Position numbers and translations under genes: made by a program. DNA of 47,047 nucleotides, from IMG/VR virus record IMGVR_UViG_3300030116_002682, positions 15,838 through 62,884 of that record; one strand, 5' to 3'. The stretch comes from a virus. The notes beneath the pieces are model-generated. The model worked only from the letters and a program-made list of their open reading frames with translations, made no database searches and was not told the origin of the DNA. Position 1 is the stretch's first letter; every line of letters begins with the position of its first letter. This document shows, one piece after another, positions 1 through 47,047 of the stretch.

Positions 1-238
1 TTAATTTCTTAAGGGTTATATCCTATTTGGTATTAACATAGCCCATAAATTAATTTAAATGCCCTTGCAAGGCAAAGAAGGTCCTTTGAGCTATTCCGAT
101 TTTTTTTTTTTTATTTTAATCAAAGGGAGGGGTGTGCTATATAGATATAAAGGGATATATAACCCACATCCAAAAGAGAACCTATTTGACAAAGGAATAT
201 TTATTTGCTAAAAGGAAAAAAACTAACCATCTTATGAT
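1..238. other. Leader upstream of module A late operon
   Basis: No convincing gene is seen. The stretch holds a perfect 10-bp palindrome, CCTTGCAAGG (63-72). A hairpin CAAAG (73-77) / CTTTG (84-88) is followed 11 bases later by a run of 13 T (100-112). A second CAAAG copy (121-125) could compete for the same CTTTG arm. The layout resembles an attenuator in front of the ParB-like gene but is unproven. The promoter at 186-214 lies downstream of it. Confidence 0.5.
186..214 (+). promoter_or_regulatory. sigma70-like late promoter, module A
   Basis: The -35 box is TTGACA (186-191), followed by a 17-base spacer and -10 TAAAAG (209-214). A TG one base upstream of the -10 gives an extended -10 (TGCTAAAA). 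The same arrangement (TTGACT, TGCTAAAG) precedes the equivalent ParB-like gene of module B at 37209-37236, which supports it as the late operon promoter. The predicted transcript start is near 221, giving a leader of about 17 bases. Confidence 0.6.
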
Positions 239-784
239 ATGAAAATAGAATTAGTTAAACCAGATAAGCTTATACCTTATGATAAGAATCCTCGTAAGAA
301 TGATAGTGCTATAAGAGTAATAAAGAATAGCATAAAAGAATTTGGATTTCGCCAGCCGATAGTAGTAGATGAAAATATGGTAATCCTAGTAGGGCATACC
401 AGATGCCGCGCTGCTATGGAATTAGGAATAGATGCTGTACCAGTGCATAAAGCAATAGGATTAAGCGATATACAAAAGAAGGCATATAGGATTATGGATA
501 ATAAGTCCCAAGAGTATTCTCAATGGGATTATGATTTATTAAAATTAGAGATAGGAGAATTGCCTCAAGATTTTAAAGAGCTTACTGGTTTTGAAGAAGA
601 TGATTTAAAATTTTTAGAATCGCAGGATTGGATAAGCGATATAGACCCTCTTACTCAAGGAACATCTTTAGATGGAGTTAATAGCAAAATAATATTAGAG
701 ATTGCATCAGAGCATAAGCAAGAAGCTTTAGGAATGATTAAAGAAATACTTAAAATAAATAATATAGAGTATACTTTAAAATGA
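239..784 (+). CDS. ParB/sulfiredoxin-fold protein, possible DpdB-like partner
   Basis: This 181-residue protein opens with a ParB/Srx-like domain (about residues 1-95). It has the family's 'I.PYDKNPRKN' opening, a GHTRCRAA signature near residue 52 that forms the nucleotide-binding loop, and a following 'ADNK'-like MDNKS segment. The last 40 residues do not match the C-terminus of the module B homologue at 37244. It overlaps the DpdA-like gene by four bases, so the two are probably translationally coupled. In bacterial Dpd systems the ParB/Srx-like ATPase DpdB works with DpdA to insert preQ0 into DNA, and this gene may be the phage counterpart. That role is inference, because module B carries a ParB-like gene without DpdA. 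A generic ParB-like nuclease-fold protein is the alternative. Confidence 0.75.
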   Translation: MKIELVKPDKLIPYDKNPRKNDSAIRVIKNSIKEFGFRQPIVVDENMVILVGHTRCRAAMELGIDAVPVHKAIGLSDIQKKAYRIMDNKSQEYSQWDYDLLKLEIGELPQDFKELTGFEEDDLKFLESQDWISDIDPLTQGTSLDGVNSKIILEIASEHKQEALGMIKEILKINNIEYTLK

Positions 785-1596
785 TGAATATATTATGTGC
801 TTATCCTTATATAGATAAAAGCTATATAAAAATATATAATCAAAATGAAAAAAAAATAAAATTTTTATTAGATAGTGGCGCCTTTACGGCTTTTAATAAT
901 GGAGAGCCGATAAATTTAGAAGAGTATTGTGCTTTTATAAAAAATCCCCCAATTAAAATTTGGAAATATTTTGTATTAGATGTTATAGGAAATCCTAAAG
1001 CTACAAAAAAAAATTATTATACTATGTTAGATAAAGGATTAAATCCAATTCCCATATTTACCAGAGGAGAAAATCCAGCAGTGCTAAATGAATATTATAA
1101 AACTAGCGATATAGTTGGAATAGGAGGATTGGTAGGAACTAAAGGAAATAATGCTTTTGTTAATGGAATTATGAAATTAGCAAAAAAAAGAAAAATTCAT
1201 TTATTAGGATTTACCAAACCAGATTATATTAAATATCATAGACCTTATATGTGCGATTCTAGTGCCTGGTTAACTGCTCATAGATATGGCACTATTACTA
1301 TTTATTTAGGAAATGGAAATAAAATAAGAATACAAAAAAAGAAAATTAATACTCTTTCCAAATGCAAACAGGATAGAATACAGGAGATGGGAATAAATTA
1401 TAAAAATTTATTAAGCGAAAAAAACTGGAGAGGAGCAAATTCTTTATCTGGTAGTTTAAATTGTGCAGGAGAAGTTTTATATTCTTTAGAATGTGCTAAA
1501 TATTTAAAAGTTAATTATTTTTTAGTTACTGGAGCACCTTATCAAATAACGCAAATTATTAAATGGTATGATTATTATAAGGAGAAAATACAATGA
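781..1596 (+). CDS. dpdA: DpdA-like 7-deazaguanine DNA transglycosylase
   Basis: This 271-residue protein resembles the phage DpdA branch of the tRNA-guanine transglycosylase fold. Features seen are LLDSGAFTAF (residues about 29-38, with the catalytic-type Asp), a YFVLDVIG strand, a GIGGLVG glycine-rich phosphate loop near 115, LLGFTKP near 142 and CDSSAW near 160. Known family members exchange guanine in DNA for preQ0 or a related base. It sits directly upstream of queC and within a complete preQ0 pathway, which strongly supports a DNA-modification role. The compact size fits the phage forms better than the longer bacterial DpdA. A tRNA substrate is the alternative but less likely. Confidence 0.75.
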   Translation: MMNILCAYPYIDKSYIKIYNQNEKKIKFLLDSGAFTAFNNGEPINLEEYCAFIKNPPIKIWKYFVLDVIGNPKATKKNYYTMLDKGLNPIPIFTRGENPAVLNEYYKTSDIVGIGGLVGTKGNNAFVNGIMKLAKKRKIHLLGFTKPDYIKYHRPYMCDSSAWLTAHRYGTITIYLGNGNKIRIQKKKINTLSKCKQDRIQEMGINYKNLLSEKNWRGANSLSGSLNCAGEVLYSLECAKYLKVNYFLVTGAPYQITQIIKWYDYYKEKIQ

Positions 1597-2285
1597 GTAA
1601 AGCTATGGTAGTATTATCAGGAGGGCAGGATTCCACAATATGTTTACATTGGGCATTAATAAATTATAAAGAAGTAGAAACTATTAGTTTTAATTATGGA
1701 CAAAAACATAGTTTAGAATTAAAAAGTGCTATTAAGATTTCTAATTTAAATAATGTTACCCATACGGTAATTAATGTTCCAGATATTTTAAAATCCAGAA
1801 GTCCTTTAATTAATAAAAATGAACAGTTAGAAGAATATAAAAATTATGAAGAAATGGATAAAATAATTGGGGATAGAGTGGAGTTAACTTTTGTTCCTAT
1901 GCGTAATGCTTTCTTTTTAACATTAGCTACTAATATTGCTTTATCTAAAGATATTAAAACTTTAGTAACAGGAGTATGTCAGCAAGATAATGCTAATTAT
2001 CCTGATTGCCGAGATTCTTTTATTCGCTCACAAGAATTGACAATTAATTATGCTTTAGGTATATCTGATTTTAATATTGTTACTCCTTTAATGTTTATGA
2101 GTAAAAAAGAAAGTATAATGTTAGCAATGAAAATGAATAAATGTATGGAATCTTTAGCTTATAGTCATACTTGTTATGCTGGTCAATTTCCGCCTTGTGG
2201 AAAATGCCACGCGTGTGTTTTAAGAGCTCAAGGTTTTAAGGAAGCAGGAGTTAAAGACCCATTAATAGAAAGAGCTAATAAATGA
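1593..2285 (+). CDS. queC: QueC, 7-cyano-7-deazaguanine (preQ0) synthase
   Basis: This 230-residue protein should convert 7-carboxy-7-deazaguanine plus ammonia and ATP into preQ0. The N-terminus has the PP-loop ATP-pyrophosphatase motif SGGQDS (residues 9-14). The middle carries the FVPMRNAFFLTLA helix and 'TGVCQQDNANYPDCR' substrate region. The C-terminus has a zinc site made of a Cys in HTCY and the CGKCHAC cluster. The length is normal for the family. The start overlaps the DpdA stop by four bases. As there is no queF in the window, preQ0 is likely the end product passed to DpdA. Confidence 0.95.
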   Translation: MSKAMVVLSGGQDSTICLHWALINYKEVETISFNYGQKHSLELKSAIKISNLNNVTHTVINVPDILKSRSPLINKNEQLEEYKNYEEMDKIIGDRVELTFVPMRNAFFLTLATNIALSKDIKTLVTGVCQQDNANYPDCRDSFIRSQELTINYALGISDFNIVTPLMFMSKKESIMLAMKMNKCMESLAYSHTCYAGQFPPCGKCHACVLRAQGFKEAGVKDPLIERANK

Positions 2286-2707
2286 TAGTAATAATACCTT
2301 GTGGAAGTAAAAAAAGTAACGAGCCTACTTTAATTAAAAATTTATATAAAGGAGGATATTTTAAATGGTGTAAAAAATGGGCAGAGTCTGTTACCAGCAA
2401 AGAAAAAATATATATTTTATCAGCTAAATATGGATTTATAAATTATTTATATCAAAAAAAAATATCGCCTTACGAAGTAACTTTTAATAATAAAATCAAC
2501 TGTATAGCTCAAAATATATTAAATAAACAAGCAATATATTTTAATATTAAAAAAGCTTTTGTATTAGGTGGTAAAAATTATATAGATAGATGTAAATTAG
2601 CTATTGATGATATTAATAGTATTCAAGAATTATATCCTGAAAAAAGATGGGGAATAGGTTATCAAATGCAATTTTTAAAAAATAATTTAGGAAAACAATT
2701 ATGGTAA
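2282..2707 (+). CDS. DUF6884-like protein
   Basis: This 141-residue protein has the pattern I associate with DUF6884: an N-terminal 'IIPCGSKK' motif, 'YILSAKYGFI' near residue 45, and a central helix before 'FVLGGKNYI'. The fold is probably Rossmann-like. Its function is unknown. It lies between queC and folE with four- and seven-base overlaps, so it is part of the modification operon. A DNA-base-modifying or base-recognition role is plausible from context only. Confidence 0.6.
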   Translation: MIVIIPCGSKKSNEPTLIKNLYKGGYFKWCKKWAESVTSKEKIYILSAKYGFINYLYQKKISPYEVTFNNKINCIAQNILNKQAIYFNIKKAFVLGGKNYIDRCKLAIDDINSIQELYPEKRWGIGYQMQFLKNNLGKQLW

Positions 2708-3363
2708 TATATGATTATTTAAAAAAAAATAAAATTCCATTTAAAGCAAATGATAATATATCAGAGCATTTAAATAAAGAATCTATAGAACAAATAAAAG
2801 TAAATATAAAATCTGCAGTAGATGATTTATTAAAAGCTTTATTAATAGATGTGGAGAATGACCATAATACTAAAGATACCGCACAAAGAATAACTAAAAT
2901 GTATATCGAAGAAATTTTTAAAGGAAGATATTATCCAATGCCTAAAGTAACAGAATTTCCTAATGCTAAACAATTAGATGAAATTTATACAGTTGGTCCT
3001 ATTACAGTTCGTTCTATGTGTTCGCATCACTTTGTTCCTATATTAGGTAAAGCTTGGATAGGAGTTATACCATCAGAAAAAGTGATAGGATTATCCAAAT
3101 TTAATAGAATAACAGAATGGATTATGGCAAGACCACAAATTCAAGAAGAATCAGCTATGCAATTAGCCGATGAAATAGAAAAATTAATAAAACCAAAAGC
3201 TTTAGGAGTTTTAATTAAAGCCCAACATATGTGTATGACTGTTAGAGGGGTAAGAGAGCACGATACCAGTATGGCGACATCAGTAATGAGAGGATTATTT
3301 AAAACTAATAGCGATGCTCGTAACGAATTATTAAATATTATTAAAGGACAAGGGTATATATAA
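2701..3363 (+). CDS. folE: FolE, GTP cyclohydrolase I
   Basis: This 220-residue enzyme makes 7,8-dihydroneopterin triphosphate from GTP, the first step to 7-deazaguanines. The type I core is clear: 'VRSMCSHHFVPILGKAWIGV' (residues about 100-119) gives a zinc Cys and the His pair, and 'HMCMTVRGVR' (about 178-187) gives the second zinc Cys and substrate Arg. The length matches bacterial FolE. Its 3' end overlaps the apparent start of queD, which lies in the +1 frame. Confidence 0.95.
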   Translation: MVIYDYLKKNKIPFKANDNISEHLNKESIEQIKVNIKSAVDDLLKALLIDVENDHNTKDTAQRITKMYIEEIFKGRYYPMPKVTEFPNAKQLDEIYTVGPITVRSMCSHHFVPILGKAWIGVIPSEKVIGLSKFNRITEWIMARPQIQEESAMQLADEIEKLIKPKALGVLIKAQHMCMTVRGVREHDTSMATSVMRGLFKTNSDARNELLNIIKGQGYI

Positions 3364-3808
3364 ATCTACAAAAACATACACACAAATAGGACCAGTTGCT
3401 TATAGACAATGGAGAGCAGATAGTCATTGTAATCTAATACACGGATATGCACTATCTTTTCATTTTGAATTTGAAAGTAAAACATTAGATGCTAGAAATT
3501 GGGTAATGGATTTTGGAGGATTAAAACCTTTAAAATCATTATTAGAGGATTGGTTTGACCATACTTTTTTATTAGCTCAAGATGACCCAGAGTATGAGTT
3601 TTTAAAACAGTTAGGAGAAAAAAAATTAGCAAAAATAACTGAAGTAGAAAAAACTGGTTGTGAAGGTATAGCTGATTTTTTATATGAATATATAAATACT
3701 ATATTTTTAAAAGATTATGGCGAACAAGATAGGATTTGGTGTTGCAAAGTAGAAGTGAGAGAAACAAATTCTAATATGGCTATGAAAGTAGGTCATAGAG
3801 ATGAGTAA
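3356..3808 (+). CDS. queD: QueD, 6-carboxytetrahydropterin synthase, non-canonical start
   Basis: The first ATG (3506) would begin after the active site. The same frame is open upstream and encodes 'RQWRADSHCNLIHGYALSF', which holds the QueD core: Cys25 as catalytic residue and His29 as zinc ligand in C-x3-H-G-x. There is a Tyr where most QueD have the second His of HGH. Later 'VMDFGGLK' and 'FDHTFLL' are also typical. No ATG, GTG or TTG is available in the extended frame. An ATA at 3356 sits seven bases after AAGGA (3344-3348) inside folE, giving 150 residues. A one- or two-base assembly error removing an ATG near 3364, or a +1 frameshift from folE, are alternatives. The enzyme converts dihydroneopterin triphosphate to carboxytetrahydropterin. 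Confidence 0.8.
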   Translation: MYKSTKTYTQIGPVAYRQWRADSHCNLIHGYALSFHFEFESKTLDARNWVMDFGGLKPLKSLLEDWFDHTFLLAQDDPEYEFLKQLGEKKLAKITEVEKTGCEGIADFLYEYINTIFLKDYGEQDRIWCCKVEVRETNSNMAMKVGHRDE

Positions 3809-4193
3809 ATATGCTTATTTAGATTGGTTAGATTTTGATTTAGCAATAAGTCGGTTATATGATAGGTATAAAGGAATGGAATTTTCTGGTATTTATGGGG
3901 TTAAAAGAGGAGGATTAATATTAGCAGTCGCATTATCCCATCAATTAAAGCTTAAATTTTTACAAAAACCTGAAAAAAATTGTTTATGGGTTGATGATAT
4001 TATAGATTCTGAACGAACTTTTAATAAATATAAGGGAAAATGCAAAGAATACTGTTGTTGGGTAAGCAAAAAAGATAATAGTAAATATTTTTCTTTATTA
4101 TTAAGTAAAAAATGGGTAGTCTTTCCTTGGGAATCTGCTAAATATACCGATATTAAAGAGGATTATCGTAAATATGTCGAGAGAATTACTTAA
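3801..4193 (+). CDS. Phosphoribosyltransferase-like protein
   Basis: This 130-residue protein has a type I phosphoribosyltransferase pattern. 'IYGVKRGGLILAVALSHQL' (about residues 32-50) matches the N-terminal loop. 'CLWVDDIIDSERTF' (about 60-73) matches the PRPP-binding loop with two acidic residues followed by a short Ser/Thr turn. It is short for the family. It overlaps queD by eight bases and queE by twenty, so it is embedded in the preQ0 operon. A purine-salvage role feeding the GTP pool, or salvage of a deazaguanine base, is possible. The substrate cannot be told from the sequence. Confidence 0.7.
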   Translation: MSKYAYLDWLDFDLAISRLYDRYKGMEFSGIYGVKRGGLILAVALSHQLKLKFLQKPEKNCLWVDDIIDSERTFNKYKGKCKEYCCWVSKKDNSKYFSLLLSKKWVVFPWESAKYTDIKEDYRKYVERIT

Positions 4194-4848
4194 AATTAAC
4201 GAAATATTCGAAACTATACAAGGAGAAGGAACACAAACTGGAACGGCTAGTGTTTTTGTCAGATTACAAGGATGTGATGTAGGATGTGCATTTTGCGATA
4301 CCAAGCATACCTGGGCAGATGATACAGGAAGTGTAAAAAAATTAGATTATATTTTAAATAAAAATATGGATACAGAGCATTGGTGTTGGTTGCAAAATTT
4401 TGACCTATATCAATTAATTAATAATAAATTTAAAGCTAAACATATAGTATTTACTGGAGGAGAACCTTGTTTATATGATTTAACAAGGGCAACCAACTAT
4501 TTTATACAAGGTAAATACACTTGTCAAATAGAAACTTCAGGCACAGAAGAAATAAAATGCAATCCAAAAACTTGGGTAACGGTATCGCCAAAAATAAATA
4601 TGAGTGGAGGTAAAAAATTAATACCATCTGCTATAGAACGAGCTAATGAAATTAAAATGCCCATAGGAAAACAAAAAGATATAGATATTTTAAAAGATTT
4701 TATTAAAGATTATCAGATAAAAGATAAAAGTATATATTTACAACCTTTAAGCCAAAGTAAAAAAGCAACAGAATTATGTGTGCAAAGTTGTATAGATTAT
4801 AATTGGAAAATCAGCATACAAACTCATAAATATATAGGATTAAGATAA
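4174..4848 (+). CDS. queE: QueE, 7-carboxy-7-deazaguanine synthase
   Basis: This 224-residue radical-SAM enzyme rearranges carboxytetrahydropterin to 7-carboxy-7-deazaguanine. The N-terminus has 'INEIFETIQGEG' and 'FVRLQGCDVGCAFCDTKHTW', giving the CX3CX2C iron-sulfur motif (residues about 33-40) used by many QueE. 'VFTGGEPC' near residue 91 is the SAM-binding GGE motif, and 'IETSGT' follows near 114. The length is normal. It completes the FolE-QueD-QueE-QueC route to preQ0 in this operon. Its stop abuts the TerS start at 4848. Confidence 0.95.
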   Translation: MSRELLKINEIFETIQGEGTQTGTASVFVRLQGCDVGCAFCDTKHTWADDTGSVKKLDYILNKNMDTEHWCWLQNFDLYQLINNKFKAKHIVFTGGEPCLYDLTRATNYFIQGKYTCQIETSGTEEIKCNPKTWVTVSPKINMSGGKKLIPSAIERANEIKMPIGKQKDIDILKDFIKDYQIKDKSIYLQPLSQSKKATELCVQSCIDYNWKISIQTHKYIGLR

Positions 4849-5228
4849 TGCCCAGACCACCATTTGAGCCAACACCAGAACAAGAAAGAGTTTGCTCTTT
4901 AGGGGTAGCATTTGGTTTAACGCACGAGCAAATAGCAAAGTTAGTAGGATGTGATGCTAAAACATTACGCAAACATTTTAGAAATGCTTTAGAAACTGGT
5001 AGAGAAAAATTAACTATGGCAATAGGAAGTCAATTATATAAAAAAGCTATGAACGGAGATACTATATCTGCAATTTTTTTAGCAAAAACTAAAGCTGGAT
5101 TTCAAGAAAAAGTGGAACACGAAGGTATACCTAATAATATATCCGTTAGTTTTAATTTAGAGCCTCCTAAAGAAGTTCTTGACGCAGAAGTAATTACAGA
5201 TAAAATAACCCATAAAAAAAAGGAGTAA
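4848..5228 (+). CDS. terS: Terminase small subunit, module A
   Basis: This 126-residue protein has an N-terminal helix-turn-helix, 'GLTHEQIAKLVGCDAKTLRKH' (about residues 24-44), typical of DNA-binding small terminases. A long central helix and a low-complexity C-tail follow. It is clearly homologous to module B's TerS at 39671, with most central residues identical. It should recognise the packaging site and hand DNA to TerL. In both modules it is the first conserved packaging gene after the variable modification cassette. Confidence 0.75.
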   Translation: MPRPPFEPTPEQERVCSLGVAFGLTHEQIAKLVGCDAKTLRKHFRNALETGREKLTMAIGSQLYKKAMNGDTISAIFLAKTKAGFQEKVEHEGIPNNISVSFNLEPPKEVLDAEVITDKITHKKKE

Positions 5229-5231
5229 GTT

Positions 5232-5348
5232 ATGCCCTATACAAATAAAAAAAAGCCGTCAAATCAAATACAAAGAAATAAAAAAAAAGTAAGAGTAGTG
5301 ATGGGAAATAAAAATAATAAAAAAAATAATTATAAAAAAACAACATAA
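5232..5348 (+). CDS. Small lysine/asparagine-rich basic protein
   Basis: This 38-residue ORF is very basic. Its segment KKKVRVVMGNKNNKK closely matches KKKVRIVMGNKNKK in the 40-residue ORF at 40515 of module B, which is the main reason for calling it real. It starts three bases after the TerS stop, and its stop overlaps the next ATG (TAATG at 5346-5350). Function unknown; a DNA-binding or capsid-associated role is possible from charge and position. Confidence 0.6.
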   Translation: MPYTNKKKPSNQIQRNKKKVRVVMGNKNNKKNNYKKTT

Positions 5349-5758
5349 TGTGGCATTACGAAAAAAATGTAATAACAAAACAAAATGCAAATATTTTGGC
5401 AAAAAAAGATGGTTATAAATTATTTACCGATATATTAATAGAACCTATTATTAAAATTATAAAAAAAATAATACCAATCGATATTTCAAAACCAAGTTAT
5501 TGTTTAGTAGAAAGCAGAAGTAGAGGACACGATTGGCATACAGATAAAGGCACAAATAATCATATGAGCTGGTGCAAATATAGTGCCTCTATATTATTAA
5601 CTAATCCTGATAATTATAGAGGTGGATATTTTTTAACAAGGGACAAAATAATTAAAAAAGCCCATTATTTAAGTATGTTATTATACTCTAGTGATATAGA
5701 GCATAAGGTTGAATCTTTTGATGGTAATAGAAAAGCTTTATTAATGTTTTTTAAATAA
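5348..5758 (+). CDS. 2OG-Fe(II) oxygenase-like protein
   Basis: This 136-residue protein shows the double-stranded beta-helix oxygenase signature. 'HDWHTDKG' provides the HxD iron ligands near residues 62-64. 'DIEHKVESFDGNRKALLMFF' near the C-terminus provides the distal His and an Arg that would bind 2-oxoglutarate. It is shorter than prolyl hydroxylases but within the range of phage versions. It lies between TerS and TerL and is absent from module B. The substrate could be a virion protein or a DNA base; proximity to the deazaguanine cassette makes DNA worth considering, but nothing in the sequence proves it. Confidence 0.65.
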   Translation: MWHYEKNVITKQNANILAKKDGYKLFTDILIEPIIKIIKKIIPIDISKPSYCLVESRSRGHDWHTDKGTNNHMSWCKYSASILLTNPDNYRGGYFLTRDKIIKKAHYLSMLLYSSDIEHKVESFDGNRKALLMFFK

Positions 5759-5759
5759 T

Positions 5760-7094
5760 ATGCACATAACTATTCCTTATACTCCCAGACCACAACAAGC
5801 TAAATTACATTCAAATACTAAAAGATTTAAAATTTGCGTATCTCATAGAAGATGGGGAAAATCGGTTTATGCAGTTACAGAATTATTAAGAAAAGCTTTA
5901 GAGATTAAAACAGAAAGAAAAGATGGTAGATTTGCTTATATAGCTCCATACTATCGACAAGCAAAAGCGGTTGCTTGGGATTATTTATTATATTATACAA
6001 AAGATATTCCTGGAACAAAAATAAATCAATCTGAATTGCGTATAGATTTAATTAATGGTAGTCGTATACGATTATATGGTGCAGGAGATGACCCAGATGC
6101 CCTTCGTGGAATTTTCTTGGATGGGGTAATTCTCGACGAGTATGCCGACATGAGTCCTAGAATGTGGAGTGAAATTATTAGACCAGCTTTAACAGATAGA
6201 AAAGGATGGGCAATATTTATTGGAACACCAAAAGGAAGAAATCAATTCTGGCAATTATATCAAAATGCAAAAAGTGATAATGAATGGTATCGAGTTATAT
6301 ATCGTGCTAGCGAAACAGGAGTGGTAGACCCAAAAGAATTAGAAGCGGCAAAAAAACAAATGGGCGAAGATGAATATATGCAAGAATTTGAATGCAGTTG
6401 GGCGGCTGCCATTAAAGGCTCTTATTATGGTAATTTAATTATAGAAGCAGAACAGGAAGGGAGAGTAACTAAAGTAGATTTAGACCCAACATTACCAGTT
6501 CATGTTGCCTGGGATTTAGGAATATCAGATAGTTGTGCTTTATGGTTTTTTCAAGTAACTATGGGCGAAATTAGAGTTATAGATTGTTATGAAAGTGCAG
6601 GAGTAGGATTAGAACATTATGTTAAAGTTATGAAAGAAATGAATATAGATTATTGGGGAGATGATTATTTGCCTCACGATGCTAAAGTAAGAGAGCTAGG
6701 AACTGGTAGAACAAGGGCGGAAACTTTAATTAATATGGGTAGGCGACCACGCATAGTTCCTAATCATAAAGTTGATGATGGAATCAATGCTGTACGATTA
6801 TTATTGCAAAATTGTTATTTTGATGCTAATAAGTGTGAAAATGGTTTAAACGCATTGCGTAATTATCAAAGAGAATGGGATGATGTTAAAAGAGTATTTA
6901 AAAGAAATCCTTTACATAATTGGAGTTCGCATTTCTCCGATAGTTTTAGATATTTGGCTATGTCCTATAAACATATCAAACCTAAAAAAGAAGAGCCAGA
7001 TATAATGAAAGAAATGTTAAAAACTCCAACATTAGATGAAATGATAAAAATGCACGAAAAAGAAAAACGCAGTAAACCAGAGAGAAGAATTTAA
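5760..7094 (+). CDS. terL: Terminase large subunit, module A
   Basis: This 444-residue DNA-packaging motor has an N-terminal ATPase with Walker A 'HRRWGKS' (residues 29-35) and Walker B 'GIFLDGVILDEYADM' (about 119-133). A coupling motif 'FIGTPKG' near 155 follows. The C-terminal RNase H-like nuclease starts with 'HVAWDLGISDS' (about 248) and ends with 'SHFSDSFRYLA'. Its first 100 residues match 91 of 100 in module B's TerL (41189), yet many codons differ. The length is normal. Confidence 0.95.
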   Translation: MHITIPYTPRPQQAKLHSNTKRFKICVSHRRWGKSVYAVTELLRKALEIKTERKDGRFAYIAPYYRQAKAVAWDYLLYYTKDIPGTKINQSELRIDLINGSRIRLYGAGDDPDALRGIFLDGVILDEYADMSPRMWSEIIRPALTDRKGWAIFIGTPKGRNQFWQLYQNAKSDNEWYRVIYRASETGVVDPKELEAAKKQMGEDEYMQEFECSWAAAIKGSYYGNLIIEAEQEGRVTKVDLDPTLPVHVAWDLGISDSCALWFFQVTMGEIRVIDCYESAGVGLEHYVKVMKEMNIDYWGDDYLPHDAKVRELGTGRTRAETLINMGRRPRIVPNHKVDDGINAVRLLLQNCYFDANKCENGLNALRNYQREWDDVKRVFKRNPLHNWSSHFSDSFRYLAMSYKHIKPKKEEPDIMKEMLKTPTLDEMIKMHEKEKRSKPERRI

Positions 7095-7498
7095 TGACTG
7101 AAGAAGAAAAATTAATGATGGCAGAGATGTTAAAAAGAGAACATAATTTATTGCAGTATCATCAAGATTCTATTAATAATAATCTTAAAATTAATGAGGA
7201 TGGTTCTCCTACAACTGTTTATATAAAAGGAGCTGTAAATCCAGAACAACCTGATAGATTATATGCCGTTCCAGGTTATGATAATAAAACAGGAGAAATT
7301 ATAGATAATGAAGATAAATTAACTGATATAGCTATAGAGAGAGGATATTTTGATGATATGCCATATACAACTAGATACCCTGATGATAGAGAATTAACTA
7401 TAGAAGAACATATGGCATTAGTAAATAAATTAAAAGAATCTATTAATAGAGATGGTGTTATGATTCAAAAAATAAGAGGAACTTATGGCAGAAACTAG
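7094..7498 (+). CDS. Hypothetical protein between TerL and portal, module A only
   Basis: This 134-residue acidic protein is not recognised. It has an N-terminal helix, a central 'VYIKGAVNPEQPDRLYAVPGYD' segment and a helical C-terminus. It overlaps the TerL stop (TAATG) and the portal start by fourteen bases, so it is translated within the packaging operon. Module B has no counterpart: there the portal start directly follows the TerL stop. That makes it a dispensable insertion. Confidence 0.7.
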   Translation: MTEEEKLMMAEMLKREHNLLQYHQDSINNNLKINEDGSPTTVYIKGAVNPEQPDRLYAVPGYDNKTGEIIDNEDKLTDIAIERGYFDDMPYTTRYPDDRELTIEEHMALVNKLKESINRDGVMIQKIRGTYGRN

Positions 7499-9437
7499 AA
7501 AAGATATAGAGTTAGCTCAAGGCACTGCTAGATATTGGCAAATTGAATTAGAGAGTGCAGATAGTACAGAAAAAGATTGGCGAAAAAGAGGTAGAGAAGT
7601 TGTATCTCGTTATAGAGATGAAAGAAATTCAGATTCTTTTGGAGCAGGTATTTATAAACAATTTAATATTCTATGGTCTAATACAGAAACAATGAAAGGT
7701 GCATTATTTGCTAAAATGCCCAAACCAGATATTAGACGAAGATATAGTGATAATAATCCCATAACAAGACAAGTTGCTATAATGTTAGAAAGAGCTTTAA
7801 CTTATGGAACAGAAGTATATTCGTCAGAAAAACCTATAAGAGCCGCATTAGAAGATTATTTACTTCCAGGCAGAGGAGTAATCTGGCTAGTTTATGAACC
7901 AGTATTTATTAAAGAAACAATAGAAACAGAAACTTTAGATGAAACTGGCGAACCATTAGTAATAACCCAAGATGAAGAACGCATAGCTGACCAAAGATGT
8001 TATTTTGAGTATGTTAATTGGGAAGATTATAGAGAAAGTCCATCAAAAAGACCAGAAGATGTTTATTGGAAAGCTAGAAGGCATTTACTTACTAGAGATG
8101 AATTAATTGAAAGAAATTTTAAAAATGCTTCTAATATTCCTTTAAATTGGTCGCCAGAACCAGAGGAGTATTCAGAAGAATATTCTGAAGTTTTTTCTAG
8201 AGCAGAGATATGGGAAATTTGGTGCAAAATGACACGCAAAAGGTATTTTATAGCCAAAGGATATAATGAAGTATTAGCAGAGGATGAGGACCCTTATAAT
8301 TTAGAAAAATTTTTCCCTACTCCTGATGCTTTGGTAGCTATAAGAACAAATGAAACAAGTGTACCTATACCAGAGTTTACTTTATATCAAGACCAAGCCG
8401 ATGAATTAGATAGAATAACTACAAGGATTGGAAATTTAATAGAGGGATTAAAAAGACGAGGAGTATATGATTCTTCTGTACCAGAATTATCTCATTTAGC
8501 AGATGCAGGAGATAATGATTTTGTGCCATCAGAAAACTTTGCTCAATTAGCGGCAAAAGGCGGATTATCTGCAGTATTTCAACAAGAAGATATATCTCCA
8601 ATAGCACAAGTATTACAAGGGTTATATGCACAAAGAAGTCAATTATTAGACACTATATATCAAATTACTGGAATATCAGATATTATTAGAGGTTCTACAA
8701 AAGCAAGTGAAACAGCTACGGCACAGCAATTAAAAGCACAGTTTGGTAGTATGCGTATGCGTAAAAAACAATCTGAAATAGCTGAATATATAAGAGATTT
8801 ATTTAGATTAAAAGCTGAATTAATAGCGGAACATTATGAGCCAGAAACTTTAATGGCTATGACTTCTATGCCTGTTACTCCAGAGATGATGCAAATAATG
8901 AGAGATGATAAATTGCGCTCTTACTCCATAGATGTCGAAACTGATGCTACTGTTTTCACTGATGAAGAAGAAGAAAAGAAAACAAGAGTAGAATTTTTAA
9001 ATACTTTTGGTGCTTATCTACAACAAAGCATACAAATAGCTAATGCTTCTCCTATATTAACACCATTAGCTTTTCAGGCATTAAGATTTTTAATGGGGGC
9101 TTGGAAAGTAGGCAGAAATTTTGAAGATGTTATTGACCAAACTGAAGCACAATTAATGCAACAAGCTCAACAACAAATGCAACAAGGACCTCAACCATCT
9201 GAGGCAGAAAGAATAGCACAAGCTAAAATGCAAACAGAAATGGAAAAAGAAAAATTAAAACAAGAAGGCAAATTAGCTGAAATACAATCAAAAGAAAGAA
9301 CAAGCGATAAAAAAGTATCTAGCGAGGCTCAATCAAGTAGGGAAAGGGCTAATTCTAAAAAAGAGTTGACAATGATAGAAAAAGAATTACAAGTAGCAGA
9401 TAAGATTTATGAAAGAGATAGAAATGAGTTACAGTAA
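7485..9437 (+). CDS. Portal protein, module A
   Basis: This 650-residue protein matches module B's 647-residue portal over its whole length. Conserved blocks include 'YKQFNILWSNTETMKGALFA', 'YFEYVNWEDYRESP' and 'YQITGISDIIRGSTKASETAT' (the crown/stem region usual in podovirus portals). The C-terminal 120 residues are Gln/Lys/Glu-rich and probably coiled coil. It should form the dodecameric ring through which DNA is packaged. The start overlaps the upstream gene by fourteen bases. Confidence 0.9.
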   Translation: MAETRKDIELAQGTARYWQIELESADSTEKDWRKRGREVVSRYRDERNSDSFGAGIYKQFNILWSNTETMKGALFAKMPKPDIRRRYSDNNPITRQVAIMLERALTYGTEVYSSEKPIRAALEDYLLPGRGVIWLVYEPVFIKETIETETLDETGEPLVITQDEERIADQRCYFEYVNWEDYRESPSKRPEDVYWKARRHLLTRDELIERNFKNASNIPLNWSPEPEEYSEEYSEVFSRAEIWEIWCKMTRKRYFIAKGYNEVLAEDEDPYNLEKFFPTPDALVAIRTNETSVPIPEFTLYQDQADELDRITTRIGNLIEGLKRRGVYDSSVPELSHLADAGDNDFVPSENFAQLAAKGGLSAVFQQEDISPIAQVLQGLYAQRSQLLDTIYQITGISDIIRGSTKASETATAQQLKAQFGSMRMRKKQSEIAEYIRDLFRLKAELIAEHYEPETLMAMTSMPVTPEMMQIMRDDKLRSYSIDVETDATVFTDEEEEKKTRVEFLNTFGAYLQQSIQIANASPILTPLAFQALRFLMGAWKVGRNFEDVIDQTEAQLMQQAQQQMQQGPQPSEAERIAQAKMQTEMEKEKLKQEGKLAEIQSKERTSDKKVSSEAQSSRERANSKKELTMIEKELQVADKIYERDRNELQ

Positions 9438-9693
9438 AAACTACGATAATATTAAATGGAAAAAGTGTACTTTTAAACCAGTAAAAGTAACAAAAAGAAA
9501 TAAATCTAATCAAGTTATAGGCGATATAAAAGAATTTATCTCTCCTTTAGACCAAAAAACGGTTATAAGTAGCCGTTCTCAATTAAGAGAGTTTGAGAGG
9601 AGAAATAATGTTAGGCAAGTAGGTAATGATTATACAAGTTCTACAAAACCTAAATTTTGGGACTCAATGATTAACAAATATAATAAGGGATAA
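9424..9693 (+). CDS. Conserved small structural-operon protein, module A
   Basis: This 89-residue basic protein is conserved in module B (44463) with shared blocks 'DNIKWKKCTFKPVKVTKR', 'ISSRSQ' and 'DYTSSTKPKFWD'. I chose the ATG at 9424 rather than 9409 because the homologue starts with the same MSY. It overlaps the portal stop. Function unknown; its position between portal and scaffold suggests a head-assembly role. Confidence 0.75.
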   Translation: MSYSKNYDNIKWKKCTFKPVKVTKRNKSNQVIGDIKEFISPLDQKTVISSRSQLREFERRNNVRQVGNDYTSSTKPKFWDSMINKYNKG

Positions 9694-9697
9694 TATA

Positions 9698-10840
9698 ATG
9701 AACCAAGAAAGCACTCCTACACAGGAACCAGCACCAGAAGCTCCAGCAACTAATGAACCTGCAACTTTAGATGCAGTATTAGAGGGAGCTATTAATCAAA
9801 CTTTTGAAGGTGGCGAAAAAGAAGCCCCAGAAACTAACAATGAAACACCAAAGGAAGAAGTAGAAAATACTACTATTCCTGATGCTCCCAAACAAGTGGA
9901 GAATACTAATTCCGAAGAATCTGATTCTGAATCATTAGACCAGGTAGCACCTGAAAATGAGGAAGAAGCAACAGATTCAAAAGAAGAACCTTCTGAAACA
10001 GAAGGGAGTGAGGCTTCGCAAGAACCACCTCTAGAAGCTCCTAGAAACTGGTCAGAAGATGTAAGAAGCAAGTTTAATAATTTACCTCGTGATGCACAAG
10101 AGTATATGTTAAAGCGAGATAAAGAAATGACTGCCGACTACACACGAAAGACGCAAGAAGTAGCCGAACAACGCAAAAGTTATGAATCATTAGATAAAGT
10201 TATTGCTCCAATGAGACAGCATATAAATGCAAGTGGTGTGGGAGAAGCAGAATATATTTCCAGATTACTTAATGCAGATATGGCACTCAGAAATAACCCA
10301 AAAATGGCACTCAAGCAATTAGCACAAGGTTATGGTATTGAGCTTTCATCAATAAATGAAGACACTGTGAATTGGAATGAGTCCGATACACAAATCTCCC
10401 AATTACAACAACAGAATCAAGCAATTTTAGCTGAATTAAATCAGTTTAAAAGGCAAAATCTGGAAAGTCAAAGGGTACAAACAGAAAATCAAATTAGTAA
10501 TTTTGCAAATGCTAAAGATGATAAAGGTAATTTAAAATTTCCTCATTTTGAAAAAGTTAGAGTAAAAATGGGCAATCTAATAGATGCTAAAGAAGCAAAA
10601 GGATTAGAAGATGCCTATACTAAAGCTGTTCGTTTAGATGATGATTTATATAAAGAGTCTTTAGAAGCACAAAGAAAAAGTGCTAAAGCTGAAGAAGATG
10701 CAAAAAGGAAAGCTGCAGTTGAAAAGGCTAAAAAAGTTAGACCTAGAGCTACAGGTAATCCTACAGGAGGAACTGTTAAATCCACAGACCTAGATTCTTT
10801 GCTTATGGAATCAATTAATAAAGCTGGAGTGCAGAAATAA
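9698..10840 (+). CDS. Capsid scaffolding protein, module A
   Basis: This 380-residue protein has a very acidic, Pro/Glu/Ser-rich first 110 residues. A 'NWSEDVRSKFNNLPRDAQEYMLKRDKEMTADY' block follows, then long Gln-rich coiled-coil helices, and a Lys/Arg-rich C-terminal segment ('KRKAAVEKAKKVRPR') that would contact the capsid protein. This charge layout plus its place just upstream of the capsid gene is typical of podovirus scaffolds. The acidic N-terminus differs most from module B, whereas the rest is well conserved. Confidence 0.85.
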   Translation: MNQESTPTQEPAPEAPATNEPATLDAVLEGAINQTFEGGEKEAPETNNETPKEEVENTTIPDAPKQVENTNSEESDSESLDQVAPENEEEATDSKEEPSETEGSEASQEPPLEAPRNWSEDVRSKFNNLPRDAQEYMLKRDKEMTADYTRKTQEVAEQRKSYESLDKVIAPMRQHINASGVGEAEYISRLLNADMALRNNPKMALKQLAQGYGIELSSINEDTVNWNESDTQISQLQQQNQAILAELNQFKRQNLESQRVQTENQISNFANAKDDKGNLKFPHFEKVRVKMGNLIDAKEAKGLEDAYTKAVRLDDDLYKESLEAQRKSAKAEEDAKRKAAVEKAKKVRPRATGNPTGGTVKSTDLDSLLMESINKAGVQK

Positions 10841-10876
10841 TGTTGGGGATTAACTTTTAAATAATGAGGTATAAAA

Positions 10877-11836
10877 ATGGCAAGTCCAAATAGTACTTTT
10901 ACCGAAATTGTTACAACTACTCTTGCTGGGTATTCAAAAACCCTTGCAGATAACGTAACTAACGGTAATGCCTTACTTCGTCATATTGATGGAAAGGGCA
11001 ACAAACAAGTAGCCACTGGTAGAACTATTGTGCAAGAATTAGAATATGCAACTAACTCAACTGCAAAATGGTATAGTGGTTATGAAGTATTAGACACATC
11101 TACATCAAATGTATTCACTGCAGCAGAGTTTAATTATAAGCAATTAGCTGGTAACGTGGTTATATCTGGTTTAGAACAGGTCGAAAACTCCGGTAAGGAA
11201 GCAATCTTTAACTTACTTAAATCAAGAGTTAGAAATTTAGAAAAAACTCTTAAAAACACAATGGCTACAGGTCTATATGCTGACGGAACTGGCACAGATG
11301 GAAAAGAGCTAGGTGGTTTACAGTTAATTGTTCCTGGAACTAACACTAATACTGTTGGTGGTATTTCAGCGAATACTTATACTTTTTGGAGAAATCAGGT
11401 TTATGATTTTTCTGCACAATCACCTTCTGTTACTCCTAGTGCTACAACTATTCAGACAGCGATGAATACATTGTGGTTAAACACAGTTAGAGGAGCAGAC
11501 CACCCAGACTGTATCGTAGCAGACAGCACTTACTTTCAATATTATTGGGCATCTTTACAGACTAATCAAAGATTTACTAGTGATGATAAAGCAAGTGCAG
11601 GATTTATGAACTTAATGTTTATGGATGCTCCTGTCTATTATGATGACCAATGTCCAGCAAGTAAAATGTATATGCTTAACTCGGACTATTTATTCCTTCG
11701 TCCAGCTCAAGGTAGAGAATTTTCTCCTTTGGGTGAGAAGGCTTCTGTTAACCAAGATGCTATGGTGTTGCCTGTAGTATGGGCAGGAAATATGACCTGT
11801 TCAAACAGAGCAAGACAAGGCGTCATACAAGCATAA
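10877..11836 (+). CDS. Major capsid protein, module A
   Basis: This 319-residue protein resembles marine podovirus HK97-fold capsid proteins. Features are 'NALLRHIDGKGNKQVATGRTI', 'YATNSTAKWYSGYEVLDTS', 'GLEQVENSGKEAIFNLLKSR' (spine-helix region) and 'MVLPVVWAGNMTCSNRARQG' at the end. It is nearly identical to module B's protein at 45892 over the first 140 residues and diverges in the 'TNTNTVGGISAN' loop region. The ribosome site precedes the ATG ('AATGAGGT'). Confidence 0.9.
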   Translation: MASPNSTFTEIVTTTLAGYSKTLADNVTNGNALLRHIDGKGNKQVATGRTIVQELEYATNSTAKWYSGYEVLDTSTSNVFTAAEFNYKQLAGNVVISGLEQVENSGKEAIFNLLKSRVRNLEKTLKNTMATGLYADGTGTDGKELGGLQLIVPGTNTNTVGGISANTYTFWRNQVYDFSAQSPSVTPSATTIQTAMNTLWLNTVRGADHPDCIVADSTYFQYYWASLQTNQRFTSDDKASAGFMNLMFMDAPVYYDDQCPASKMYMLNSDYLFLRPAQGREFSPLGEKASVNQDAMVLPVVWAGNMTCSNRARQGVIQA

Positions 11837-11851
11837 TAAGGAGAGAGAACT

Positions 11852-12316
11852 ATGTCTTATTTAACTGGTATAGATGTTACTGCCACTAGTTCAAGTGCTG
11901 AATTTCAGCCAGGGCAAATAGCTCAAACTGCTGATGGTAAACTCTATAAATATGTTCAATATAATGTTGGAGCAGGCTCTGTTGCCGCAGTATCTGGTAA
12001 TGTAGTTGGATATTATGCACCAAGCGGAGCTTCAGCTGGAGCAACAACTGTTGTTACTTCAGATGTAAGTGATACTGCTAGAGTAGGTGCTGGTGTTCTT
12101 CAATCAGCTCCAGCTACAACTGAATATTGTTGGATTCAAGTAACTGGTCCAGCAACATTAAATACTGCTTTAACAGCAGGTGCTGATGGTAACGCATTGA
12201 CATTAATCGGAGCAGGAGATGGAACACTAGATGTTGTAAATGCTGCTACTGATTCTGCTTGTGCAACTGCAATAGATGCAAGTGCCAAGATAATAATGTG
12301 TCAATTTCCACTGTAG
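11852..12316 (+). CDS. Capsid decoration/head fibre-like protein (junction gene)
   Basis: This 154-residue Ala/Gly/Thr/Ser-rich protein has predicted beta structure and follows the capsid gene by fifteen bases, with ribosome site AAGGAG. Position and composition suggest a capsid decoration protein. Bases 11936-12029 inside it are identical to the last 94 bases of the window. The gene may therefore be an assembly hybrid, with its first 84 bases from A and the rest from B. Confidence 0.65.
   Translation: MSYLTGIDVTATSSSAEFQPGQIAQTADGKLYKYVQYNVGAGSVAAVSGNVVGYYAPSGASAGATTVVTSDVSDTARVGAGVLQSAPATTEYCWIQVTGPATLNTALTAGADGNALTLIGAGDGTLDVVNAATDSACATAIDASAKIIMCQFPL
11936..12029. repeat. 94-base perfect repeat, internal copy
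   Basis: Compared base by base, this segment is identical to 46954-47047. The base just before differs (T at 11935, C at 46953). Elsewhere the A and B copies differ every few to few tens of bases. The second copy ends exactly at the window end, as expected for an assembly path that returned to sequence already used. Confidence 0.95.
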
Positions 12317-12330
12317 CATTAAAATATATA

Positions 12331-12352
12331 GAGGGTGGTTTATACTGCCCTC
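12331..12352 (+). other. Intergenic hairpin after decoration gene
   Basis: GAGGG (12331-12335) pairs with CCCTC (12348-12352). The stem continues inward through two G-U pairs and two Watson-Crick pairs to a four-base TTAT loop. There is no T-run after it, so it is more likely an RNA stability or processing element, or a weak terminator, separating capsid genes from the tail genes. Confidence 0.4.
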
Positions 12353-12371
12353 TGTAAACTAGGAGAGTAAA

Positions 12372-12767
12372 ATGGCAGGAAACAGAAGAATAAATATTTT
12401 TAGAGACCCAACAAATAAATTTGATTTAGTTGAAATTAAATTAATTGGTGACCCAAATAGTGTTATATATAAAATGAAAGAAAAAGAAGCAGAAATTAAA
12501 GATGAGTTTCCTAATGAATATAATGCTTATTACAAAAATAAAGCAACAGTAAAAAAAGAAACTCCTTTATCAAAGCTTAAAAGCATAAATAGAAACAAAA
12601 AAAAGTTTTTTGAAATGGAAGGAATAACATCAATAGAACAATTATCACAATTATCTGATGGTGCTTGTCATGGGTTAGGTAAAGATGTTTTAGACCATAG
12701 AAAAGAAGCTAAGAGATTTTTAAATGGTGGTAAAGAAGAAATACAACAAATAGTAGGTAAAGAATGA
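12372..12767 (+). CDS. Hypothetical protein, helical
   Basis: This 131-residue Lys/Glu-rich protein is not recognised. Its C-terminal third, 'GITSIEQLSQLSDGACHGLGKDVLDHRKEAKRFL', has the look of a helix-hairpin-helix or similar small helical module. It has a good ribosome site (AGGAG) and overlaps the next gene by four bases. The position between decoration and adaptor genes suggests a head-tail role. Confidence 0.65.
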   Translation: MAGNRRINIFRDPTNKFDLVEIKLIGDPNSVIYKMKEKEAEIKDEFPNEYNAYYKNKATVKKETPLSKLKSINRNKKKFFEMEGITSIEQLSQLSDGACHGLGKDVLDHRKEAKRFLNGGKEEIQQIVGKE

Positions 12768-13471
12768 CTTTATTATCAATCTGTCAAGATGCAGCAAAAG
12801 AAATAGGAGTGCCTACACCAACATCAGTGTTTGGTTCTGCTGATACAACAAATATACAATTAGTAGCTGCAGCCAACAGAGAAGGAAAAAATTTAGTATC
12901 AGGATATGATTGGCAAGTATTAATTAAAGAAGAATTACATACCACACTTGCAGCAGAAAGTCAAGGCACAATGACAACTATAGCTACAGATTTTTTAAGG
13001 TTTAGTAACGATACAATGTGGAATAGAACAACAGACAGAAAGTATTATGGACCATTAAATAATTCACAATGGCAAAGATTAAAAGCTAGTGTTACTAGTG
13101 GAATAACAAATTATTTTAGAATAAGAGGTGGCAAATTATTATTTAGTCCTACACCACCTGCAGGAGAAACTGTTGCTTTTGAATATATAGGTAAAAATTG
13201 GGTTGATACTACTGGTGATGGTAGTGCAAATGCAACAAGTTATGCAGCAGATAGTAATACAACAATTTTAGATGAAGATATAATAACTCTCGGAGTTATA
13301 TGGAGATTTTTAAAACAAAAAGGTTTGCCTTATGATAATCAATTTCAAGAATATAGATTAAAATTATCTGAGTTGCAAGCTAAAGACGGTGCAAAGCAAG
13401 TCATTCGTATGGCTGGTCCAAATAGATTGTATTTGCCAGTTAACGAACCAGAGGGTAACTTTTCACTATAA
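12764..13471 (+). CDS. Head-tail adaptor / tail tube-like protein
   Basis: This 235-residue protein has an N-terminal helix 'MTLLSICQDAAKEIGV', 'GYDWQVL' and a beta-rich centre ('YFRIRGGKLLFSPTPPAGETVAFEYIGKNW'). A C-terminal 'DEDIITLGVIWRFLKQKG' helix follows. The pattern is seen in adaptor proteins of short-tailed phages encoded between capsid and tail nozzle genes. It should connect portal to tail. The assignment rests on pattern and gene order. Confidence 0.65.
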   Translation: MTLLSICQDAAKEIGVPTPTSVFGSADTTNIQLVAAANREGKNLVSGYDWQVLIKEELHTTLAAESQGTMTTIATDFLRFSNDTMWNRTTDRKYYGPLNNSQWQRLKASVTSGITNYFRIRGGKLLFSPTPPAGETVAFEYIGKNWVDTTGDGSANATSYAADSNTTILDEDIITLGVIWRFLKQKGLPYDNQFQEYRLKLSELQAKDGAKQVIRMAGPNRLYLPVNEPEGNFSL

Positions 13472-13596
13472 TGCCTGTTAAAAAAGTAAAGGGTGGTTAT
13501 AGATTTGGAAAAAAAGGAAAAGTATATAAAAGTAAAAACAAAGCTAAAAAACAAGCTAAAGCAATCTATGCTTCTGGTTATAAAGGAAAAAAATAA
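13471..13596 (+). CDS. Small basic phage protein
   Basis: This 41-residue Lys-rich protein (MPVKKVKGGYRFGKKGKVY, then AKKQAKAIYASGYK) belongs to a small basic family often seen in phage structural operons, sometimes fused to larger head proteins. Its start overlaps the adaptor stop (TAATG) and its stop overlaps the next ATG in the same way, so it sits exactly in an operon slot. Function unknown. Confidence 0.75.
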   Translation: MPVKKVKGGYRFGKKGKVYKSKNKAKKQAKAIYASGYKGKK

Positions 13597-15167
13597 TGGC
13601 AGTGTTTAATCCTACTGGAGAAAGTACATCTTTATCTGCACCTATTGGTGGATTAAATACGAGAGATGCTGTTGATTTAATGCCACAAACAGATGCTATT
13701 AGATTAGATAATTTTTTTCCGGGTTCTACAGATGTTAGCTTACGAAAAGGTTTTACAAATCATAAAACTGGTTTTGCATCTAAAGTAGAAACATTAATGT
13801 CTTATCATTCTCCGACTGCTAATAAGCTGTTTGCTTTTAGTGGTTCAGAAGCTTATGATGTAACATCTTCTGGTGCAATAGCTTCTACTTGGGACACTGC
13901 TACTTGGGACACTGCTAGTTGGTCAAGTGCTTCTGATTCTCCAGTTTTGACAAGCTTATCTAATGCTAGATGGGAATTTGCAAACTTTACTACTTCTGGT
14001 GGTTCTTTTTTATTTATTTGTAATGGAGCAGATGCACCTAGACATTATAATGGTACAACTTGGGCAACACCTACATTATCTGGTGTTACTTCTACAACAA
14101 TAAATAATGTAACTGTGTTTAAAGAAAGATTATTTTTTATATTAAATAATAGTTTAAGTTTTGGGTACTTACCAATTAATTCTGTAGCTGGTGCAGTATC
14201 TACTTTTTCATTAGGTAGTGTTTTTAATTTTGGTGGTAATTTAGTTGCAGCAGGTACTCTAACTAGAGATGGTGGTTCTGGTTCAGATGATTATATAGCA
14301 TTTATAACATCAGAAGGAGAGGTAGCAGTTTATCAAGGTACAGACCCTAGTAACGCAAATGCTTGGTCTTTAGTTGGTGTCTTTAAAGTAGCTAGACCAA
14401 TAGGCAAAAGATGTATAGTCAGAGTTGGTCCAGAATTAATTATTATAACAGAATCAGGTTTTATACCATTGACTAGAATGTATGCAGAAGATGAAACAAA
14501 TTATGGTTTAGCTATATCTGCAAAAATAAGTGGTAGTATAAATTTTAGTGTAAGTAATTTTAAAACTTTATTTGGGTGGGATGTAATCATTTATCCAAAA
14601 GCACAAATGGGTATATTTAATGTACCTAATAATACGACAGGAGAGTTTATACAATATGTTGTAAATTTAAATACTGGTGCTTGGGGTAAATTTACTGGGC
14701 AGAATGCATACTGTTGGGGTTTGCTTAATGGAGACTTATATTTTGGTGGAGAAACTGCAGTGCATAAAGCTGATAGTGGTACAAGTGATGCTGGTACTCA
14801 AATACAAGGAGATGCTAAAACAGCTTTTGTATATTTTGGTGGCAGAGGTAAAACAAAAAGATATACAGCTATAAGACCAATAGTATCTTCTGATGCGTCT
14901 TTACCAATAAGCATAGGGTTTGATGTTGACTTTAATGATGGCTCTAGTACATATACTCCTTCAAGTGCTACTACAGAAGGTACAAGTTGGGACGAAGGAA
15001 CTTGGGATGCAAGCGAATGGGCAGGAAGTGTTGATTCACAGTTGGTTTGGAGAAGTGTAGCAAATATAGGTTGGAATGCAGCAATTAGAATAAGAACAAG
15101 TACACAAGCACAAAGCATTAAATGGCACAGTACAGATGTTTATTATGAAACAGGAGTAGGATTATGA
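13596..15167 (+). CDS. Tail nozzle / tail tubular-like protein
   Basis: This 523-residue beta-rich protein starts with 'SAPIGGLNTRDAVDLMPQTDAIRLDNFFPG', an opening I associate with podovirus tail hub or nozzle proteins (P22 gp10 / T7 gp12-like role). It has repeated Trp-containing strands ('TWDTATWDTASW') compatible with a beta-propeller, and 'GRGKTKRYTAIRPIV' near the C-terminal third. It would form the distal tail tube. It overlaps flanking genes by one to four bases. Confidence 0.65.
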   Translation: MAVFNPTGESTSLSAPIGGLNTRDAVDLMPQTDAIRLDNFFPGSTDVSLRKGFTNHKTGFASKVETLMSYHSPTANKLFAFSGSEAYDVTSSGAIASTWDTATWDTASWSSASDSPVLTSLSNARWEFANFTTSGGSFLFICNGADAPRHYNGTTWATPTLSGVTSTTINNVTVFKERLFFILNNSLSFGYLPINSVAGAVSTFSLGSVFNFGGNLVAAGTLTRDGGSGSDDYIAFITSEGEVAVYQGTDPSNANAWSLVGVFKVARPIGKRCIVRVGPELIIITESGFIPLTRMYAEDETNYGLAISAKISGSINFSVSNFKTLFGWDVIIYPKAQMGIFNVPNNTTGEFIQYVVNLNTGAWGKFTGQNAYCWGLLNGDLYFGGETAVHKADSGTSDAGTQIQGDAKTAFVYFGGRGKTKRYTAIRPIVSSDASLPISIGFDVDFNDGSSTYTPSSATTEGTSWDEGTWDASEWAGSVDSQLVWRSVANIGWNAAIRIRTSTQAQSIKWHSTDVYYETGVGL

Positions 15168-15502
15168 TACTTACAGATAAAATATGGAAACTATTAGAAC
15201 CAGCAACAAAATTAGCAGAAAATTTATCCAGAAATGAATTAGAAAAAAATTTATACACAGGTTACTATAAATTATTTACTTATAAAGATTCTGCTTGTGT
15301 TATAGCAGAAACTAAAGATTCAATAAGAATAGGTTTAGGTGGTGGCAAATTAAATGAAATAAAAAAAATAGTTGACAAAATAGAAAAGTTTGCAAAAGAA
15401 AAAAAAATCAATTATATTGAAATTTTAGGTAGAACAGGTTGGGAAAAAACTTTAGAAGGATATAATAGAAAAGCAGTATTGTTGCGAAAGGAATTAACAT
15501 GA
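15164..15502 (+). CDS. Small tail-operon protein, GNAT-like C-terminus
   Basis: This 112-residue protein ends with 'INYIEILGRTGWEKTLEGYNRKAVLLRKEL', a pattern seen in small podovirus internal or tail proteins related to acetyltransferase folds. No catalytic residues can be assigned. It overlaps both neighbours by four bases, which suggests coupled translation with the nozzle and ejection proteins. A structural role is more likely than an enzymatic one. Confidence 0.5.
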   Translation: MILTDKIWKLLEPATKLAENLSRNELEKNLYTGYYKLFTYKDSACVIAETKDSIRIGLGGGKLNEIKKIVDKIEKFAKEKKINYIEILGRTGWEKTLEGYNRKAVLLRKELT

Positions 15503-16683
15503 GTTTTTTAAAAAATATTTTTAGCTCACCAAAACCACCTCCAGCTCCAGATTATGCAGGTGCAGCTCGTGCTCAAGGTGCCGCTAATGTAGAAACTGCA
15601 AGAGTAGAAGGAAGAATGAATAGACCTGATGTTTATTCTCCTTATGACCAAACTATTGTAACAGATTTAGGTGATGATAGATTTAGACAAGATTATACTC
15701 TAGCACCAGAGTATGAAGCACAAAGACAACAACAAGTAGGAATAACTAATAAATTTTTAGATACTGCTGGTAACTATTTAAGTGGATTACCACAAGAAAC
15801 TTTTTCTTTAGCTAACTTATCACCACAACCCGGTCTTATAGATAGAAGTGGTTTTCAAGCAATACCTAATATGGGTAATATTGATGACTATGCAACTAGA
15901 GTAGAAGGTGCATATTTTGATAGAGCATTAAATAGATTACAACCACAATTTCAACAACAAGAAATAGATTTAAGAACACAATTAATTAACTCTGGTATAC
16001 CAGAAGGCTCAGATGCTTATAATGCAGCAATCGGTGATTTGAGAATGCAACAAAATGATTCTTTAAGAGATTTAGCACAAGAATCTATAAGAGAAGGACA
16101 AGCATTAGCTGATGCACAGTTGCAAAGAGCAACAGGTCTTAGAAGTTTTCAGATAGGAGATGCAGAAGGTGTTGTTAGAGAGCAAGAAAGAATAAGAGAT
16201 AGACAGCTAGCAGATTATTTACTATCAAGAAATCAACCGCTAACAGAAATAGCTGCACTATCTGGACAAGCACCACCTCCACCTAGTGTAGCTACTACTG
16301 GTTTAAATGTACCAGCAGTTAGTGTAGCACCACCACCAATCTTTGCTGCAGCACAACAACAAGGTCAATTTGACCAAGGTAGTTATGCTGGTCAAGTTGG
16401 TGCTTATGGTGCAAGATTAAATGCTTTAGGAGATGCAGCGGCATCAGGTGCAACTTTAGCTATGTTATCTGATAAAAGATTAAAGAAAAATATTAAATTT
16501 AAATCTAAATCTAAATCTGGATTAAATATTTATGAATTTGAGTATAATTGGTCTCCAGAAAGATATACTGGTGTTATAGCACAAGATATTAAAAAGATAA
16601 AACCATCTGCTATATCTGAAAATATTTTTGGACATTTAATGGTAGATTATAACCAAATAGATGTAAATATGGAAAGAGTATAA
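15499..16683 (+). CDS. Internal virion protein with C-terminal S74-type chaperone domain
   Basis: This 394-residue protein has a Pro-rich N-terminus, Gln/Arg/Asp-rich helical segments ('RLQPQFQQQEIDLRTQLINSG') and an Ala/Gly-rich patch. This is the usual composition of podovirus ejection or internal virion proteins. The last 65 residues hold 'SDKRLKKNI' followed by 'YEFEYNW', 'YTGVIAQDI' and 'MVDYNQID', which is the peptidase S74/intramolecular chaperone signature. The Ser and the Lys five residues later are spaced as in the self-cleaving dyad. It may be released after assembly by autocleavage. Confidence 0.7.
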   Translation: MSFLKNIFSSPKPPPAPDYAGAARAQGAANVETARVEGRMNRPDVYSPYDQTIVTDLGDDRFRQDYTLAPEYEAQRQQQVGITNKFLDTAGNYLSGLPQETFSLANLSPQPGLIDRSGFQAIPNMGNIDDYATRVEGAYFDRALNRLQPQFQQQEIDLRTQLINSGIPEGSDAYNAAIGDLRMQQNDSLRDLAQESIREGQALADAQLQRATGLRSFQIGDAEGVVREQERIRDRQLADYLLSRNQPLTEIAALSGQAPPPPSVATTGLNVPAVSVAPPPIFAAAQQQGQFDQGSYAGQVGAYGARLNALGDAAASGATLAMLSDKRLKKNIKFKSKSKSGLNIYEFEYNWSPERYTGVIAQDIKKIKPSAISENIFGHLMVDYNQIDVNMERV

Positions 16684-18320
16684 TGGCAGTTATTAGAGCA
16701 ACACAGTTTAGACAAAGAAATCCACTAATAGAAGAATTAGAAAAACAAGCACAAATTGCAGCACTAAGAGGTAGAGGAATTACTGGTGAAACTACTGCAC
16801 AAGAAGCTTATGGTGGAAAGTTTCCTATAGGTAATGTAGCTAGTAAATTTTTAAGTACTGCTGCAAACATTATGGCTTTAGGTCAAGCTAAAAACTTAAA
16901 GCAAAGAGAAATGGACACATCTAATTTAGTATCAGAAGCATTAAATAAAGGCACAGTAGGAACTACAGAAGATACTATAATGGGTAATATTCCTATATTG
17001 GTAGATGATAGTGGTCAATTTTATACTACTAGAATAGACCCTGAACTTACAGCTGTAAAAGAAACAAATACAGATAAAACTGGAGGGCTTGGTTTTAAGG
17101 CTCTTACAGCAAGTATTTTAAAAGATGAAGGCAAAACTCCAGAAACTATTACTATAGGTAAAAAAGATAGAACATTGATAGATAAGTTAAAAGGAGAACT
17201 TAAACCTGAAGAAGCTTCTAATATTGGAGATTTAGCTAGAATAGGCAACCTAGATGCACAAACTATAGAATTACAAAGAAGATTAAATTTACCTAAAAGA
17301 ACATTAGTAAATGGATATTTAAATGGTAGGTCAGCATCTATAATACAAGTTGTAGACCCTAGAACAAATGCTATTAGCTTTACAGACTTATCTGGTAATC
17401 CATTAGACCCTAAGGTAGTTGCTAATTTTAGTACAAAAAAAGGTAGTATACCTACATTAGCAGAGTATGTTGCAGAAGAAGCACCAGAATTAATGCAAAC
17501 AGGTGAAAGCGACCCATCTGCAGCTATTCAAAAAGCTACACAAATATATAATTCAGTTTATGGAGCAGATGCACAACCACAACAAAACATAAGTATACAA
17601 CCTAGTGTTACAGACCCAATAGAACAAGATATTGATATATTTGATTCTACTCCAGATGCTATAGATATTTTACAAAACACACCAAGTGGCTCTGGTACAA
17701 ATATTAATAACCAAAACATAAATCAAGGTAGTAATAATCAAGGCAGTGATACTATTTACGAAGAAGGCTCTTTGCAAGAAGCAAAAACTGAAAAGACAAA
17801 AGCAGATACAGAAAGCACAATAGTAGGTACAAATAAAAAGAAGTTAGAAATAGCAAAATTAGGCTTAGATATAGATAAAATTAAATTTGATAAGGAAAAA
17901 GATAAACAAGCATTTAGAGGTCAAATAACAACAACTCTTAATGATTTAGAATTAGCTCAAGCTTCTGCAAAAAGAATAATTGATAACATACAATATGGTG
18001 GAGCAAGAGGTATTGTATCAAGAAAAGTACCTGGTTCTGATGCTTATAAGTTAGACCAAGCAATATTAAACTTAGCTGACCAGAATTTATTAAGAAAATT
18101 AATGCAGATGAAGTCAACAACACCTACTGGAGCTTCTGGTCTAGGACAGCTTAACCAAAAAGAAGGTGATGCTTTAAGAGGTGCTTATGGTCCATTAAAT
18201 TTTATGTTACCTGATGCTACTTTAGAAACTGCAAATAGAATAGTTAAACAGTTAGAACAAAGTATTAAAAACTACAAAGAGTATTATAAAATATTATATG
18301 ACGAAGAATTTGAACAATAG
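16683..18320 (+). CDS. Putative internal virion/ejection protein
   Basis: This 545-residue protein is not assigned to a named family. It is helical and Lys/Gln/Thr-rich, with an Asn/Gln/Ser low-complexity linker near residue 345. Its C-terminus ('LMQMKSTTPTGASGLGQLNQKEGDALRGAYG') resembles segments seen in phage ejection proteins. It lies between two other ejection-type genes and overlaps the upstream stop (TAATG). Confidence 0.6.
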   Translation: MAVIRATQFRQRNPLIEELEKQAQIAALRGRGITGETTAQEAYGGKFPIGNVASKFLSTAANIMALGQAKNLKQREMDTSNLVSEALNKGTVGTTEDTIMGNIPILVDDSGQFYTTRIDPELTAVKETNTDKTGGLGFKALTASILKDEGKTPETITIGKKDRTLIDKLKGELKPEEASNIGDLARIGNLDAQTIELQRRLNLPKRTLVNGYLNGRSASIIQVVDPRTNAISFTDLSGNPLDPKVVANFSTKKGSIPTLAEYVAEEAPELMQTGESDPSAAIQKATQIYNSVYGADAQPQQNISIQPSVTDPIEQDIDIFDSTPDAIDILQNTPSGSGTNINNQNINQGSNNQGSDTIYEEGSLQEAKTEKTKADTESTIVGTNKKKLEIAKLGLDIDKIKFDKEKDKQAFRGQITTTLNDLELAQASAKRIIDNIQYGGARGIVSRKVPGSDAYKLDQAILNLADQNLLRKLMQMKSTTPTGASGLGQLNQKEGDALRGAYGPLNFMLPDATLETANRIVKQLEQSIKNYKEYYKILYDEEFEQ

Positions 18321-18327
18321 GTTTTAA

Positions 18328-20511
18328 ATGGTACAATTAGCTAGTCAAGATTTACAAAATGCTATTAAGTTTTTAGAAGATGATTTACTTAAAAAAACTA
18401 ATAGAACAGCACAAGAAAACCAATTATTAGCAGAAATACAAGCTAAAGATTATTCTTCTACTGGTGCATTAGGTCAATTTTTACAAGGTGTAACTAGAGG
18501 TGGAATGGACGAAATAACAGCACTAGGAGACAGAAATCCTATGCTAGCAGAAGCATTAAGAAGTGTACCAGAAATACAAGATTACACATCAAGTGCAAAT
18601 GCAGAACCTATTACAGATTATCAAATAGCATTAGCTTTAAAAAGAAAAAATTTAAAAGAGTATGGCAGTCAAACACCTATTTCAAGCACTGCTGCAGAAG
18701 GTGCTGGAGCTATAACATCATTATTACCTTTATTTCCATTTACTAAAAAAAAAATAGGGCAAATATTAGTTAATCCTAATAACTTTAAACAAGGTGTTGC
18801 AGCAGGTGGTGCAGAAGGAGCAGTAAGTAGTTTTCTAAAAGGAGAAGATTCTTTTGGTGAAAGAATGAAAAATGTACCTTTAGATACTGCTATATCTGCA
18901 ACAGCAGGTGGTGTGTTGTCTTCTGTAGGTAATATAGTAAGTCCTATAATAAAAAAACTTACACCGCAAAGTGCTGATGTATTAGGTAGTAAAACAGCAA
19001 AAAAAATAGTTAATCAAGCATTAAAAAATGAAGATTTAAGTATAGGGCAAGCCTTAGAAATGGTTATTAAAAAGAAAGATGCCAATTTTACTATAGGAGA
19101 CACAGCAGATTCTTTAGCTAATTTAGTACAAGGTATAAATTTATTACCTCAAACTTCTGGTAAAGCCGAAGCAATAAAATTTTTAAAAGCAAGACAAGAT
19201 GGTAGATTAAATAGATTAATTGGTATTTTTGATAATGTTAAAGGTGGCGACTTTATTAACGAATTAAATGTTTTACGATATAATAAAAAAGATGCTTCTA
19301 AATTGTATACAAAAGTGTTGCAGAAAAATAAAAAAATGCCATTAGATTATAGTTTAAATATAGATGGTCAACAAATTAAAATTATGGATTTATTAAATCA
19401 AAGTTCTATGGTAGATGCTTTAGAATCTGCTGCAAAAATAGCAAAAAATATAGACCCTAATTTTAACATAAAGTTTATTAGAAATGATGTTGGAGATATA
19501 ACTAAAATACAAACTGCTGATAAAAGAGGTATATTTAATGACATAAAAACATTAGATACAAAACTATTACATTTTATAAAATTAGGTCTTGATGATGCTA
19601 CCTCTAAATTAGGTAGAGATAGTAGTATTGGAACTGTTTTAAAAGGACAAGCATACAATACTAAAAATATATTTAATGCTATATTTGATAGTTTTAATCC
19701 GGGATATAAGGCTGCAAAAAATAAATACGCAGAAATGGCAAGTTTAACAGATGCTATGTTTCAAGGTAGAAATTTAAAGAAAGCATTAAATAATCCACAA
19801 GAATTAGAAATATTAGAAGAAAATTTAAAGTATATGGGTAAGTCAGAAAAAGAAGCTTTTTTCTTAGGTGCTATGCAATTTTATAAAGATACTATAAACA
19901 CTTCTGTAGGTGCTAATAAACCACAATTAGGAGCAAGAAATATAGCAGAAAAGTTAGTAGAAAATCCAACAGCAGTAAAATTACTAAAAGCAGTATATCC
20001 CGGAGATGAACAAGCATTTACTAAATTTTTAGGCAAGTTAAAAGATGAAGCTATAGTGCAAGCAAATACAATTAAAGCTACTGGTGGTAGTCCTACAGCT
20101 TTAAGAACAGAACTTTCTGCTGTTATAAAAGAAAATATACCAAAGCAACTATTAAATGCTAGAAATATAAATGATGTTTTAAGACAAACTATAGGAGAAT
20201 CAGCAGACAAATTTAGCGATGAAGTTACAGATGCAACATCTAAACAATTATTTAATATACTTTTTGCTAATGCTAGAACAGACCCTAAAAAGTTAAAAGC
20301 TATTAAAGATGGTTTGTCTGGAAAAATAACAATGCAAAAAATATATGAAGATTACCCAGATATGTTGCAAGCAGTTTTCAAAGCTGGTTTATTTAGTCCA
20401 CAAATAATTGCAGCAATACAAACAAATACAGGTATAGGAGATGCTAGCAGAGCAGGAGCAAGATTGCTTGGACAAGCTGTTGGTGGATTAGCTAGTGGAG
20501 TAGAATTTTAA
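18328..20511 (+). CDS. Large putative ejection protein
   Basis: This 727-residue protein has a helical N-terminus, an Ala/Gly-rich potentially membrane-active stretch ('AAEGAGAITSLLPLFPFTKK', about residues 124-143, and 'GVAAGGAEGAVSSFLKGEDS' near 155), and a long helical C-terminus. Size, composition and position after the nozzle genes suit the largest podovirus internal virion protein, which crosses the cell envelope at infection. No lytic transglycosylase motif was recognised. Confidence 0.6.
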   Translation: MVQLASQDLQNAIKFLEDDLLKKTNRTAQENQLLAEIQAKDYSSTGALGQFLQGVTRGGMDEITALGDRNPMLAEALRSVPEIQDYTSSANAEPITDYQIALALKRKNLKEYGSQTPISSTAAEGAGAITSLLPLFPFTKKKIGQILVNPNNFKQGVAAGGAEGAVSSFLKGEDSFGERMKNVPLDTAISATAGGVLSSVGNIVSPIIKKLTPQSADVLGSKTAKKIVNQALKNEDLSIGQALEMVIKKKDANFTIGDTADSLANLVQGINLLPQTSGKAEAIKFLKARQDGRLNRLIGIFDNVKGGDFINELNVLRYNKKDASKLYTKVLQKNKKMPLDYSLNIDGQQIKIMDLLNQSSMVDALESAAKIAKNIDPNFNIKFIRNDVGDITKIQTADKRGIFNDIKTLDTKLLHFIKLGLDDATSKLGRDSSIGTVLKGQAYNTKNIFNAIFDSFNPGYKAAKNKYAEMASLTDAMFQGRNLKKALNNPQELEILEENLKYMGKSEKEAFFLGAMQFYKDTINTSVGANKPQLGARNIAEKLVENPTAVKLLKAVYPGDEQAFTKFLGKLKDEAIVQANTIKATGGSPTALRTELSAVIKENIPKQLLNARNINDVLRQTIGESADKFSDEVTDATSKQLFNILFANARTDPKKLKAIKDGLSGKITMQKIYEDYPDMLQAVFKAGLFSPQIIAAIQTNTGIGDASRAGARLLGQAVGGLASGVEF

Positions 20512-20565
20512 TAATAATTTGATTTTTTAATAAATATAGGATAAAAAGAACGAAAGGAGAAAAAA

Positions 20566-21624
20566 ATGGGTTGGTCAGGAGGAACATATACAAGGTCAGA
20601 TGGTGTTTTTACTGGAACACAAATTTGGCAAAGTAATAGAGATGCTGGAACAAAAATTGTTGCAGATAGACACGACACACACGACCAAGATTTAGCAAGT
20701 GGCATAAACCAATGTTTAAATAAAGATGGTTCCAATGCAGCAACAGCAAATCTTGATGCTGGTACATATAAAATAACTAGAGTAGGTGATGGTACTGCAC
20801 ATACAGATGCAGTAAACGCAGGACAAATACAAGATGGTGGATTAATATTCCAAGCAACAGATAGTGGTAGTGCTAATGCTTATGTTATAGCTTTAACACC
20901 AGCAGTAACTGCTTATGTAGCAGGTCAAGTATTTTATTTTAAGGCAGCAAATACATCTACAGGAGCTTCTACATTAAATGTAAATGGATTAGGTGTAAAA
21001 AATATTAAAAAGAAAAACGACCAAGATGTTGCAGCTGGTGATATAGAGCAAAATGCAATAGTAGCTGTTATATATGATGGCACATCTTTTCAGATGTTTT
21101 CACAATTAGGAACAACTGCAAGTGCTATGACATCTTGGACATTGTCTGGAGATAGTGGTTCTAACCAAACTATTAGTGATGGTAATACAGTTGATATAGC
21201 TGGAGGAACTGGTATTGATACTGTTGCCGGTTCTACAGATACAGTAACTGTTTCTATTGATTCTACAGTAGCGACTAAAAATGCAGCAAATACTTGGACT
21301 GCAGCACAACAAGGTAGAACACAAACTGCTAGTGTTACTGGTAGCACAACATTAGATTTTACATATCAAAATTTTATATTAACTGCTACTGGTAATGTCA
21401 CTTTAGCTAATCCTTCAACAGAAGCTGCAGGGCAATCTGGAGTTATTGTATTAATTCAAGATGGTACTGGTAGTAGAACATTATCATTAGGAACAGATTA
21501 TGAAACTGCTGGAGGTGCTGGTTTAACAATTTCTACTGCAGCTAATGCTGTTGATATTATACCATATTTTGTTAAAGCTTCAGGTTCAATACAATTAGGG
21601 GCTCCGCAACTAGCATTTGCATAG
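20566..21624 (+). CDS. Tail fibre protein
   Basis: This 352-residue protein starts 'MGWSGGTYTRSDGVFTGTQIWQ', an N-terminus shared by many marine podovirus tail fibres and probably the tail-attachment part. Next come repeats of the 'ANLDAGTYKITRVGDGTAHTDAVN' type, typical of trimeric fibre shafts, and a Thr/Ser/Ala-rich C-terminus. It has a strong ribosome site (AAAGGAG). It would anchor the receptor-binding proteins encoded downstream. Confidence 0.75.
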   Translation: MGWSGGTYTRSDGVFTGTQIWQSNRDAGTKIVADRHDTHDQDLASGINQCLNKDGSNAATANLDAGTYKITRVGDGTAHTDAVNAGQIQDGGLIFQATDSGSANAYVIALTPAVTAYVAGQVFYFKAANTSTGASTLNVNGLGVKNIKKKNDQDVAAGDIEQNAIVAVIYDGTSFQMFSQLGTTASAMTSWTLSGDSGSNQTISDGNTVDIAGGTGIDTVAGSTDTVTVSIDSTVATKNAANTWTAAQQGRTQTASVTGSTTLDFTYQNFILTATGNVTLANPSTEAAGQSGVIVLIQDGTGSRTLSLGTDYETAGGAGLTISTAANAVDIIPYFVKASGSIQLGAPQLAFA

Positions 21625-21632
21625 GATAATAT

Positions 21633-22529
21633 ATGGTTCTATATAATAATGAATTATGGCAAAAACCAGCAGGAGGTGCAGCAGGTTCTTTCTATGATTA
21701 TCAAATTCCGTATGCTGTAAAAATAACAAGAAGTCCTACTACATCTGGAGGTACTAATGGTAGTGGTTTTGGTTGGAGTGGACAAGTTTACCCTAATACA
21801 AGTACTTGTACTAAATGGAGTTTTAGTTGGTGGCAGAAAAAAACATTAGTAACTGATGAAATAGGACCAATAGATGGTGCCACATTTTATCAAACTATGC
21901 TTAATAATATTGAAAATCATGGTGGTAAATCTTTAGCTTTTAGTTATGGTTCTGGAGCTGCAGAACAAGATGTATTTCATTATAGAGCAAGTAGTACCTA
22001 CAAAAGTGCTTCTAAATTTACAGATAGAGGTAATTGGCAACATTGTTGTATTATAATGGACACCACGCAATCCACTGCTGCAGATAGATTTAAATTTTAT
22101 TTAAATGGCAGACACATAACAGAGATTGACCCAACAAGTATGATATCACAAAACAGTACAATACCTTTTGGAGTAAACCAAGCACACCCAGCTCATTACT
22201 TTGGATTGTTTTTAAATGCTCATGGACATACAGAAGGTAATAGTTACGGTATGCAAGGTATTTTTGCTGAAGTTATAATACGACACAGTATTAGTGGTGA
22301 CACTATTGATAATTATGGGTATTATAAAAATGGTGTATGGGTACCTCGAGACCCAACAGATTCTAGCTATATAAATTCAACTTTTGGTTCTGAAGGACTA
22401 TGGTTTAAATTTGCTAATGCTAGCTCACTTGGTACAGATAGTAGTGGCAATGGTAATAATGCAACAAGTGTTTTTAATTTAGGAGCAAACAATCAAGTTA
22501 TTGACACACCAACAAACGATGGGAGTTAA
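21633..22529 (+). CDS. Receptor-binding fibre, LamG-like part
   Basis: This 298-residue protein contains a concanavalin A/LamG-like beta sandwich ('KWSFSWWQKKT', 'WQHCCIIMDTTQ', 'RFKFYLNGRHITEID') and ends with 'NNATSVFNLGANNQVIDTPTNDGS'. In similar phage proteins the 'TDTPTN' segment continues into a SPRY-like domain in the same chain. Here a stop follows and the next ORF begins two bases later. It is probably a surface-glycan-binding part of the tail. Confidence 0.65.
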   Translation: MVLYNNELWQKPAGGAAGSFYDYQIPYAVKITRSPTTSGGTNGSGFGWSGQVYPNTSTCTKWSFSWWQKKTLVTDEIGPIDGATFYQTMLNNIENHGGKSLAFSYGSGAAEQDVFHYRASSTYKSASKFTDRGNWQHCCIIMDTTQSTAADRFKFYLNGRHITEIDPTSMISQNSTIPFGVNQAHPAHYFGLFLNAHGHTEGNSYGMQGIFAEVIIRHSISGDTIDNYGYYKNGVWVPRDPTDSSYINSTFGSEGLWFKFANASSLGTDSSGNGNNATSVFNLGANNQVIDTPTNDGS

Positions 22530-22531
22530 AA

Positions 22532-24256
22532 ATGGCAGCTAATTCAGGATTTGCAGGATTTTCAGGTCATAGACAAGGTAATGGTGATATAGCCGCAACA
22601 GAAGGTTTAAGTAGTTACTCTATTACAACTAATAATAGAGGTTTTATAGGTAATTATAATTTAGAAATTGGTAAAAAATATTATTGGGAAGTCAGAGCAA
22701 AAAGTTTTGGTGGTACAGATGACCAGCTTTTTATAGGAGTATGTAAAGACGATATTGATTTAACTGCTAACAGAGGTGGCGGTGAAGTTTCTGGTGGTGG
22801 TTATGGTTTTGAAAACTACAATAATAATGTTTATTTAAGTAGTAGTAGCAGTGCAGGTTCTGGTCCTGGTCAATATAGAAGTGGAGCCCTTCCAGCTAAT
22901 ATAAGAGTAAAAGTTGACAGAGTTAATCATACTATTAGTTGGGCATTAAATAGTGGTAGCTTTAGTTCTACTTACAGTATACCTTCTACTGGTAGATTAT
23001 ACCCTTGGATTGGAAGTGGTGGGGGTACACAAACTGCAGAAGCTAGAGCCAATTTTGGGGCTGACAGTACTTTTTCTGGAGATTTGACTGCACAAACAAA
23101 TACAGATGAAAATGGCTTCGGTGAATTTTATTACTCGGTGCCTTCTGGTTTTCTTGCGTGTTGCAATGGGAACAGAGGGGTTGATAGTGATATAGACCCA
23201 AACCTTACAGACGATAATCACCCAACAAAACAATTTACAGTTGCTCAATGGACAGGTAATAATAGTTCACGAACTATTGACATTGGTTTTAAACCTGACC
23301 TATTGTTTTTTAAAATACCTTCAACAGGTAATTCTTGGACTGTTCTTGATACAGTAAGAGGAGGCACAGCTAGTTCAACTAAATCTTTAAAACTTGATGG
23401 TACAGACCAAGAATCAACTGGTTCTTATGTTGCTTTAACTGGGTATGTTTCTAATGGGTTTACTTTAACTTCTAGTTCTGGTTCAGATTTTAACACTAAT
23501 GGTACAGTTTATAATGCGTATTGTTGGAGAGCAAATGAAGGAACAAATGTTACTAATAATGATGGCAGTACAACAGCTTCTGTATCTGCAAATCCTAAAG
23601 CTGGGTTTAGCATAGTTACTTATTCTGGTATCGGAAGTTCTAGTGGTCAATCAACAGTTGGACATGGGTTAGATTCTGCCCCTGAAATAGTAATACACAA
23701 AGGAAGAAATACTACTGCAGGGTGGTGGACACAATCTTCTCTTTTTACTGGTCCTAATTACTTAATGCAATTAAATACTACTGCTGGTCAAACTGAATTT
23801 ACAGGGTATGGTAATTTAGTGGCTCCTACAAATAGTGTTTTTTATATTAATGGTATAGATGGAATAGGTGGAGGAAGCACTAATTATGTTGCGTACTGCT
23901 GGCATTCAGTTCCTGGTTATAGCTCTTTTGGAACCTATACTGGTTCAGGTCAACAAGATGGTAGATATATTGATTTAGGTTTTCGTCCTAAATTAGTAGT
24001 CTGTAAAAAAATTAATGAAGCTTCTACAACTTATGGTTGGGCAAATTTTAATACAACACATCAAACATCTAATAAAGCTACTTTTTCTGGTGGTTGGTTT
24101 GATACTGGTACAGCTTGGTCTGGAAACTATGATATACAAATATTAGGTAGTGGTTTTAAACATAGAAATAACAATACTAATTTAGATGCAAGTGGTAAAA
24201 CATATTTATATATGGCTTGGGCAGATGTCCCAGCAAAGTACAATAACGGATTTTAA
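22532..24256 (+). CDS. Receptor-binding fibre, SPRY-like plus repeated beta domains
   Basis: This 574-residue protein begins in what looks like the middle of a fibre. A SPRY/B30.2-like domain (about residues 25-180) shows 'LEIGKKYYWEVRAKSFGG', 'LFIGVCKDD' and 'IRVKVDRVNHTISWALN'. Two related blocks follow, 'TIDIGFKPDLLFFK...YCWRAN' and 'TVGHGLDSAPEIVIHKGR...YCWHSV', with a third 'YIDLGFRPKLVVCKKI...MAWADVP'. These repeats match a domain type (DUF7483-like) found in phage tail proteins. It probably forms one functional receptor binder with the preceding gene. Confidence 0.65.
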   Translation: MAANSGFAGFSGHRQGNGDIAATEGLSSYSITTNNRGFIGNYNLEIGKKYYWEVRAKSFGGTDDQLFIGVCKDDIDLTANRGGGEVSGGGYGFENYNNNVYLSSSSSAGSGPGQYRSGALPANIRVKVDRVNHTISWALNSGSFSSTYSIPSTGRLYPWIGSGGGTQTAEARANFGADSTFSGDLTAQTNTDENGFGEFYYSVPSGFLACCNGNRGVDSDIDPNLTDDNHPTKQFTVAQWTGNNSSRTIDIGFKPDLLFFKIPSTGNSWTVLDTVRGGTASSTKSLKLDGTDQESTGSYVALTGYVSNGFTLTSSSGSDFNTNGTVYNAYCWRANEGTNVTNNDGSTTASVSANPKAGFSIVTYSGIGSSSGQSTVGHGLDSAPEIVIHKGRNTTAGWWTQSSLFTGPNYLMQLNTTAGQTEFTGYGNLVAPTNSVFYINGIDGIGGGSTNYVAYCWHSVPGYSSFGTYTGSGQQDGRYIDLGFRPKLVVCKKINEASTTYGWANFNTTHQTSNKATFSGGWFDTGTAWSGNYDIQILGSGFKHRNNNTNLDASGKTYLYMAWADVPAKYNNGF

Positions 24257-24273
24257 AAGGAGGTGAAAATAAA

Positions 24274-24915
24274 ATGTGGGCTTTAGTAAACAGTAAAAAT
24301 GAAGTAACAGAAGTAATTAAAGTTGCTAGGAGTATTACAGTAGATGATGTAATCCACCCTAAAACTATTTTTGGTGCTTGGAGTTGGGCAGAACTTAATA
24401 AAATAGGTGTATATGAAGTAGAAGATAACGGAACAAAAGGCAATAATATGTTTCAAATAACATCTGAACCTACTTATACATTTAGTGCTAGCAATAAAAA
24501 AGTAACTACAAAATATACAATAACAGATAAACCACTAGATGATAGTGATGCTAAATCAGAAGATGGTAAAGATATTACAAATTCAGAAGGTGAAAAATTA
24601 GTAAACATAGGTTTAAAAACTATAGCTAAAAAAAATACCAATAAAATGGCTTATGACCTTATATCTAGGTTTAGTTGGTTAGTTGAAAGAAATATATATG
24701 ATAGTTCTAAAGCTATACCTGATGCAGTAAAAACTTATGTTGCAGCAATTCAAAAAGATGCTGATGATATAGTTACTGCTATAACTAATGCTAAAGATAT
24801 GACAGCATTTATAGCATTACATACAGATGAATATAATAGTGATGGTTCTTTAAAAACTATGAATAGAATGAATAGGTGGACAAGTGATAGCACAGTTAAA
24901 GAATATATTAGGTAA
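24274..24915 (+). CDS. Putative tail fibre-associated protein
   Basis: This 213-residue protein opens with 'MWALVNSKNEVTEVIK', a start common to tail-fibre-adjacent proteins. Its C-terminal half is helical ('YDLISRFSWLVERNIYDSSKAIPDAVKTYVAAIQ'). It has a strong ribosome site (AAAGGAGGTG). By position and pattern it may be a fibre assembly factor or chaperone. Confidence 0.55.
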   Translation: MWALVNSKNEVTEVIKVARSITVDDVIHPKTIFGAWSWAELNKIGVYEVEDNGTKGNNMFQITSEPTYTFSASNKKVTTKYTITDKPLDDSDAKSEDGKDITNSEGEKLVNIGLKTIAKKNTNKMAYDLISRFSWLVERNIYDSSKAIPDAVKTYVAAIQKDADDIVTAITNAKDMTAFIALHTDEYNSDGSLKTMNRMNRWTSDSTVKEYIR

Positions 24916-24973
24916 AATAAAAAGTTTATTTAAGAAGAAAAAGAAAAGAGGAAGACCTAGAAAGGATAGCTAA
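24884..24973 (+). CDS. Possible 29-residue AT-hook-like peptide
   Basis: A GTG at 24884 opens a short ORF overlapping the end of the upstream gene in another frame and ending in KKKKKRGRPRKDS. The GRPR core flanked by basic residues is the AT-hook minor-groove motif. The stop overlaps the next ATG (TAATG at 24971-24975), as in true operon neighbours. The weak start and very short length leave it uncertain. Confidence 0.35.
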   Translation: MIAQLKNILGKIKSLFKKKKKRGRPRKDS

Positions 24974-25224
24974 TGGCAACAAATTCAGAAGCAAAACAAG
25001 CATCTGTAAGAGGAGTTACATCTACTACTGCTACATTTAATGAAGATTGGTTAGCTTTATTTAATGCAAGAAGTATTGGTGCTGGAAGTTATAATGAAAG
25101 ATTGCTAGCATACATAAATAATAAATTAAGTACATCATATACAGATATTAATTTAGCATTACAAGCTTTAGCAGAGAACCAAAGTGCAAATAACTTTTCA
25201 AGTATGGGGACATTTACACCATGA
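24973..25224 (+). CDS. Small structural protein, first tandem paralogue
   Basis: This 83-residue protein shares with the next gene the pattern NEDW-x3-F, then 'G.YNERLLAYIN', 'INLALQAL' and a terminal SSMGTF. This makes the two a tandem duplication. It is not recognised further. Location after the fibres suggests a minor virion component. It overlaps the next gene by four bases. Confidence 0.65.
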   Translation: MATNSEAKQASVRGVTSTTATFNEDWLALFNARSIGAGSYNERLLAYINNKLSTSYTDINLALQALAENQSANNFSSMGTFTP

Positions 25225-25526
25225 GCCAACAATCATTAAGACAACAAAGTTGCAGAGATGCTAGCGATACTAACGGTGCTTATAATGAAGATTGGATAAA
25301 AACTTTTGAAGAAGCTGGTATAACTACAGGTACATTTTCTGAAAGAATGTTAGCTTATACAAATGCACAAGGTTCTGCTTGGGACAATGCACAATGGGAT
25401 GTATCAGGTTGGGGCAAAGGTAGTTTTACTAATGTAAATGAAGCTATGGCACAATTAGGTAAACAAAATGGCACTACAGTTCCCGGTTCGTTATGGAGTA
25501 GTATGGGAACATTTAGTGCAGATTAG
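25221..25526 (+). CDS. Small structural protein, second tandem paralogue
   Basis: This 101-residue paralogue of the preceding gene has NEDWIKTF, 'FSERMLAYTN', 'VNEAMAQLG' and a terminal SSMGTF. It gains an insertion rich in Trp and Gly ('AWDNAQWDVSGWGKGSF') that resembles the Trp-rich repeats of the tail nozzle. Function unknown. Confidence 0.65.
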   Translation: MSQQSLRQQSCRDASDTNGAYNEDWIKTFEEAGITTGTFSERMLAYTNAQGSAWDNAQWDVSGWGKGSFTNVNEAMAQLGKQNGTTVPGSLWSSMGTFSAD

Positions 25527-25534
25527 GAGATATT

Positions 25535-25903
25535 ATGGCTTTACAATTTATTACACCAATAGCAAATTTGGCAGGTACTTGGTTAAAAGGTAGACAAAAA
25601 AAAGCTGAAGAAAAACAAAAGTTAGAAGTAGCTAAAATACAAGCACAAGTTAAAAGAGTACAAAGTGATGCTAACTGGGAAGAAAAAGCAATGGACGCAT
25701 CAGCATCATCGTGGAAAGACGAATTATGGACTTTGCTTTTTTGTGGCTTGATTATTGCGTGCTTCATTCCTGCGGCACAACCATATTTATCTGATGGTTT
25801 TAAATTTTTAAGAGAGGATTGTCCTGATTGGTTAAGCTGGGGTATTCTTGCAAGTATTGGTGCAAGTTTCGGTTTAAAATCAATAGGACAATTTAAAAAA
25901 TAA
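25535..25903 (+). CDS. Holin-like membrane protein
   Basis: This 122-residue protein has a charged N-terminal amphipathic half. The segment 'SWKDELWTLLFCGLIIACFIPAA' contains one transmembrane helix (about residues 65-87), and a second hydrophobic stretch follows, 'WLSWGILASIGASFGL' (about 100-115). The pattern resembles the GTA/3TM holin group. It sits immediately before the lysozyme gene, as holins often do. Ribosome site AGGAG. Confidence 0.65.
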   Translation: MALQFITPIANLAGTWLKGRQKKAEEKQKLEVAKIQAQVKRVQSDANWEEKAMDASASSWKDELWTLLFCGLIIACFIPAAQPYLSDGFKFLREDCPDWLSWGILASIGASFGLKSIGQFKK

Positions 25904-26331
25904 TGAACAGAGAAAAATTATTGGATATGATAACTCTACACGAGGGTTTAGAGCTAAAACCATATAAATGTACCTCTAATAAGCTAACTATAGGTATAGG
26001 AAGAAATATAGAGGATATAGGCATAACTGAAGAAGAAGCTAGGTACTTATTACAAAATGATTTAGATAGAATACTCAAAGAAGTAGAGCATTGGGCATTT
26101 TTAGAAAAATTAGATGAAGTAAGACAAGCTGTTATTTTAGATATGGTTTTTAATATGGGTATTAGTACATTTAATGCTAATACTTGGGTAAAAACATTTG
26201 CTGCAATACAAGATGAAGATTGGGAAAAAGCTGCAAATGAAATGTTAGATTCTAAATGGGCAAAACAAGTAGGGCAAAGAGCCATTCGTTTATCACAAAT
26301 GATGAGAAAAGGCGAGTGGTATGAATCTTGA
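25903..26331 (+). CDS. Endolysin, T4-type lysozyme (GH24)
   Basis: This 142-residue muramidase has the catalytic Glu in 'LHEGLELKPYKC', the 'TIGIGRN' motif and the later 'ILDMVFNMG' helix. The position of the usual catalytic Asp (Asp20 in T4) is Cys here, in YKCT. Natural members of this group with CT exist, and a Cys at this position is known to be tolerated in T4 lysozyme. It has no signal peptide, so the holin should control release. It overlaps the next gene by eleven bases. Confidence 0.85.
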   Translation: MNREKLLDMITLHEGLELKPYKCTSNKLTIGIGRNIEDIGITEEEARYLLQNDLDRILKEVEHWAFLEKLDEVRQAVILDMVFNMGISTFNANTWVKTFAAIQDEDWEKAANEMLDSKWAKQVGQRAIRLSQMMRKGEWYES

Positions 26332-26569
26332 CCCTATGATGATGTGGAACATTATTATAACTGTGGTTTTAGGACCATTTGCGTGGGCATTTTCTAAAAT
26401 GTTTTCAGAAGTAAAAAGATTACAAATACTTCTAAACAAAACAAGAGAAGATTTAGCAAAAGATTATGCCACAAAATCCGAGCTTCACAATGAAACTAGA
26501 GAAATCAAGGAGTTAGTGTTAAGAATAGAAAACAAACTTGACAGGTTCATTGAGAAGCAAAATGGTTGA
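26321..26569 (+). CDS. Membrane-anchored coiled-coil protein, possible spanin
   Basis: This 82-residue protein has one N-terminal transmembrane segment ('MMMWNIIITVVLGPFAWAF', residues about 6-24) followed by a charged coiled coil. That is the topology of an inner-membrane spanin. No lipobox partner was found. It overlaps both lysozyme and the next gene. A second holin or antiholin is an alternative. Confidence 0.5.
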   Translation: MNLDPMMMWNIIITVVLGPFAWAFSKMFSEVKRLQILLNKTREDLAKDYATKSELHNETREIKELVLRIENKLDRFIEKQNG

Positions 26570-27203
26570 ACCAGTTACAATCCTCACAGGAATTGCTCTA
26601 GTTAAGAAAAGTGTAGATTTCGTAAAACAACAAATAGAAACTTGTAACGATATTGGTGATATTATTGGTCATATAGATAAAGCTATGACTGGTGAGCAAC
26701 AAGTTATAAAAGCAAGAGATAAATCAGGTGCAGACCCATTTGCAGTAGGTACTGTAGCTCAAGAAATTATTGATGCAAAACTAGCAAGGGAACAATTAAA
26801 TGATTTACGAAATCTTGTTAATTATAGGTTTGGTCCGGGAACTTGGGAATTTATATTACAAGAAAGAAAAAAAAGAATAGATGCACAAAAACAAGCTATT
26901 AAAGAAGCTAAGGCTGCAAAATTAAGGAAACAACAAGAAATAGCAGAATATATAAAATATGGTTTTATAACAGTAGCAGTTATATTGTTTATAAGTGTAG
27001 CTATAGGTATCACTATAAAGTTTTTTGTATCGGCAACTAACAAAGTGTATGCACATAATGTTGAACAAGATGATGGTAGTTGTAAGCTTTACGATTATAA
27101 ATATTTTTTAATTTGTATGAATGAAGGCAGAGGTTATGCTGATACAGAATTATATTTAGATTATCAAAGAAAAAAAGATAATTGGATAATAGAAAAAGAT
27201 TGA
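26562..27203 (+). CDS. Conserved phage membrane protein near lysis genes
   Basis: I chose the ATG at 26562 (213 residues) because the resulting 'MVEPVTILTGIALVKKSVDF' is the usual start of a family I recognise from marine phages. The middle has 'VAQEIIDAKLAREQLNDLRNLVNYRFGPGTW' and a basic helix. A transmembrane segment ('YGFITVAVILFISVAIGITI', about residues 139-158) and a short soluble tail with two Cys follow. Function unknown. It may belong to lysis or to entry. Confidence 0.6.
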   Translation: MVEPVTILTGIALVKKSVDFVKQQIETCNDIGDIIGHIDKAMTGEQQVIKARDKSGADPFAVGTVAQEIIDAKLAREQLNDLRNLVNYRFGPGTWEFILQERKKRIDAQKQAIKEAKAAKLRKQQEIAEYIKYGFITVAVILFISVAIGITIKFFVSATNKVYAHNVEQDDGSCKLYDYKYFLICMNEGRGYADTELYLDYQRKKDNWIIEKD

Positions 27204-27234
27204 TTCTTTTAAAAACATTACTACTATAATAAAG

Positions 27235-27313
27235 CGAACTAGATTTATAAACAAAAACAAGTGTTAATAATATGGGGATATGTTACTATATGTTGAGTTT
27301 GGCTTCTAGTTCG
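27235..27313. terminator. Inverted repeat between convergent operons
   Basis: CGAACTAGA (27235-27243) is a perfect inverted repeat of TCTAGTTCG (27305-27313). A smaller ATAT-GGGG-ATAT hairpin lies in the 61-base loop. The right arm ends exactly at the stop codon of the leftward gene. It lies between the end of the late and early operons, so a bidirectional transcription-ending or RNA-stabilising structure is likely, although no T-run follows. Confidence 0.45.
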
Positions 27314-27733
27314 TTATTCATATCCATCATTTAAAATTTTTCTAGCTTTTTGCACACTACTAAACTTGTCTACATTACTGTAAACTTTAGCTTTTTTATG
27401 CCATCTACCTCTAGCACCAGCCTTACCTGCTTTGCTTTTCTTTTCTACTAAATCTTGTATTTTAGCTTTAATTTGCTTAATTCTTTTTTGTGTTACTTTT
27501 TCTCCATTATCTATTAACAAAGGAAAGACATTAGCCATTAGCTTTTCATATTTCTTATTATCTCTTATCCCTAAAATGTTAGGTATATGCCTTTTAAATA
27601 AGCTACAATCATCTTGTAGATACATTGTGGCTATAATAGTTATGTAAGCACCTTTTTCCTCTAAAGTTAATACAGAGGTATCTGCTAGCCAATCTGCTGG
27701 ATAAAATGGAAAGTAAAATAATTTCTCTTTCAT
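27314..27733 (-). CDS. DUF1376 (YdaU-like) protein
   Basis: This 139-residue protein has the DUF1376 signature 'FYFPFYPADWLADTSVLTLEEKGAYITII' at the N-terminus, with 'LYLQDD'-like and 'VFPLLIDNGEKVTQKRI' later. The C-terminus is basic. The family is found in phage replication modules and is often treated as a replication-initiation or helicase-loading factor. It is the last gene of the early operon and overlaps the Cro-like gene by four bases. Confidence 0.75.
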   Translation of the reverse strand: MKEKLFYFPFYPADWLADTSVLTLEEKGAYITIIATMYLQDDCSLFKRHIPNILGIRDNKKYEKLMANVFPLLIDNGEKVTQKRIKQIKAKIQDLVEKKSKAGKAGARGRWHKKAKVYSNVDKFSSVQKARKILNDGYE

Positions 27734-27915
27734 ACTTCCTCCATAATTTTAGTATAAGATAAATTATAAGTGTCTTTTATTTTTTTTATAAGCTTAACAC
27801 TTAAACTTCTCTTGCCTTGAAATAACAAAGTTACCATAGCTTCAGATATATCTAAATCTCTAGCTATCTGTGATTTTGATATTTTCTTTTTTTGCATTAT
27901 TGTATCTAATATCAT
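27730..27915 (-). CDS. Cro/CI-type HTH regulator
   Basis: This 61-residue protein is essentially one XRE helix-turn-helix: 'ISKSQIARDLDISEAMVTLLFQGKRSLSVKLIKKI'. It is small like Cro and lacks the CI cleavage domain. Being at the end of the early operon, it could build up and repress the three early promoters that carry the TTTAC-N5-GTAAA operator. That link is inference. Confidence 0.75.
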   Translation of the reverse strand: MILDTIMQKKKISKSQIARDLDISEAMVTLLFQGKRSLSVKLIKKIKDTYNLSYTKIMEEV

Positions 27916-28079
27916 TTTTTTCCTTTCTTAATTAATTTTTCGTAACATTCTTCGCAGTAAAATTTAAACTTGTGGTAATGTGCTGCAACATTATCACAAA
28001 AACTACATAGCTTATGATGTATAAGTTTTTTCCAATGATTACTTGTACTATCTTTTTGTATTATTTTCTTTTTAGCCAC
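27912..28079 (-). CDS. Small zinc-ribbon protein
   Basis: A GTG-started ORF of 55 residues carries LCSFCDNVAAHYH followed by YCEECY, two CX2C pairs spaced as in a zinc ribbon. Its stop overlaps the Cro-like start as ATGA. Its start overlaps the upstream small gene by eight bases, which supports it as a coupled operon member. No ATG is available in frame. Function unknown. Confidence 0.55.
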   Translation of the reverse strand: MAKKKIIQKDSTSNHWKKLIHHKLCSFCDNVAAHYHKFKFYCEECYEKLIKKGKK

Positions 28080-28242
28080 TTTTCTTCTCTCTTATTTCTT
28101 TTGCTCTAACATAATCATCTTGTTCTTCTGGTGTACGCAAGGTAAATCCTTCTTTTAGTAAATCAAATAATTTACTTTCTACATCAAATTTACTTGGTCT
28201 TGTCTTAAACTCCATTTTATAATTTATAATATATTTACTCAT
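28072..28242 (-). CDS. Small hypothetical protein
   Basis: This 56-residue charged ORF starts at an ATG overlapping the helicase stop by eight bases (ATGAGTAA). An internal ATG at 28215 would give 47 residues starting MEFKTRPSKFDVESK. It contains a helical 'LFDLLKEGFTLRTPEEQDDYVRAKEIREKK'. Not recognised. Operon overlap on both sides supports expression. Confidence 0.5.
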   Translation of the reverse strand: MSKYIINYKMEFKTRPSKFDVESKLFDLLKEGFTLRTPEEQDDYVRAKEIREKKSG

Positions 28243-29707
28243 AACTTTTATTTAACCCCTCAAAACAACCAGTATCAAGATTCATATATACATCTAATAT
28301 TCTAGGATAACCAAGTTCCTCATATCTAGTTTTGCAAACTGTAAACATAGCTTCTGTATTTCTTGAACCATCTTCGTTTTCAAATTTATCTCTCCATAAA
28401 CTAAATATATGGTCTGGTTTATTATTCCAATGGGCACTACCAGCAATAGAATAAGCACTAGGTGGTGCATTGGACATCTTAGCATCTGGTTTACTTGGGT
28501 GAGCAAGTATCATTATATGTATATCTAAATGTTTAGCTAAAGATGTAAGATAATCTAAGCTACGACCTATCCATTGTGTCTCACTACCTTTAACAAAATC
28601 TGGCATATCCAATTTATTCCAAGGGTCAAGTATAAAAGCTGATATACCAAATCTTGCTTTCATATCGGATATTTTATCACACACCCAGTCAAAGTTAGGA
28701 CTGTTATTAGGGTGATTAAGAAATACAAATTGTTTACGAATAAAATCATCAGCTTCTTGTTTTTCTTCATCTGTCATTCTCCATTCTAATTTAGTATGAT
28801 AAAATGTTCTAATATTTCTACGAACATAAGGTTTTACTCTAGTTTCTCCACTAAACATACCAATAGTACAATTATATTGTTTAGCTATGTTTGTCCAAAG
28901 TTGTATAGCAAATGATGTTTTGCCATGACCTGGAAATCCAGTAAATACAGATACCATACCAGCACCTAGCATAAACTTATCGTCCCAAGCCTTTATATTA
29001 GGATTAAATAATTTTACTTTAGGTGGGTCTGGTATGTCATCTAATCCGTAAACACCTTCTATTGGAAATTCTATAAGACCTTCATTTATTTGCCATCTTA
29101 AATCATCTTTACCCCACATAATTAAAGCTTCATTAGTATCTTTAATACCATCTGGAAAGTTAAAATATTTACATTTGCTATGAGTTAGTATGCTAGCTAA
29201 ATCTTGCCTTAGTGCTAATCCACTTTCGTCATTATCTGTTAATAATACAAAACTTCTAACATTTTGTAATCCTTGCTCTAAAGCATCTAATACATATTTA
29301 TACTTTCTTTGTATGTGTGGTTCTTCTGTGGGTTTTGCTACAGCACCTGTTGGTACACTTAAAATACAATCCAAATCAAAACCAGCTTCATATAAAGCTA
29401 AAGCATCAAATTCACCTTCAACAATATAAATTGTATTGTTAGCTAAATTGTTAGATTTTAAAACATTATCTAAATTATAAAACCTTTGCTCTCCACCTTT
29501 TTGTTGTTTAAAAAGTTTTTCGTGTATTGCTCTTGCTTTATAATTTACCCTATTACCTTCTAAATCATAATAACCAAAAACAATACTTTCGTGCTTTTCA
29601 TTACCAAACTGTGCCAGTCCACTTTCTATTTTTAAATCCGTAAGAGTTTTCTTGCTTATCTTTCTTTTCTCTGCGAACTGTATTATGTTTTGTGAAATTT
29701 CTTTCAT
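28235..29707 (-). CDS. Primase-helicase (TOPRIM plus RecA/DnaB-like)
   Basis: This is a T7 gp4-like protein without its zinc finger. The TOPRIM part has 'YIVEGEFDALALYEAGF' and 'VLLTDNDESGLALRQ' (acidic residues about 85-170). The helicase part has Walker A 'GFPGHGKTSFA' and Walker B-like 'ISAFILDPWNKLD', then an 'IMILAHPSKP' motif. I chose the ATG at 29707 (490 residues) because AAAGGAGGTGAG lies just upstream; a GTG at 29716 is also open. The missing N-terminal zinc domain is encoded by the overlapping ORF at 29601-29876. Confidence 0.85.
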   Translation of the reverse strand: MKEISQNIIQFAEKRKISKKTLTDLKIESGLAQFGNEKHESIVFGYYDLEGNRVNYKARAIHEKLFKQQKGGEQRFYNLDNVLKSNNLANNTIYIVEGEFDALALYEAGFDLDCILSVPTGAVAKPTEEPHIQRKYKYVLDALEQGLQNVRSFVLLTDNDESGLALRQDLASILTHSKCKYFNFPDGIKDTNEALIMWGKDDLRWQINEGLIEFPIEGVYGLDDIPDPPKVKLFNPNIKAWDDKFMLGAGMVSVFTGFPGHGKTSFAIQLWTNIAKQYNCTIGMFSGETRVKPYVRRNIRTFYHTKLEWRMTDEEKQEADDFIRKQFVFLNHPNNSPNFDWVCDKISDMKARFGISAFILDPWNKLDMPDFVKGSETQWIGRSLDYLTSLAKHLDIHIMILAHPSKPDAKMSNAPPSAYSIAGSAHWNNKPDHIFSLWRDKFENEDGSRNTEAMFTVCKTRYEELGYPRILDVYMNLDTGCFEGLNKSYE

Positions 29708-29876
29708 AGAACTCACCTCCTTTTGTATTACAATGATGGCAATAAAAAACTACACCATCAGTTTTAATGGTTACACTTAAACTTTTGTCTTTTTTATTTC
29801 TTCTAGTATGACTACACTCTGGACATTTATATTTACCAGAGTAAGTTAAAGACAAAAGCCAATCTCTAGTTATCAT
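29601..29876 (-). CDS. Primase zinc-binding domain as a separate ORF
   Basis: This 91-residue ORF has a CPEC and a CHHC-N pair (residues about 18-21 and 46-49), with 'DKSLSVTIKTDGVVFYCHHCN' as in the T7-type primase zinc-binding domain. Beyond the domain it runs 107 bases into the helicase gene in another frame. It may act in trans, or be joined to the helicase by frameshifting. T7 makes full-length and zinc-less gp4 from one frame, so splitting across frames is unusual. Confidence 0.7.
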   Translation of the reverse strand: MITRDWLLSLTYSGKYKCPECSHTRRNKKDKSLSVTIKTDGVVFYCHHCNTKGGEFYERNFTKHNTVRREKKDKQENSYGFKNRKWTGTVW

Positions 29877-30099
29877 TTATTTTCTCTGTTAAATGATACT
29901 CAGCAAAATGATTCTTCTTAACTCCATTATTTTTCATTTTAGTTTCTATATCATATCCTTCTTTTCTTAATGTATGAATAATAGCACCTAACCTGAAACT
30001 GCCATATAAATTAAGTGCTTCTAGTGGATTTATTTTTTTGTTTTCTTCCAAATGTTTTAGCACTAATTCTTTTTGCGTTAGCTTTTTTTCTTCTGTCAT
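29866..30099 (-). CDS. Small winged-HTH protein
   Basis: I take the ATG at 30099 (77 residues) because AAGGAGG lies six bases upstream. The longer frame upstream overlaps the HNH gene. 'MTEEKKLTQKELVLKHLEENKKINPLEALNLYGSFRLGAIIHTLRKEGYDI' is a phage helix-turn-helix pattern with a short wing. It may bind DNA as a replication or regulatory factor. It overlaps the zinc-domain start by eleven bases. Confidence 0.65.
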   Translation of the reverse strand: MTEEKKLTQKELVLKHLEENKKINPLEALNLYGSFRLGAIIHTLRKEGYDIETKMKNNGVKKNHFAEYHLTEKINDN

Positions 30100-30460
30100 T
30101 ATCTTCCTCCTTGTTATATGGGCTAGCATTCCAAACTTTTTGTACTGTAAGAATACCAAACCTTGAATTAAAAACTTCTTGTTGAAAAAAATTGTATTCG
30201 TTACCGAGCATATGTAATTCTCTATGATGTTTTTCACATAAAGGAATTACATCTTTATCTCCAGCTCGTAATCCCATACCTCTAGCTGAATAGAAAGGTT
30301 TTAATAAATGATGAGCTTGTATTATATTATACTCACCACACTTAGATGGGTTTGTTGGTGCTATACCAGCCATTTCTAAATTTTTAAAATGTGTTTTGAT
30401 ACAGCACTCTAAACTAGCTACCCATTCCAAGTGTTTTCTATTGGTATACCTTTTTGGCAT
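30011..30460 (-). CDS. HNH-type protein (DUF968/Ref-like)
   Basis: This 149-residue protein has 'HLEWVASLECC', 'IIQAHHLLKPF' and 'VIPLCEKHHRELHMLGNE', which give the Cys and His cluster of an HNH/treble-clef nuclease of the Ref/DUF968 type common in phage recombination modules. Its Lys/Arg-rich tail overlaps the next gene by 89 bases in another frame. It probably acts in DNA recombination or processing with the exonuclease upstream. Confidence 0.7.
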   Translation of the reverse strand: MPKRYTNRKHLEWVASLECCIKTHFKNLEMAGIAPTNPSKCGEYNIIQAHHLLKPFYSARGMGLRAGDKDVIPLCEKHHRELHMLGNEYNFFQQEVFNSRFGILTVQKVWNASPYNKEEDNDRRKKANAKRISAKTFGRKQKNKSTRST

Positions 30461-30930
30461 TAATAGCTATTTCCTTCATCTAATGCTTTGTGCGTAGCTA
30501 CTACACCATTAAAATAATTATCTAAAATAAATTTTAATTTTTGTGAAGGTGTCCAATCTGATTGTCTGTTAACGCAACTTTGCAGCACTATAAGATAATC
30601 TTTAGGTGTCATTGTTGGCCTTACATCTTCTCCACCTTCATAAACTTTATTTATTACTTTTGCTTGTGGAAATGCTTGTTTAATCTCTGGTGGCATATCT
30701 GCGTTTACATCTTTAATAGGTTCAAACTTATTAATCCACTTATTACCAAACTTGTCTGGTGAAAAATCTACTTCTATGTTATCGCCTTCTTGTACTTGTG
30801 CTATACCACTTTTTGCATTTGCAAAATATTTAATACCAGAAGTTGTTGTAATTCTATAAGACTTTCTACCATTTGGATTTTCTTCCGTTGGTTGAGTGGG
30901 TGCTTCTAGCTTACTAACTGTTATCTGCAT
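30460..30930 (-). CDS. OB-fold-like protein, possible ssDNA-binding protein
   Basis: I chose the ATG at 30930 (156 residues) because AAGGAG sits just upstream. The first 70 residues look beta-rich with an OB-like alternation ('KSYRITTTSGIKYFANAK', 'VQEGDNIEVDFSPDKFGNKWINKF'). The C-terminal half is helical. It is encoded between the exonuclease and HNH genes, where phage ssDNA-binding proteins often lie. The assignment is tentative. Its leader forms a strong predicted pseudoknot (30949-31015), as is known for the T4 gene 32 mRNA. Confidence 0.45.
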   Translation of the reverse strand: MQITVSKLEAPTQPTEENPNGRKSYRITTTSGIKYFANAKSGIAQVQEGDNIEVDFSPDKFGNKWINKFEPIKDVNADMPPEIKQAFPQAKVINKVYEGGEDVRPTMTPKDYLIVLQSCVNRQSDWTPSQKLKFILDNYFNGVVATHKALDEGNSY

Positions 30931-30948
30931 TATATTCTCCTTATTGGG

Positions 30949-31015
30949 TGGCATTGTATAAAAGGGTAAGAAGCTAACCAAAACCCCAACAATGCCATAA
31001 TTAATAAAGCTTCTT
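30949..31015 (-). promoter_or_regulatory. Predicted H-type RNA pseudoknot upstream of OB-like gene
   Basis: Two perfect helices interlock. TGGCATTGT (30949-30957) pairs with ACAATGCCA (30989-30997). AAGAAGCT (30968-30975), in the loop of the first helix, pairs with AGCTTCTT (31008-31015). A further GGGT/ACCC pair (30964-30967/30983-30986) extends the first helix. It fills the gap between the exonuclease stop (31022) and the ribosome site of the 30930 ATG. It could control translation of that gene. Confidence 0.6.
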
Positions 31016-31021
31016 TTAACA

Positions 31022-31804
31022 TTATTTCTTACTCTTTAAGAAATTATGTATCTGCAAATAGTTTTTCCATATTTGCAAATCCTCTACATAGCTATCTATA
31101 TCATAAAGGTGTTCTCTTATTTCCTTAGTTTCTTTATCTATAGCCACGATTAATCTATTAAATGGTTCTCTGCCTAGTTCATTACAAAGTGCATACATAT
31201 AGCCACATAATTGTATTCGCCATAATTTGCCACTTGATTTCTTAGTTACTGTTTTCCAATCTACTAAACATTCACCATATTTTTTATGCTCTATCCAACA
31301 ATCAAACTTTCCAGCATAAGGCAATACACTATTGTCATATACCAAATATTCAACTGCGTGTACTTTTCTAATATTAGAATTTAAATATTCATACATTGGA
31401 TATTGCATAAGTCTTATCTCATTATCTTGTTTGCTATGACCTTTATGATACCCAGTTTCTGCCATATTACCTCTAAGATAACTTTCTATAAAATTATGTA
31501 TAATAGTCCCTATCATAGCTTGGTTTGTCCATTTTTTTTCTGCTAGCTTTTTAATATCAAATAGCTTTTCTTGTAAGTCGGTAAGGTCATTTACTCTTAA
31601 CAAACCAGAATTAGGTAATTCTTCTACCAATGTTTCTAAATAGTTTTTGCGACCAGCCATAGCACCAATGCCAAAGCCATCATCTCCTTTTATTATACCA
31701 CTGACACTTGATGGTGATATTTTTTTACCATCGTCATTAACATAATATCTGTGGTTGCCTTCACTAAATTTAATCTCAATATTTTTAAACTTTCTAATCT
31801 CCAT
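31022..31804 (-). CDS. PD-(D/E)XK exonuclease-like protein
   Basis: The 260-residue form from ATG 31804 is preferred, as it starts MEIRKFKNIEIKFSEGNHRY, a common opening of phage Cas4/RecB-like exonucleases. Catalytic features are 'LPYAGKFDCWI' (Asp) and 'GECLVDWKTVTKK' (Asp and Lys of the D-x-K core), then 'WRIQLCGYMYAL' helix with Gln. It probably makes single-stranded DNA for recombination with the OB-like and HNH proteins. Confidence 0.75.
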   Translation of the reverse strand: MEIRKFKNIEIKFSEGNHRYYVNDDGKKISPSSVSGIIKGDDGFGIGAMAGRKNYLETLVEELPNSGLLRVNDLTDLQEKLFDIKKLAEKKWTNQAMIGTIIHNFIESYLRGNMAETGYHKGHSKQDNEIRLMQYPMYEYLNSNIRKVHAVEYLVYDNSVLPYAGKFDCWIEHKKYGECLVDWKTVTKKSSGKLWRIQLCGYMYALCNELGREPFNRLIVAIDKETKEIREHLYDIDSYVEDLQIWKNYLQIHNFLKSKK

Positions 31805-31952
31805 TTTTTTTGCCTTTCTTTTTAAAATAGCTAAGTGTAACAATAGGTAATAATTTTTGTTTTTTCTTATCTACTTTAACTGCTATTGCTCTTGTCAACA
31901 TATTTACTTTACCTACTTTCTTAGTTTCAAATTTAATAATTTTTTTACTCAT
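31794..31952 (-). CDS. Small basic hypothetical protein
   Basis: This 52-residue Lys-rich ORF (MSKKIIKFETKKVGKVNML, then VKVDKKKQKLLPIVTLSYFKKK) starts at ATG 31952 and overlaps the exonuclease start by eleven bases. Not recognised. Support comes from the operon overlap and from filling the gap between flanking genes. Confidence 0.5.
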   Translation of the reverse strand: MSKKIIKFETKKVGKVNMLTRAIAVKVDKKKQKLLPIVTLSYFKKKGKKNGD

Positions 31953-31959
31953 TACAATC

Positions 31960-32034
31960 TCACAAAGTTAATAAATAAAGGTAGCAGTATAAAAGTACCA
32001 ATGACCCATATACTGCTGCAAAAATAAATTTCAT
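31960..32034 (-). CDS. 24-residue hydrophobic peptide, possible membrane microprotein
   Basis: An ATG at 32034 overlaps the upstream stop as ATGA and opens a 24-residue ORF, MKFIFAAVYGSLVLLYCYLY followed by LLTL. That is one transmembrane length with a Lys at position 2. The overlap suggests coupled translation. It could act on the host membrane, but it may be fortuitous. Confidence 0.35.
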   Translation of the reverse strand: MKFIFAAVYGSLVLLYCYLYLLTL

Positions 32035-32234
32035 TTTAAATCTTTAAATGAATTGATAGCTACTGACGGAGATAATATTTCTTCTATACTTTCTGTTCCA
32101 TTTCTAAAAGTAACCAATTTATATAACCATAAATCCATATCAAAATATAACTTAGCAAAACCACCTTCTATGTGTTTCATATCCATTTCTGGTGATAGCT
32201 TACCTGTAATTCCTGTTACTTTATTATTTTGCAT
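32031..32234 (-). CDS. Small hypothetical protein
   Basis: This 67-residue protein has 'MQNNKVTGITGKLSPEMDMKHIEGGFAKLYFDMDLWLYKLVTF', a mixed alpha/beta pattern that is not recognised. It has a clear AAGGAG ribosome site and overlaps the upstream gene by eleven bases. Early-operon location suggests a host-takeover or replication accessory role. Confidence 0.55.
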   Translation of the reverse strand: MQNNKVTGITGKLSPEMDMKHIEGGFAKLYFDMDLWLYKLVTFRNGTESIEEILSPSVAINSFKDLK

Positions 32235-32484
32235 TTTTATTCTCCTTTTCTAAATCTGCTTGTTGATTCCAATATCTATCTTCTTCTTCCATAACATTTA
32301 TAAGATAAGATAATATATTTTGCATCGAATCATTAGCTTGATTATTAATTCTTAATAAGTCAATTCTCTTTTCTATTGGATAAGGTTTATCATCATTAAT
32401 AATATCGTTTCGTTGTTTAGCTATAGCAACATAATCTTTTAATTGGTCTATAACTTTTAATAATTCTGGTGTTGTTAAACTCAT
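32224..32484 (-). CDS. Small helical hypothetical protein
   Basis: This 86-residue, probably all-helical protein ('LLKVIDQLKDYVAIAKQRND', 'MQNILSYLINVMEEEDRYW') has charged ends. It has an AGGAG ribosome site and overlaps the upstream gene by four bases. Not recognised. Confidence 0.55.
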   Translation of the reverse strand: MSLTTPELLKVIDQLKDYVAIAKQRNDIINDDKPYPIEKRIDLLRINNQANDSMQNILSYLINVMEEEDRYWNQQADLEKENKNAK

Positions 32485-32768
32485 TTTTTTACTCCTATTA
32501 AATGGTGATGACCATTTCTTATATCATCTTCATATTCTTCTTTACGAATTTCTTCTTCTTCTTTTTCCATTTCTTCTAATGTTGCAACCATTTCTTTTCC
32601 CTTTGTAATAAGTTTTCTTAACTCTTTTAAAGGCACATATTTGTATGCTAACTCAATTATGTCATCGTGAATTTCACCCATATCAAATTTGGTTTCACTC
32701 AAACCACATTCTTTAGTAGCAACATTTATTAACTCATCTCTTACTTTTTTTCTAATCTTACTTTTCAT
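32481..32768 (-). CDS. Small charged hypothetical protein
   Basis: The ATG at 32768 (95 residues) is preferred because GAGGAG lies seven bases upstream. The protein is helical with a long Glu-rich coiled stretch ('MVATLEEMEKEEEEIRKEEYEDD') and a His-rich tail. Not recognised. Confidence 0.55.
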   Translation of the reverse strand: MKSKIRKKVRDELINVATKECGLSETKFDMGEIHDDIIELAYKYVPLKELRKLITKGKEMVATLEEMEKEEEEIRKEEYEDDIRNGHHHLIGVKK

Positions 32769-32769
32769 A

Positions 32770-33042
32770 TTAAAACTCCTCACAAGTTGTTAAATCTAAT
32801 TTTGCTTTTAACTGCTTTGGTATTCTTAAAAAGAAACATTCGTCATCTTCAAAAAAATGACCTTTGTTTTTTTCAGCAACTTGCTCTAAAAATTCAAAAA
32901 GTTTTAATTTGTTTTTAGGTCTGCCGTCTTTTTTTAATGTAAATAAATCGTGTAATACAAAAGTAACAGAACCATCTTTTTCAGATATAATATCACAGTC
33001 CTCTATAAACTTTTGTAATCTATTAATATTTGTTTTTGTCAT
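32770..33042 (-). CDS. Small hypothetical protein
   Basis: This 90-residue protein has 'MTKTNINRLQKFIEDCDIISEKDGSVTFVLHDLFTLKKDGRPKNK', with an alpha/beta pattern and a basic centre. It has the stereotyped AAGGAGCTAA ribosome site. Not recognised. Confidence 0.55.
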   Translation of the reverse strand: MTKTNINRLQKFIEDCDIISEKDGSVTFVLHDLFTLKKDGRPKNKLKLFEFLEQVAEKNKGHFFEDDECFFLRIPKQLKAKLDLTTCEEF

Positions 33043-33055
33043 TGTTAGCTCCTTT

Positions 33056-33241
33056 TTAATTAAAATAAAAATTCCAAAATTCTTCTCTGTCTGCTTTTAT
33101 ATCTGTAGCAATCTCATCTACCTTTATATAAATAGCATCAAACCTCTCGTCTGCATCTTCTACTTTATTACTAAGTAACCAGTTATGTTCGTCCACTAAC
33201 TGCTCTACTAATTGTTCTTGGTTGTGTGTTAAGTTGTACAT
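33056..33241 (-). CDS. Small acidic hypothetical protein
   Basis: This 61-residue acidic helical protein ('QEQLVEQLVDEHNWLLSNKVEDADERFDAIY') is the first gene behind promoter P3 and its paired operators (33270-33321). It has a strong AAAGGAGCTAA ribosome site. Small acidic first genes of phage early operons often target host proteins or mimic DNA, but there is no motif to prove this. Confidence 0.55.
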   Translation of the reverse strand: MYNLTHNQEQLVEQLVDEHNWLLSNKVEDADERFDAIYIKVDEIATDIKADREEFWNFYFN

Positions 33242-33269
33242 ATTTAGCTCCTTTTTTTATTATGTAATT

Positions 33270-33298
33270 ATTTTATTTCGTAATTTACTAAATGTAAA
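33270..33298 (-). promoter_or_regulatory. Early promoter P3 with overlapping operator
   Basis: On the minus strand: -35 TTTACA (33298-33293), a 17-base spacer and -10 TAAAAT (33275-33270). The operator TTTAC-N5-GTAAA overlaps the -35 and spacer at 33284-33298. A second operator lies upstream at 33306-33321. It drives the genes from 33241 leftward. Confidence 0.6.
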
Positions 33299-33305
33299 CA
33301 CATAA

Positions 33306-33321
33306 TTTACAAACAGTTAAA
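33306..33321. promoter_or_regulatory. Upstream operator copy at P3
   Basis: TTTACAAACAGTTAAA differs at one base from the minus-strand copy at P2 (34787-34802). Its centre is about 22.5 bases from the operator overlapping P3. The same distance separates the two copies at P1, close to two helical turns. Confidence 0.55.
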
Positions 33322-33323
33322 AA

Positions 33324-33839
33324 TTATAATCTATAATATTTTTGTAACTCTCCTATGAATTCTGGTTTGTTATCTAGCTTATTCCATTTAGCAATACCTT
33401 TAAGATATTTATCAAAATAATAATATGTTTGATATGCTAGTGTTGGGTTAAATTTATTTTTATAGTCGTCTGGCATACATTGGGGATGCTCTAGTTCTAA
33501 TAAATCTTTAAAGCGATTGTAGCCATAACCTTTAGGGTGTGTAGGTATAAGCTTAATAACATCTTCGCTTTTATGCTTTCTACCATACCTTCTTGTATAT
33601 TCTTGACATAGTGCTTGTGCGTGTATATGTAACCATTCGTAATGGCTAGCACTATCCCCTGCCCATAAAGTACAAGGGTGTTTTTTGTGTACTTCTTTAT
33701 AAGGTATATTATCGTGTCCAAATCTATGCCATACATTACATAACATCTGTGCTGATTCCAATGGCATCTTGACAATATGTTTATCACACTGCATTTTTGC
33801 AGCAATTATTGGATTTTTATTTAATAAAAATATATTCAT
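33324..33839 (-). CDS. Conserved phage protein, possibly DNA-glycosylase-like
   Basis: This 171-residue protein begins 'MNIFLLNKNPIIAAKMQCDKHIVKMPLESAQML' and has 'HPCTLWAGDS' and 'HPKGYGYNRFKDLLELEHPQCMP' later. It is a conserved phage family that I recall being described as pyrimidine-dimer-glycosylase-like, although classical DenV motifs are not evident. It has conserved Cys, His and Trp residues. It has an AAGGAGCTAA ribosome site. Confidence 0.5.
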   Translation of the reverse strand: MNIFLLNKNPIIAAKMQCDKHIVKMPLESAQMLCNVWHRFGHDNIPYKEVHKKHPCTLWAGDSASHYEWLHIHAQALCQEYTRRYGRKHKSEDVIKLIPTHPKGYGYNRFKDLLELEHPQCMPDDYKNKFNPTLAYQTYYYFDKYLKGIAKWNKLDNKPEFIGELQKYYRL

Positions 33840-33849
33840 AGTTAGCTCC

Positions 33850-34293
33850 TTAATCCTCTACATAAATTATTTCGTCTTCGTCTCTGTCATTAAAATAAGC
33901 TACACAATTATCTCTGTAAACTTCTTGTTTAAAAACTTGTGTGTTTACAGTTTCTGGTGTATTTACTGGCTTAAATCTATTAGCAAACCATTCGGCTGTA
34001 TCTTTATTTAATGTCCAGCTAATTCCAAACCTACTATAACTTCCTCTGTATATTGTAATTTTTTCTGGTAAGTTATTAAAAAAATTTAATTCATCATAAG
34101 TCATTAATAAATTTTTATTGGTAATAGAATTAAAAGTGTCTTTCCATTTTTGTAAATCAGTATGAACAAATTCTGTAGAAATATACCAATCTTTTACTAC
34201 ATTAGCATATTCTTGCTGGGATAAATGTTTCTTTAAAATAACCAATTTATCCCAGTCATTTATATCCAACCAATCTTCAGGTGATATATTCAT
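33850..34293 (-). CDS. ADP-ribosyltransferase-like protein
   Basis: This 147-residue protein has the R-S-E order of arginine-type ADP-ribosyltransferases: Arg in 'ITIYRGSYSRFG', 'ISWTLNKDTAEWFANRF' for the STS-like strand and helix, and 'DRDEDEIIYVE' at the end for the acidic catalytic segment. Phages use such enzymes (T4 Alt and ModA are examples) to modify host RNA polymerase or ribosomes. It lies in the second segment of the early operon, behind P2. The target is unknown. Confidence 0.65.
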   Translation of the reverse strand: MNISPEDWLDINDWDKLVILKKHLSQQEYANVVKDWYISTEFVHTDLQKWKDTFNSITNKNLLMTYDELNFFNNLPEKITIYRGSYSRFGISWTLNKDTAEWFANRFKPVNTPETVNTQVFKQEVYRDNCVAYFNDRDEDEIIYVED

Positions 34294-34748
34294 TATACAT
34301 TCTCCTCTTTGTATTTAATATCTAACATTAGATAAAGGTAAGTGTCTTTAGGGTGTATTTCGTGGTATGTTTTACCATCGTGTGTTTTTTCTTCTATAGA
34401 GTGTCTTGTTTTTTCTGGTGAAACAACTCTAATACCTTCTAAGATATATCGTAAATATTCTTCATCTTCGTTGCTTTTCTTTAAGTCATCTACATACTCG
34501 TCTAATGTTTGCCATTTTACTGGAAAAACTTTATATGCTCTGCTATTAGATGTAAACATATCGTCTATATAAGAAACAGCATCTGCCATTTTATTACAGT
34601 TATAAACTAAGTATGTCTGACCACCTTTAAACTTCCAATAATTTTCTGCTTTATCGTCTGCATAATTTTCTATGTATTGTGTAGTCACAACATAAGGTGT
34701 AAATGGCTCGTAATTGTAAATTGTATTTTTGTTAGTTGTTATTTTCAT
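34293..34748 (-). CDS. Hypothetical early protein
   Basis: This 151-residue protein is the first gene after P2. It has 'YVVTTQYIENYADDKAENYWKFKGGQTYLVYN', a pattern I have seen in phage proteins of unknown function, with a helical C-terminal half. Its stop overlaps the next start by one base. It has a strong AAGGAGCTAA ribosome site. Confidence 0.6.
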   Translation of the reverse strand: MKITTNKNTIYNYEPFTPYVVTTQYIENYADDKAENYWKFKGGQTYLVYNCNKMADAVSYIDDMFTSNSRAYKVFPVKWQTLDEYVDDLKKSNEDEEYLRYILEGIRVVSPEKTRHSIEEKTHDGKTYHEIHPKDTYLYLMLDIKYKEENV

Positions 34749-34773
34749 TTTAGCTCCTTGTTTTATTTTATTA

Positions 34774-34802
34774 ATTTTATAACGCCTTTAACTATTTGTA
34801 AA
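34774..34802 (-). promoter_or_regulatory. Early promoter P2 with overlapping operator
   Basis: On the minus strand: -35 TTTACA (34802-34797), a 17-base spacer and -10 TAAAAT (34779-34774). The operator TTTACAAATAGTTAAA occupies 34802-34787. It lies in an 85-base gap between ardC and the 34748 gene. No second operator was seen. Confidence 0.6.
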
Positions 34803-34833
34803 GTCTTTGCAGCAAATAAAAAGAAAGTAGCCA

Positions 34834-35739
34834 TTAAGCTACTTCCTTTTTTTCTTTAGGTTGTAAATTATTAAGAAAATCTATTGCTTGTGTACTCTTA
34901 CTAAAAGCTGTAAATATTGCTTTTGGATTATTTTGTATAATCTGTTTCCAACAATTTAAATATTTAGCGTGGTCTGGTGTTGGCTGTTTTACTACACCCA
35001 ACATTACACTAAGAATAGCTGAACCAGTTTCTGCTACCAATTCCTCCATAGCATATTCTTTGCTCATATAACCTTTCTTAAAATTTCTTTTACATCTACT
35101 ATCGTGTCCAGTCCAGTGTACTAATTCGTGTAGTAAAGTACTGTACCAATGAGCACTAGCAGTAGCTGTCTTTGTATTCTTAAAGTATTCCATACTTGGC
35201 ATATTTATGTAATCCAATACAGGTGAATAACAGGCTCTTGTCCCACCAATCTGAACCTCTGCTTTTGTATTCTTAATATATTCTTCTACTTTAGCTATTG
35301 GATTGACTTTATTGGTTAGCTTTGGCTTTGGTAATTCTACACCATCAACTTGATAGATATTAAAAACATTCCATATTTTTAAGAACCATCTGCTTTTTAT
35401 TTCTGGCTCGCCATTTGTATCTAAGCTATTTTTGTCTTCGTACTTTTTTAACTCCCAATAAAACACCCTTGTAGATTTTTCTCCTTTCTTAACTTTACCT
35501 CCAAGCTGTGTCCATTGTTTATAAGTTGCCCAAGCATTATGGACATATCCTTTCTTATAACTAGCTAAAGACAACCAGAAAATATTAAATCCAGTATAAT
35601 GTTTTTTAGTAGCATAGTTCATTGGAAAACTCTTACTCATTACATCTAACCAAGGCTTGTCCCAGTTAGTACCAAATTTATCCATATCTGCCAAGACTTG
35701 CTCTTGTACCTCTTTTATTATATTAGCTGTATAACTCAT
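34834..35739 (-). CDS. ardC: ArdC-like antirestriction protein
   Basis: This 301-residue protein has an N-terminal ArdC ssDNA-binding domain ('WDKPWLDVMSKSFPMNYATKKHYTGFNIFWL', about residues 25-55). A C-terminal zinc metallopeptidase-like domain has 'LLHELVHWTGHDSR' (HExxH-type) and a downstream Glu in 'AMEELVAETGSAIL'. ArdC proteins protect incoming DNA from restriction. Expression early from P1 fits that role. The length is normal. Confidence 0.85.
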   Translation of the reverse strand: MSYTANIIKEVQEQVLADMDKFGTNWDKPWLDVMSKSFPMNYATKKHYTGFNIFWLSLASYKKGYVHNAWATYKQWTQLGGKVKKGEKSTRVFYWELKKYEDKNSLDTNGEPEIKSRWFLKIWNVFNIYQVDGVELPKPKLTNKVNPIAKVEEYIKNTKAEVQIGGTRACYSPVLDYINMPSMEYFKNTKTATASAHWYSTLLHELVHWTGHDSRCKRNFKKGYMSKEYAMEELVAETGSAILSVMLGVVKQPTPDHAKYLNCWKQIIQNNPKAIFTAFSKSTQAIDFLNNLQPKEKKEVA

Positions 35740-35982
35740 TTATATTCTCCCTTGTAGTAATTGTATGATTATAATTGTTTGTAAGATAGCTGTGCCAATA
35801 CCAATGTAAGCTAGTAATTTGTAATATTGGTAGTTAGCTTTATTGCAAACCTTTCTGTATTTATTAAAAGCTGGTTTGTAATTTCTTCTAAGCTTGGCAT
35901 TGTGTTTAGCTATTAACTTTTTTTGTTGGAGTTCATTATTTAAAATAAACTCCAATGACTTTGTTGTGCTATTATATTTCAT
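35740..35982 (-). CDS. Small basic membrane protein
   Basis: The ATG at 35982 (80 residues) is preferred for its AGGAG site. The N-terminal 50 residues are basic ('KKLIAKHNAKLRRNYKPAFNKYRK'). One transmembrane helix ends the protein ('LLAYIGIGTAILQTIIIIQLL'). The layout would place the basic part in the cytoplasm. Function unknown. Confidence 0.5.
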   Translation of the reverse strand: MKYNSTTKSLEFILNNELQQKKLIAKHNAKLRRNYKPAFNKYRKVCNKANYQYYKLLAYIGIGTAILQTIIIIQLLQGRI

Positions 35983-35990
35983 AGTATCTC

Positions 35991-36320
35991 CTAACCTAAC
36001 CATTCGCAGTTATAATCTTCTTCAGAAGTACCATCTAGCCAGTCCTGTAAATCATCTGCTAGCTTTTTTCTGACTAGCTTTGTTTTAAGTATCTTAATTA
36101 GAAACTTTGCTTGATGCTTATTAATTCTTAAACTATCGTCTATGATTAAATCTTGGTTGGGGTCTTTTCTTTGCCCTTTGTTAGGTCCTGTCTTTACTAT
36201 CTTATTTAATCTAACTCCTCTTTGTACTATGCTGATGGTGCTACCTCCGTATCTAGTACCACCCCAGCTTGATTTAAGACCTATGTTTTTGCTTGAATTT
36301 GATTTTAATACTGTACCCAT
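35991..36320 (-). CDS. Hypothetical early protein
   Basis: This 109-residue protein starts Gly/Ser-rich ('NIGLKSSWGGTRYGGSTISIVQRGVRLNK') and becomes helical, ending acidic with 'LQDWLDGTSEEDYNCEWLG'. It has an AAGGAGCTAA ribosome site. Not recognised. Confidence 0.55.
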   Translation of the reverse strand: MGTVLKSNSSKNIGLKSSWGGTRYGGSTISIVQRGVRLNKIVKTGPNKGQRKDPNQDLIIDDSLRINKHQAKFLIKILKTKLVRKKLADDLQDWLDGTSEEDYNCEWLG

Positions 36321-36341
36321 TTGTTAGCTCCTTTTTAGTTA

Positions 36342-36530
36342 TTATTGGTTGTCGTTATGTAATTCTGCGTGATTTAAAATGTCTACGATACTATTTATAT
36401 TTTTGTAAGTCTTTTCCTTTTCTAACTCTGTTGAATCACTGTAAGGATTATTGACTTCCATAAGTAGCTCCTCTTCGTAAACTTCTAAAGCTTGTTTGAT
36501 TATGTGTATTTGTTTATTAGTAAATTTCAT
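36342..36530 (-). CDS. First gene of the early operon, small acidic protein
   Basis: This 62-residue helical acidic protein ('IHIIKQALEVYEEELLMEVNN') lies directly downstream of promoter P1 and has an AAAGGAG ribosome site. It is the first product expected after infection. Not recognised. A host-takeover role is possible by position only. Confidence 0.55.
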   Translation of the reverse strand: MKFTNKQIHIIKQALEVYEEELLMEVNNPYSDSTELEKEKTYKNINSIVDILNHAELHNDNQ

Positions 36531-36557
36531 TTTTATCTCCTTTGTTATTATGCTTAC

Positions 36558-36586
36558 AGCATATATCGTATTTAACTAAAAGTAAA
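36558..36586 (-). promoter_or_regulatory. Early promoter P1 with overlapping operator
   Basis: On the minus strand: -35 TTTACT (36586-36581), a 17-base spacer and a weaker -10 TATGCT (36563-36558). The operator TTTACTTTTAGTTAAA covers 36586-36571, as at P2 and P3. It drives the first early genes. Confidence 0.5.
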
Positions 36587-36592
36587 GTATAT

Positions 36593-36609
36593 TTTAACAA
36601 ATAGTTAAA
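36593..36609. promoter_or_regulatory. Upstream operator copy at P1
   Basis: TTTAACAAATAGTTAAA is a perfect 6-base inverted repeat with a 5-base spacer. Its centre is about 22.5 bases from the operator overlapping P1, matching the distance at P3. Paired sites at that distance suggest cooperative binding of a dimeric repressor. Confidence 0.6.
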
Positions 36610-36643
36610 CTTTTTTTTATAGCTGTAAAAGGTAATAATTCTG

Positions 36644-36683
36644 TGGGTTTGCTATGATAAATGCCAGGGAGTTCCCGCACCCA
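36644..36683. other. GC-rich imperfect hairpin in control region
   Basis: TGGGT (36644-36648) and GC (36651-36652, after two bulged T) pair with GCACCCA (36677-36683). A nested GGG-AGTT-CCC (36667-36676) lies inside. It stands out in AT-rich surroundings. An A-run, not a T-run, follows on the plus strand, so it is not a simple terminator. Confidence 0.45.
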
Positions 36684-36783
36684 TAAAAAAATAATTAAAA
36701 TTAATTGCTATTAACTACTATATAAAGACACTTAATATTCTTTTAAATTTAGCTATTAATATTGATATAACAAAGGCAGACAA

Positions 36784-36838
36784 TAGCTATGCTTATGCTT
36801 AACACTTGCTATGCGATTGCTATACGAATGCTTGAACA
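36784..36838. repeat. 11-base periodic repeat array, possible iterons
   Basis: Five consecutive 11-base units start at 36784, 36795, 36806, 36817 and 36828. Units 1, 3 and 4 are TAGCTATGCTT, TTGCTATGCGA and TTGCTATACGA; units 2 and 5 are ATGCTTAACAC and ATGCTTGAACA. Units 3 and 4 differ at one base. The period is about one helical turn, suiting an initiator-binding array. Confidence 0.5.
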
Positions 36839-37208
36839 ATAATAAAGTTAAATCTAAACTATTATTATGTATGTCTATATAACAAGCTATAAAGCTACAC
36901 AACAAAGCAGCTTTCTTAGTTAGAAGTGCTTGAACTGTAACAGAGGTCTTTATACCTTAACAAAAAAGAGACAGAGAACTGTATAGTGTTTAAAGTCAAT
37001 ATAAGCTGTGCCTGTAACAAATAGGCATTATTAGATATTAAGACATATAGTGTATAGCTTAACTGTATGTATGACTGTTATATGGCTTAGCTATAAGAGA
37101 AGGTACCTATATGTTTTTTGTTTTGTTTTTATTTGCACCAACCAGACCATAGGGGTAGCTACAGCTATAGACTAAAGCTATATTGTAAGTATCTAAAATA
37201 TATATTTT

Positions 37209-37236
37209 TTGACTTTTTGTAAATTTATGCTAAAGA
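37209..37236 (+). promoter_or_regulatory. sigma70-like late promoter, module B
   Basis: TTGACT (37209-37214), a 16-base spacer and TAAAGA (37231-37236) with an extended TGC. It matches the module A promoter at 186-214. The -35 also forms TTGAC-N5-GTAAA, one base from the early operator. Transcription would start within a base or two of the ATG at 37244, so the message may be leaderless. Confidence 0.55.
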
Positions 37237-37243
37237 AGATAGT

Positions 37244-37855
37244 ATGAACATAGAACAAGTAGATATAAATAAAATAAAACCTTATGAAAAAAATAGTAGA
37301 GTACATAACGATAGCCATATAAAGCAAGTATGTAAAAGTATAGAAGAATTTGGTTTTGTTAATCCTATTCTAGTAGATAAAAGATTTACTATTATAGCTG
37401 GCCACGGTAGATATATGGCAGCAAAAAAATTGGGATTTGAAAAAGTGCCTTGTATAAGAATAAACCATTTTAGTGAAGAACAAAGAAAAGCTTATGTAAT
37501 AGCTGATAATAAATTATCTTTAAATTCGTCTTGGGATACTGAAATGCTTTTACAAGAAATGAGTGATTTAAAAGATATGGGTTTTGATTTAGATATAACT
37601 GGCTTTAGCAGTATAGAACTTATGCCAGTATTAGAAGATAATGTAGTAGATAATCCTATGGCAGAATGGGACGATATGCCAGAATACGAACAAGAAGATT
37701 TAAGACCACATAGAACTATCTATGTCCATTTTAGAAATGAAGAAGATGTTCATGCTTTTTTTAAAATTATGCACCAATCATTTACACCACAAACTAAAAC
37801 TATATGGCACCCAAAGCTAGTGCTTATGGAAAATAAAAATAAAAGGTATGAATAA
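37244..37855 (+). CDS. ParB/sulfiredoxin-fold protein, module B
   Basis: This 203-residue protein has the ParB/Srx domain with 'IKPYEKNSRVH', 'IIAGHGRYMAAKKLG' and 'AYVIADNKLSLNSSWD'. The C-terminal domain contains 'DMPEYEQEDLRPHRTIYVHFRNEEDV' and 'TKTIWHPK', which occurs in ParB proteins linked to phage DNA modification. It is unlike the C-terminus of the module A homologue. It overlaps the glycosyltransferase by eight bases. It may guide or activate base modification. Confidence 0.8.
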   Translation: MNIEQVDINKIKPYEKNSRVHNDSHIKQVCKSIEEFGFVNPILVDKRFTIIAGHGRYMAAKKLGFEKVPCIRINHFSEEQRKAYVIADNKLSLNSSWDTEMLLQEMSDLKDMGFDLDITGFSSIELMPVLEDNVVDNPMAEWDDMPEYEQEDLRPHRTIYVHFRNEEDVHAFFKIMHQSFTPQTKTIWHPKLVLMENKNKRYE

Positions 37856-38720
37856 ATATCCAATCTATATACCTAGCAAAGGCAGGTATGAAAAAAAATT
37901 ACGGACTACTTCTCTATATTTAGATGAAATAAATGTACCTTACAAATTAGTAGTAGAGCCAGATGAGTATGATAAATACTTAAAAGAAGTTAAAGATAAA
38001 TCTAAGCTAATGGTTTTAGATATGGCATACAAAAAAAAATATGATACTTGTGATAATTATGGTACAAAAAAATCTACTGGTAGTGGACCAGCTAGAAATT
38101 TTATTTGGGATTACGCAAAAAAAAACGGCTTTAAATATCATTGGTGTATGGACGATAATATTAGAAGCTTACAAAGAATTACTAAGAATAGAAAAATAAC
38201 AGTAAGTAATCCTATTATTATAAAGCTTATGGAAGATTTTGTAGAACGATATAAAAATGTTGCAATAGCTGGACCACAATATGATTATTTTCACCCATCT
38301 GGTGTAGTAAAAAAACCATTTAATGTTAATGCTAGAATCTATAGTTGCTTATTAATAAATACTGACATACCTTTTAGATGGCGAGGTAGACATAACGAAG
38401 ATACTATACTTAGCTTAGATGTTTTAAAAGATGGTTGGTGTACTATTCTATTTAATGCTTTTCTACAACAAAAGCAAACTACAATGACAATGAAAGGTGG
38501 CAACACAGAAGAATTTTATAAAGATAGCAGTAGGTTATATGTTTCTAAGCTTTTACAAAAAGTACACCCAGATTATACTAAAGTTGTAAAAAGATATAGA
38601 AGGTGGCATCACCAAGTAGATTATTCTAGCTTTACACAAAAACTTATAAGAAAAGAAAAGCTAGTAAAAAAAGGTCATAACAATTATGGTTTAAAACTGG
38701 TAACAAAGAAATATGGATAA
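37848..38720 (+). CDS. GREB1/TAGT-like glycosyltransferase
   Basis: This 290-residue protein has a GT-A-like pattern. 'YPIYIPSKGRYEKKLRTTSLYLDEINVPYKLVVEPDEYDKY' opens the nucleotide-sugar fold, 'GSGPARNFIWDYAKKNGFKYHW' follows, and 'MDDNIRSL' (residues about 101-108) is the metal-binding DxD-like motif. A basic C-terminal 70 residues follow. This matches the TET/JBP-associated glycosyltransferase group described from computational work on phage DNA hypermodification. No TET/JBP oxygenase is in module B. The likely acceptor is a modified base in DNA, but this is inference. Confidence 0.7.
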   Translation: MNKYPIYIPSKGRYEKKLRTTSLYLDEINVPYKLVVEPDEYDKYLKEVKDKSKLMVLDMAYKKKYDTCDNYGTKKSTGSGPARNFIWDYAKKNGFKYHWCMDDNIRSLQRITKNRKITVSNPIIIKLMEDFVERYKNVAIAGPQYDYFHPSGVVKKPFNVNARIYSCLLINTDIPFRWRGRHNEDTILSLDVLKDGWCTILFNAFLQQKQTTMTMKGGNTEEFYKDSSRLYVSKLLQKVHPDYTKVVKRYRRWHHQVDYSSFTQKLIRKEKLVKKGHNNYGLKLVTKKYG

Positions 38721-39678
38721 TTTTTTTAAAATTAAAAATAAAAACTTATTATCGGTATGCCCACCAGATGTAAATGAAATAGACTGGCAAAATTTTAGAA
38801 AAGATTTTAAAAAAGCAGATAGCTTAAATGATATTGGGCACCCTATACAACTAGATATAGAATTAAATGGTGGTTGTAATATGAGCTGTCCATTTTGTTT
38901 ACATGGGTATAAGAAAACTAAAAATATAAATTTACCTATAGAAGATTTTAAAAATATAATACATCAAGCAATAGAGTTAGGAGTAAAAAGTATTAAATTT
39001 AATTATATAAACGAACCTATGCTTAGAAAAGATTTAGAAGAATGTATAAAGTATGCTAAAAGCAAAGGTATATTAAATGTATATATGGTTACTAATGGAA
39101 CAGTACTAAATAAAAAAAGAAGATTATCTTTATTAGCTAGTGGTATAACAAAAGTTTTTATATCTTTAGATGCTGCAACAAAAGAAACTTATGAAAAACA
39201 AAGATTATCTGGAATGTTTGAAACTGTAAAAAATAATATAAAAGAATTTATAAAATTAAGAAACAGCCAAGGCAAAAAATTTCCATTAGTAAGAGTTAGT
39301 TTTCTAAAAAATTCTATAAATATACACGAAAAAGAAGATTTTGAAAAACAATGGCAAAATATAGCAGATATAATAAACTTTCAGACTATGAACGAAGTAC
39401 CAGATGTAAAAACTGGTCTTTTAGTAGAAAAAAGTATTGTACCAGATAAAGGTTGTAGCTTTCCATTTAAACAAATGGTAGTTGACCATCTAGGCAATAT
39501 ACAACCTTGCTGTAAATTAGAAGGAAAAAAACTTATTGTTGGCAATATTAAAAAAATGTCACTAAAAGAAGCTTGGAATAGTAAAAAATTTACTAATTTA
39601 CGAAAAATACACAAAAATAATGACTGGAAAAAACATTCCATTTGTTATAAATGTATGGTACCAAACGAAAATGGATAA
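38713..39678 (+). CDS. Radical-SAM/SPASM enzyme
   Basis: This 321-residue protein has 'ELNGGCNMSCPFCLHG' (CX3CX2C cluster, about residues 55-62) and 'FNYINEPMLRKDL' for the SAM region. The C-terminal SPASM-type part has Cys in 'KGCSFPFKQMVVDHLGNIQPCCKLEG', 'VGNIKKMSLKEAWNSKKF' and 'SICYKC'. It overlaps the glycosyltransferase by eight bases and the TerS start by eight. SPASM proteins modify peptides or sugars. In this locus it may act on the base or its sugar. Module A has queE in the comparable place, but the two are not orthologous. Confidence 0.8.
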   Translation: MDNFFKIKNKNLLSVCPPDVNEIDWQNFRKDFKKADSLNDIGHPIQLDIELNGGCNMSCPFCLHGYKKTKNINLPIEDFKNIIHQAIELGVKSIKFNYINEPMLRKDLEECIKYAKSKGILNVYMVTNGTVLNKKRRLSLLASGITKVFISLDAATKETYEKQRLSGMFETVKNNIKEFIKLRNSQGKKFPLVRVSFLKNSINIHEKEDFEKQWQNIADIINFQTMNEVPDVKTGLLVEKSIVPDKGCSFPFKQMVVDHLGNIQPCCKLEGKKLIVGNIKKMSLKEAWNSKKFTNLRKIHKNNDWKKHSICYKCMVPNENG

Positions 39679-40078
39679 AATGAAAGATACTGGCAGACCA
39701 AACTTTGAAAAAACACCTGAAATGGAAAGAATTTGTTCTTTAGGCGTTGCTTTCGGCTTAACTCACGAGCAAATTGCAAAATTAGTTGGGTGTAGCCCTA
39801 AAACTTTACGAAAACATTTTCAAAATGCGTTAGAAACTGGTAAAGAAAAATTAACTATGGCTATTGGAGGTCAATTGTATAAAAAAGCTATGAATGGCGA
39901 TACAATTTCTGCAATTTTTTTAGCAAAAACTAAAGCTGGATTTACAGAAAAAGTAGAACACGAAGGTTTACCAAATAATATATCAGTAAGCTTTAATTTA
40001 GAGCCAGAAAAAAAAATTGTTGACGCAGAAAAAGTATTAGATAAAATAACTCACAAAAAGGGTAGTGATGGCAACTAG
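39671..40078 (+). CDS. terS: Terminase small subunit, module B
   Basis: This 135-residue homologue of the module A TerS shares 'CSLGVAFGLTHEQIAKLVGC' with its HTH, and 'KLTMAIG' and 'AISAIFLAKTKAGF'-type blocks. I prefer ATG 39671 (or 39680) to the upstream ATG at 39620, as the alignment to the 4848 gene begins at 'GRPNFEKTPEMER'. The 3' end overlaps the next gene by eleven bases. Confidence 0.75.
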   Translation: MDKMKDTGRPNFEKTPEMERICSLGVAFGLTHEQIAKLVGCSPKTLRKHFQNALETGKEKLTMAIGGQLYKKAMNGDTISAIFLAKTKAGFTEKVEHEGLPNNISVSFNLEPEKKIVDAEKVLDKITHKKGSDGN

Positions 40079-40253
40079 AAAATTTAAAAAAGTACCTAAA
40101 ACAAAAAGTGGTGTTCCTAAGTCATATATTAAAGGAGCAAAAAATCCCAAAGCTAGAGAAAGAGAAATAAATAGAACTAAAAAATTATATAAAGCAGGTA
40201 AGCTAACACCAGCTATGATGAATAGAATTAGTAAACAAAGGAGTAAAAGCTAA
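40068..40253 (+). CDS. Small basic protein 1 of TerS-TerL cassette
   Basis: This 61-residue Lys-rich protein (MATRKFKKVPKTKSGVPKSY, then GAKNPKAREREINRTKKLY) belongs to a family I have seen in marine phages. It is not present in module A. It overlaps TerS and abuts the next gene (TAATG). Function unknown; a nucleic-acid-binding role is plausible. Confidence 0.7.
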   Translation: MATRKFKKVPKTKSGVPKSYIKGAKNPKAREREINRTKKLYKAGKLTPAMMNRISKQRSKS

Positions 40254-40510
40254 TGCCAAGTTTTAAAGGTATACCCGGAGCTAGTAGATTTTCACAATCT
40301 ACATTAAATAAAGTTTATAAAAGAGGATTAGGAGCATACTATAGCAGTGGCTCTAGACCAAAAGTTTCTGCACCCCAATGGGCTATGGGACGAGTAAAAA
40401 GTTTTGTAACTGGTAAGGGTGGTGCAAGAAAAGCAGATGCAGATTTATTAAGAGGTGGTAAAAAAACTACAGCTAAGAAAAAAACAACAACCAAAAAAAA
40501 GAAAGGATAA
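40253..40510 (+). CDS. DUF5824-like small basic protein
   Basis: This 85-residue protein has 'NKVYKRGLGAYYSSGSRPKVSAPQWAMGRVKSFVTGKGGARKADADLL', which I associate with DUF5824, then a Lys/Thr tail of KKTTTKKKKG type. The family is found next to packaging genes in several phages. Module A lacks it. Confidence 0.7.
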   Translation: MPSFKGIPGASRFSQSTLNKVYKRGLGAYYSSGSRPKVSAPQWAMGRVKSFVTGKGGARKADADLLRGGKKTTAKKKTTTKKKKG

Positions 40511-40514
40511 TATT

Positions 40515-40637
40515 ATGCCCGGATATGGATATGGTAAAACAAGTAAGAAGATGAACAAAAAACCTACTATGAAAAAAAAAGTAAGAATAGTAATGGGAAA
40601 CAAAAACAAAAAAGCTAAAAAGAAAATGAGTGCATAA
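40515..40637 (+). CDS. Small basic protein conserved in both modules
   Basis: This 40-residue protein carries KKKVRIVMGNKNKK, matching the 38-residue ORF at 5232 of module A. I chose ATG 40515 (MPGYGYGKTSKK) rather than the upstream 40455 because it follows the previous stop. It is the only member of this cassette that A retains. Confidence 0.65.
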   Translation: MPGYGYGKTSKKMNKKPTMKKKVRIVMGNKNKKAKKKMSA

Positions 40638-40807
40638 TGAAAGGAGTTAAACATTATAAAAGAGATGGAACACTTTTTAAAGGCAACACACATAAGATGC
40701 CTAATGGTGATTTACACTCTGGTAAAACTCATGGCAAGACAAGTGTAAAACTTTTTCATTTTAGTGAACTTTCTAAAAGAGCAAAAGCAAAAGCAAAAAA
40801 AGGTTAG
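40637..40807 (+). CDS. Small basic protein 4 of cassette
   Basis: This 56-residue protein reads MKGVKHYKRDGTLFKGNTHK, then MPNGDLHSGKTHGKTSVKLF. It is a Gly/His/Lys-rich family I have seen in marine phage genomes. Its start overlaps the upstream stop (TAATG). Function unknown. Confidence 0.65.
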   Translation: MKGVKHYKRDGTLFKGNTHKMPNGDLHSGKTHGKTSVKLFHFSELSKRAKAKAKKG

Positions 40808-40809
40808 TA

Positions 40810-41064
40810 GTGTCAATTAATCATAGAGGAGAAAAATTTTCTGGTGTTAATAAACCAAAAAGAACACCCAACCACCCAACAAAATCACACGCAGTGCTAG
40901 CATCAGAAAATGGTAAAAAAAAATTAATACGATTTGGTCAACAAGGAGTAAGTGGAGATAAAAAAAACACAGCTCGTTCTAGGTCATTTAAAGCAAGACA
41001 CGCAAAGAATATATCTAAAGGAAAAATGAGTGCAGCATATTGGGCAAATAGAGTAAAATGGTAA
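40810..41064 (+). CDS. DUF6321-like small basic protein, GTG start
   Basis: This 84-residue protein has 'KRTPNHPTKSHAVLASENGKKKLIRFGQQGVSGDKK', 'SFKARHAKNISKGKMSAAYWANRVKW', the DUF6321 pattern known from many phages. The start codon is GTG (40810). It overlaps the next gene by seven bases. Function unknown. Confidence 0.7.
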   Translation: MSINHRGEKFSGVNKPKRTPNHPTKSHAVLASENGKKKLIRFGQQGVSGDKKNTARSRSFKARHAKNISKGKMSAAYWANRVKW

Positions 41065-41189
41065 AAAAAGGATTATACGCAAATATAAATGCTAGAAGAA
41101 AAAAAGGTATTAGTAGAAGTAAATCTAAATCTACTATTAGTCCTAAAGCTTATGCAAAAATGCGAAAAGGGTTTAACAAAAAAAAGTAA
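41058..41189 (+). CDS. Small basic protein 6 of cassette
   Basis: This 43-residue protein (MVKKGLYANINARRKKGISR, then SKSTISPKAYAKMRKGFNKK) resembles a widespread small phage protein family beginning with 'KKGLYANI'. Its stop overlaps the TerL start (TAATG). Function unknown; it may bind DNA or RNA. Confidence 0.7.
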   Translation: MVKKGLYANINARRKKGISRSKSKSTISPKAYAKMRKGFNKKK

Positions 41190-42523
41190 TGCACATAACA
41201 ATTCCTTATACACCCAGACCACAACAAGCAGACTTACATAAAAATAATAAACGATTTAAAATTTGTGTATCACACAGAAGATGGGGTAAATCTGTTTATG
41301 CAATAACTGAAATATTAAGAAAAGCATTAGAAATAAAAACAGAAAGAAATGATGGTAGATATGCTTACATAGCACCTTACTATCGACAAGCAAAAGCTGT
41401 GGCTTGGGATTATTTAATGTATTATACAAAAGATATTCCCGGTACAAAAATAAATCAATCTGAACTTAGAGTAGATTTAATAAACGGAAGTCGTATTAGA
41501 TTATATGGTGCAGGTGATGACCCAGATGCTCTAAGAGGAATTTTTTTAGATGGGTGTGTTTTAGATGAGTACGCTGACATGTCTCCTAGAATGTGGAGTG
41601 AAGTGATACGACCTGCGTTAACAGATAGAAAAGGTTGGGCAATATTTATTGGCACACCAAAAGGTAGAAATCAATTCTGGCAATTATACGAAGATGCAAA
41701 AAATGATAACGAATGGCATAGAGCAATCTATCGTGCTAGCGAAACTGGAGTAGTTGACCCAGAAGAATTAGAAGCTGCAAAAAAGCAAATGGGAGAAGAT
41801 GAATATATGCAAGAATTTGAATGTAGCTGGTCTGCTGCAATTAAAGGTTCTTATTATGGTAATTTAATTACAGAAGCAGAACAAGATGGCAGAATTAGAA
41901 AGTTAGAAATAGACCAATCTTTACCAGTACATGTTGCTTGGGATTTAGGAATATCTGATAGCTGTGCTTTATGGTTTTTTCAAGTAACAATGGGGGAAAT
42001 AAGAATTGTTGATTATTATGAAAGTGCTGGTGTAGGTCTAGACCATTATGTAAAAGTAATGAATGAAATGAATATAAATTTTTGGGGTGATGATTATTTA
42101 CCTCACGATGCTAAAGTACGAGAACTAGGTACAGGTAGAACAAGAGCAGAAACTTTAATTAATATGGGTAGACGACCACGCATAGTACCAAGCCATAAAG
42201 TAGACGATGGAATAAATGCTGTACGATTATTGTTGCCAAAATGTTATTTTGATGATAAGAGATGTGAAAACGGATTAAATGCTTTGAGAAATTATCAAAG
42301 AGAGTGGGACGACACAAAAAGAGTATTTAGAAGAAATCCTTTGCATAATTGGGCATCTCATGGCAGTGATAGTTTTAGGTATTTAGCTATGGCATATAAA
42401 AATATTAGACCAGAACCAAAAAGCAAAGATGTATATAAAGAAATGTTGCGTACACCTACTTTAGATGAAATGTTGGATATGCACGATAGAGAACAAAGAA
42501 ATAAACCAGAGAGAAGAATTTAA
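41189..42523 (+). CDS. terL: Terminase large subunit, module B
   Basis: This 444-residue ATPase-nuclease has the same length as module A's TerL. Walker A 'HRRWGKS' (29-35), Walker B 'GIFLDGCVLDEYADM' and nuclease 'HVAWDLGISDS' are intact. Its nucleotide sequence differs from A at many third positions (GGT here, GGA there). Its stop overlaps the portal ATG directly, without the extra gene present in A. Confidence 0.95.
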   Translation: MHITIPYTPRPQQADLHKNNKRFKICVSHRRWGKSVYAITEILRKALEIKTERNDGRYAYIAPYYRQAKAVAWDYLMYYTKDIPGTKINQSELRVDLINGSRIRLYGAGDDPDALRGIFLDGCVLDEYADMSPRMWSEVIRPALTDRKGWAIFIGTPKGRNQFWQLYEDAKNDNEWHRAIYRASETGVVDPEELEAAKKQMGEDEYMQEFECSWSAAIKGSYYGNLITEAEQDGRIRKLEIDQSLPVHVAWDLGISDSCALWFFQVTMGEIRIVDYYESAGVGLDHYVKVMNEMNINFWGDDYLPHDAKVRELGTGRTRAETLINMGRRPRIVPSHKVDDGINAVRLLLPKCYFDDKRCENGLNALRNYQREWDDTKRVFRRNPLHNWASHGSDSFRYLAMAYKNIRPEPKSKDVYKEMLRTPTLDEMLDMHDREQRNKPERRI

Positions 42524-44466
42524 TGGCAGAAACTAGAAAAGAAATGGAAGTTGTTCAAGGAACTGCTAATTACTGGCAGATAGAATTAGATAGTGCAGAT
42601 GAAACAGAAAGAGATTGGAGAGAAAGAGGTAGAGCGGTAGTATCTCGATATAGAGATGAAAGAGATGCTGATTCTTTTGGTGCTGGTTTATATAAACAAT
42701 TTAATATTTTATGGTCTAACACAGAAACTATGAAAGGTGCATTATTTGCTCGTATGCCAAAAGCAGATGTGCGTAGAAGATATAACGACAATAATCCCAT
42801 AACAAGACAAGTAGCTATCGTATTAGAAAGAGCATTATCTTATGGTAACGAAGTTTACCACGCAGATAAACCAATAAAAGCTGCAATAGAAGATTATTTA
42901 TTACCGGGCAGAGGAGTTGTTTGGGTAGTATACGAACCAATTTTTGTTAAAGAAAAAGTATCAGTAGAAGGACAAGACGAGTTCGGTAATACTATAATGA
43001 TAGACGAAGAACAAGAGAGAATAGCAGACCAGAGATGTTATTTTGAATATGTTAATTGGGAAGACTATAGAGAAAGTCCAGCAAAAAGACCAGAAGATGT
43101 TTACTGGAAAGCTAGAAGGCATTTATTAACTAGAGATGAATTAATCGAAAAAGGTTTTAAAAATGCTAATAAGATACCTTTAAACTGGTCGCCAGAACCT
43201 ACAGAAGGTTACCAAGAAGATTATTCAGAAGTATTTAGTAGAGCAGAAGTTTGGGAAATTTGGGATAAATACACTTCTAAAAGATTTTTTATATCTAAAG
43301 GGTATAACGAAGTTTTGGCAGAAGATGATGACCCTTATGGATTAGAAAATTTTTTCCCATGTCCAGATTCTCTAGTAGCAATAAGAACAAACGATACAAG
43401 TGTTCCTATTCCAGAGTTTACATTATATCAAGACCAAGCAGATGAATTAGATAGAATAACAACTAGAATTAGTAACTTAATAGAAGGTTTAAAAAGAAGA
43501 GGAGTGTATGATGCTTCTGTACCAGAACTATCTCATTTAGCAGATGCTGGAGATAATGATTTTGTACCTTCAGAAAATTTTGCTCAACTTGCAGCTAAAG
43601 GAGGATTGAGTGCAGTTTTTCAACAAGAAGATATAGCCCCTATAGCACAAGTTTTATCAGGTTTATATCAACAAAGAAATCAAGTATTAGATACAATATA
43701 TCAAATTACTGGAATATCTGATTTAATCAGAGGTTCTACAAAAGCTAGTGAAACTGCTACAGCACAACAGTTAAAAGCACAATTTGGTAGTATGCGTATG
43801 CGTAAAAAACAATCTGAAATAGCTGAATATATAAGAGATTTATTTAGAATAAAAGCAGAAATTATAGCAGAACACTATGAACCAGAAAGTTTAGCTGCAA
43901 TTACAGCTCTCACTATAACACCAGAAATGATGCAAATAATGCGTGATGATAAACTGAGAGGATATAGTATAGATATAGAAACAGATGCAACTGTATTTAC
44001 AGATGAAGAAGAAGAAAAGAAAACAAGAATAGAATTTTTGCAATCGTTTGGTGGTTTTTTAAATCAAGCAATAGGTATAGCTAATCAATCTCCAAGTTTA
44101 ACACCTTTAGCTTTTCAAGCACTTAGATTTTTAATGGGTGCTTGGAAAGTAGGAAGAACTTTTGAAGATGTAATAGACCAAACAGAAGCACAGCTAATGC
44201 AACAAGCACAACAAGCATTACAAGCTGGACCTCAGCCTACAGAAAACGAAAGAATAGCTATGCAAAAAATGCAAACAGAAATGGCAAAAGAAAGATTAAA
44301 ACAAGAAGGTAAGCTAGCAGATATTCAAGCTAAAGAAAGAGGAATGGCAAACAAAGTTGCTTCAGAAGAAGAATCAAGTCGTGCTAGGTCAGAAGCTAAA
44401 AAAGAATTAGCTTTACTAGATGCAGATATGAAAATAGCAGAAAAATTAAATCAAGGTATGCAATGA
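42523..44466 (+). CDS. Portal protein, module B
   Basis: This 647-residue portal is homologous along its length to the A portal at 7485. Shared blocks include 'YKQFNILWSNTETMKGALFA' and 'SMRMRKKQSEIAEYIRDLFR'. The region after the 'FVKEKVSVEGQDEFGNTI' loop is one of the most divergent. The start is coupled to TerL (TAATG) and the end overlaps the next gene by four bases. Confidence 0.9.
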   Translation: MAETRKEMEVVQGTANYWQIELDSADETERDWRERGRAVVSRYRDERDADSFGAGLYKQFNILWSNTETMKGALFARMPKADVRRRYNDNNPITRQVAIVLERALSYGNEVYHADKPIKAAIEDYLLPGRGVVWVVYEPIFVKEKVSVEGQDEFGNTIMIDEEQERIADQRCYFEYVNWEDYRESPAKRPEDVYWKARRHLLTRDELIEKGFKNANKIPLNWSPEPTEGYQEDYSEVFSRAEVWEIWDKYTSKRFFISKGYNEVLAEDDDPYGLENFFPCPDSLVAIRTNDTSVPIPEFTLYQDQADELDRITTRISNLIEGLKRRGVYDASVPELSHLADAGDNDFVPSENFAQLAAKGGLSAVFQQEDIAPIAQVLSGLYQQRNQVLDTIYQITGISDLIRGSTKASETATAQQLKAQFGSMRMRKKQSEIAEYIRDLFRIKAEIIAEHYEPESLAAITALTITPEMMQIMRDDKLRGYSIDIETDATVFTDEEEEKKTRIEFLQSFGGFLNQAIGIANQSPSLTPLAFQALRFLMGAWKVGRTFEDVIDQTEAQLMQQAQQALQAGPQPTENERIAMQKMQTEMAKERLKQEGKLADIQAKERGMANKVASEEESSRARSEAKKELALLDADMKIAEKLNQGMQ

Positions 44467-44726
44467 GTTATAGAGATAATTACGATAATATTAAATGGAA
44501 AAAATGTACTTTTAAACCAGTCAAGGTAACTAAAAGAACAAAATCACACCAAGTTATGGGTGATATACAAGAATTTGTGTCTCCAATTGACAGAACTGTT
44601 ATAAGCAGTCGTTCTCAAATAAGAGAACACGAAAGGAAACACAATGTCAGGCAGTGTGGAAATGATTATACCAGTTCTACAAAACCTAAATTTTGGGATA
44701 AAATGATAAACAATGAAAGAGGATAA
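44463..44726 (+). CDS. Conserved small structural-operon protein, module B
   Basis: This 87-residue homologue of the gene at 9424 keeps 'DNIKWKKCTFKPVKVTKR' and 'DYTSSTKPKFWDKMIN'. Conservation between modules and its fixed slot between portal and scaffold suggest a needed head-assembly function, still unknown. Confidence 0.75.
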   Translation: MSYRDNYDNIKWKKCTFKPVKVTKRTKSHQVMGDIQEFVSPIDRTVISSRSQIREHERKHNVRQCGNDYTSSTKPKFWDKMINNERG

Positions 44727-44727
44727 A

Positions 44728-45855
44728 ATGACAGAACAAAGCACTCCTACACAGGAATCAGCACCAGAAAAAGCACCAAATTTAGATGCAGTTTTAGAAG
44801 GTGCCATAAATCAAGTTATGGATAATAGCGAGGCACCACCACCTGCAGAAGAAAAAGAAAAACCATTACCTGACACTCCACAAGAAAAAGTGGAAGAAAC
44901 CAATTCTGAAGAATCTAATTCTGATTCATTAGACCAGGTAGCTCCTGAAAATGAAGAAGAAACAAAAGATTCTACTGAAGAACCTTCTGATGAAATAGAT
45001 GATGCCGCTGTGGCTCATGTTCAAGGAGAGGATTCGAAAGAACCTCCTTTACAAGCTCCTAAGAACTGGTCAGAAGAAGTAAGAAGTAAGTTTACGGAAT
45101 TACCTCGTGAAGCTCAGGAGTATATGCTTAAACGAGATAAAGAAATGACTGCTGATTACACACGAAAGACACAAGAAATAGCTGAACAACGCAAAAATTT
45201 TGAATCATTTGATAAAGTTATAGCTCCAATGAGACAGCAAATTGCAGCAAGTGGTATTAGCGAACCAGAATATATAGCTAGATTACTTAATGCTGACTTA
45301 GCACTCAGAAATAACCCAAAAATGGCACTCAAACAACTAGCACAAGGTTATGGCATTGACCTTTCGTCTTATGACAGTGATTCTGTTGAATTAGAAACAG
45401 ATTCGCAAATTTCCCAATTACAACAACAAAACCAAGCAATCCTTGCAGAACTAAATCAGTTTAAACAACAAAATCTGCAATCTGCTAGACAACAAACGGA
45501 GAATCAAATTAACACTTTTTCTCAAACTAAAGATGATAAAGGTAATTTAAAATATCCACATTTTGACAAAGTAAGAGTTAAAATGGGTAATTTAATTGAT
45601 GCTGGTGAAGCAAAAGGATTAGAAGATGCTTATGCTAAAGCAGTAAGATTAGATGATGAATTATACAAAGAATCTTTAGATGCACAAAGAAAAAGTGCTA
45701 AAGCAGAAGAAGATGCAAGAAGAAAAGCGGCAGTAGAAAAAGCTAAAAAAGTAAGACCAAGAACAGCGACTGCTCCACCTTCAGGCTCTGTTAAAGCTAG
45801 TGATTTAGATACATTGTTAATGGATTCAATTAGTAAAGCAGGAGTTGTAAAGTGA
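44728..45855 (+). CDS. Capsid scaffolding protein, module B
   Basis: I chose ATG 44728 (375 residues), which aligns with the A start and follows the upstream stop by one base. The acidic N-terminus, coiled-coil middle and basic C-terminus match the A protein at 9698. The C-terminal 'LYKESLDAQRKSAKAEEDAR' region is nearly unchanged. Confidence 0.85.
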   Translation: MTEQSTPTQESAPEKAPNLDAVLEGAINQVMDNSEAPPPAEEKEKPLPDTPQEKVEETNSEESNSDSLDQVAPENEEETKDSTEEPSDEIDDAAVAHVQGEDSKEPPLQAPKNWSEEVRSKFTELPREAQEYMLKRDKEMTADYTRKTQEIAEQRKNFESFDKVIAPMRQQIAASGISEPEYIARLLNADLALRNNPKMALKQLAQGYGIDLSSYDSDSVELETDSQISQLQQQNQAILAELNQFKQQNLQSARQQTENQINTFSQTKDDKGNLKYPHFDKVRVKMGNLIDAGEAKGLEDAYAKAVRLDDELYKESLDAQRKSAKAEEDARRKAAVEKAKKVRPRTATAPPSGSVKASDLDTLLMDSISKAGVVK

Positions 45856-45891
45856 GTTGTGGGTCAACAATAACTTATAGAGAGGTATATT

Positions 45892-46854
45892 ATGGCAACT
45901 TCGCCTAACAGTACATTTACTGAAATCGTTACAACTACTCTTGCTGGTTATTCAAAAACACTAGCAGACAATGTAACTAACGGAAATGCTTTACTTCGTC
46001 ATATTGATGGAAAAGGCAACAAACAAATAGCCACTGGTAGAACTATTGTGCAAGAATTAGAATACGCAACAAATTCAACTGCAAAATGGTATAGTGGTTA
46101 TGAGGTATTAGACACATCTACATCAAATGTATTTACTGCAGCTGAGTTTAATTATAAACAGTTAGCTGGTAATGTGGTTATATCTGGTTTAGAACAGGTC
46201 GAAAACTCAGGAAAAGAAGCAATCTTTAACTTACTTAAATCAAGAGTAAGAAACCTAGAAAAAACATTAAACAATACTATGTCAACATCTTTGTATGCTG
46301 ATGGTACTGGTACAGATGGTAAAGAACTAGGTGGATTACAGTTGATAGTTCCGGGAACTGTTGGAAATACAGTTGGTGGTATTAATTCTACCACTTACAC
46401 TTTCTGGCAAAACCAAGTGTATGATTTTAGTGCTGCAGCAGGTTCTCCTACTGCTAGTGCTACAACTATACAGACAGCTATGAACACACTTTGGTTAAGT
46501 ACAATTAGAGGTGCTGATGCTCCAGATGTTATTGTAGCAGACACTAATTACTTCAATTTTTATTGGAGTTCCTTGCAAACTAATCAGAGATTTACTTCTG
46601 ATAACGATGCAAGTGCAGGTTTTATGAACTTAATGTTTATGAACGCACCAGTCTACTATGATGACCAGTGTCCAAGTAATAAAATGTATTACTTAAATAC
46701 TGATTATTTATTCCTTCGTCCAGCTCAAGGTAGAGAATTTACACCTTTAGGTGAGAAGGCATCTGTTAACCAAGACGCAATGGTATTGCCAGTAGTTTGG
46801 GCAGGAAATATGACCTGTTCAAATAGAGCAAGACAAGGTGTCATACAAGCATAA
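45892..46854 (+). CDS. Major capsid protein, module B
   Basis: This 320-residue capsid protein is nearly identical to the A version at 10877, with one extra N-terminal residue. Differences cluster in the 'TVGNTVGGINSTTYTFWQNQ' and 'AAAGSPTASATT' loops, as expected for a surface-exposed part. A good ribosome site (AGAGAGG) precedes the ATG. Confidence 0.9.
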   Translation: MATSPNSTFTEIVTTTLAGYSKTLADNVTNGNALLRHIDGKGNKQIATGRTIVQELEYATNSTAKWYSGYEVLDTSTSNVFTAAEFNYKQLAGNVVISGLEQVENSGKEAIFNLLKSRVRNLEKTLNNTMSTSLYADGTGTDGKELGGLQLIVPGTVGNTVGGINSTTYTFWQNQVYDFSAAAGSPTASATTIQTAMNTLWLSTIRGADAPDVIVADTNYFNFYWSSLQTNQRFTSDNDASAGFMNLMFMNAPVYYDDQCPSNKMYYLNTDYLFLRPAQGREFTPLGEKASVNQDAMVLPVVWAGNMTCSNRARQGVIQA

Positions 46855-46869
46855 TAAGGAGAAAAAACT

Positions 46870-47047
46870 ATGTCTTATATAACTGGTATAGATATTACCG
46901 CCACAAGTTCAAGTGCTGAATTTCAGCCCGGACAAATAGGTCAAACTGCTGACGGTAAACTCTATAAATATGTTCAATATAATGTTGGAGCAGGCTCTGT
47001 TGCCGCAGTATCTGGTAATGTAGTTGGATATTATGCACCAAGCGGAG
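46870..47047 (+). CDS. Decoration protein, module B, cut by window end
   Basis: The ORF starts MSYITGIDITATSSSAEFQP and matches the A protein at 11852. It runs off the end of the window after 178 bases. Its last 94 bases are identical to 11936-12029. In a circular reading it continues into 12030-12316. Confidence 0.8.
   Translation, partial: MSYITGIDITATSSSAEFQPGQIGQTADGKLYKYVQYNVGAGSVAAVSGNVVGYYAPSG
46954..47047. repeat. 94-base perfect repeat, terminal copy
   Basis: Identical to 11936-12029 and flush with the window end. It closes 11936-46953 into a 35,018-bp circle. Confidence 0.95.

Follow-up and report, generated by a model that had tools for sequence, protein, structure and literature searches.

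The window analysed here, a stretch of 47,047 nucleotides, corresponds to positions 15,838 to 62,884 of the IMG/VR virus record IMGVR_UViG_3300030116_002682. On its minus strand a gene for a PD-(D/E)XK exonuclease is followed by a gene for an SSB-like protein, and the leader between them carries the strands of three helices (Table 1). Read 5' to 3', the leader runs S1 5' strand, loop L1, S2 5' strand, loop L2 with GGGU, S1 3' strand, loop L3 with ACCC and S2 3' strand. Such an order is that of an H-type pseudoknot, in which the predicted helices S1 (8 bp) and S2 (9 bp) interlock and the short nested helix S3 lengthens S2. The knot spans 67 nt (30949-31015) between the exonuclease stop and the ribosome site of the downstream gene; 3' of S2 the window reads CCCAAU, then AAGGAG, then the AUG at 30930. 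The first-pass annotation had described a 9-bp helix plus GGGT/ACCC, interlocked with an 8-bp helix before this gene, and the helices lie exactly at the coordinates it gave. It had presented the 67 bases as a gap; the knot is indeed there, but the same gap is also an open frame of 30 codons, which had been overlooked.

Table 1. Features of the leader and its flanking genes in the window.
Feature	Positions	Strand	Sequence	Remarks
S1 5' strand	31008..31015	(-)	AAGAAGCU	Basis: helix and covariation
S1 3' strand	30968..30975	(-)	AGCUUCUU	Basis: covariation, duplex energies
S2 5' strand	30989..30997	(-)	UGGCAUUGU	Basis: covariation
S2 3' strand	30949..30957	(-)	ACAAUGCCA	Ends 18 nt 5' of AUG
S3 5' strand	30983..30986	(-)	GGGU	Nested within S2
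S3 3' strand	30964..30967	(-)	ACCC	Pairs with GGGU
Loop L1	30998..31007	(-)	UUAUUAAUUA	A/U-rich in all relatives
Shine-Dalgarno of SSB-like gene	30937..30942	(-)	AAGGAG	
SSB-like gene	30460..30930	(-)		156 aa; predicted OB fold (residues 1-74), linker, C-terminal two-helix segment
PD-(D/E)XK exonuclease gene, upstream	31022..31804	(-)		Stop at 31024-31022, 6 nt before S1
Open 30-codon frame across leader	30930..31022	(-)	MLKEALLIMALLGFWLASYPFIQCHPIRRI	TAATG at either end

Judged by energy alone, the fold of the window is not exceptional and is only suggestive. In two runs, 0 of 300 and 1 of 200 shuffles matched the energy of the leader, and yet among all 115-nt windows on both strands (4,694 segments) it ranked only about 10th. 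A stable nested hairpin sequestering the Shine-Dalgarno was also considered and rejected, the nested minimum free energy fold of the window leader having z = -0.59. It is the comparative evidence set out below (covariation, de novo recovery and a covariance model), rather than energy, that decides the matter and by which we regard the pseudoknot as confirmed.

Relatives were collected by five protein-based scans of viral contigs, to which we added a second copy (L036) from the same 62,884-base record. Together with the window these gave 37 loci with intact leaders, 26 of them distinct, whose proteins range from 99% down to 29-38% identity to that of the window, and the pseudoknot was found at the same place in all 37. 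When whole leaders were searched for knots de novo, no more than 2 of 200 shuffles reached the observed energy in 25 of the 26 distinct leaders. For two of them, L122 (from the contig of L092) and L127 (from the contig of L042), the best de novo knot consists of S2 and a pairing of CUCCUU with the Shine-Dalgarno, though S1 is still present. The sole exception to the de novo search is L133, in which one S2 pair is broken relative to L131. The L133 locus (IMGVR_UViG_3300004448_001270, ~2430-2520) combines this weakened knot with a stop at codon 6 of the SSB frame, and is possibly a decaying copy or the product of base-calling errors. In L036, whose protein is 61% identical to that of the window, the leader has its own pseudoknot with all helices rebuilt.

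The family appears to be one of uncultured phages. No members were found in GTDB genomes, none of four family members gave a protein match in the 50,697 phage records in which we sought cultured relatives, and a search of cultured relatives for the leader gave no convincing match. The nearest TerL proteins are those of Pelagibacter phages, at 46%; HTVC100P was considered as a cultured relative and set aside, its replication module being different by annotation.

The helices vary extensively among the leaders while remaining paired. By eye, S1 occurs as GGAGCU/AGCUCC, GGAGUU/AACUCC, GGAGUCA/UGACUCC, GAGUGAG/CUCACUC, GGAGCAAC/GUUGCUCC and CAACAAGGA/UCCUUGUUG, and S2 as UGGCAUUGA/UCAAUGCCA, UGGGGUAGU/GCUACCCCA, UGGGAUUGU/GCAAUCCCA, UGGGGUUGU/ACAACCCCA, UGGAGGG/CCCUCCA, UGUAGAGGGG/CCUCUCUACA, UGUGUAGUAG/CUACUACACA and GAAAGGGCA/UGCCCUUUC. 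S3 is found as GGG/CCC, as UGCG/CGCA (L036) or as GAAG/CUUC (L009). Outside a few short motifs, the sequence of the loops is weakly conserved.

In a MAFFT alignment of six leaders, made from sequence only, S2 was 100% paired as against 83.9% after shuffling, with a covariation score of 0.474 versus 0.155 (0 of 500 shuffles). This alignment misplaced the 5' strand of S1, and so S1 was counted on hand-cut cores. Across 13 such cores, each of the 17 core pairs had changed on both sides in a compensatory manner (68 double-changed cells), the covariation score was 0.827 versus 0.229 (0 of 500 shuffles), and 93% of cells were paired, compared with 64.5% after shuffling and 40-48% when the strands were slid. 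It is important to note that the register of these cores was itself picked by pairing; the de novo search of whole leaders, with its shuffle test, therefore serves as the independent guard against circularity. Furthermore, a covariance model (R1) built from the six close leaders recovered the leaders of distant clades in their correct position (E 9.5e-9 to 0.05), and within the 62.9-kb record gave only two convincing sites, one 5' of each SSB copy. The core cells contain 10 G-U wobbles against a single A-C, which points to a structure that forms as RNA on the mRNA strand, not as ssDNA or on the other strand.

Covariation in related phages had been proposed in the first-pass annotation as a check on the knot, with a lack of covariation or conservation as grounds for refutation, and the compensatory changes, the de novo recovery and the reach of the model all bear it out. 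The comparison thus shows an H-type pseudoknot, predicted from aligned leaders, that has been kept by selection directly upstream of a ribosome site. A fold kept through the rewriting of nearly every base is very probably a genuine control switch. Between S2 and the AUG lie 17-23 nt, with a value of exactly 18 in 9 of 14 types, so that the knot abuts the footprint of the ribosome.

In the material scanned, the element was also confined to this gene family. A DNA-pattern scan of the viral collection, blind to protein, returned 39 matches, among which the full architecture was present only in L047, L056 and L071 (the last from a distant clade), all 5' of this SSB-like family. The motif was thus found only before the SSB-like gene family and never before metabolic genes. 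No Rfam family matched the window or its relatives at the gathering score, the best sub-threshold hits having chance-level E values above 1. Measured against Rfam, the leader is a well-supported candidate for a new structured RNA element.

The protein encoded downstream had been described as OB-like, and its predicted N-terminal fold agrees. The AlphaFold model has a five-strand OB barrel over residues 1-74, with pLDDT of about 82-89 over residues 1-70, and a second run, on 17 sequences, again produced this OB fold together with two helices. Structural comparison of the model by VIA-align placed RecO, PriB, SSB (H. pylori and E. coli) and mitochondrial SSB on top (Z 8.7-8.0), the values of 8.7-8.1 for PriB and the H. 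pylori and E. coli SSBs spanning 67-70 residues. Foldseek returned mainly OB proteins, all with E above 1e-3, while the BFVD matches, mostly unnamed phage proteins and baculovirus LEF-3, were uninformative. By sequence, no Pfam family (including the curated SSB profiles) matched at E up to 1 for the window protein or up to 5 for its relatives, no PHROG family matched convincingly, no homology to gp32 was detected and no solved structure was a convincing match. The window's protein ends LDEGNSY and has no DDKIPF tail, but the distant clade ends in SEMPDDKIPF, with MPDDKIPF present in the relatives L040, L043, L090 and L092; the acidic C-terminal tip of bacterial SSBs is DDDIPF, which the DDKIPF ending matches. 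The neighbouring genes encode the exonuclease, an HNH or RusA-like nuclease, a zinc-ribbon protein and a primase-helicase. From the OB fold, the DDKIPF relatives and this neighbourhood, the prediction that the protein is SSB-like is well supported. As far as sequence can tell, the refuting condition set on nucleic-acid binding in the first-pass annotation thus also comes out in favour of its reading.

Within the family, conservation is highest not in the OB fold but in a C-terminal two-helix segment, LIVLQSCVNR...QKLKFILDNY (residues 107-148; window 30612-30487), for which no known family was matched. The phage helicase-primase or exonuclease may bind there.

The first-pass annotation had likened the leader to the control of T4 gene 32. 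This is partly supported, as a likeness of probable function: as in the T4 and RB69 gp32 leader operators, which provide the precedent (PMC535899, PMC3014915), an RNA pseudoknot precedes the ribosome site of a phage gene for an SSB or SSB-like protein, overlaps or abuts the preceding frame, and is kept despite divergence in sequence, as seen between the T4 and RB69 operators (PMC535899). The likeness does not extend to anatomy. In T4 a pseudoknot of ~28 nt is separated from the ribosome site by more than 40 nt of UUAAA-rich RNA that lacks structure (PMC535899), whereas the present knot is 67 nt long in the window (more or less in relatives), has three helices, leaves 18 nt before the AUG, without a long UUAAA tract, and contains a Shine-Dalgarno-complementary strand within S1. 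With only these 18 nt available, T4-style cooperative spreading along a UUAAA tract cannot operate. Unlike the T4-type knot, which is missing from the gene 32 leader of RB49 (PMC535899), the knot described here is kept in 25 of 26 leaders, and the protein shows no detected homology to gp32. Because the anatomy departs from that which defines the T4 operator, and because Rfam holds no match, we treat the leader as a new RNA element, apparently an independent counterpart that is analogous, not homologous, to the gene 32 operator. To our knowledge, SSBs that control their own synthesis through a leader pseudoknot are essentially confined to T4-like phages. If our reading is true, another such lineage, made up of uncultured phages from the sea, whose SSB-like protein has no detected relationship to gp32 and whose knot is built differently, would suggest that SSB autoregulation by pseudoknot arose independently. 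The set of leaders is also a deep natural alignment from which to learn how one mRNA is singled out by an ssDNA-binding protein that is sequence-nonspecific.

The pseudoknot of the S15 leader includes the ribosome site itself, whereas here the Shine-Dalgarno lies outside the knot, and both the protein and the helices are different. E. coli rpsO (S15) nevertheless offers a further pseudoknot operator in the leader of a nucleic-acid-binding protein (PMC3014915), with autogenous control that is known for S15 and that we infer here.

Two features of the leader bear on how it might act. Firstly, in every locus it is flanked by the start of the SSB-like gene and by an upstream frame, that of a PD-(D/E)XK exonuclease where scanned (window and L043), whose end adjoins S1 or falls inside it. 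In every leader the upstream stop is located about -7 to +23 nt from the start of S1, and is thus inside the footprint of a terminating ribosome. Secondly, the 5' strand of S1 often repeats the Shine-Dalgarno as AAGGAG (most close relatives read AAGGAGCU, which is Shine-Dalgarno-like), so that the 3' strand of S1, which contains CUUCUU in the window and CUCCUU in most relatives, has a second possible partner in the Shine-Dalgarno itself. In all leaders the S1 duplex (-10 to -16.9 kcal/mol) is stronger than the pairing with the Shine-Dalgarno (-6.2 to -9.5 kcal/mol), and therefore the default state should be one in which the knot is formed and the Shine-Dalgarno is free.

The interpretation towards which we lean, with moderate confidence, is that the leader acts as a cis-acting translational operator of the SSB-like gene, bound by its own product in negative autoregulation. 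Once in excess of the available ssDNA, the SSB-like protein would bind the pseudoknot and its A/U-rich single-stranded loops, and the bound protein would block entry of the ribosome at the adjacent Shine-Dalgarno. From complementarity, there may be an additional step, in which protein on L1 and the S1 5' strand opens S1, so that the CUCCUU strand becomes available for pairing with the Shine-Dalgarno AAGGAG. Given that the exonuclease stop adjoins or lies inside S1, terminating ribosomes would transiently open this helix and couple the two genes, making it possible that the operator is linked to translation of the exonuclease. Points that count against this interpretation are the weak conservation of the loops (although the T4 and RB69 operators diverge as well), the room of just 18 nt before the AUG, the want of a Pfam or PHROG family for the protein and of a DDKIPF tail in that of the window, and, for the additional step, a Shine-Dalgarno pairing that is weaker than S1 throughout and down to 4 bp in two groups.

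Such coupling could also operate without any protein, an explanation that we consider unlikely, though it deserves to be taken seriously. The knot would then set the basal translation of the SSB-like gene and link it to that of the exonuclease, with terminating ribosomes masking the S1 5' strand and CUCCUU being held either by the upstream copy of AAGGAG or by the real Shine-Dalgarno. The position of the upstream stop in every leader agrees with this, as do the best de novo knots on the L042 and L092 contigs, which use the CUCCUU:Shine-Dalgarno pair, and the fact that CUCCUU keeps its complementarity to the Shine-Dalgarno even where S1 leaves its UU unused. However, S1 is stronger than that pairing in all leaders, the L020 and L004 groups retain just 4 bp of it, and in compact phage genomes a stop is commonly found close to the next start.

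A further variant takes account of an AUG (30998-30996) formed by the last A of L1 and the first two bases of S2, which is invariant in the 16 of 16 leader types examined, although S2 otherwise turns over for the most part. The frame that it opens has 1-3 codons (M, MG, MGL or MEG) in seven types, and in the remaining types ends between -17 and +23 nt relative to the start of the SSB-like gene. Other short elements that recur are UUAG in L2 and CC directly 3' of S2; all three may represent contacts, either tertiary or with protein, or else a hidden start site. We think it rather improbable, but conceivable, that the pseudoknot hides a decoy ribosome site, made of the Shine-Dalgarno-like GGAG in S1 and this AUG, that the CUCC strand picks either the decoy or the real Shine-Dalgarno, and that ribosomes, SSB or the two together flip a two-state knot. 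If true, the leader would be a mimicry switch, not a simple repressor site.

The same short elements would also suit a receptor for a small molecule, or for a host or other phage protein. Translational riboswitches are usually compact H-type knots abutting the ribosome site, and the record contains genes of the preQ0 pathway (QueC, FolE and QueE by reading). The leader resembles the SAM-II, SAM-V and preQ1 riboswitches in being a compact pseudoknot directly 5' of the Shine-Dalgarno. It differs from them in having no conserved ligand core of the long, invariant kind typical of aptamers, in matching no riboswitch in Rfam, and in standing only before one replication gene and never before a metabolic one, making us doubt strongly that an effector other than the SSB-like protein is involved.

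We are more sceptical still of the idea that the conserved fold acts as ssDNA, as an origin, recombination or packaging site, which has been proposed for the STAXI motif (RF01728). The site does lie inside a cluster of replication and recombination genes, and SSBs do bind ssDNA. STAXI, too, is found near genes of single-stranded-DNA-binding proteins, among various DNA-handling genes, but its pseudoknots come in tandem, in twos or threes, and often have UUCG loops (PMC2864571), whereas here there is a single knot per 5' leader, with no UUCG and no Rfam match. Moreover, wobble pairs are preserved in the mRNA sense, the knot keeps a fixed position relative to the ribosome site, and there is one knot per gene copy, only 5' of the gene. 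Finally, that the helices arose by chance, or as a side effect of a short protein-coding gene in this interval, can be dismissed: the modest energy rank of the window fold and the open 30-codon frame would allow it, but compensatory changes at all 17 pairs already refute chance, and the frame is broken or shifted among relatives, is not conserved as protein and is probably no gene.

Several further observations concern the surrounding genome. The record (G000) carries two related phage gene sets end to end (window 239-11836 and 37244-46854), with genes for a ParB-like protein, small terminase, TerL (5760 and 41189), portal, scaffold and capsid each present twice in diverged form; the second SSB-like copy lies at positions 9238-9699 of the record. 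The contig thus has the look of two related phages that were joined, either by assembly or truly. Around the conserved exonuclease-SSB-primase core, nucleases have been swapped: the gene 3' of the SSB-like gene varies by clade, encoding an HNH endonuclease in the window (30460-30014) and a RusA-like/PDDEXK nuclease in L043 and L040, and L040 has an extra 401-aa gene 5' of the zinc-ribbon gene. The preQ0 (7-deazaguanine) genes, assigned by reading as QueC-like (1593-2285), GTP cyclohydrolase-like (2701-3363) and radical-SAM QueE-like (4174-4848), are absent from the second terminase-side gene set, and their presence suggests modification of DNA bases. The window also encodes, at 34834-35739, an ArdC-type anti-restriction protein with ArdcN and MPTase-PolyVal domains.

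Follow-up and report, generated by a model that had tools for sequence, protein, structure and literature searches.

A phage cassette of ParB-like, TAGT glycosyltransferase and radical-SAM/SPASM genes as a candidate DNA-glycosylation system

Results

Genes at the locus and structure of the contig

The window analyzed here is a 47,047-nucleotide stretch of viral DNA corresponding to positions 15,838 to 62,884 of a 62.9-kb IMG/VR record (G000). It contains three genes in the order ParB_N protein, TAGT glycosyltransferase and radical-SAM/SPASM enzyme (rSAM), located immediately 5′ of the terminase genes terS and terL (Table 1). The initial annotation had described three overlapping genes forming a tight cassette, and the reading frames agree with this: each begins with ATG, and the overlaps are 8 nucleotides long. 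Note that the terS-like gene may instead start internally, at an ATG near 39671. A search for a parS-like site in the 713 bp of intergenic DNA preceding the cassette turned up weak AT-rich repeats and no convincing candidate.

Table 1. Features of the window (positions are those of the window).
Feature	Position	Strand	Remarks
DNA 7-deazaguanine cassette, slot occupant of phage A	239..4848	+	ParB_N - DpdA-like - QueC - DUF6884 - FolE - QueD - PRTase - QueE
ArdC-type anti-restriction protein, left of slot	34834..35739	-	PF08401 / PF18818; last larger gene of the leftward region
ParB_N (ParB/Srx CTPase-fold) protein	37244..37855	+	203 aa; Pfam PF02195 E=1.9e-10; aa 1-135 ParB_N, aa about 139-203 C-terminal domain dC
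TAGT GT-A glycosyltransferase, subfamily 1	37848..38720	+	290 aa; PF20691 E=4.4e-42
Radical-SAM enzyme with twitch/SPASM C-terminus	38713..39678	+	321 aa; PF04055 4.8e-15, PF13186 8.4e-15
Terminase small-subunit-like gene, right border of slot	39620..40078	+	phrog_309 / phrog_12540
Terminase large subunit, phage B	41189..42523	+	anchor of the slot survey

A second record (G001, 34,553 bp) also carries the cassette. It matches G000:39659-62884 at 99.7%, and the rest consists of late genes matching G000:25691-39477 at about 97% and closing onto the G001 start. These alignments give the phage carrying the cassette (phage B) a genome length of about 34.6 kb, circularly permuted in G001. The most plausible reading of G000 is a stretch of another phage (phage A) joined to one full phage B length. 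Homologous regions are repeated within G000 at mostly 75-86% identity (window 1-27000 versus 27000-47047). These regions had initially been taken for modules A and B of a single genome; comparison of G001 with G000 points instead to two related phages. Because the modules are then alternative occupants of one slot in related phages, comparing them becomes more informative. The closest cultured terminases to phage B terL are those of Pelagibacter phages (46-47% identity), and no DNA-level relatives of the window were found among named phages. An ORF at window positions 33324-33839, assigned by eye, probably encodes a pyrimidine-dimer DNA glycosylase; PF03013 matches once in a scan of the G001 genome.

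Sequence and predicted structure of the three proteins

The glycosyltransferase, which had been likened to enzymes of base hypermodification, is a true TAGT (PF20691, 144.8 bits; cut-off 27.5), and PHROGs ties it to ‘beta-glucosyl-HMC-alpha-glucosyltransferase’ (phrog_842). Residues R13, R83, D102-D103 (DxD-type), D185 and G217-G218 are invariant in an alignment of 38 sequences. Structure prediction for both enzymes, proposed in the initial annotation as a check, gave a GT-A fold for the TAGT (pLDDT 92) with matches that include SpsA and GalNAc-T2; its profile found no credible sequence relative among solved structures. Both enzymes are strongly basic, with net charges of +26 (TAGT) and +19 (rSAM).

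In the rSAM, the CxxxCxxC cysteines C55, C59 and C62 are invariant in 29/29 homologues, as are the C-terminal cysteines C248, C266, C267, C311 and C314. No NCBIfam equivalog specific to the enzyme was found, and many partial matches fell far below cut-off. Its top sequence match in the PDB is BtrN (E=2e-26, covering the core and auxiliary-cluster regions), with BlsE and DesII also ranking high among solved relatives. The predicted structure (pLDDT 91.7) is about equally like SkfB, BlsE, SuiB, MoaA and BtrN (Z about 19-21; rmsd 2.9-3.4 Å over 230-276 residues), so that the substrate cannot be read from the fold. In BtrN, four cysteines bind the auxiliary cluster, which is proposed to accept an electron during a two-electron oxidation (PMC9012708). 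Homology of the rSAM to gp53 of phage M6 was considered and rejected (profile-comparison probability 0.7%, with only the CxxxCxxC motif aligning).

PADLOC pVip models also match the rSAM core (E=2e-15), as would be expected if the enzyme belonged to a viperin-like system producing modified nucleotides against competitors or host polymerases. We regard this as highly improbable: the pVip matches span the shared core only, a twitch/SPASM domain is present in the rSAM, BtrN rather than a viperin is the closest sequence match, and the partner genes encode a TAGT and a ParB_N protein.

The ParB protein is placed by PHROGs with ParB-like and ParB-methylase families, and among named phages it is most closely related to the N-terminal parts of DNA methylases. 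Features of a canonical partition ParB were looked for; ParB_N was the only domain recognized (no HTH), and no ParA was present among the Pfam matches of phage B. The arrangement follows the pattern of ParB/Srx-fold DNA modification, in which ParB_N is adjacent or fused to DNA-modifying enzymes. Phage ParB-fold fusions to N6_N4 and Methyltransf_23 methylases are on record (PMC12704722), and ParBc genes lie near the CmoX DNA carboxymethyltransferase (PMC12783734).

The dC domain is found as a protein on its own, at the N-terminus of long TAGTs or, in a fusion, after ParB_N. Its presence follows the type of TAGT: subfamily 1 (T1) pairs with dC in 71/73 cases and subfamily 2 (T2) with a different domain, dC2, in 12/12. 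Between loci L086 and L088, identity is 87% for the rSAM, 61% for ParB_N, 32% for the C-terminal part of the ParB protein and 21% for the TAGT, indicating that the rSAM was kept through a joint change of the TAGT and its matching ParB C-terminus. On the simplest reading of these sequences, the ParB protein would be an adapter, with ParB_N for DNA and the C-terminus for the glycosyltransferase. The small domain of dC type has the consensus WEGMPEFEQE...VHFENEEDVDEFAKLIGQKITDKTKSIWYP and is found beside or fused to TAGT subfamily 1 (L006:9781-9999, L026:8567-8830, L038:9658-10002 and others); it gave no match in Pfam or PHROG. The idea that ParB accompanies nearly all TAGTs was rejected, as the short ORFs adjacent to many TAGTs lack ParB_N and match dC only.

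Recurrence and co-occurrence

Scans for rSAM homologues returned 62 viral loci and one distant bacterial locus (27% identity); the family was found almost only in viral contigs. Among named phages, no homologue exceeded about 36% identity, and hence no cultured carrier was found. The three genes occur together in dozens of unrelated viral contigs and in shuffled orders (ParB-TAGT-rSAM, rSAM-ParB-TAGT, ParB-rSAM-TAGT, ParB-rSAM-MT-TAGT and TAGT-rSAM-CTPT), a recurrence that argues against chance association.

For the core count of co-occurrence, which had likewise been suggested as a check, loci flanked on each side by 1.5 kb or more were used and identical cores were removed, leaving 20 rSAM loci. 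A TAGT adjoins the rSAM in 18 of these and ParB_N is found in 19, L217 and L218 being the two exceptions; TET, in contrast, occurs without TAGT in 28/34 loci. Across the non-identical loci compared (50 and 53), none combined the rSAM with TET, and whole-record scans agree. ParB_N lies near the TAGT in 29/29 loci with rSAM, in 8/8 with TET and in 4/40 with neither. Comparing loci in which rSAM or TET is present (37/37) with those in which both are absent (4/40) gives Fisher p=1e-17, although the sequences were chosen by query, are related and are not independent, so that p-values are indicative only. At L217:6432-8957, a close relative of the rSAM (51% identity) lies in a tail-gene region, away from any TAGT or ParB_N and adjoining other rSAM-like genes.

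Several rSAM cassettes include accessory genes: an NAD epimerase (L212:3975-4931), cytidylyltransferase-like genes (L182:2425-2823 and L085:5302-5739), a class I methyltransferase (L181:2309-3103) and a TAGT-methyltransferase fusion (L185:5479-7431). These suggest varied sugars or further decoration.

Occupants of the slot beside the terminase genes

Seventy terL relatives were surveyed in the region between the leftward genes and terS. A terS-like gene is kept 3′ of every slot occupant, and the survey confirmed across sister phages that cassette B sits at the position of the deazaguanine system of A, as first proposed. Other phages carry a ParB-N6_N4 methylase fusion (L111, L119, L140, L160), ParB-DpdA-QueC...QueE (phage A and L128, with truncated copies in L133 and L150) or ParB-Tet_JBP-TAGT (L109, L110, L114, L115, L124, L127, L151 and L168; Tet_JBP E 4e-23), and some relatives of phage B lack any such cassette. 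The TET cassette of L168 additionally has an FkbM methyltransferase. In module A, DpdA is backed by phrog_887 and QueE by NCBIfam above cut-off; the cassette includes a DUF6884 protein (window 2282-2707) and a phosphoribosyltransferase-like protein (3801-4193).

Three further observations can be added. Between terS and terL, phage A has a small ORF (window 5348-5758) that resembles a 2OG-Fe(II) oxygenase by eye (WHTD ... EHKV ... GNRKALLMFF) and has no match in Pfam or PHROG. Directly behind the ParB-methylase fusion of L111 lies a gene resembling PLP-dependent enzymes (2206-2898; PF00291, sub-threshold). The cultured Pelagibacter phage HTVC112P (L291) carries ParB-TET/JBP-FkbM methyltransferase at 4375-6597, annotated as ParB-like nuclease, putative SNF2 repair protein and FkbM.

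Search for acceptor-forming enzymes

A TAGT needs an acceptor, for which TET/JBP provides in the sister cassette and a hydroxymethylase in T-even phages. To our knowledge, known routes to DNA glycosylation begin with a hydroxymethyl pyrimidine, the product of thymidylate-synthase-like or TET/JBP enzymes. The initial annotation had found no TET/JBP in module B, and this extends to the whole of G000 and to G001; two TET-bearing records used as positive controls (G053 and G056) both matched. The thymidylate synthase/dCMP hydroxymethylase family (PF00303) is likewise absent from G000 and G001, with controls matched, and no other recognized acceptor-forming domain was seen among the ORFs of phage B.

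About 40 loci (L003-L081) have a TAGT and a small dC domain in the absence of ParB_N, rSAM, TET and thymidylate synthase. Searches of these TAGT-only phages for acceptor makers found no thymidylate synthase, no TET and few rSAMs, and a Pfam tally of their neighboring genes gave no obvious candidate. Some TAGTs therefore obtain their acceptor in a way that involves neither rSAM nor TET, or act on something else. ‘Solitary TAGT’ phages, which lack alpha- and beta-glucosyltransferases, account for 288/753 genomes in one study and were left unexplained there (PMC13216743).

Discussion

Proposed function

The cassette, which some marine bacterial viruses carry, very probably attaches sugars to the phage's own DNA. 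That DNA is its target is likely in its own right, and several points bear on this. Characterized TAGTs act on hydroxymethylcytosine DNA (PMC13216743; PMC13390438), the T2/T6 enzyme placing a second glucose onto alpha-glucosyl-hmC (PMC13216743). The other occupants of the slot are known or predicted DNA-modification cassettes, and homologues of the ParB protein form the N-termini of DNA methylases. These observations also speak against a target other than DNA, namely a virion or host protein modified by glycopeptide or RiPP-like chemistry, or tRNA, with proximity to the terminase genes reflecting late-gene coupling. Many solved SPASM enzymes do act on peptides, the GT-A matches of the TAGT model include protein O-glycosyltransferases, and TAGTs often occur without ParB_N, rSAM or TET. 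However, none of the cassettes was seen to include a precursor-peptide gene, and overall we judge a non-DNA target improbable.

In our best model, the cassette glycosylates DNA after replication, and the rSAM takes the role of TET in forming the acceptor. We advance this model tentatively, at a little short of an even chance. The ParB_N protein would bind phage DNA and hold the TAGT through its C-terminal domain. The rSAM, as the counterpart of TET/JBP in the sister cassette, would then oxidize a base carbon by means of a 5′-deoxyadenosyl radical and an auxiliary Fe-S cluster, independently of O2. Its target would most plausibly be the C5-methyl group of thymine or 5-methylcytosine, which would become an acceptor, for example a hydroxymethyl group; for such an enzyme, the most economical chemistry would be to oxidize the C5-methyl of a pyrimidine. 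Finally, the TAGT would transfer a sugar to this acceptor, and the glycosylated bases would allow the phage's DNA to escape host nucleases. The most far-reaching version, in which the rSAM oxidizes or otherwise functionalizes a base carbon of DNA already in polymer form, with no need for O2, the TAGT glycosylates the product and an exchangeable ParB-type adapter does the recruiting, is possible but doubtful.

The model is supported by the retention of the rSAM through exchange of the TAGT, by the ParB C-terminus following the TAGT type and by the basic character of both enzymes. A base-activating role for the rSAM is suggested by the equivalence of the slots, the mutual exclusion of rSAM and TET and their shared dependence on ParB_N. 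Formation of the acceptor by the rSAM would also fit phage B, in which Tet_JBP, the thymidylate-synthase family and any other recognized candidate are missing, and it agrees with the invariant core and twitch cysteines and the likeness to BtrN, a two-electron oxidase. The model is weakened by the TAGTs that exist without rSAM, TET or thymidylate synthase. Also counting against it, water-derived oxygenation by rSAM enzymes is rare, the example found being the cobalamin-dependent BchE.

A further difficulty is that the rSAM almost never occurs without TAGT while TET often does, which an enzyme acting on the sugar would explain at least as well. DNA would again be modified, with the rSAM working after the TAGT to oxidize, epimerize or otherwise tailor the transferred sugar, much as rSAM enzymes reportedly remodel groups already attached in thymidine hypermodification. 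BtrN, the best PDB match, oxidizes a sugar-like alcohol, and the substrates of the solved relatives BtrN, BlsE and DesII are sugars or nucleoside-sugars; the NAD epimerase of L212, the cytidylyltransferases of L085 and L182 and the FkbM methyltransferase in a TET cassette are neighbors of a sugar type. Sugar tailoring would, however, leave the acceptor in phage B unexplained, there being no TET or thymidylate-synthase-type enzyme, and it does not account for the exclusion of rSAM and TET or for the way the rSAM tracks ParB_N as TET does. From this analysis we consider it the principal alternative and a serious one, though less likely than not.

If acceptor formation by the rSAM is correct, radical-SAM chemistry would be a new entry reaction to glycosylated DNA, possibly a categorically new one, in a widespread cassette. 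It may offer a route to functionalizing DNA without oxygen, as an O2-independent counterpart of TET/JBP. The cassette bears directly on the role of ‘solitary’ TAGTs, and the slot occupants suggest that ParB-type proteins serve the DNA-modifying enzymes of phages as a shared and exchangeable means of delivery.

Comparison with known systems

Consistent with the first impression that this combination is uncharacterized, no description of the ParB-TAGT-rSAM cassette was found in the open papers searched, though it may be mentioned in Iyer 2013, Burke 2021 or Lee 2021. The use of rSAM enzymes in phage DNA modification is not new as such. A radical-SAM isomerase reportedly takes part in the 5-hmdU-derived thymidine hypermodification of phages M6/ViI, where, as Lee et al. 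are said to have described in 2021, rSAM enzymes reshape appended groups. That pathway resembles cassette B in having an rSAM enzyme; M6, however, has a thymidylate synthase homologue and phage B has none, and the CxxxCxxC motif is all that M6 gp53 has in common with the cassette enzyme.

BtrN, a radical SAM twitch dehydrogenase, is the nearest solved enzyme by sequence, auxiliary-cluster region included. Its substrate is a free aminocyclitol, and it has no link to DNA. The DNA 7-deazaguanine cassette (DpdA, QueC, FolE, QueD, QueE) shares the ParB_N leader and the slot with cassette B, but its chemistry is unrelated. T-even DNA glucosylation (hmC with alpha/beta-GT and TAGT) has the TAGT family in common with cassette B; phage B, in contrast, lacks the dCMP-hydroxymethylase/thymidylate-synthase family and groups with the ‘solitary TAGT’ phages (PMC13216743). 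In cytosine C5-carboxymethylation by CmoX/CmoY (PMC12783734), where ParBc is often nearby, a carbon handle is placed on DNA and then decorated, using a SAM-derived carboxymethyltransferase and an amide ligase where cassette B has an rSAM and a glycosyltransferase. TET/JBP - TAGT hypermodification (PF12851 + PF20691) shares with cassette B the ParB_N leader, the TAGT and the terminase-proximal slot, and it has a 2OG-Fe(II) oxygenase where cassette B has the rSAM/SPASM enzyme.
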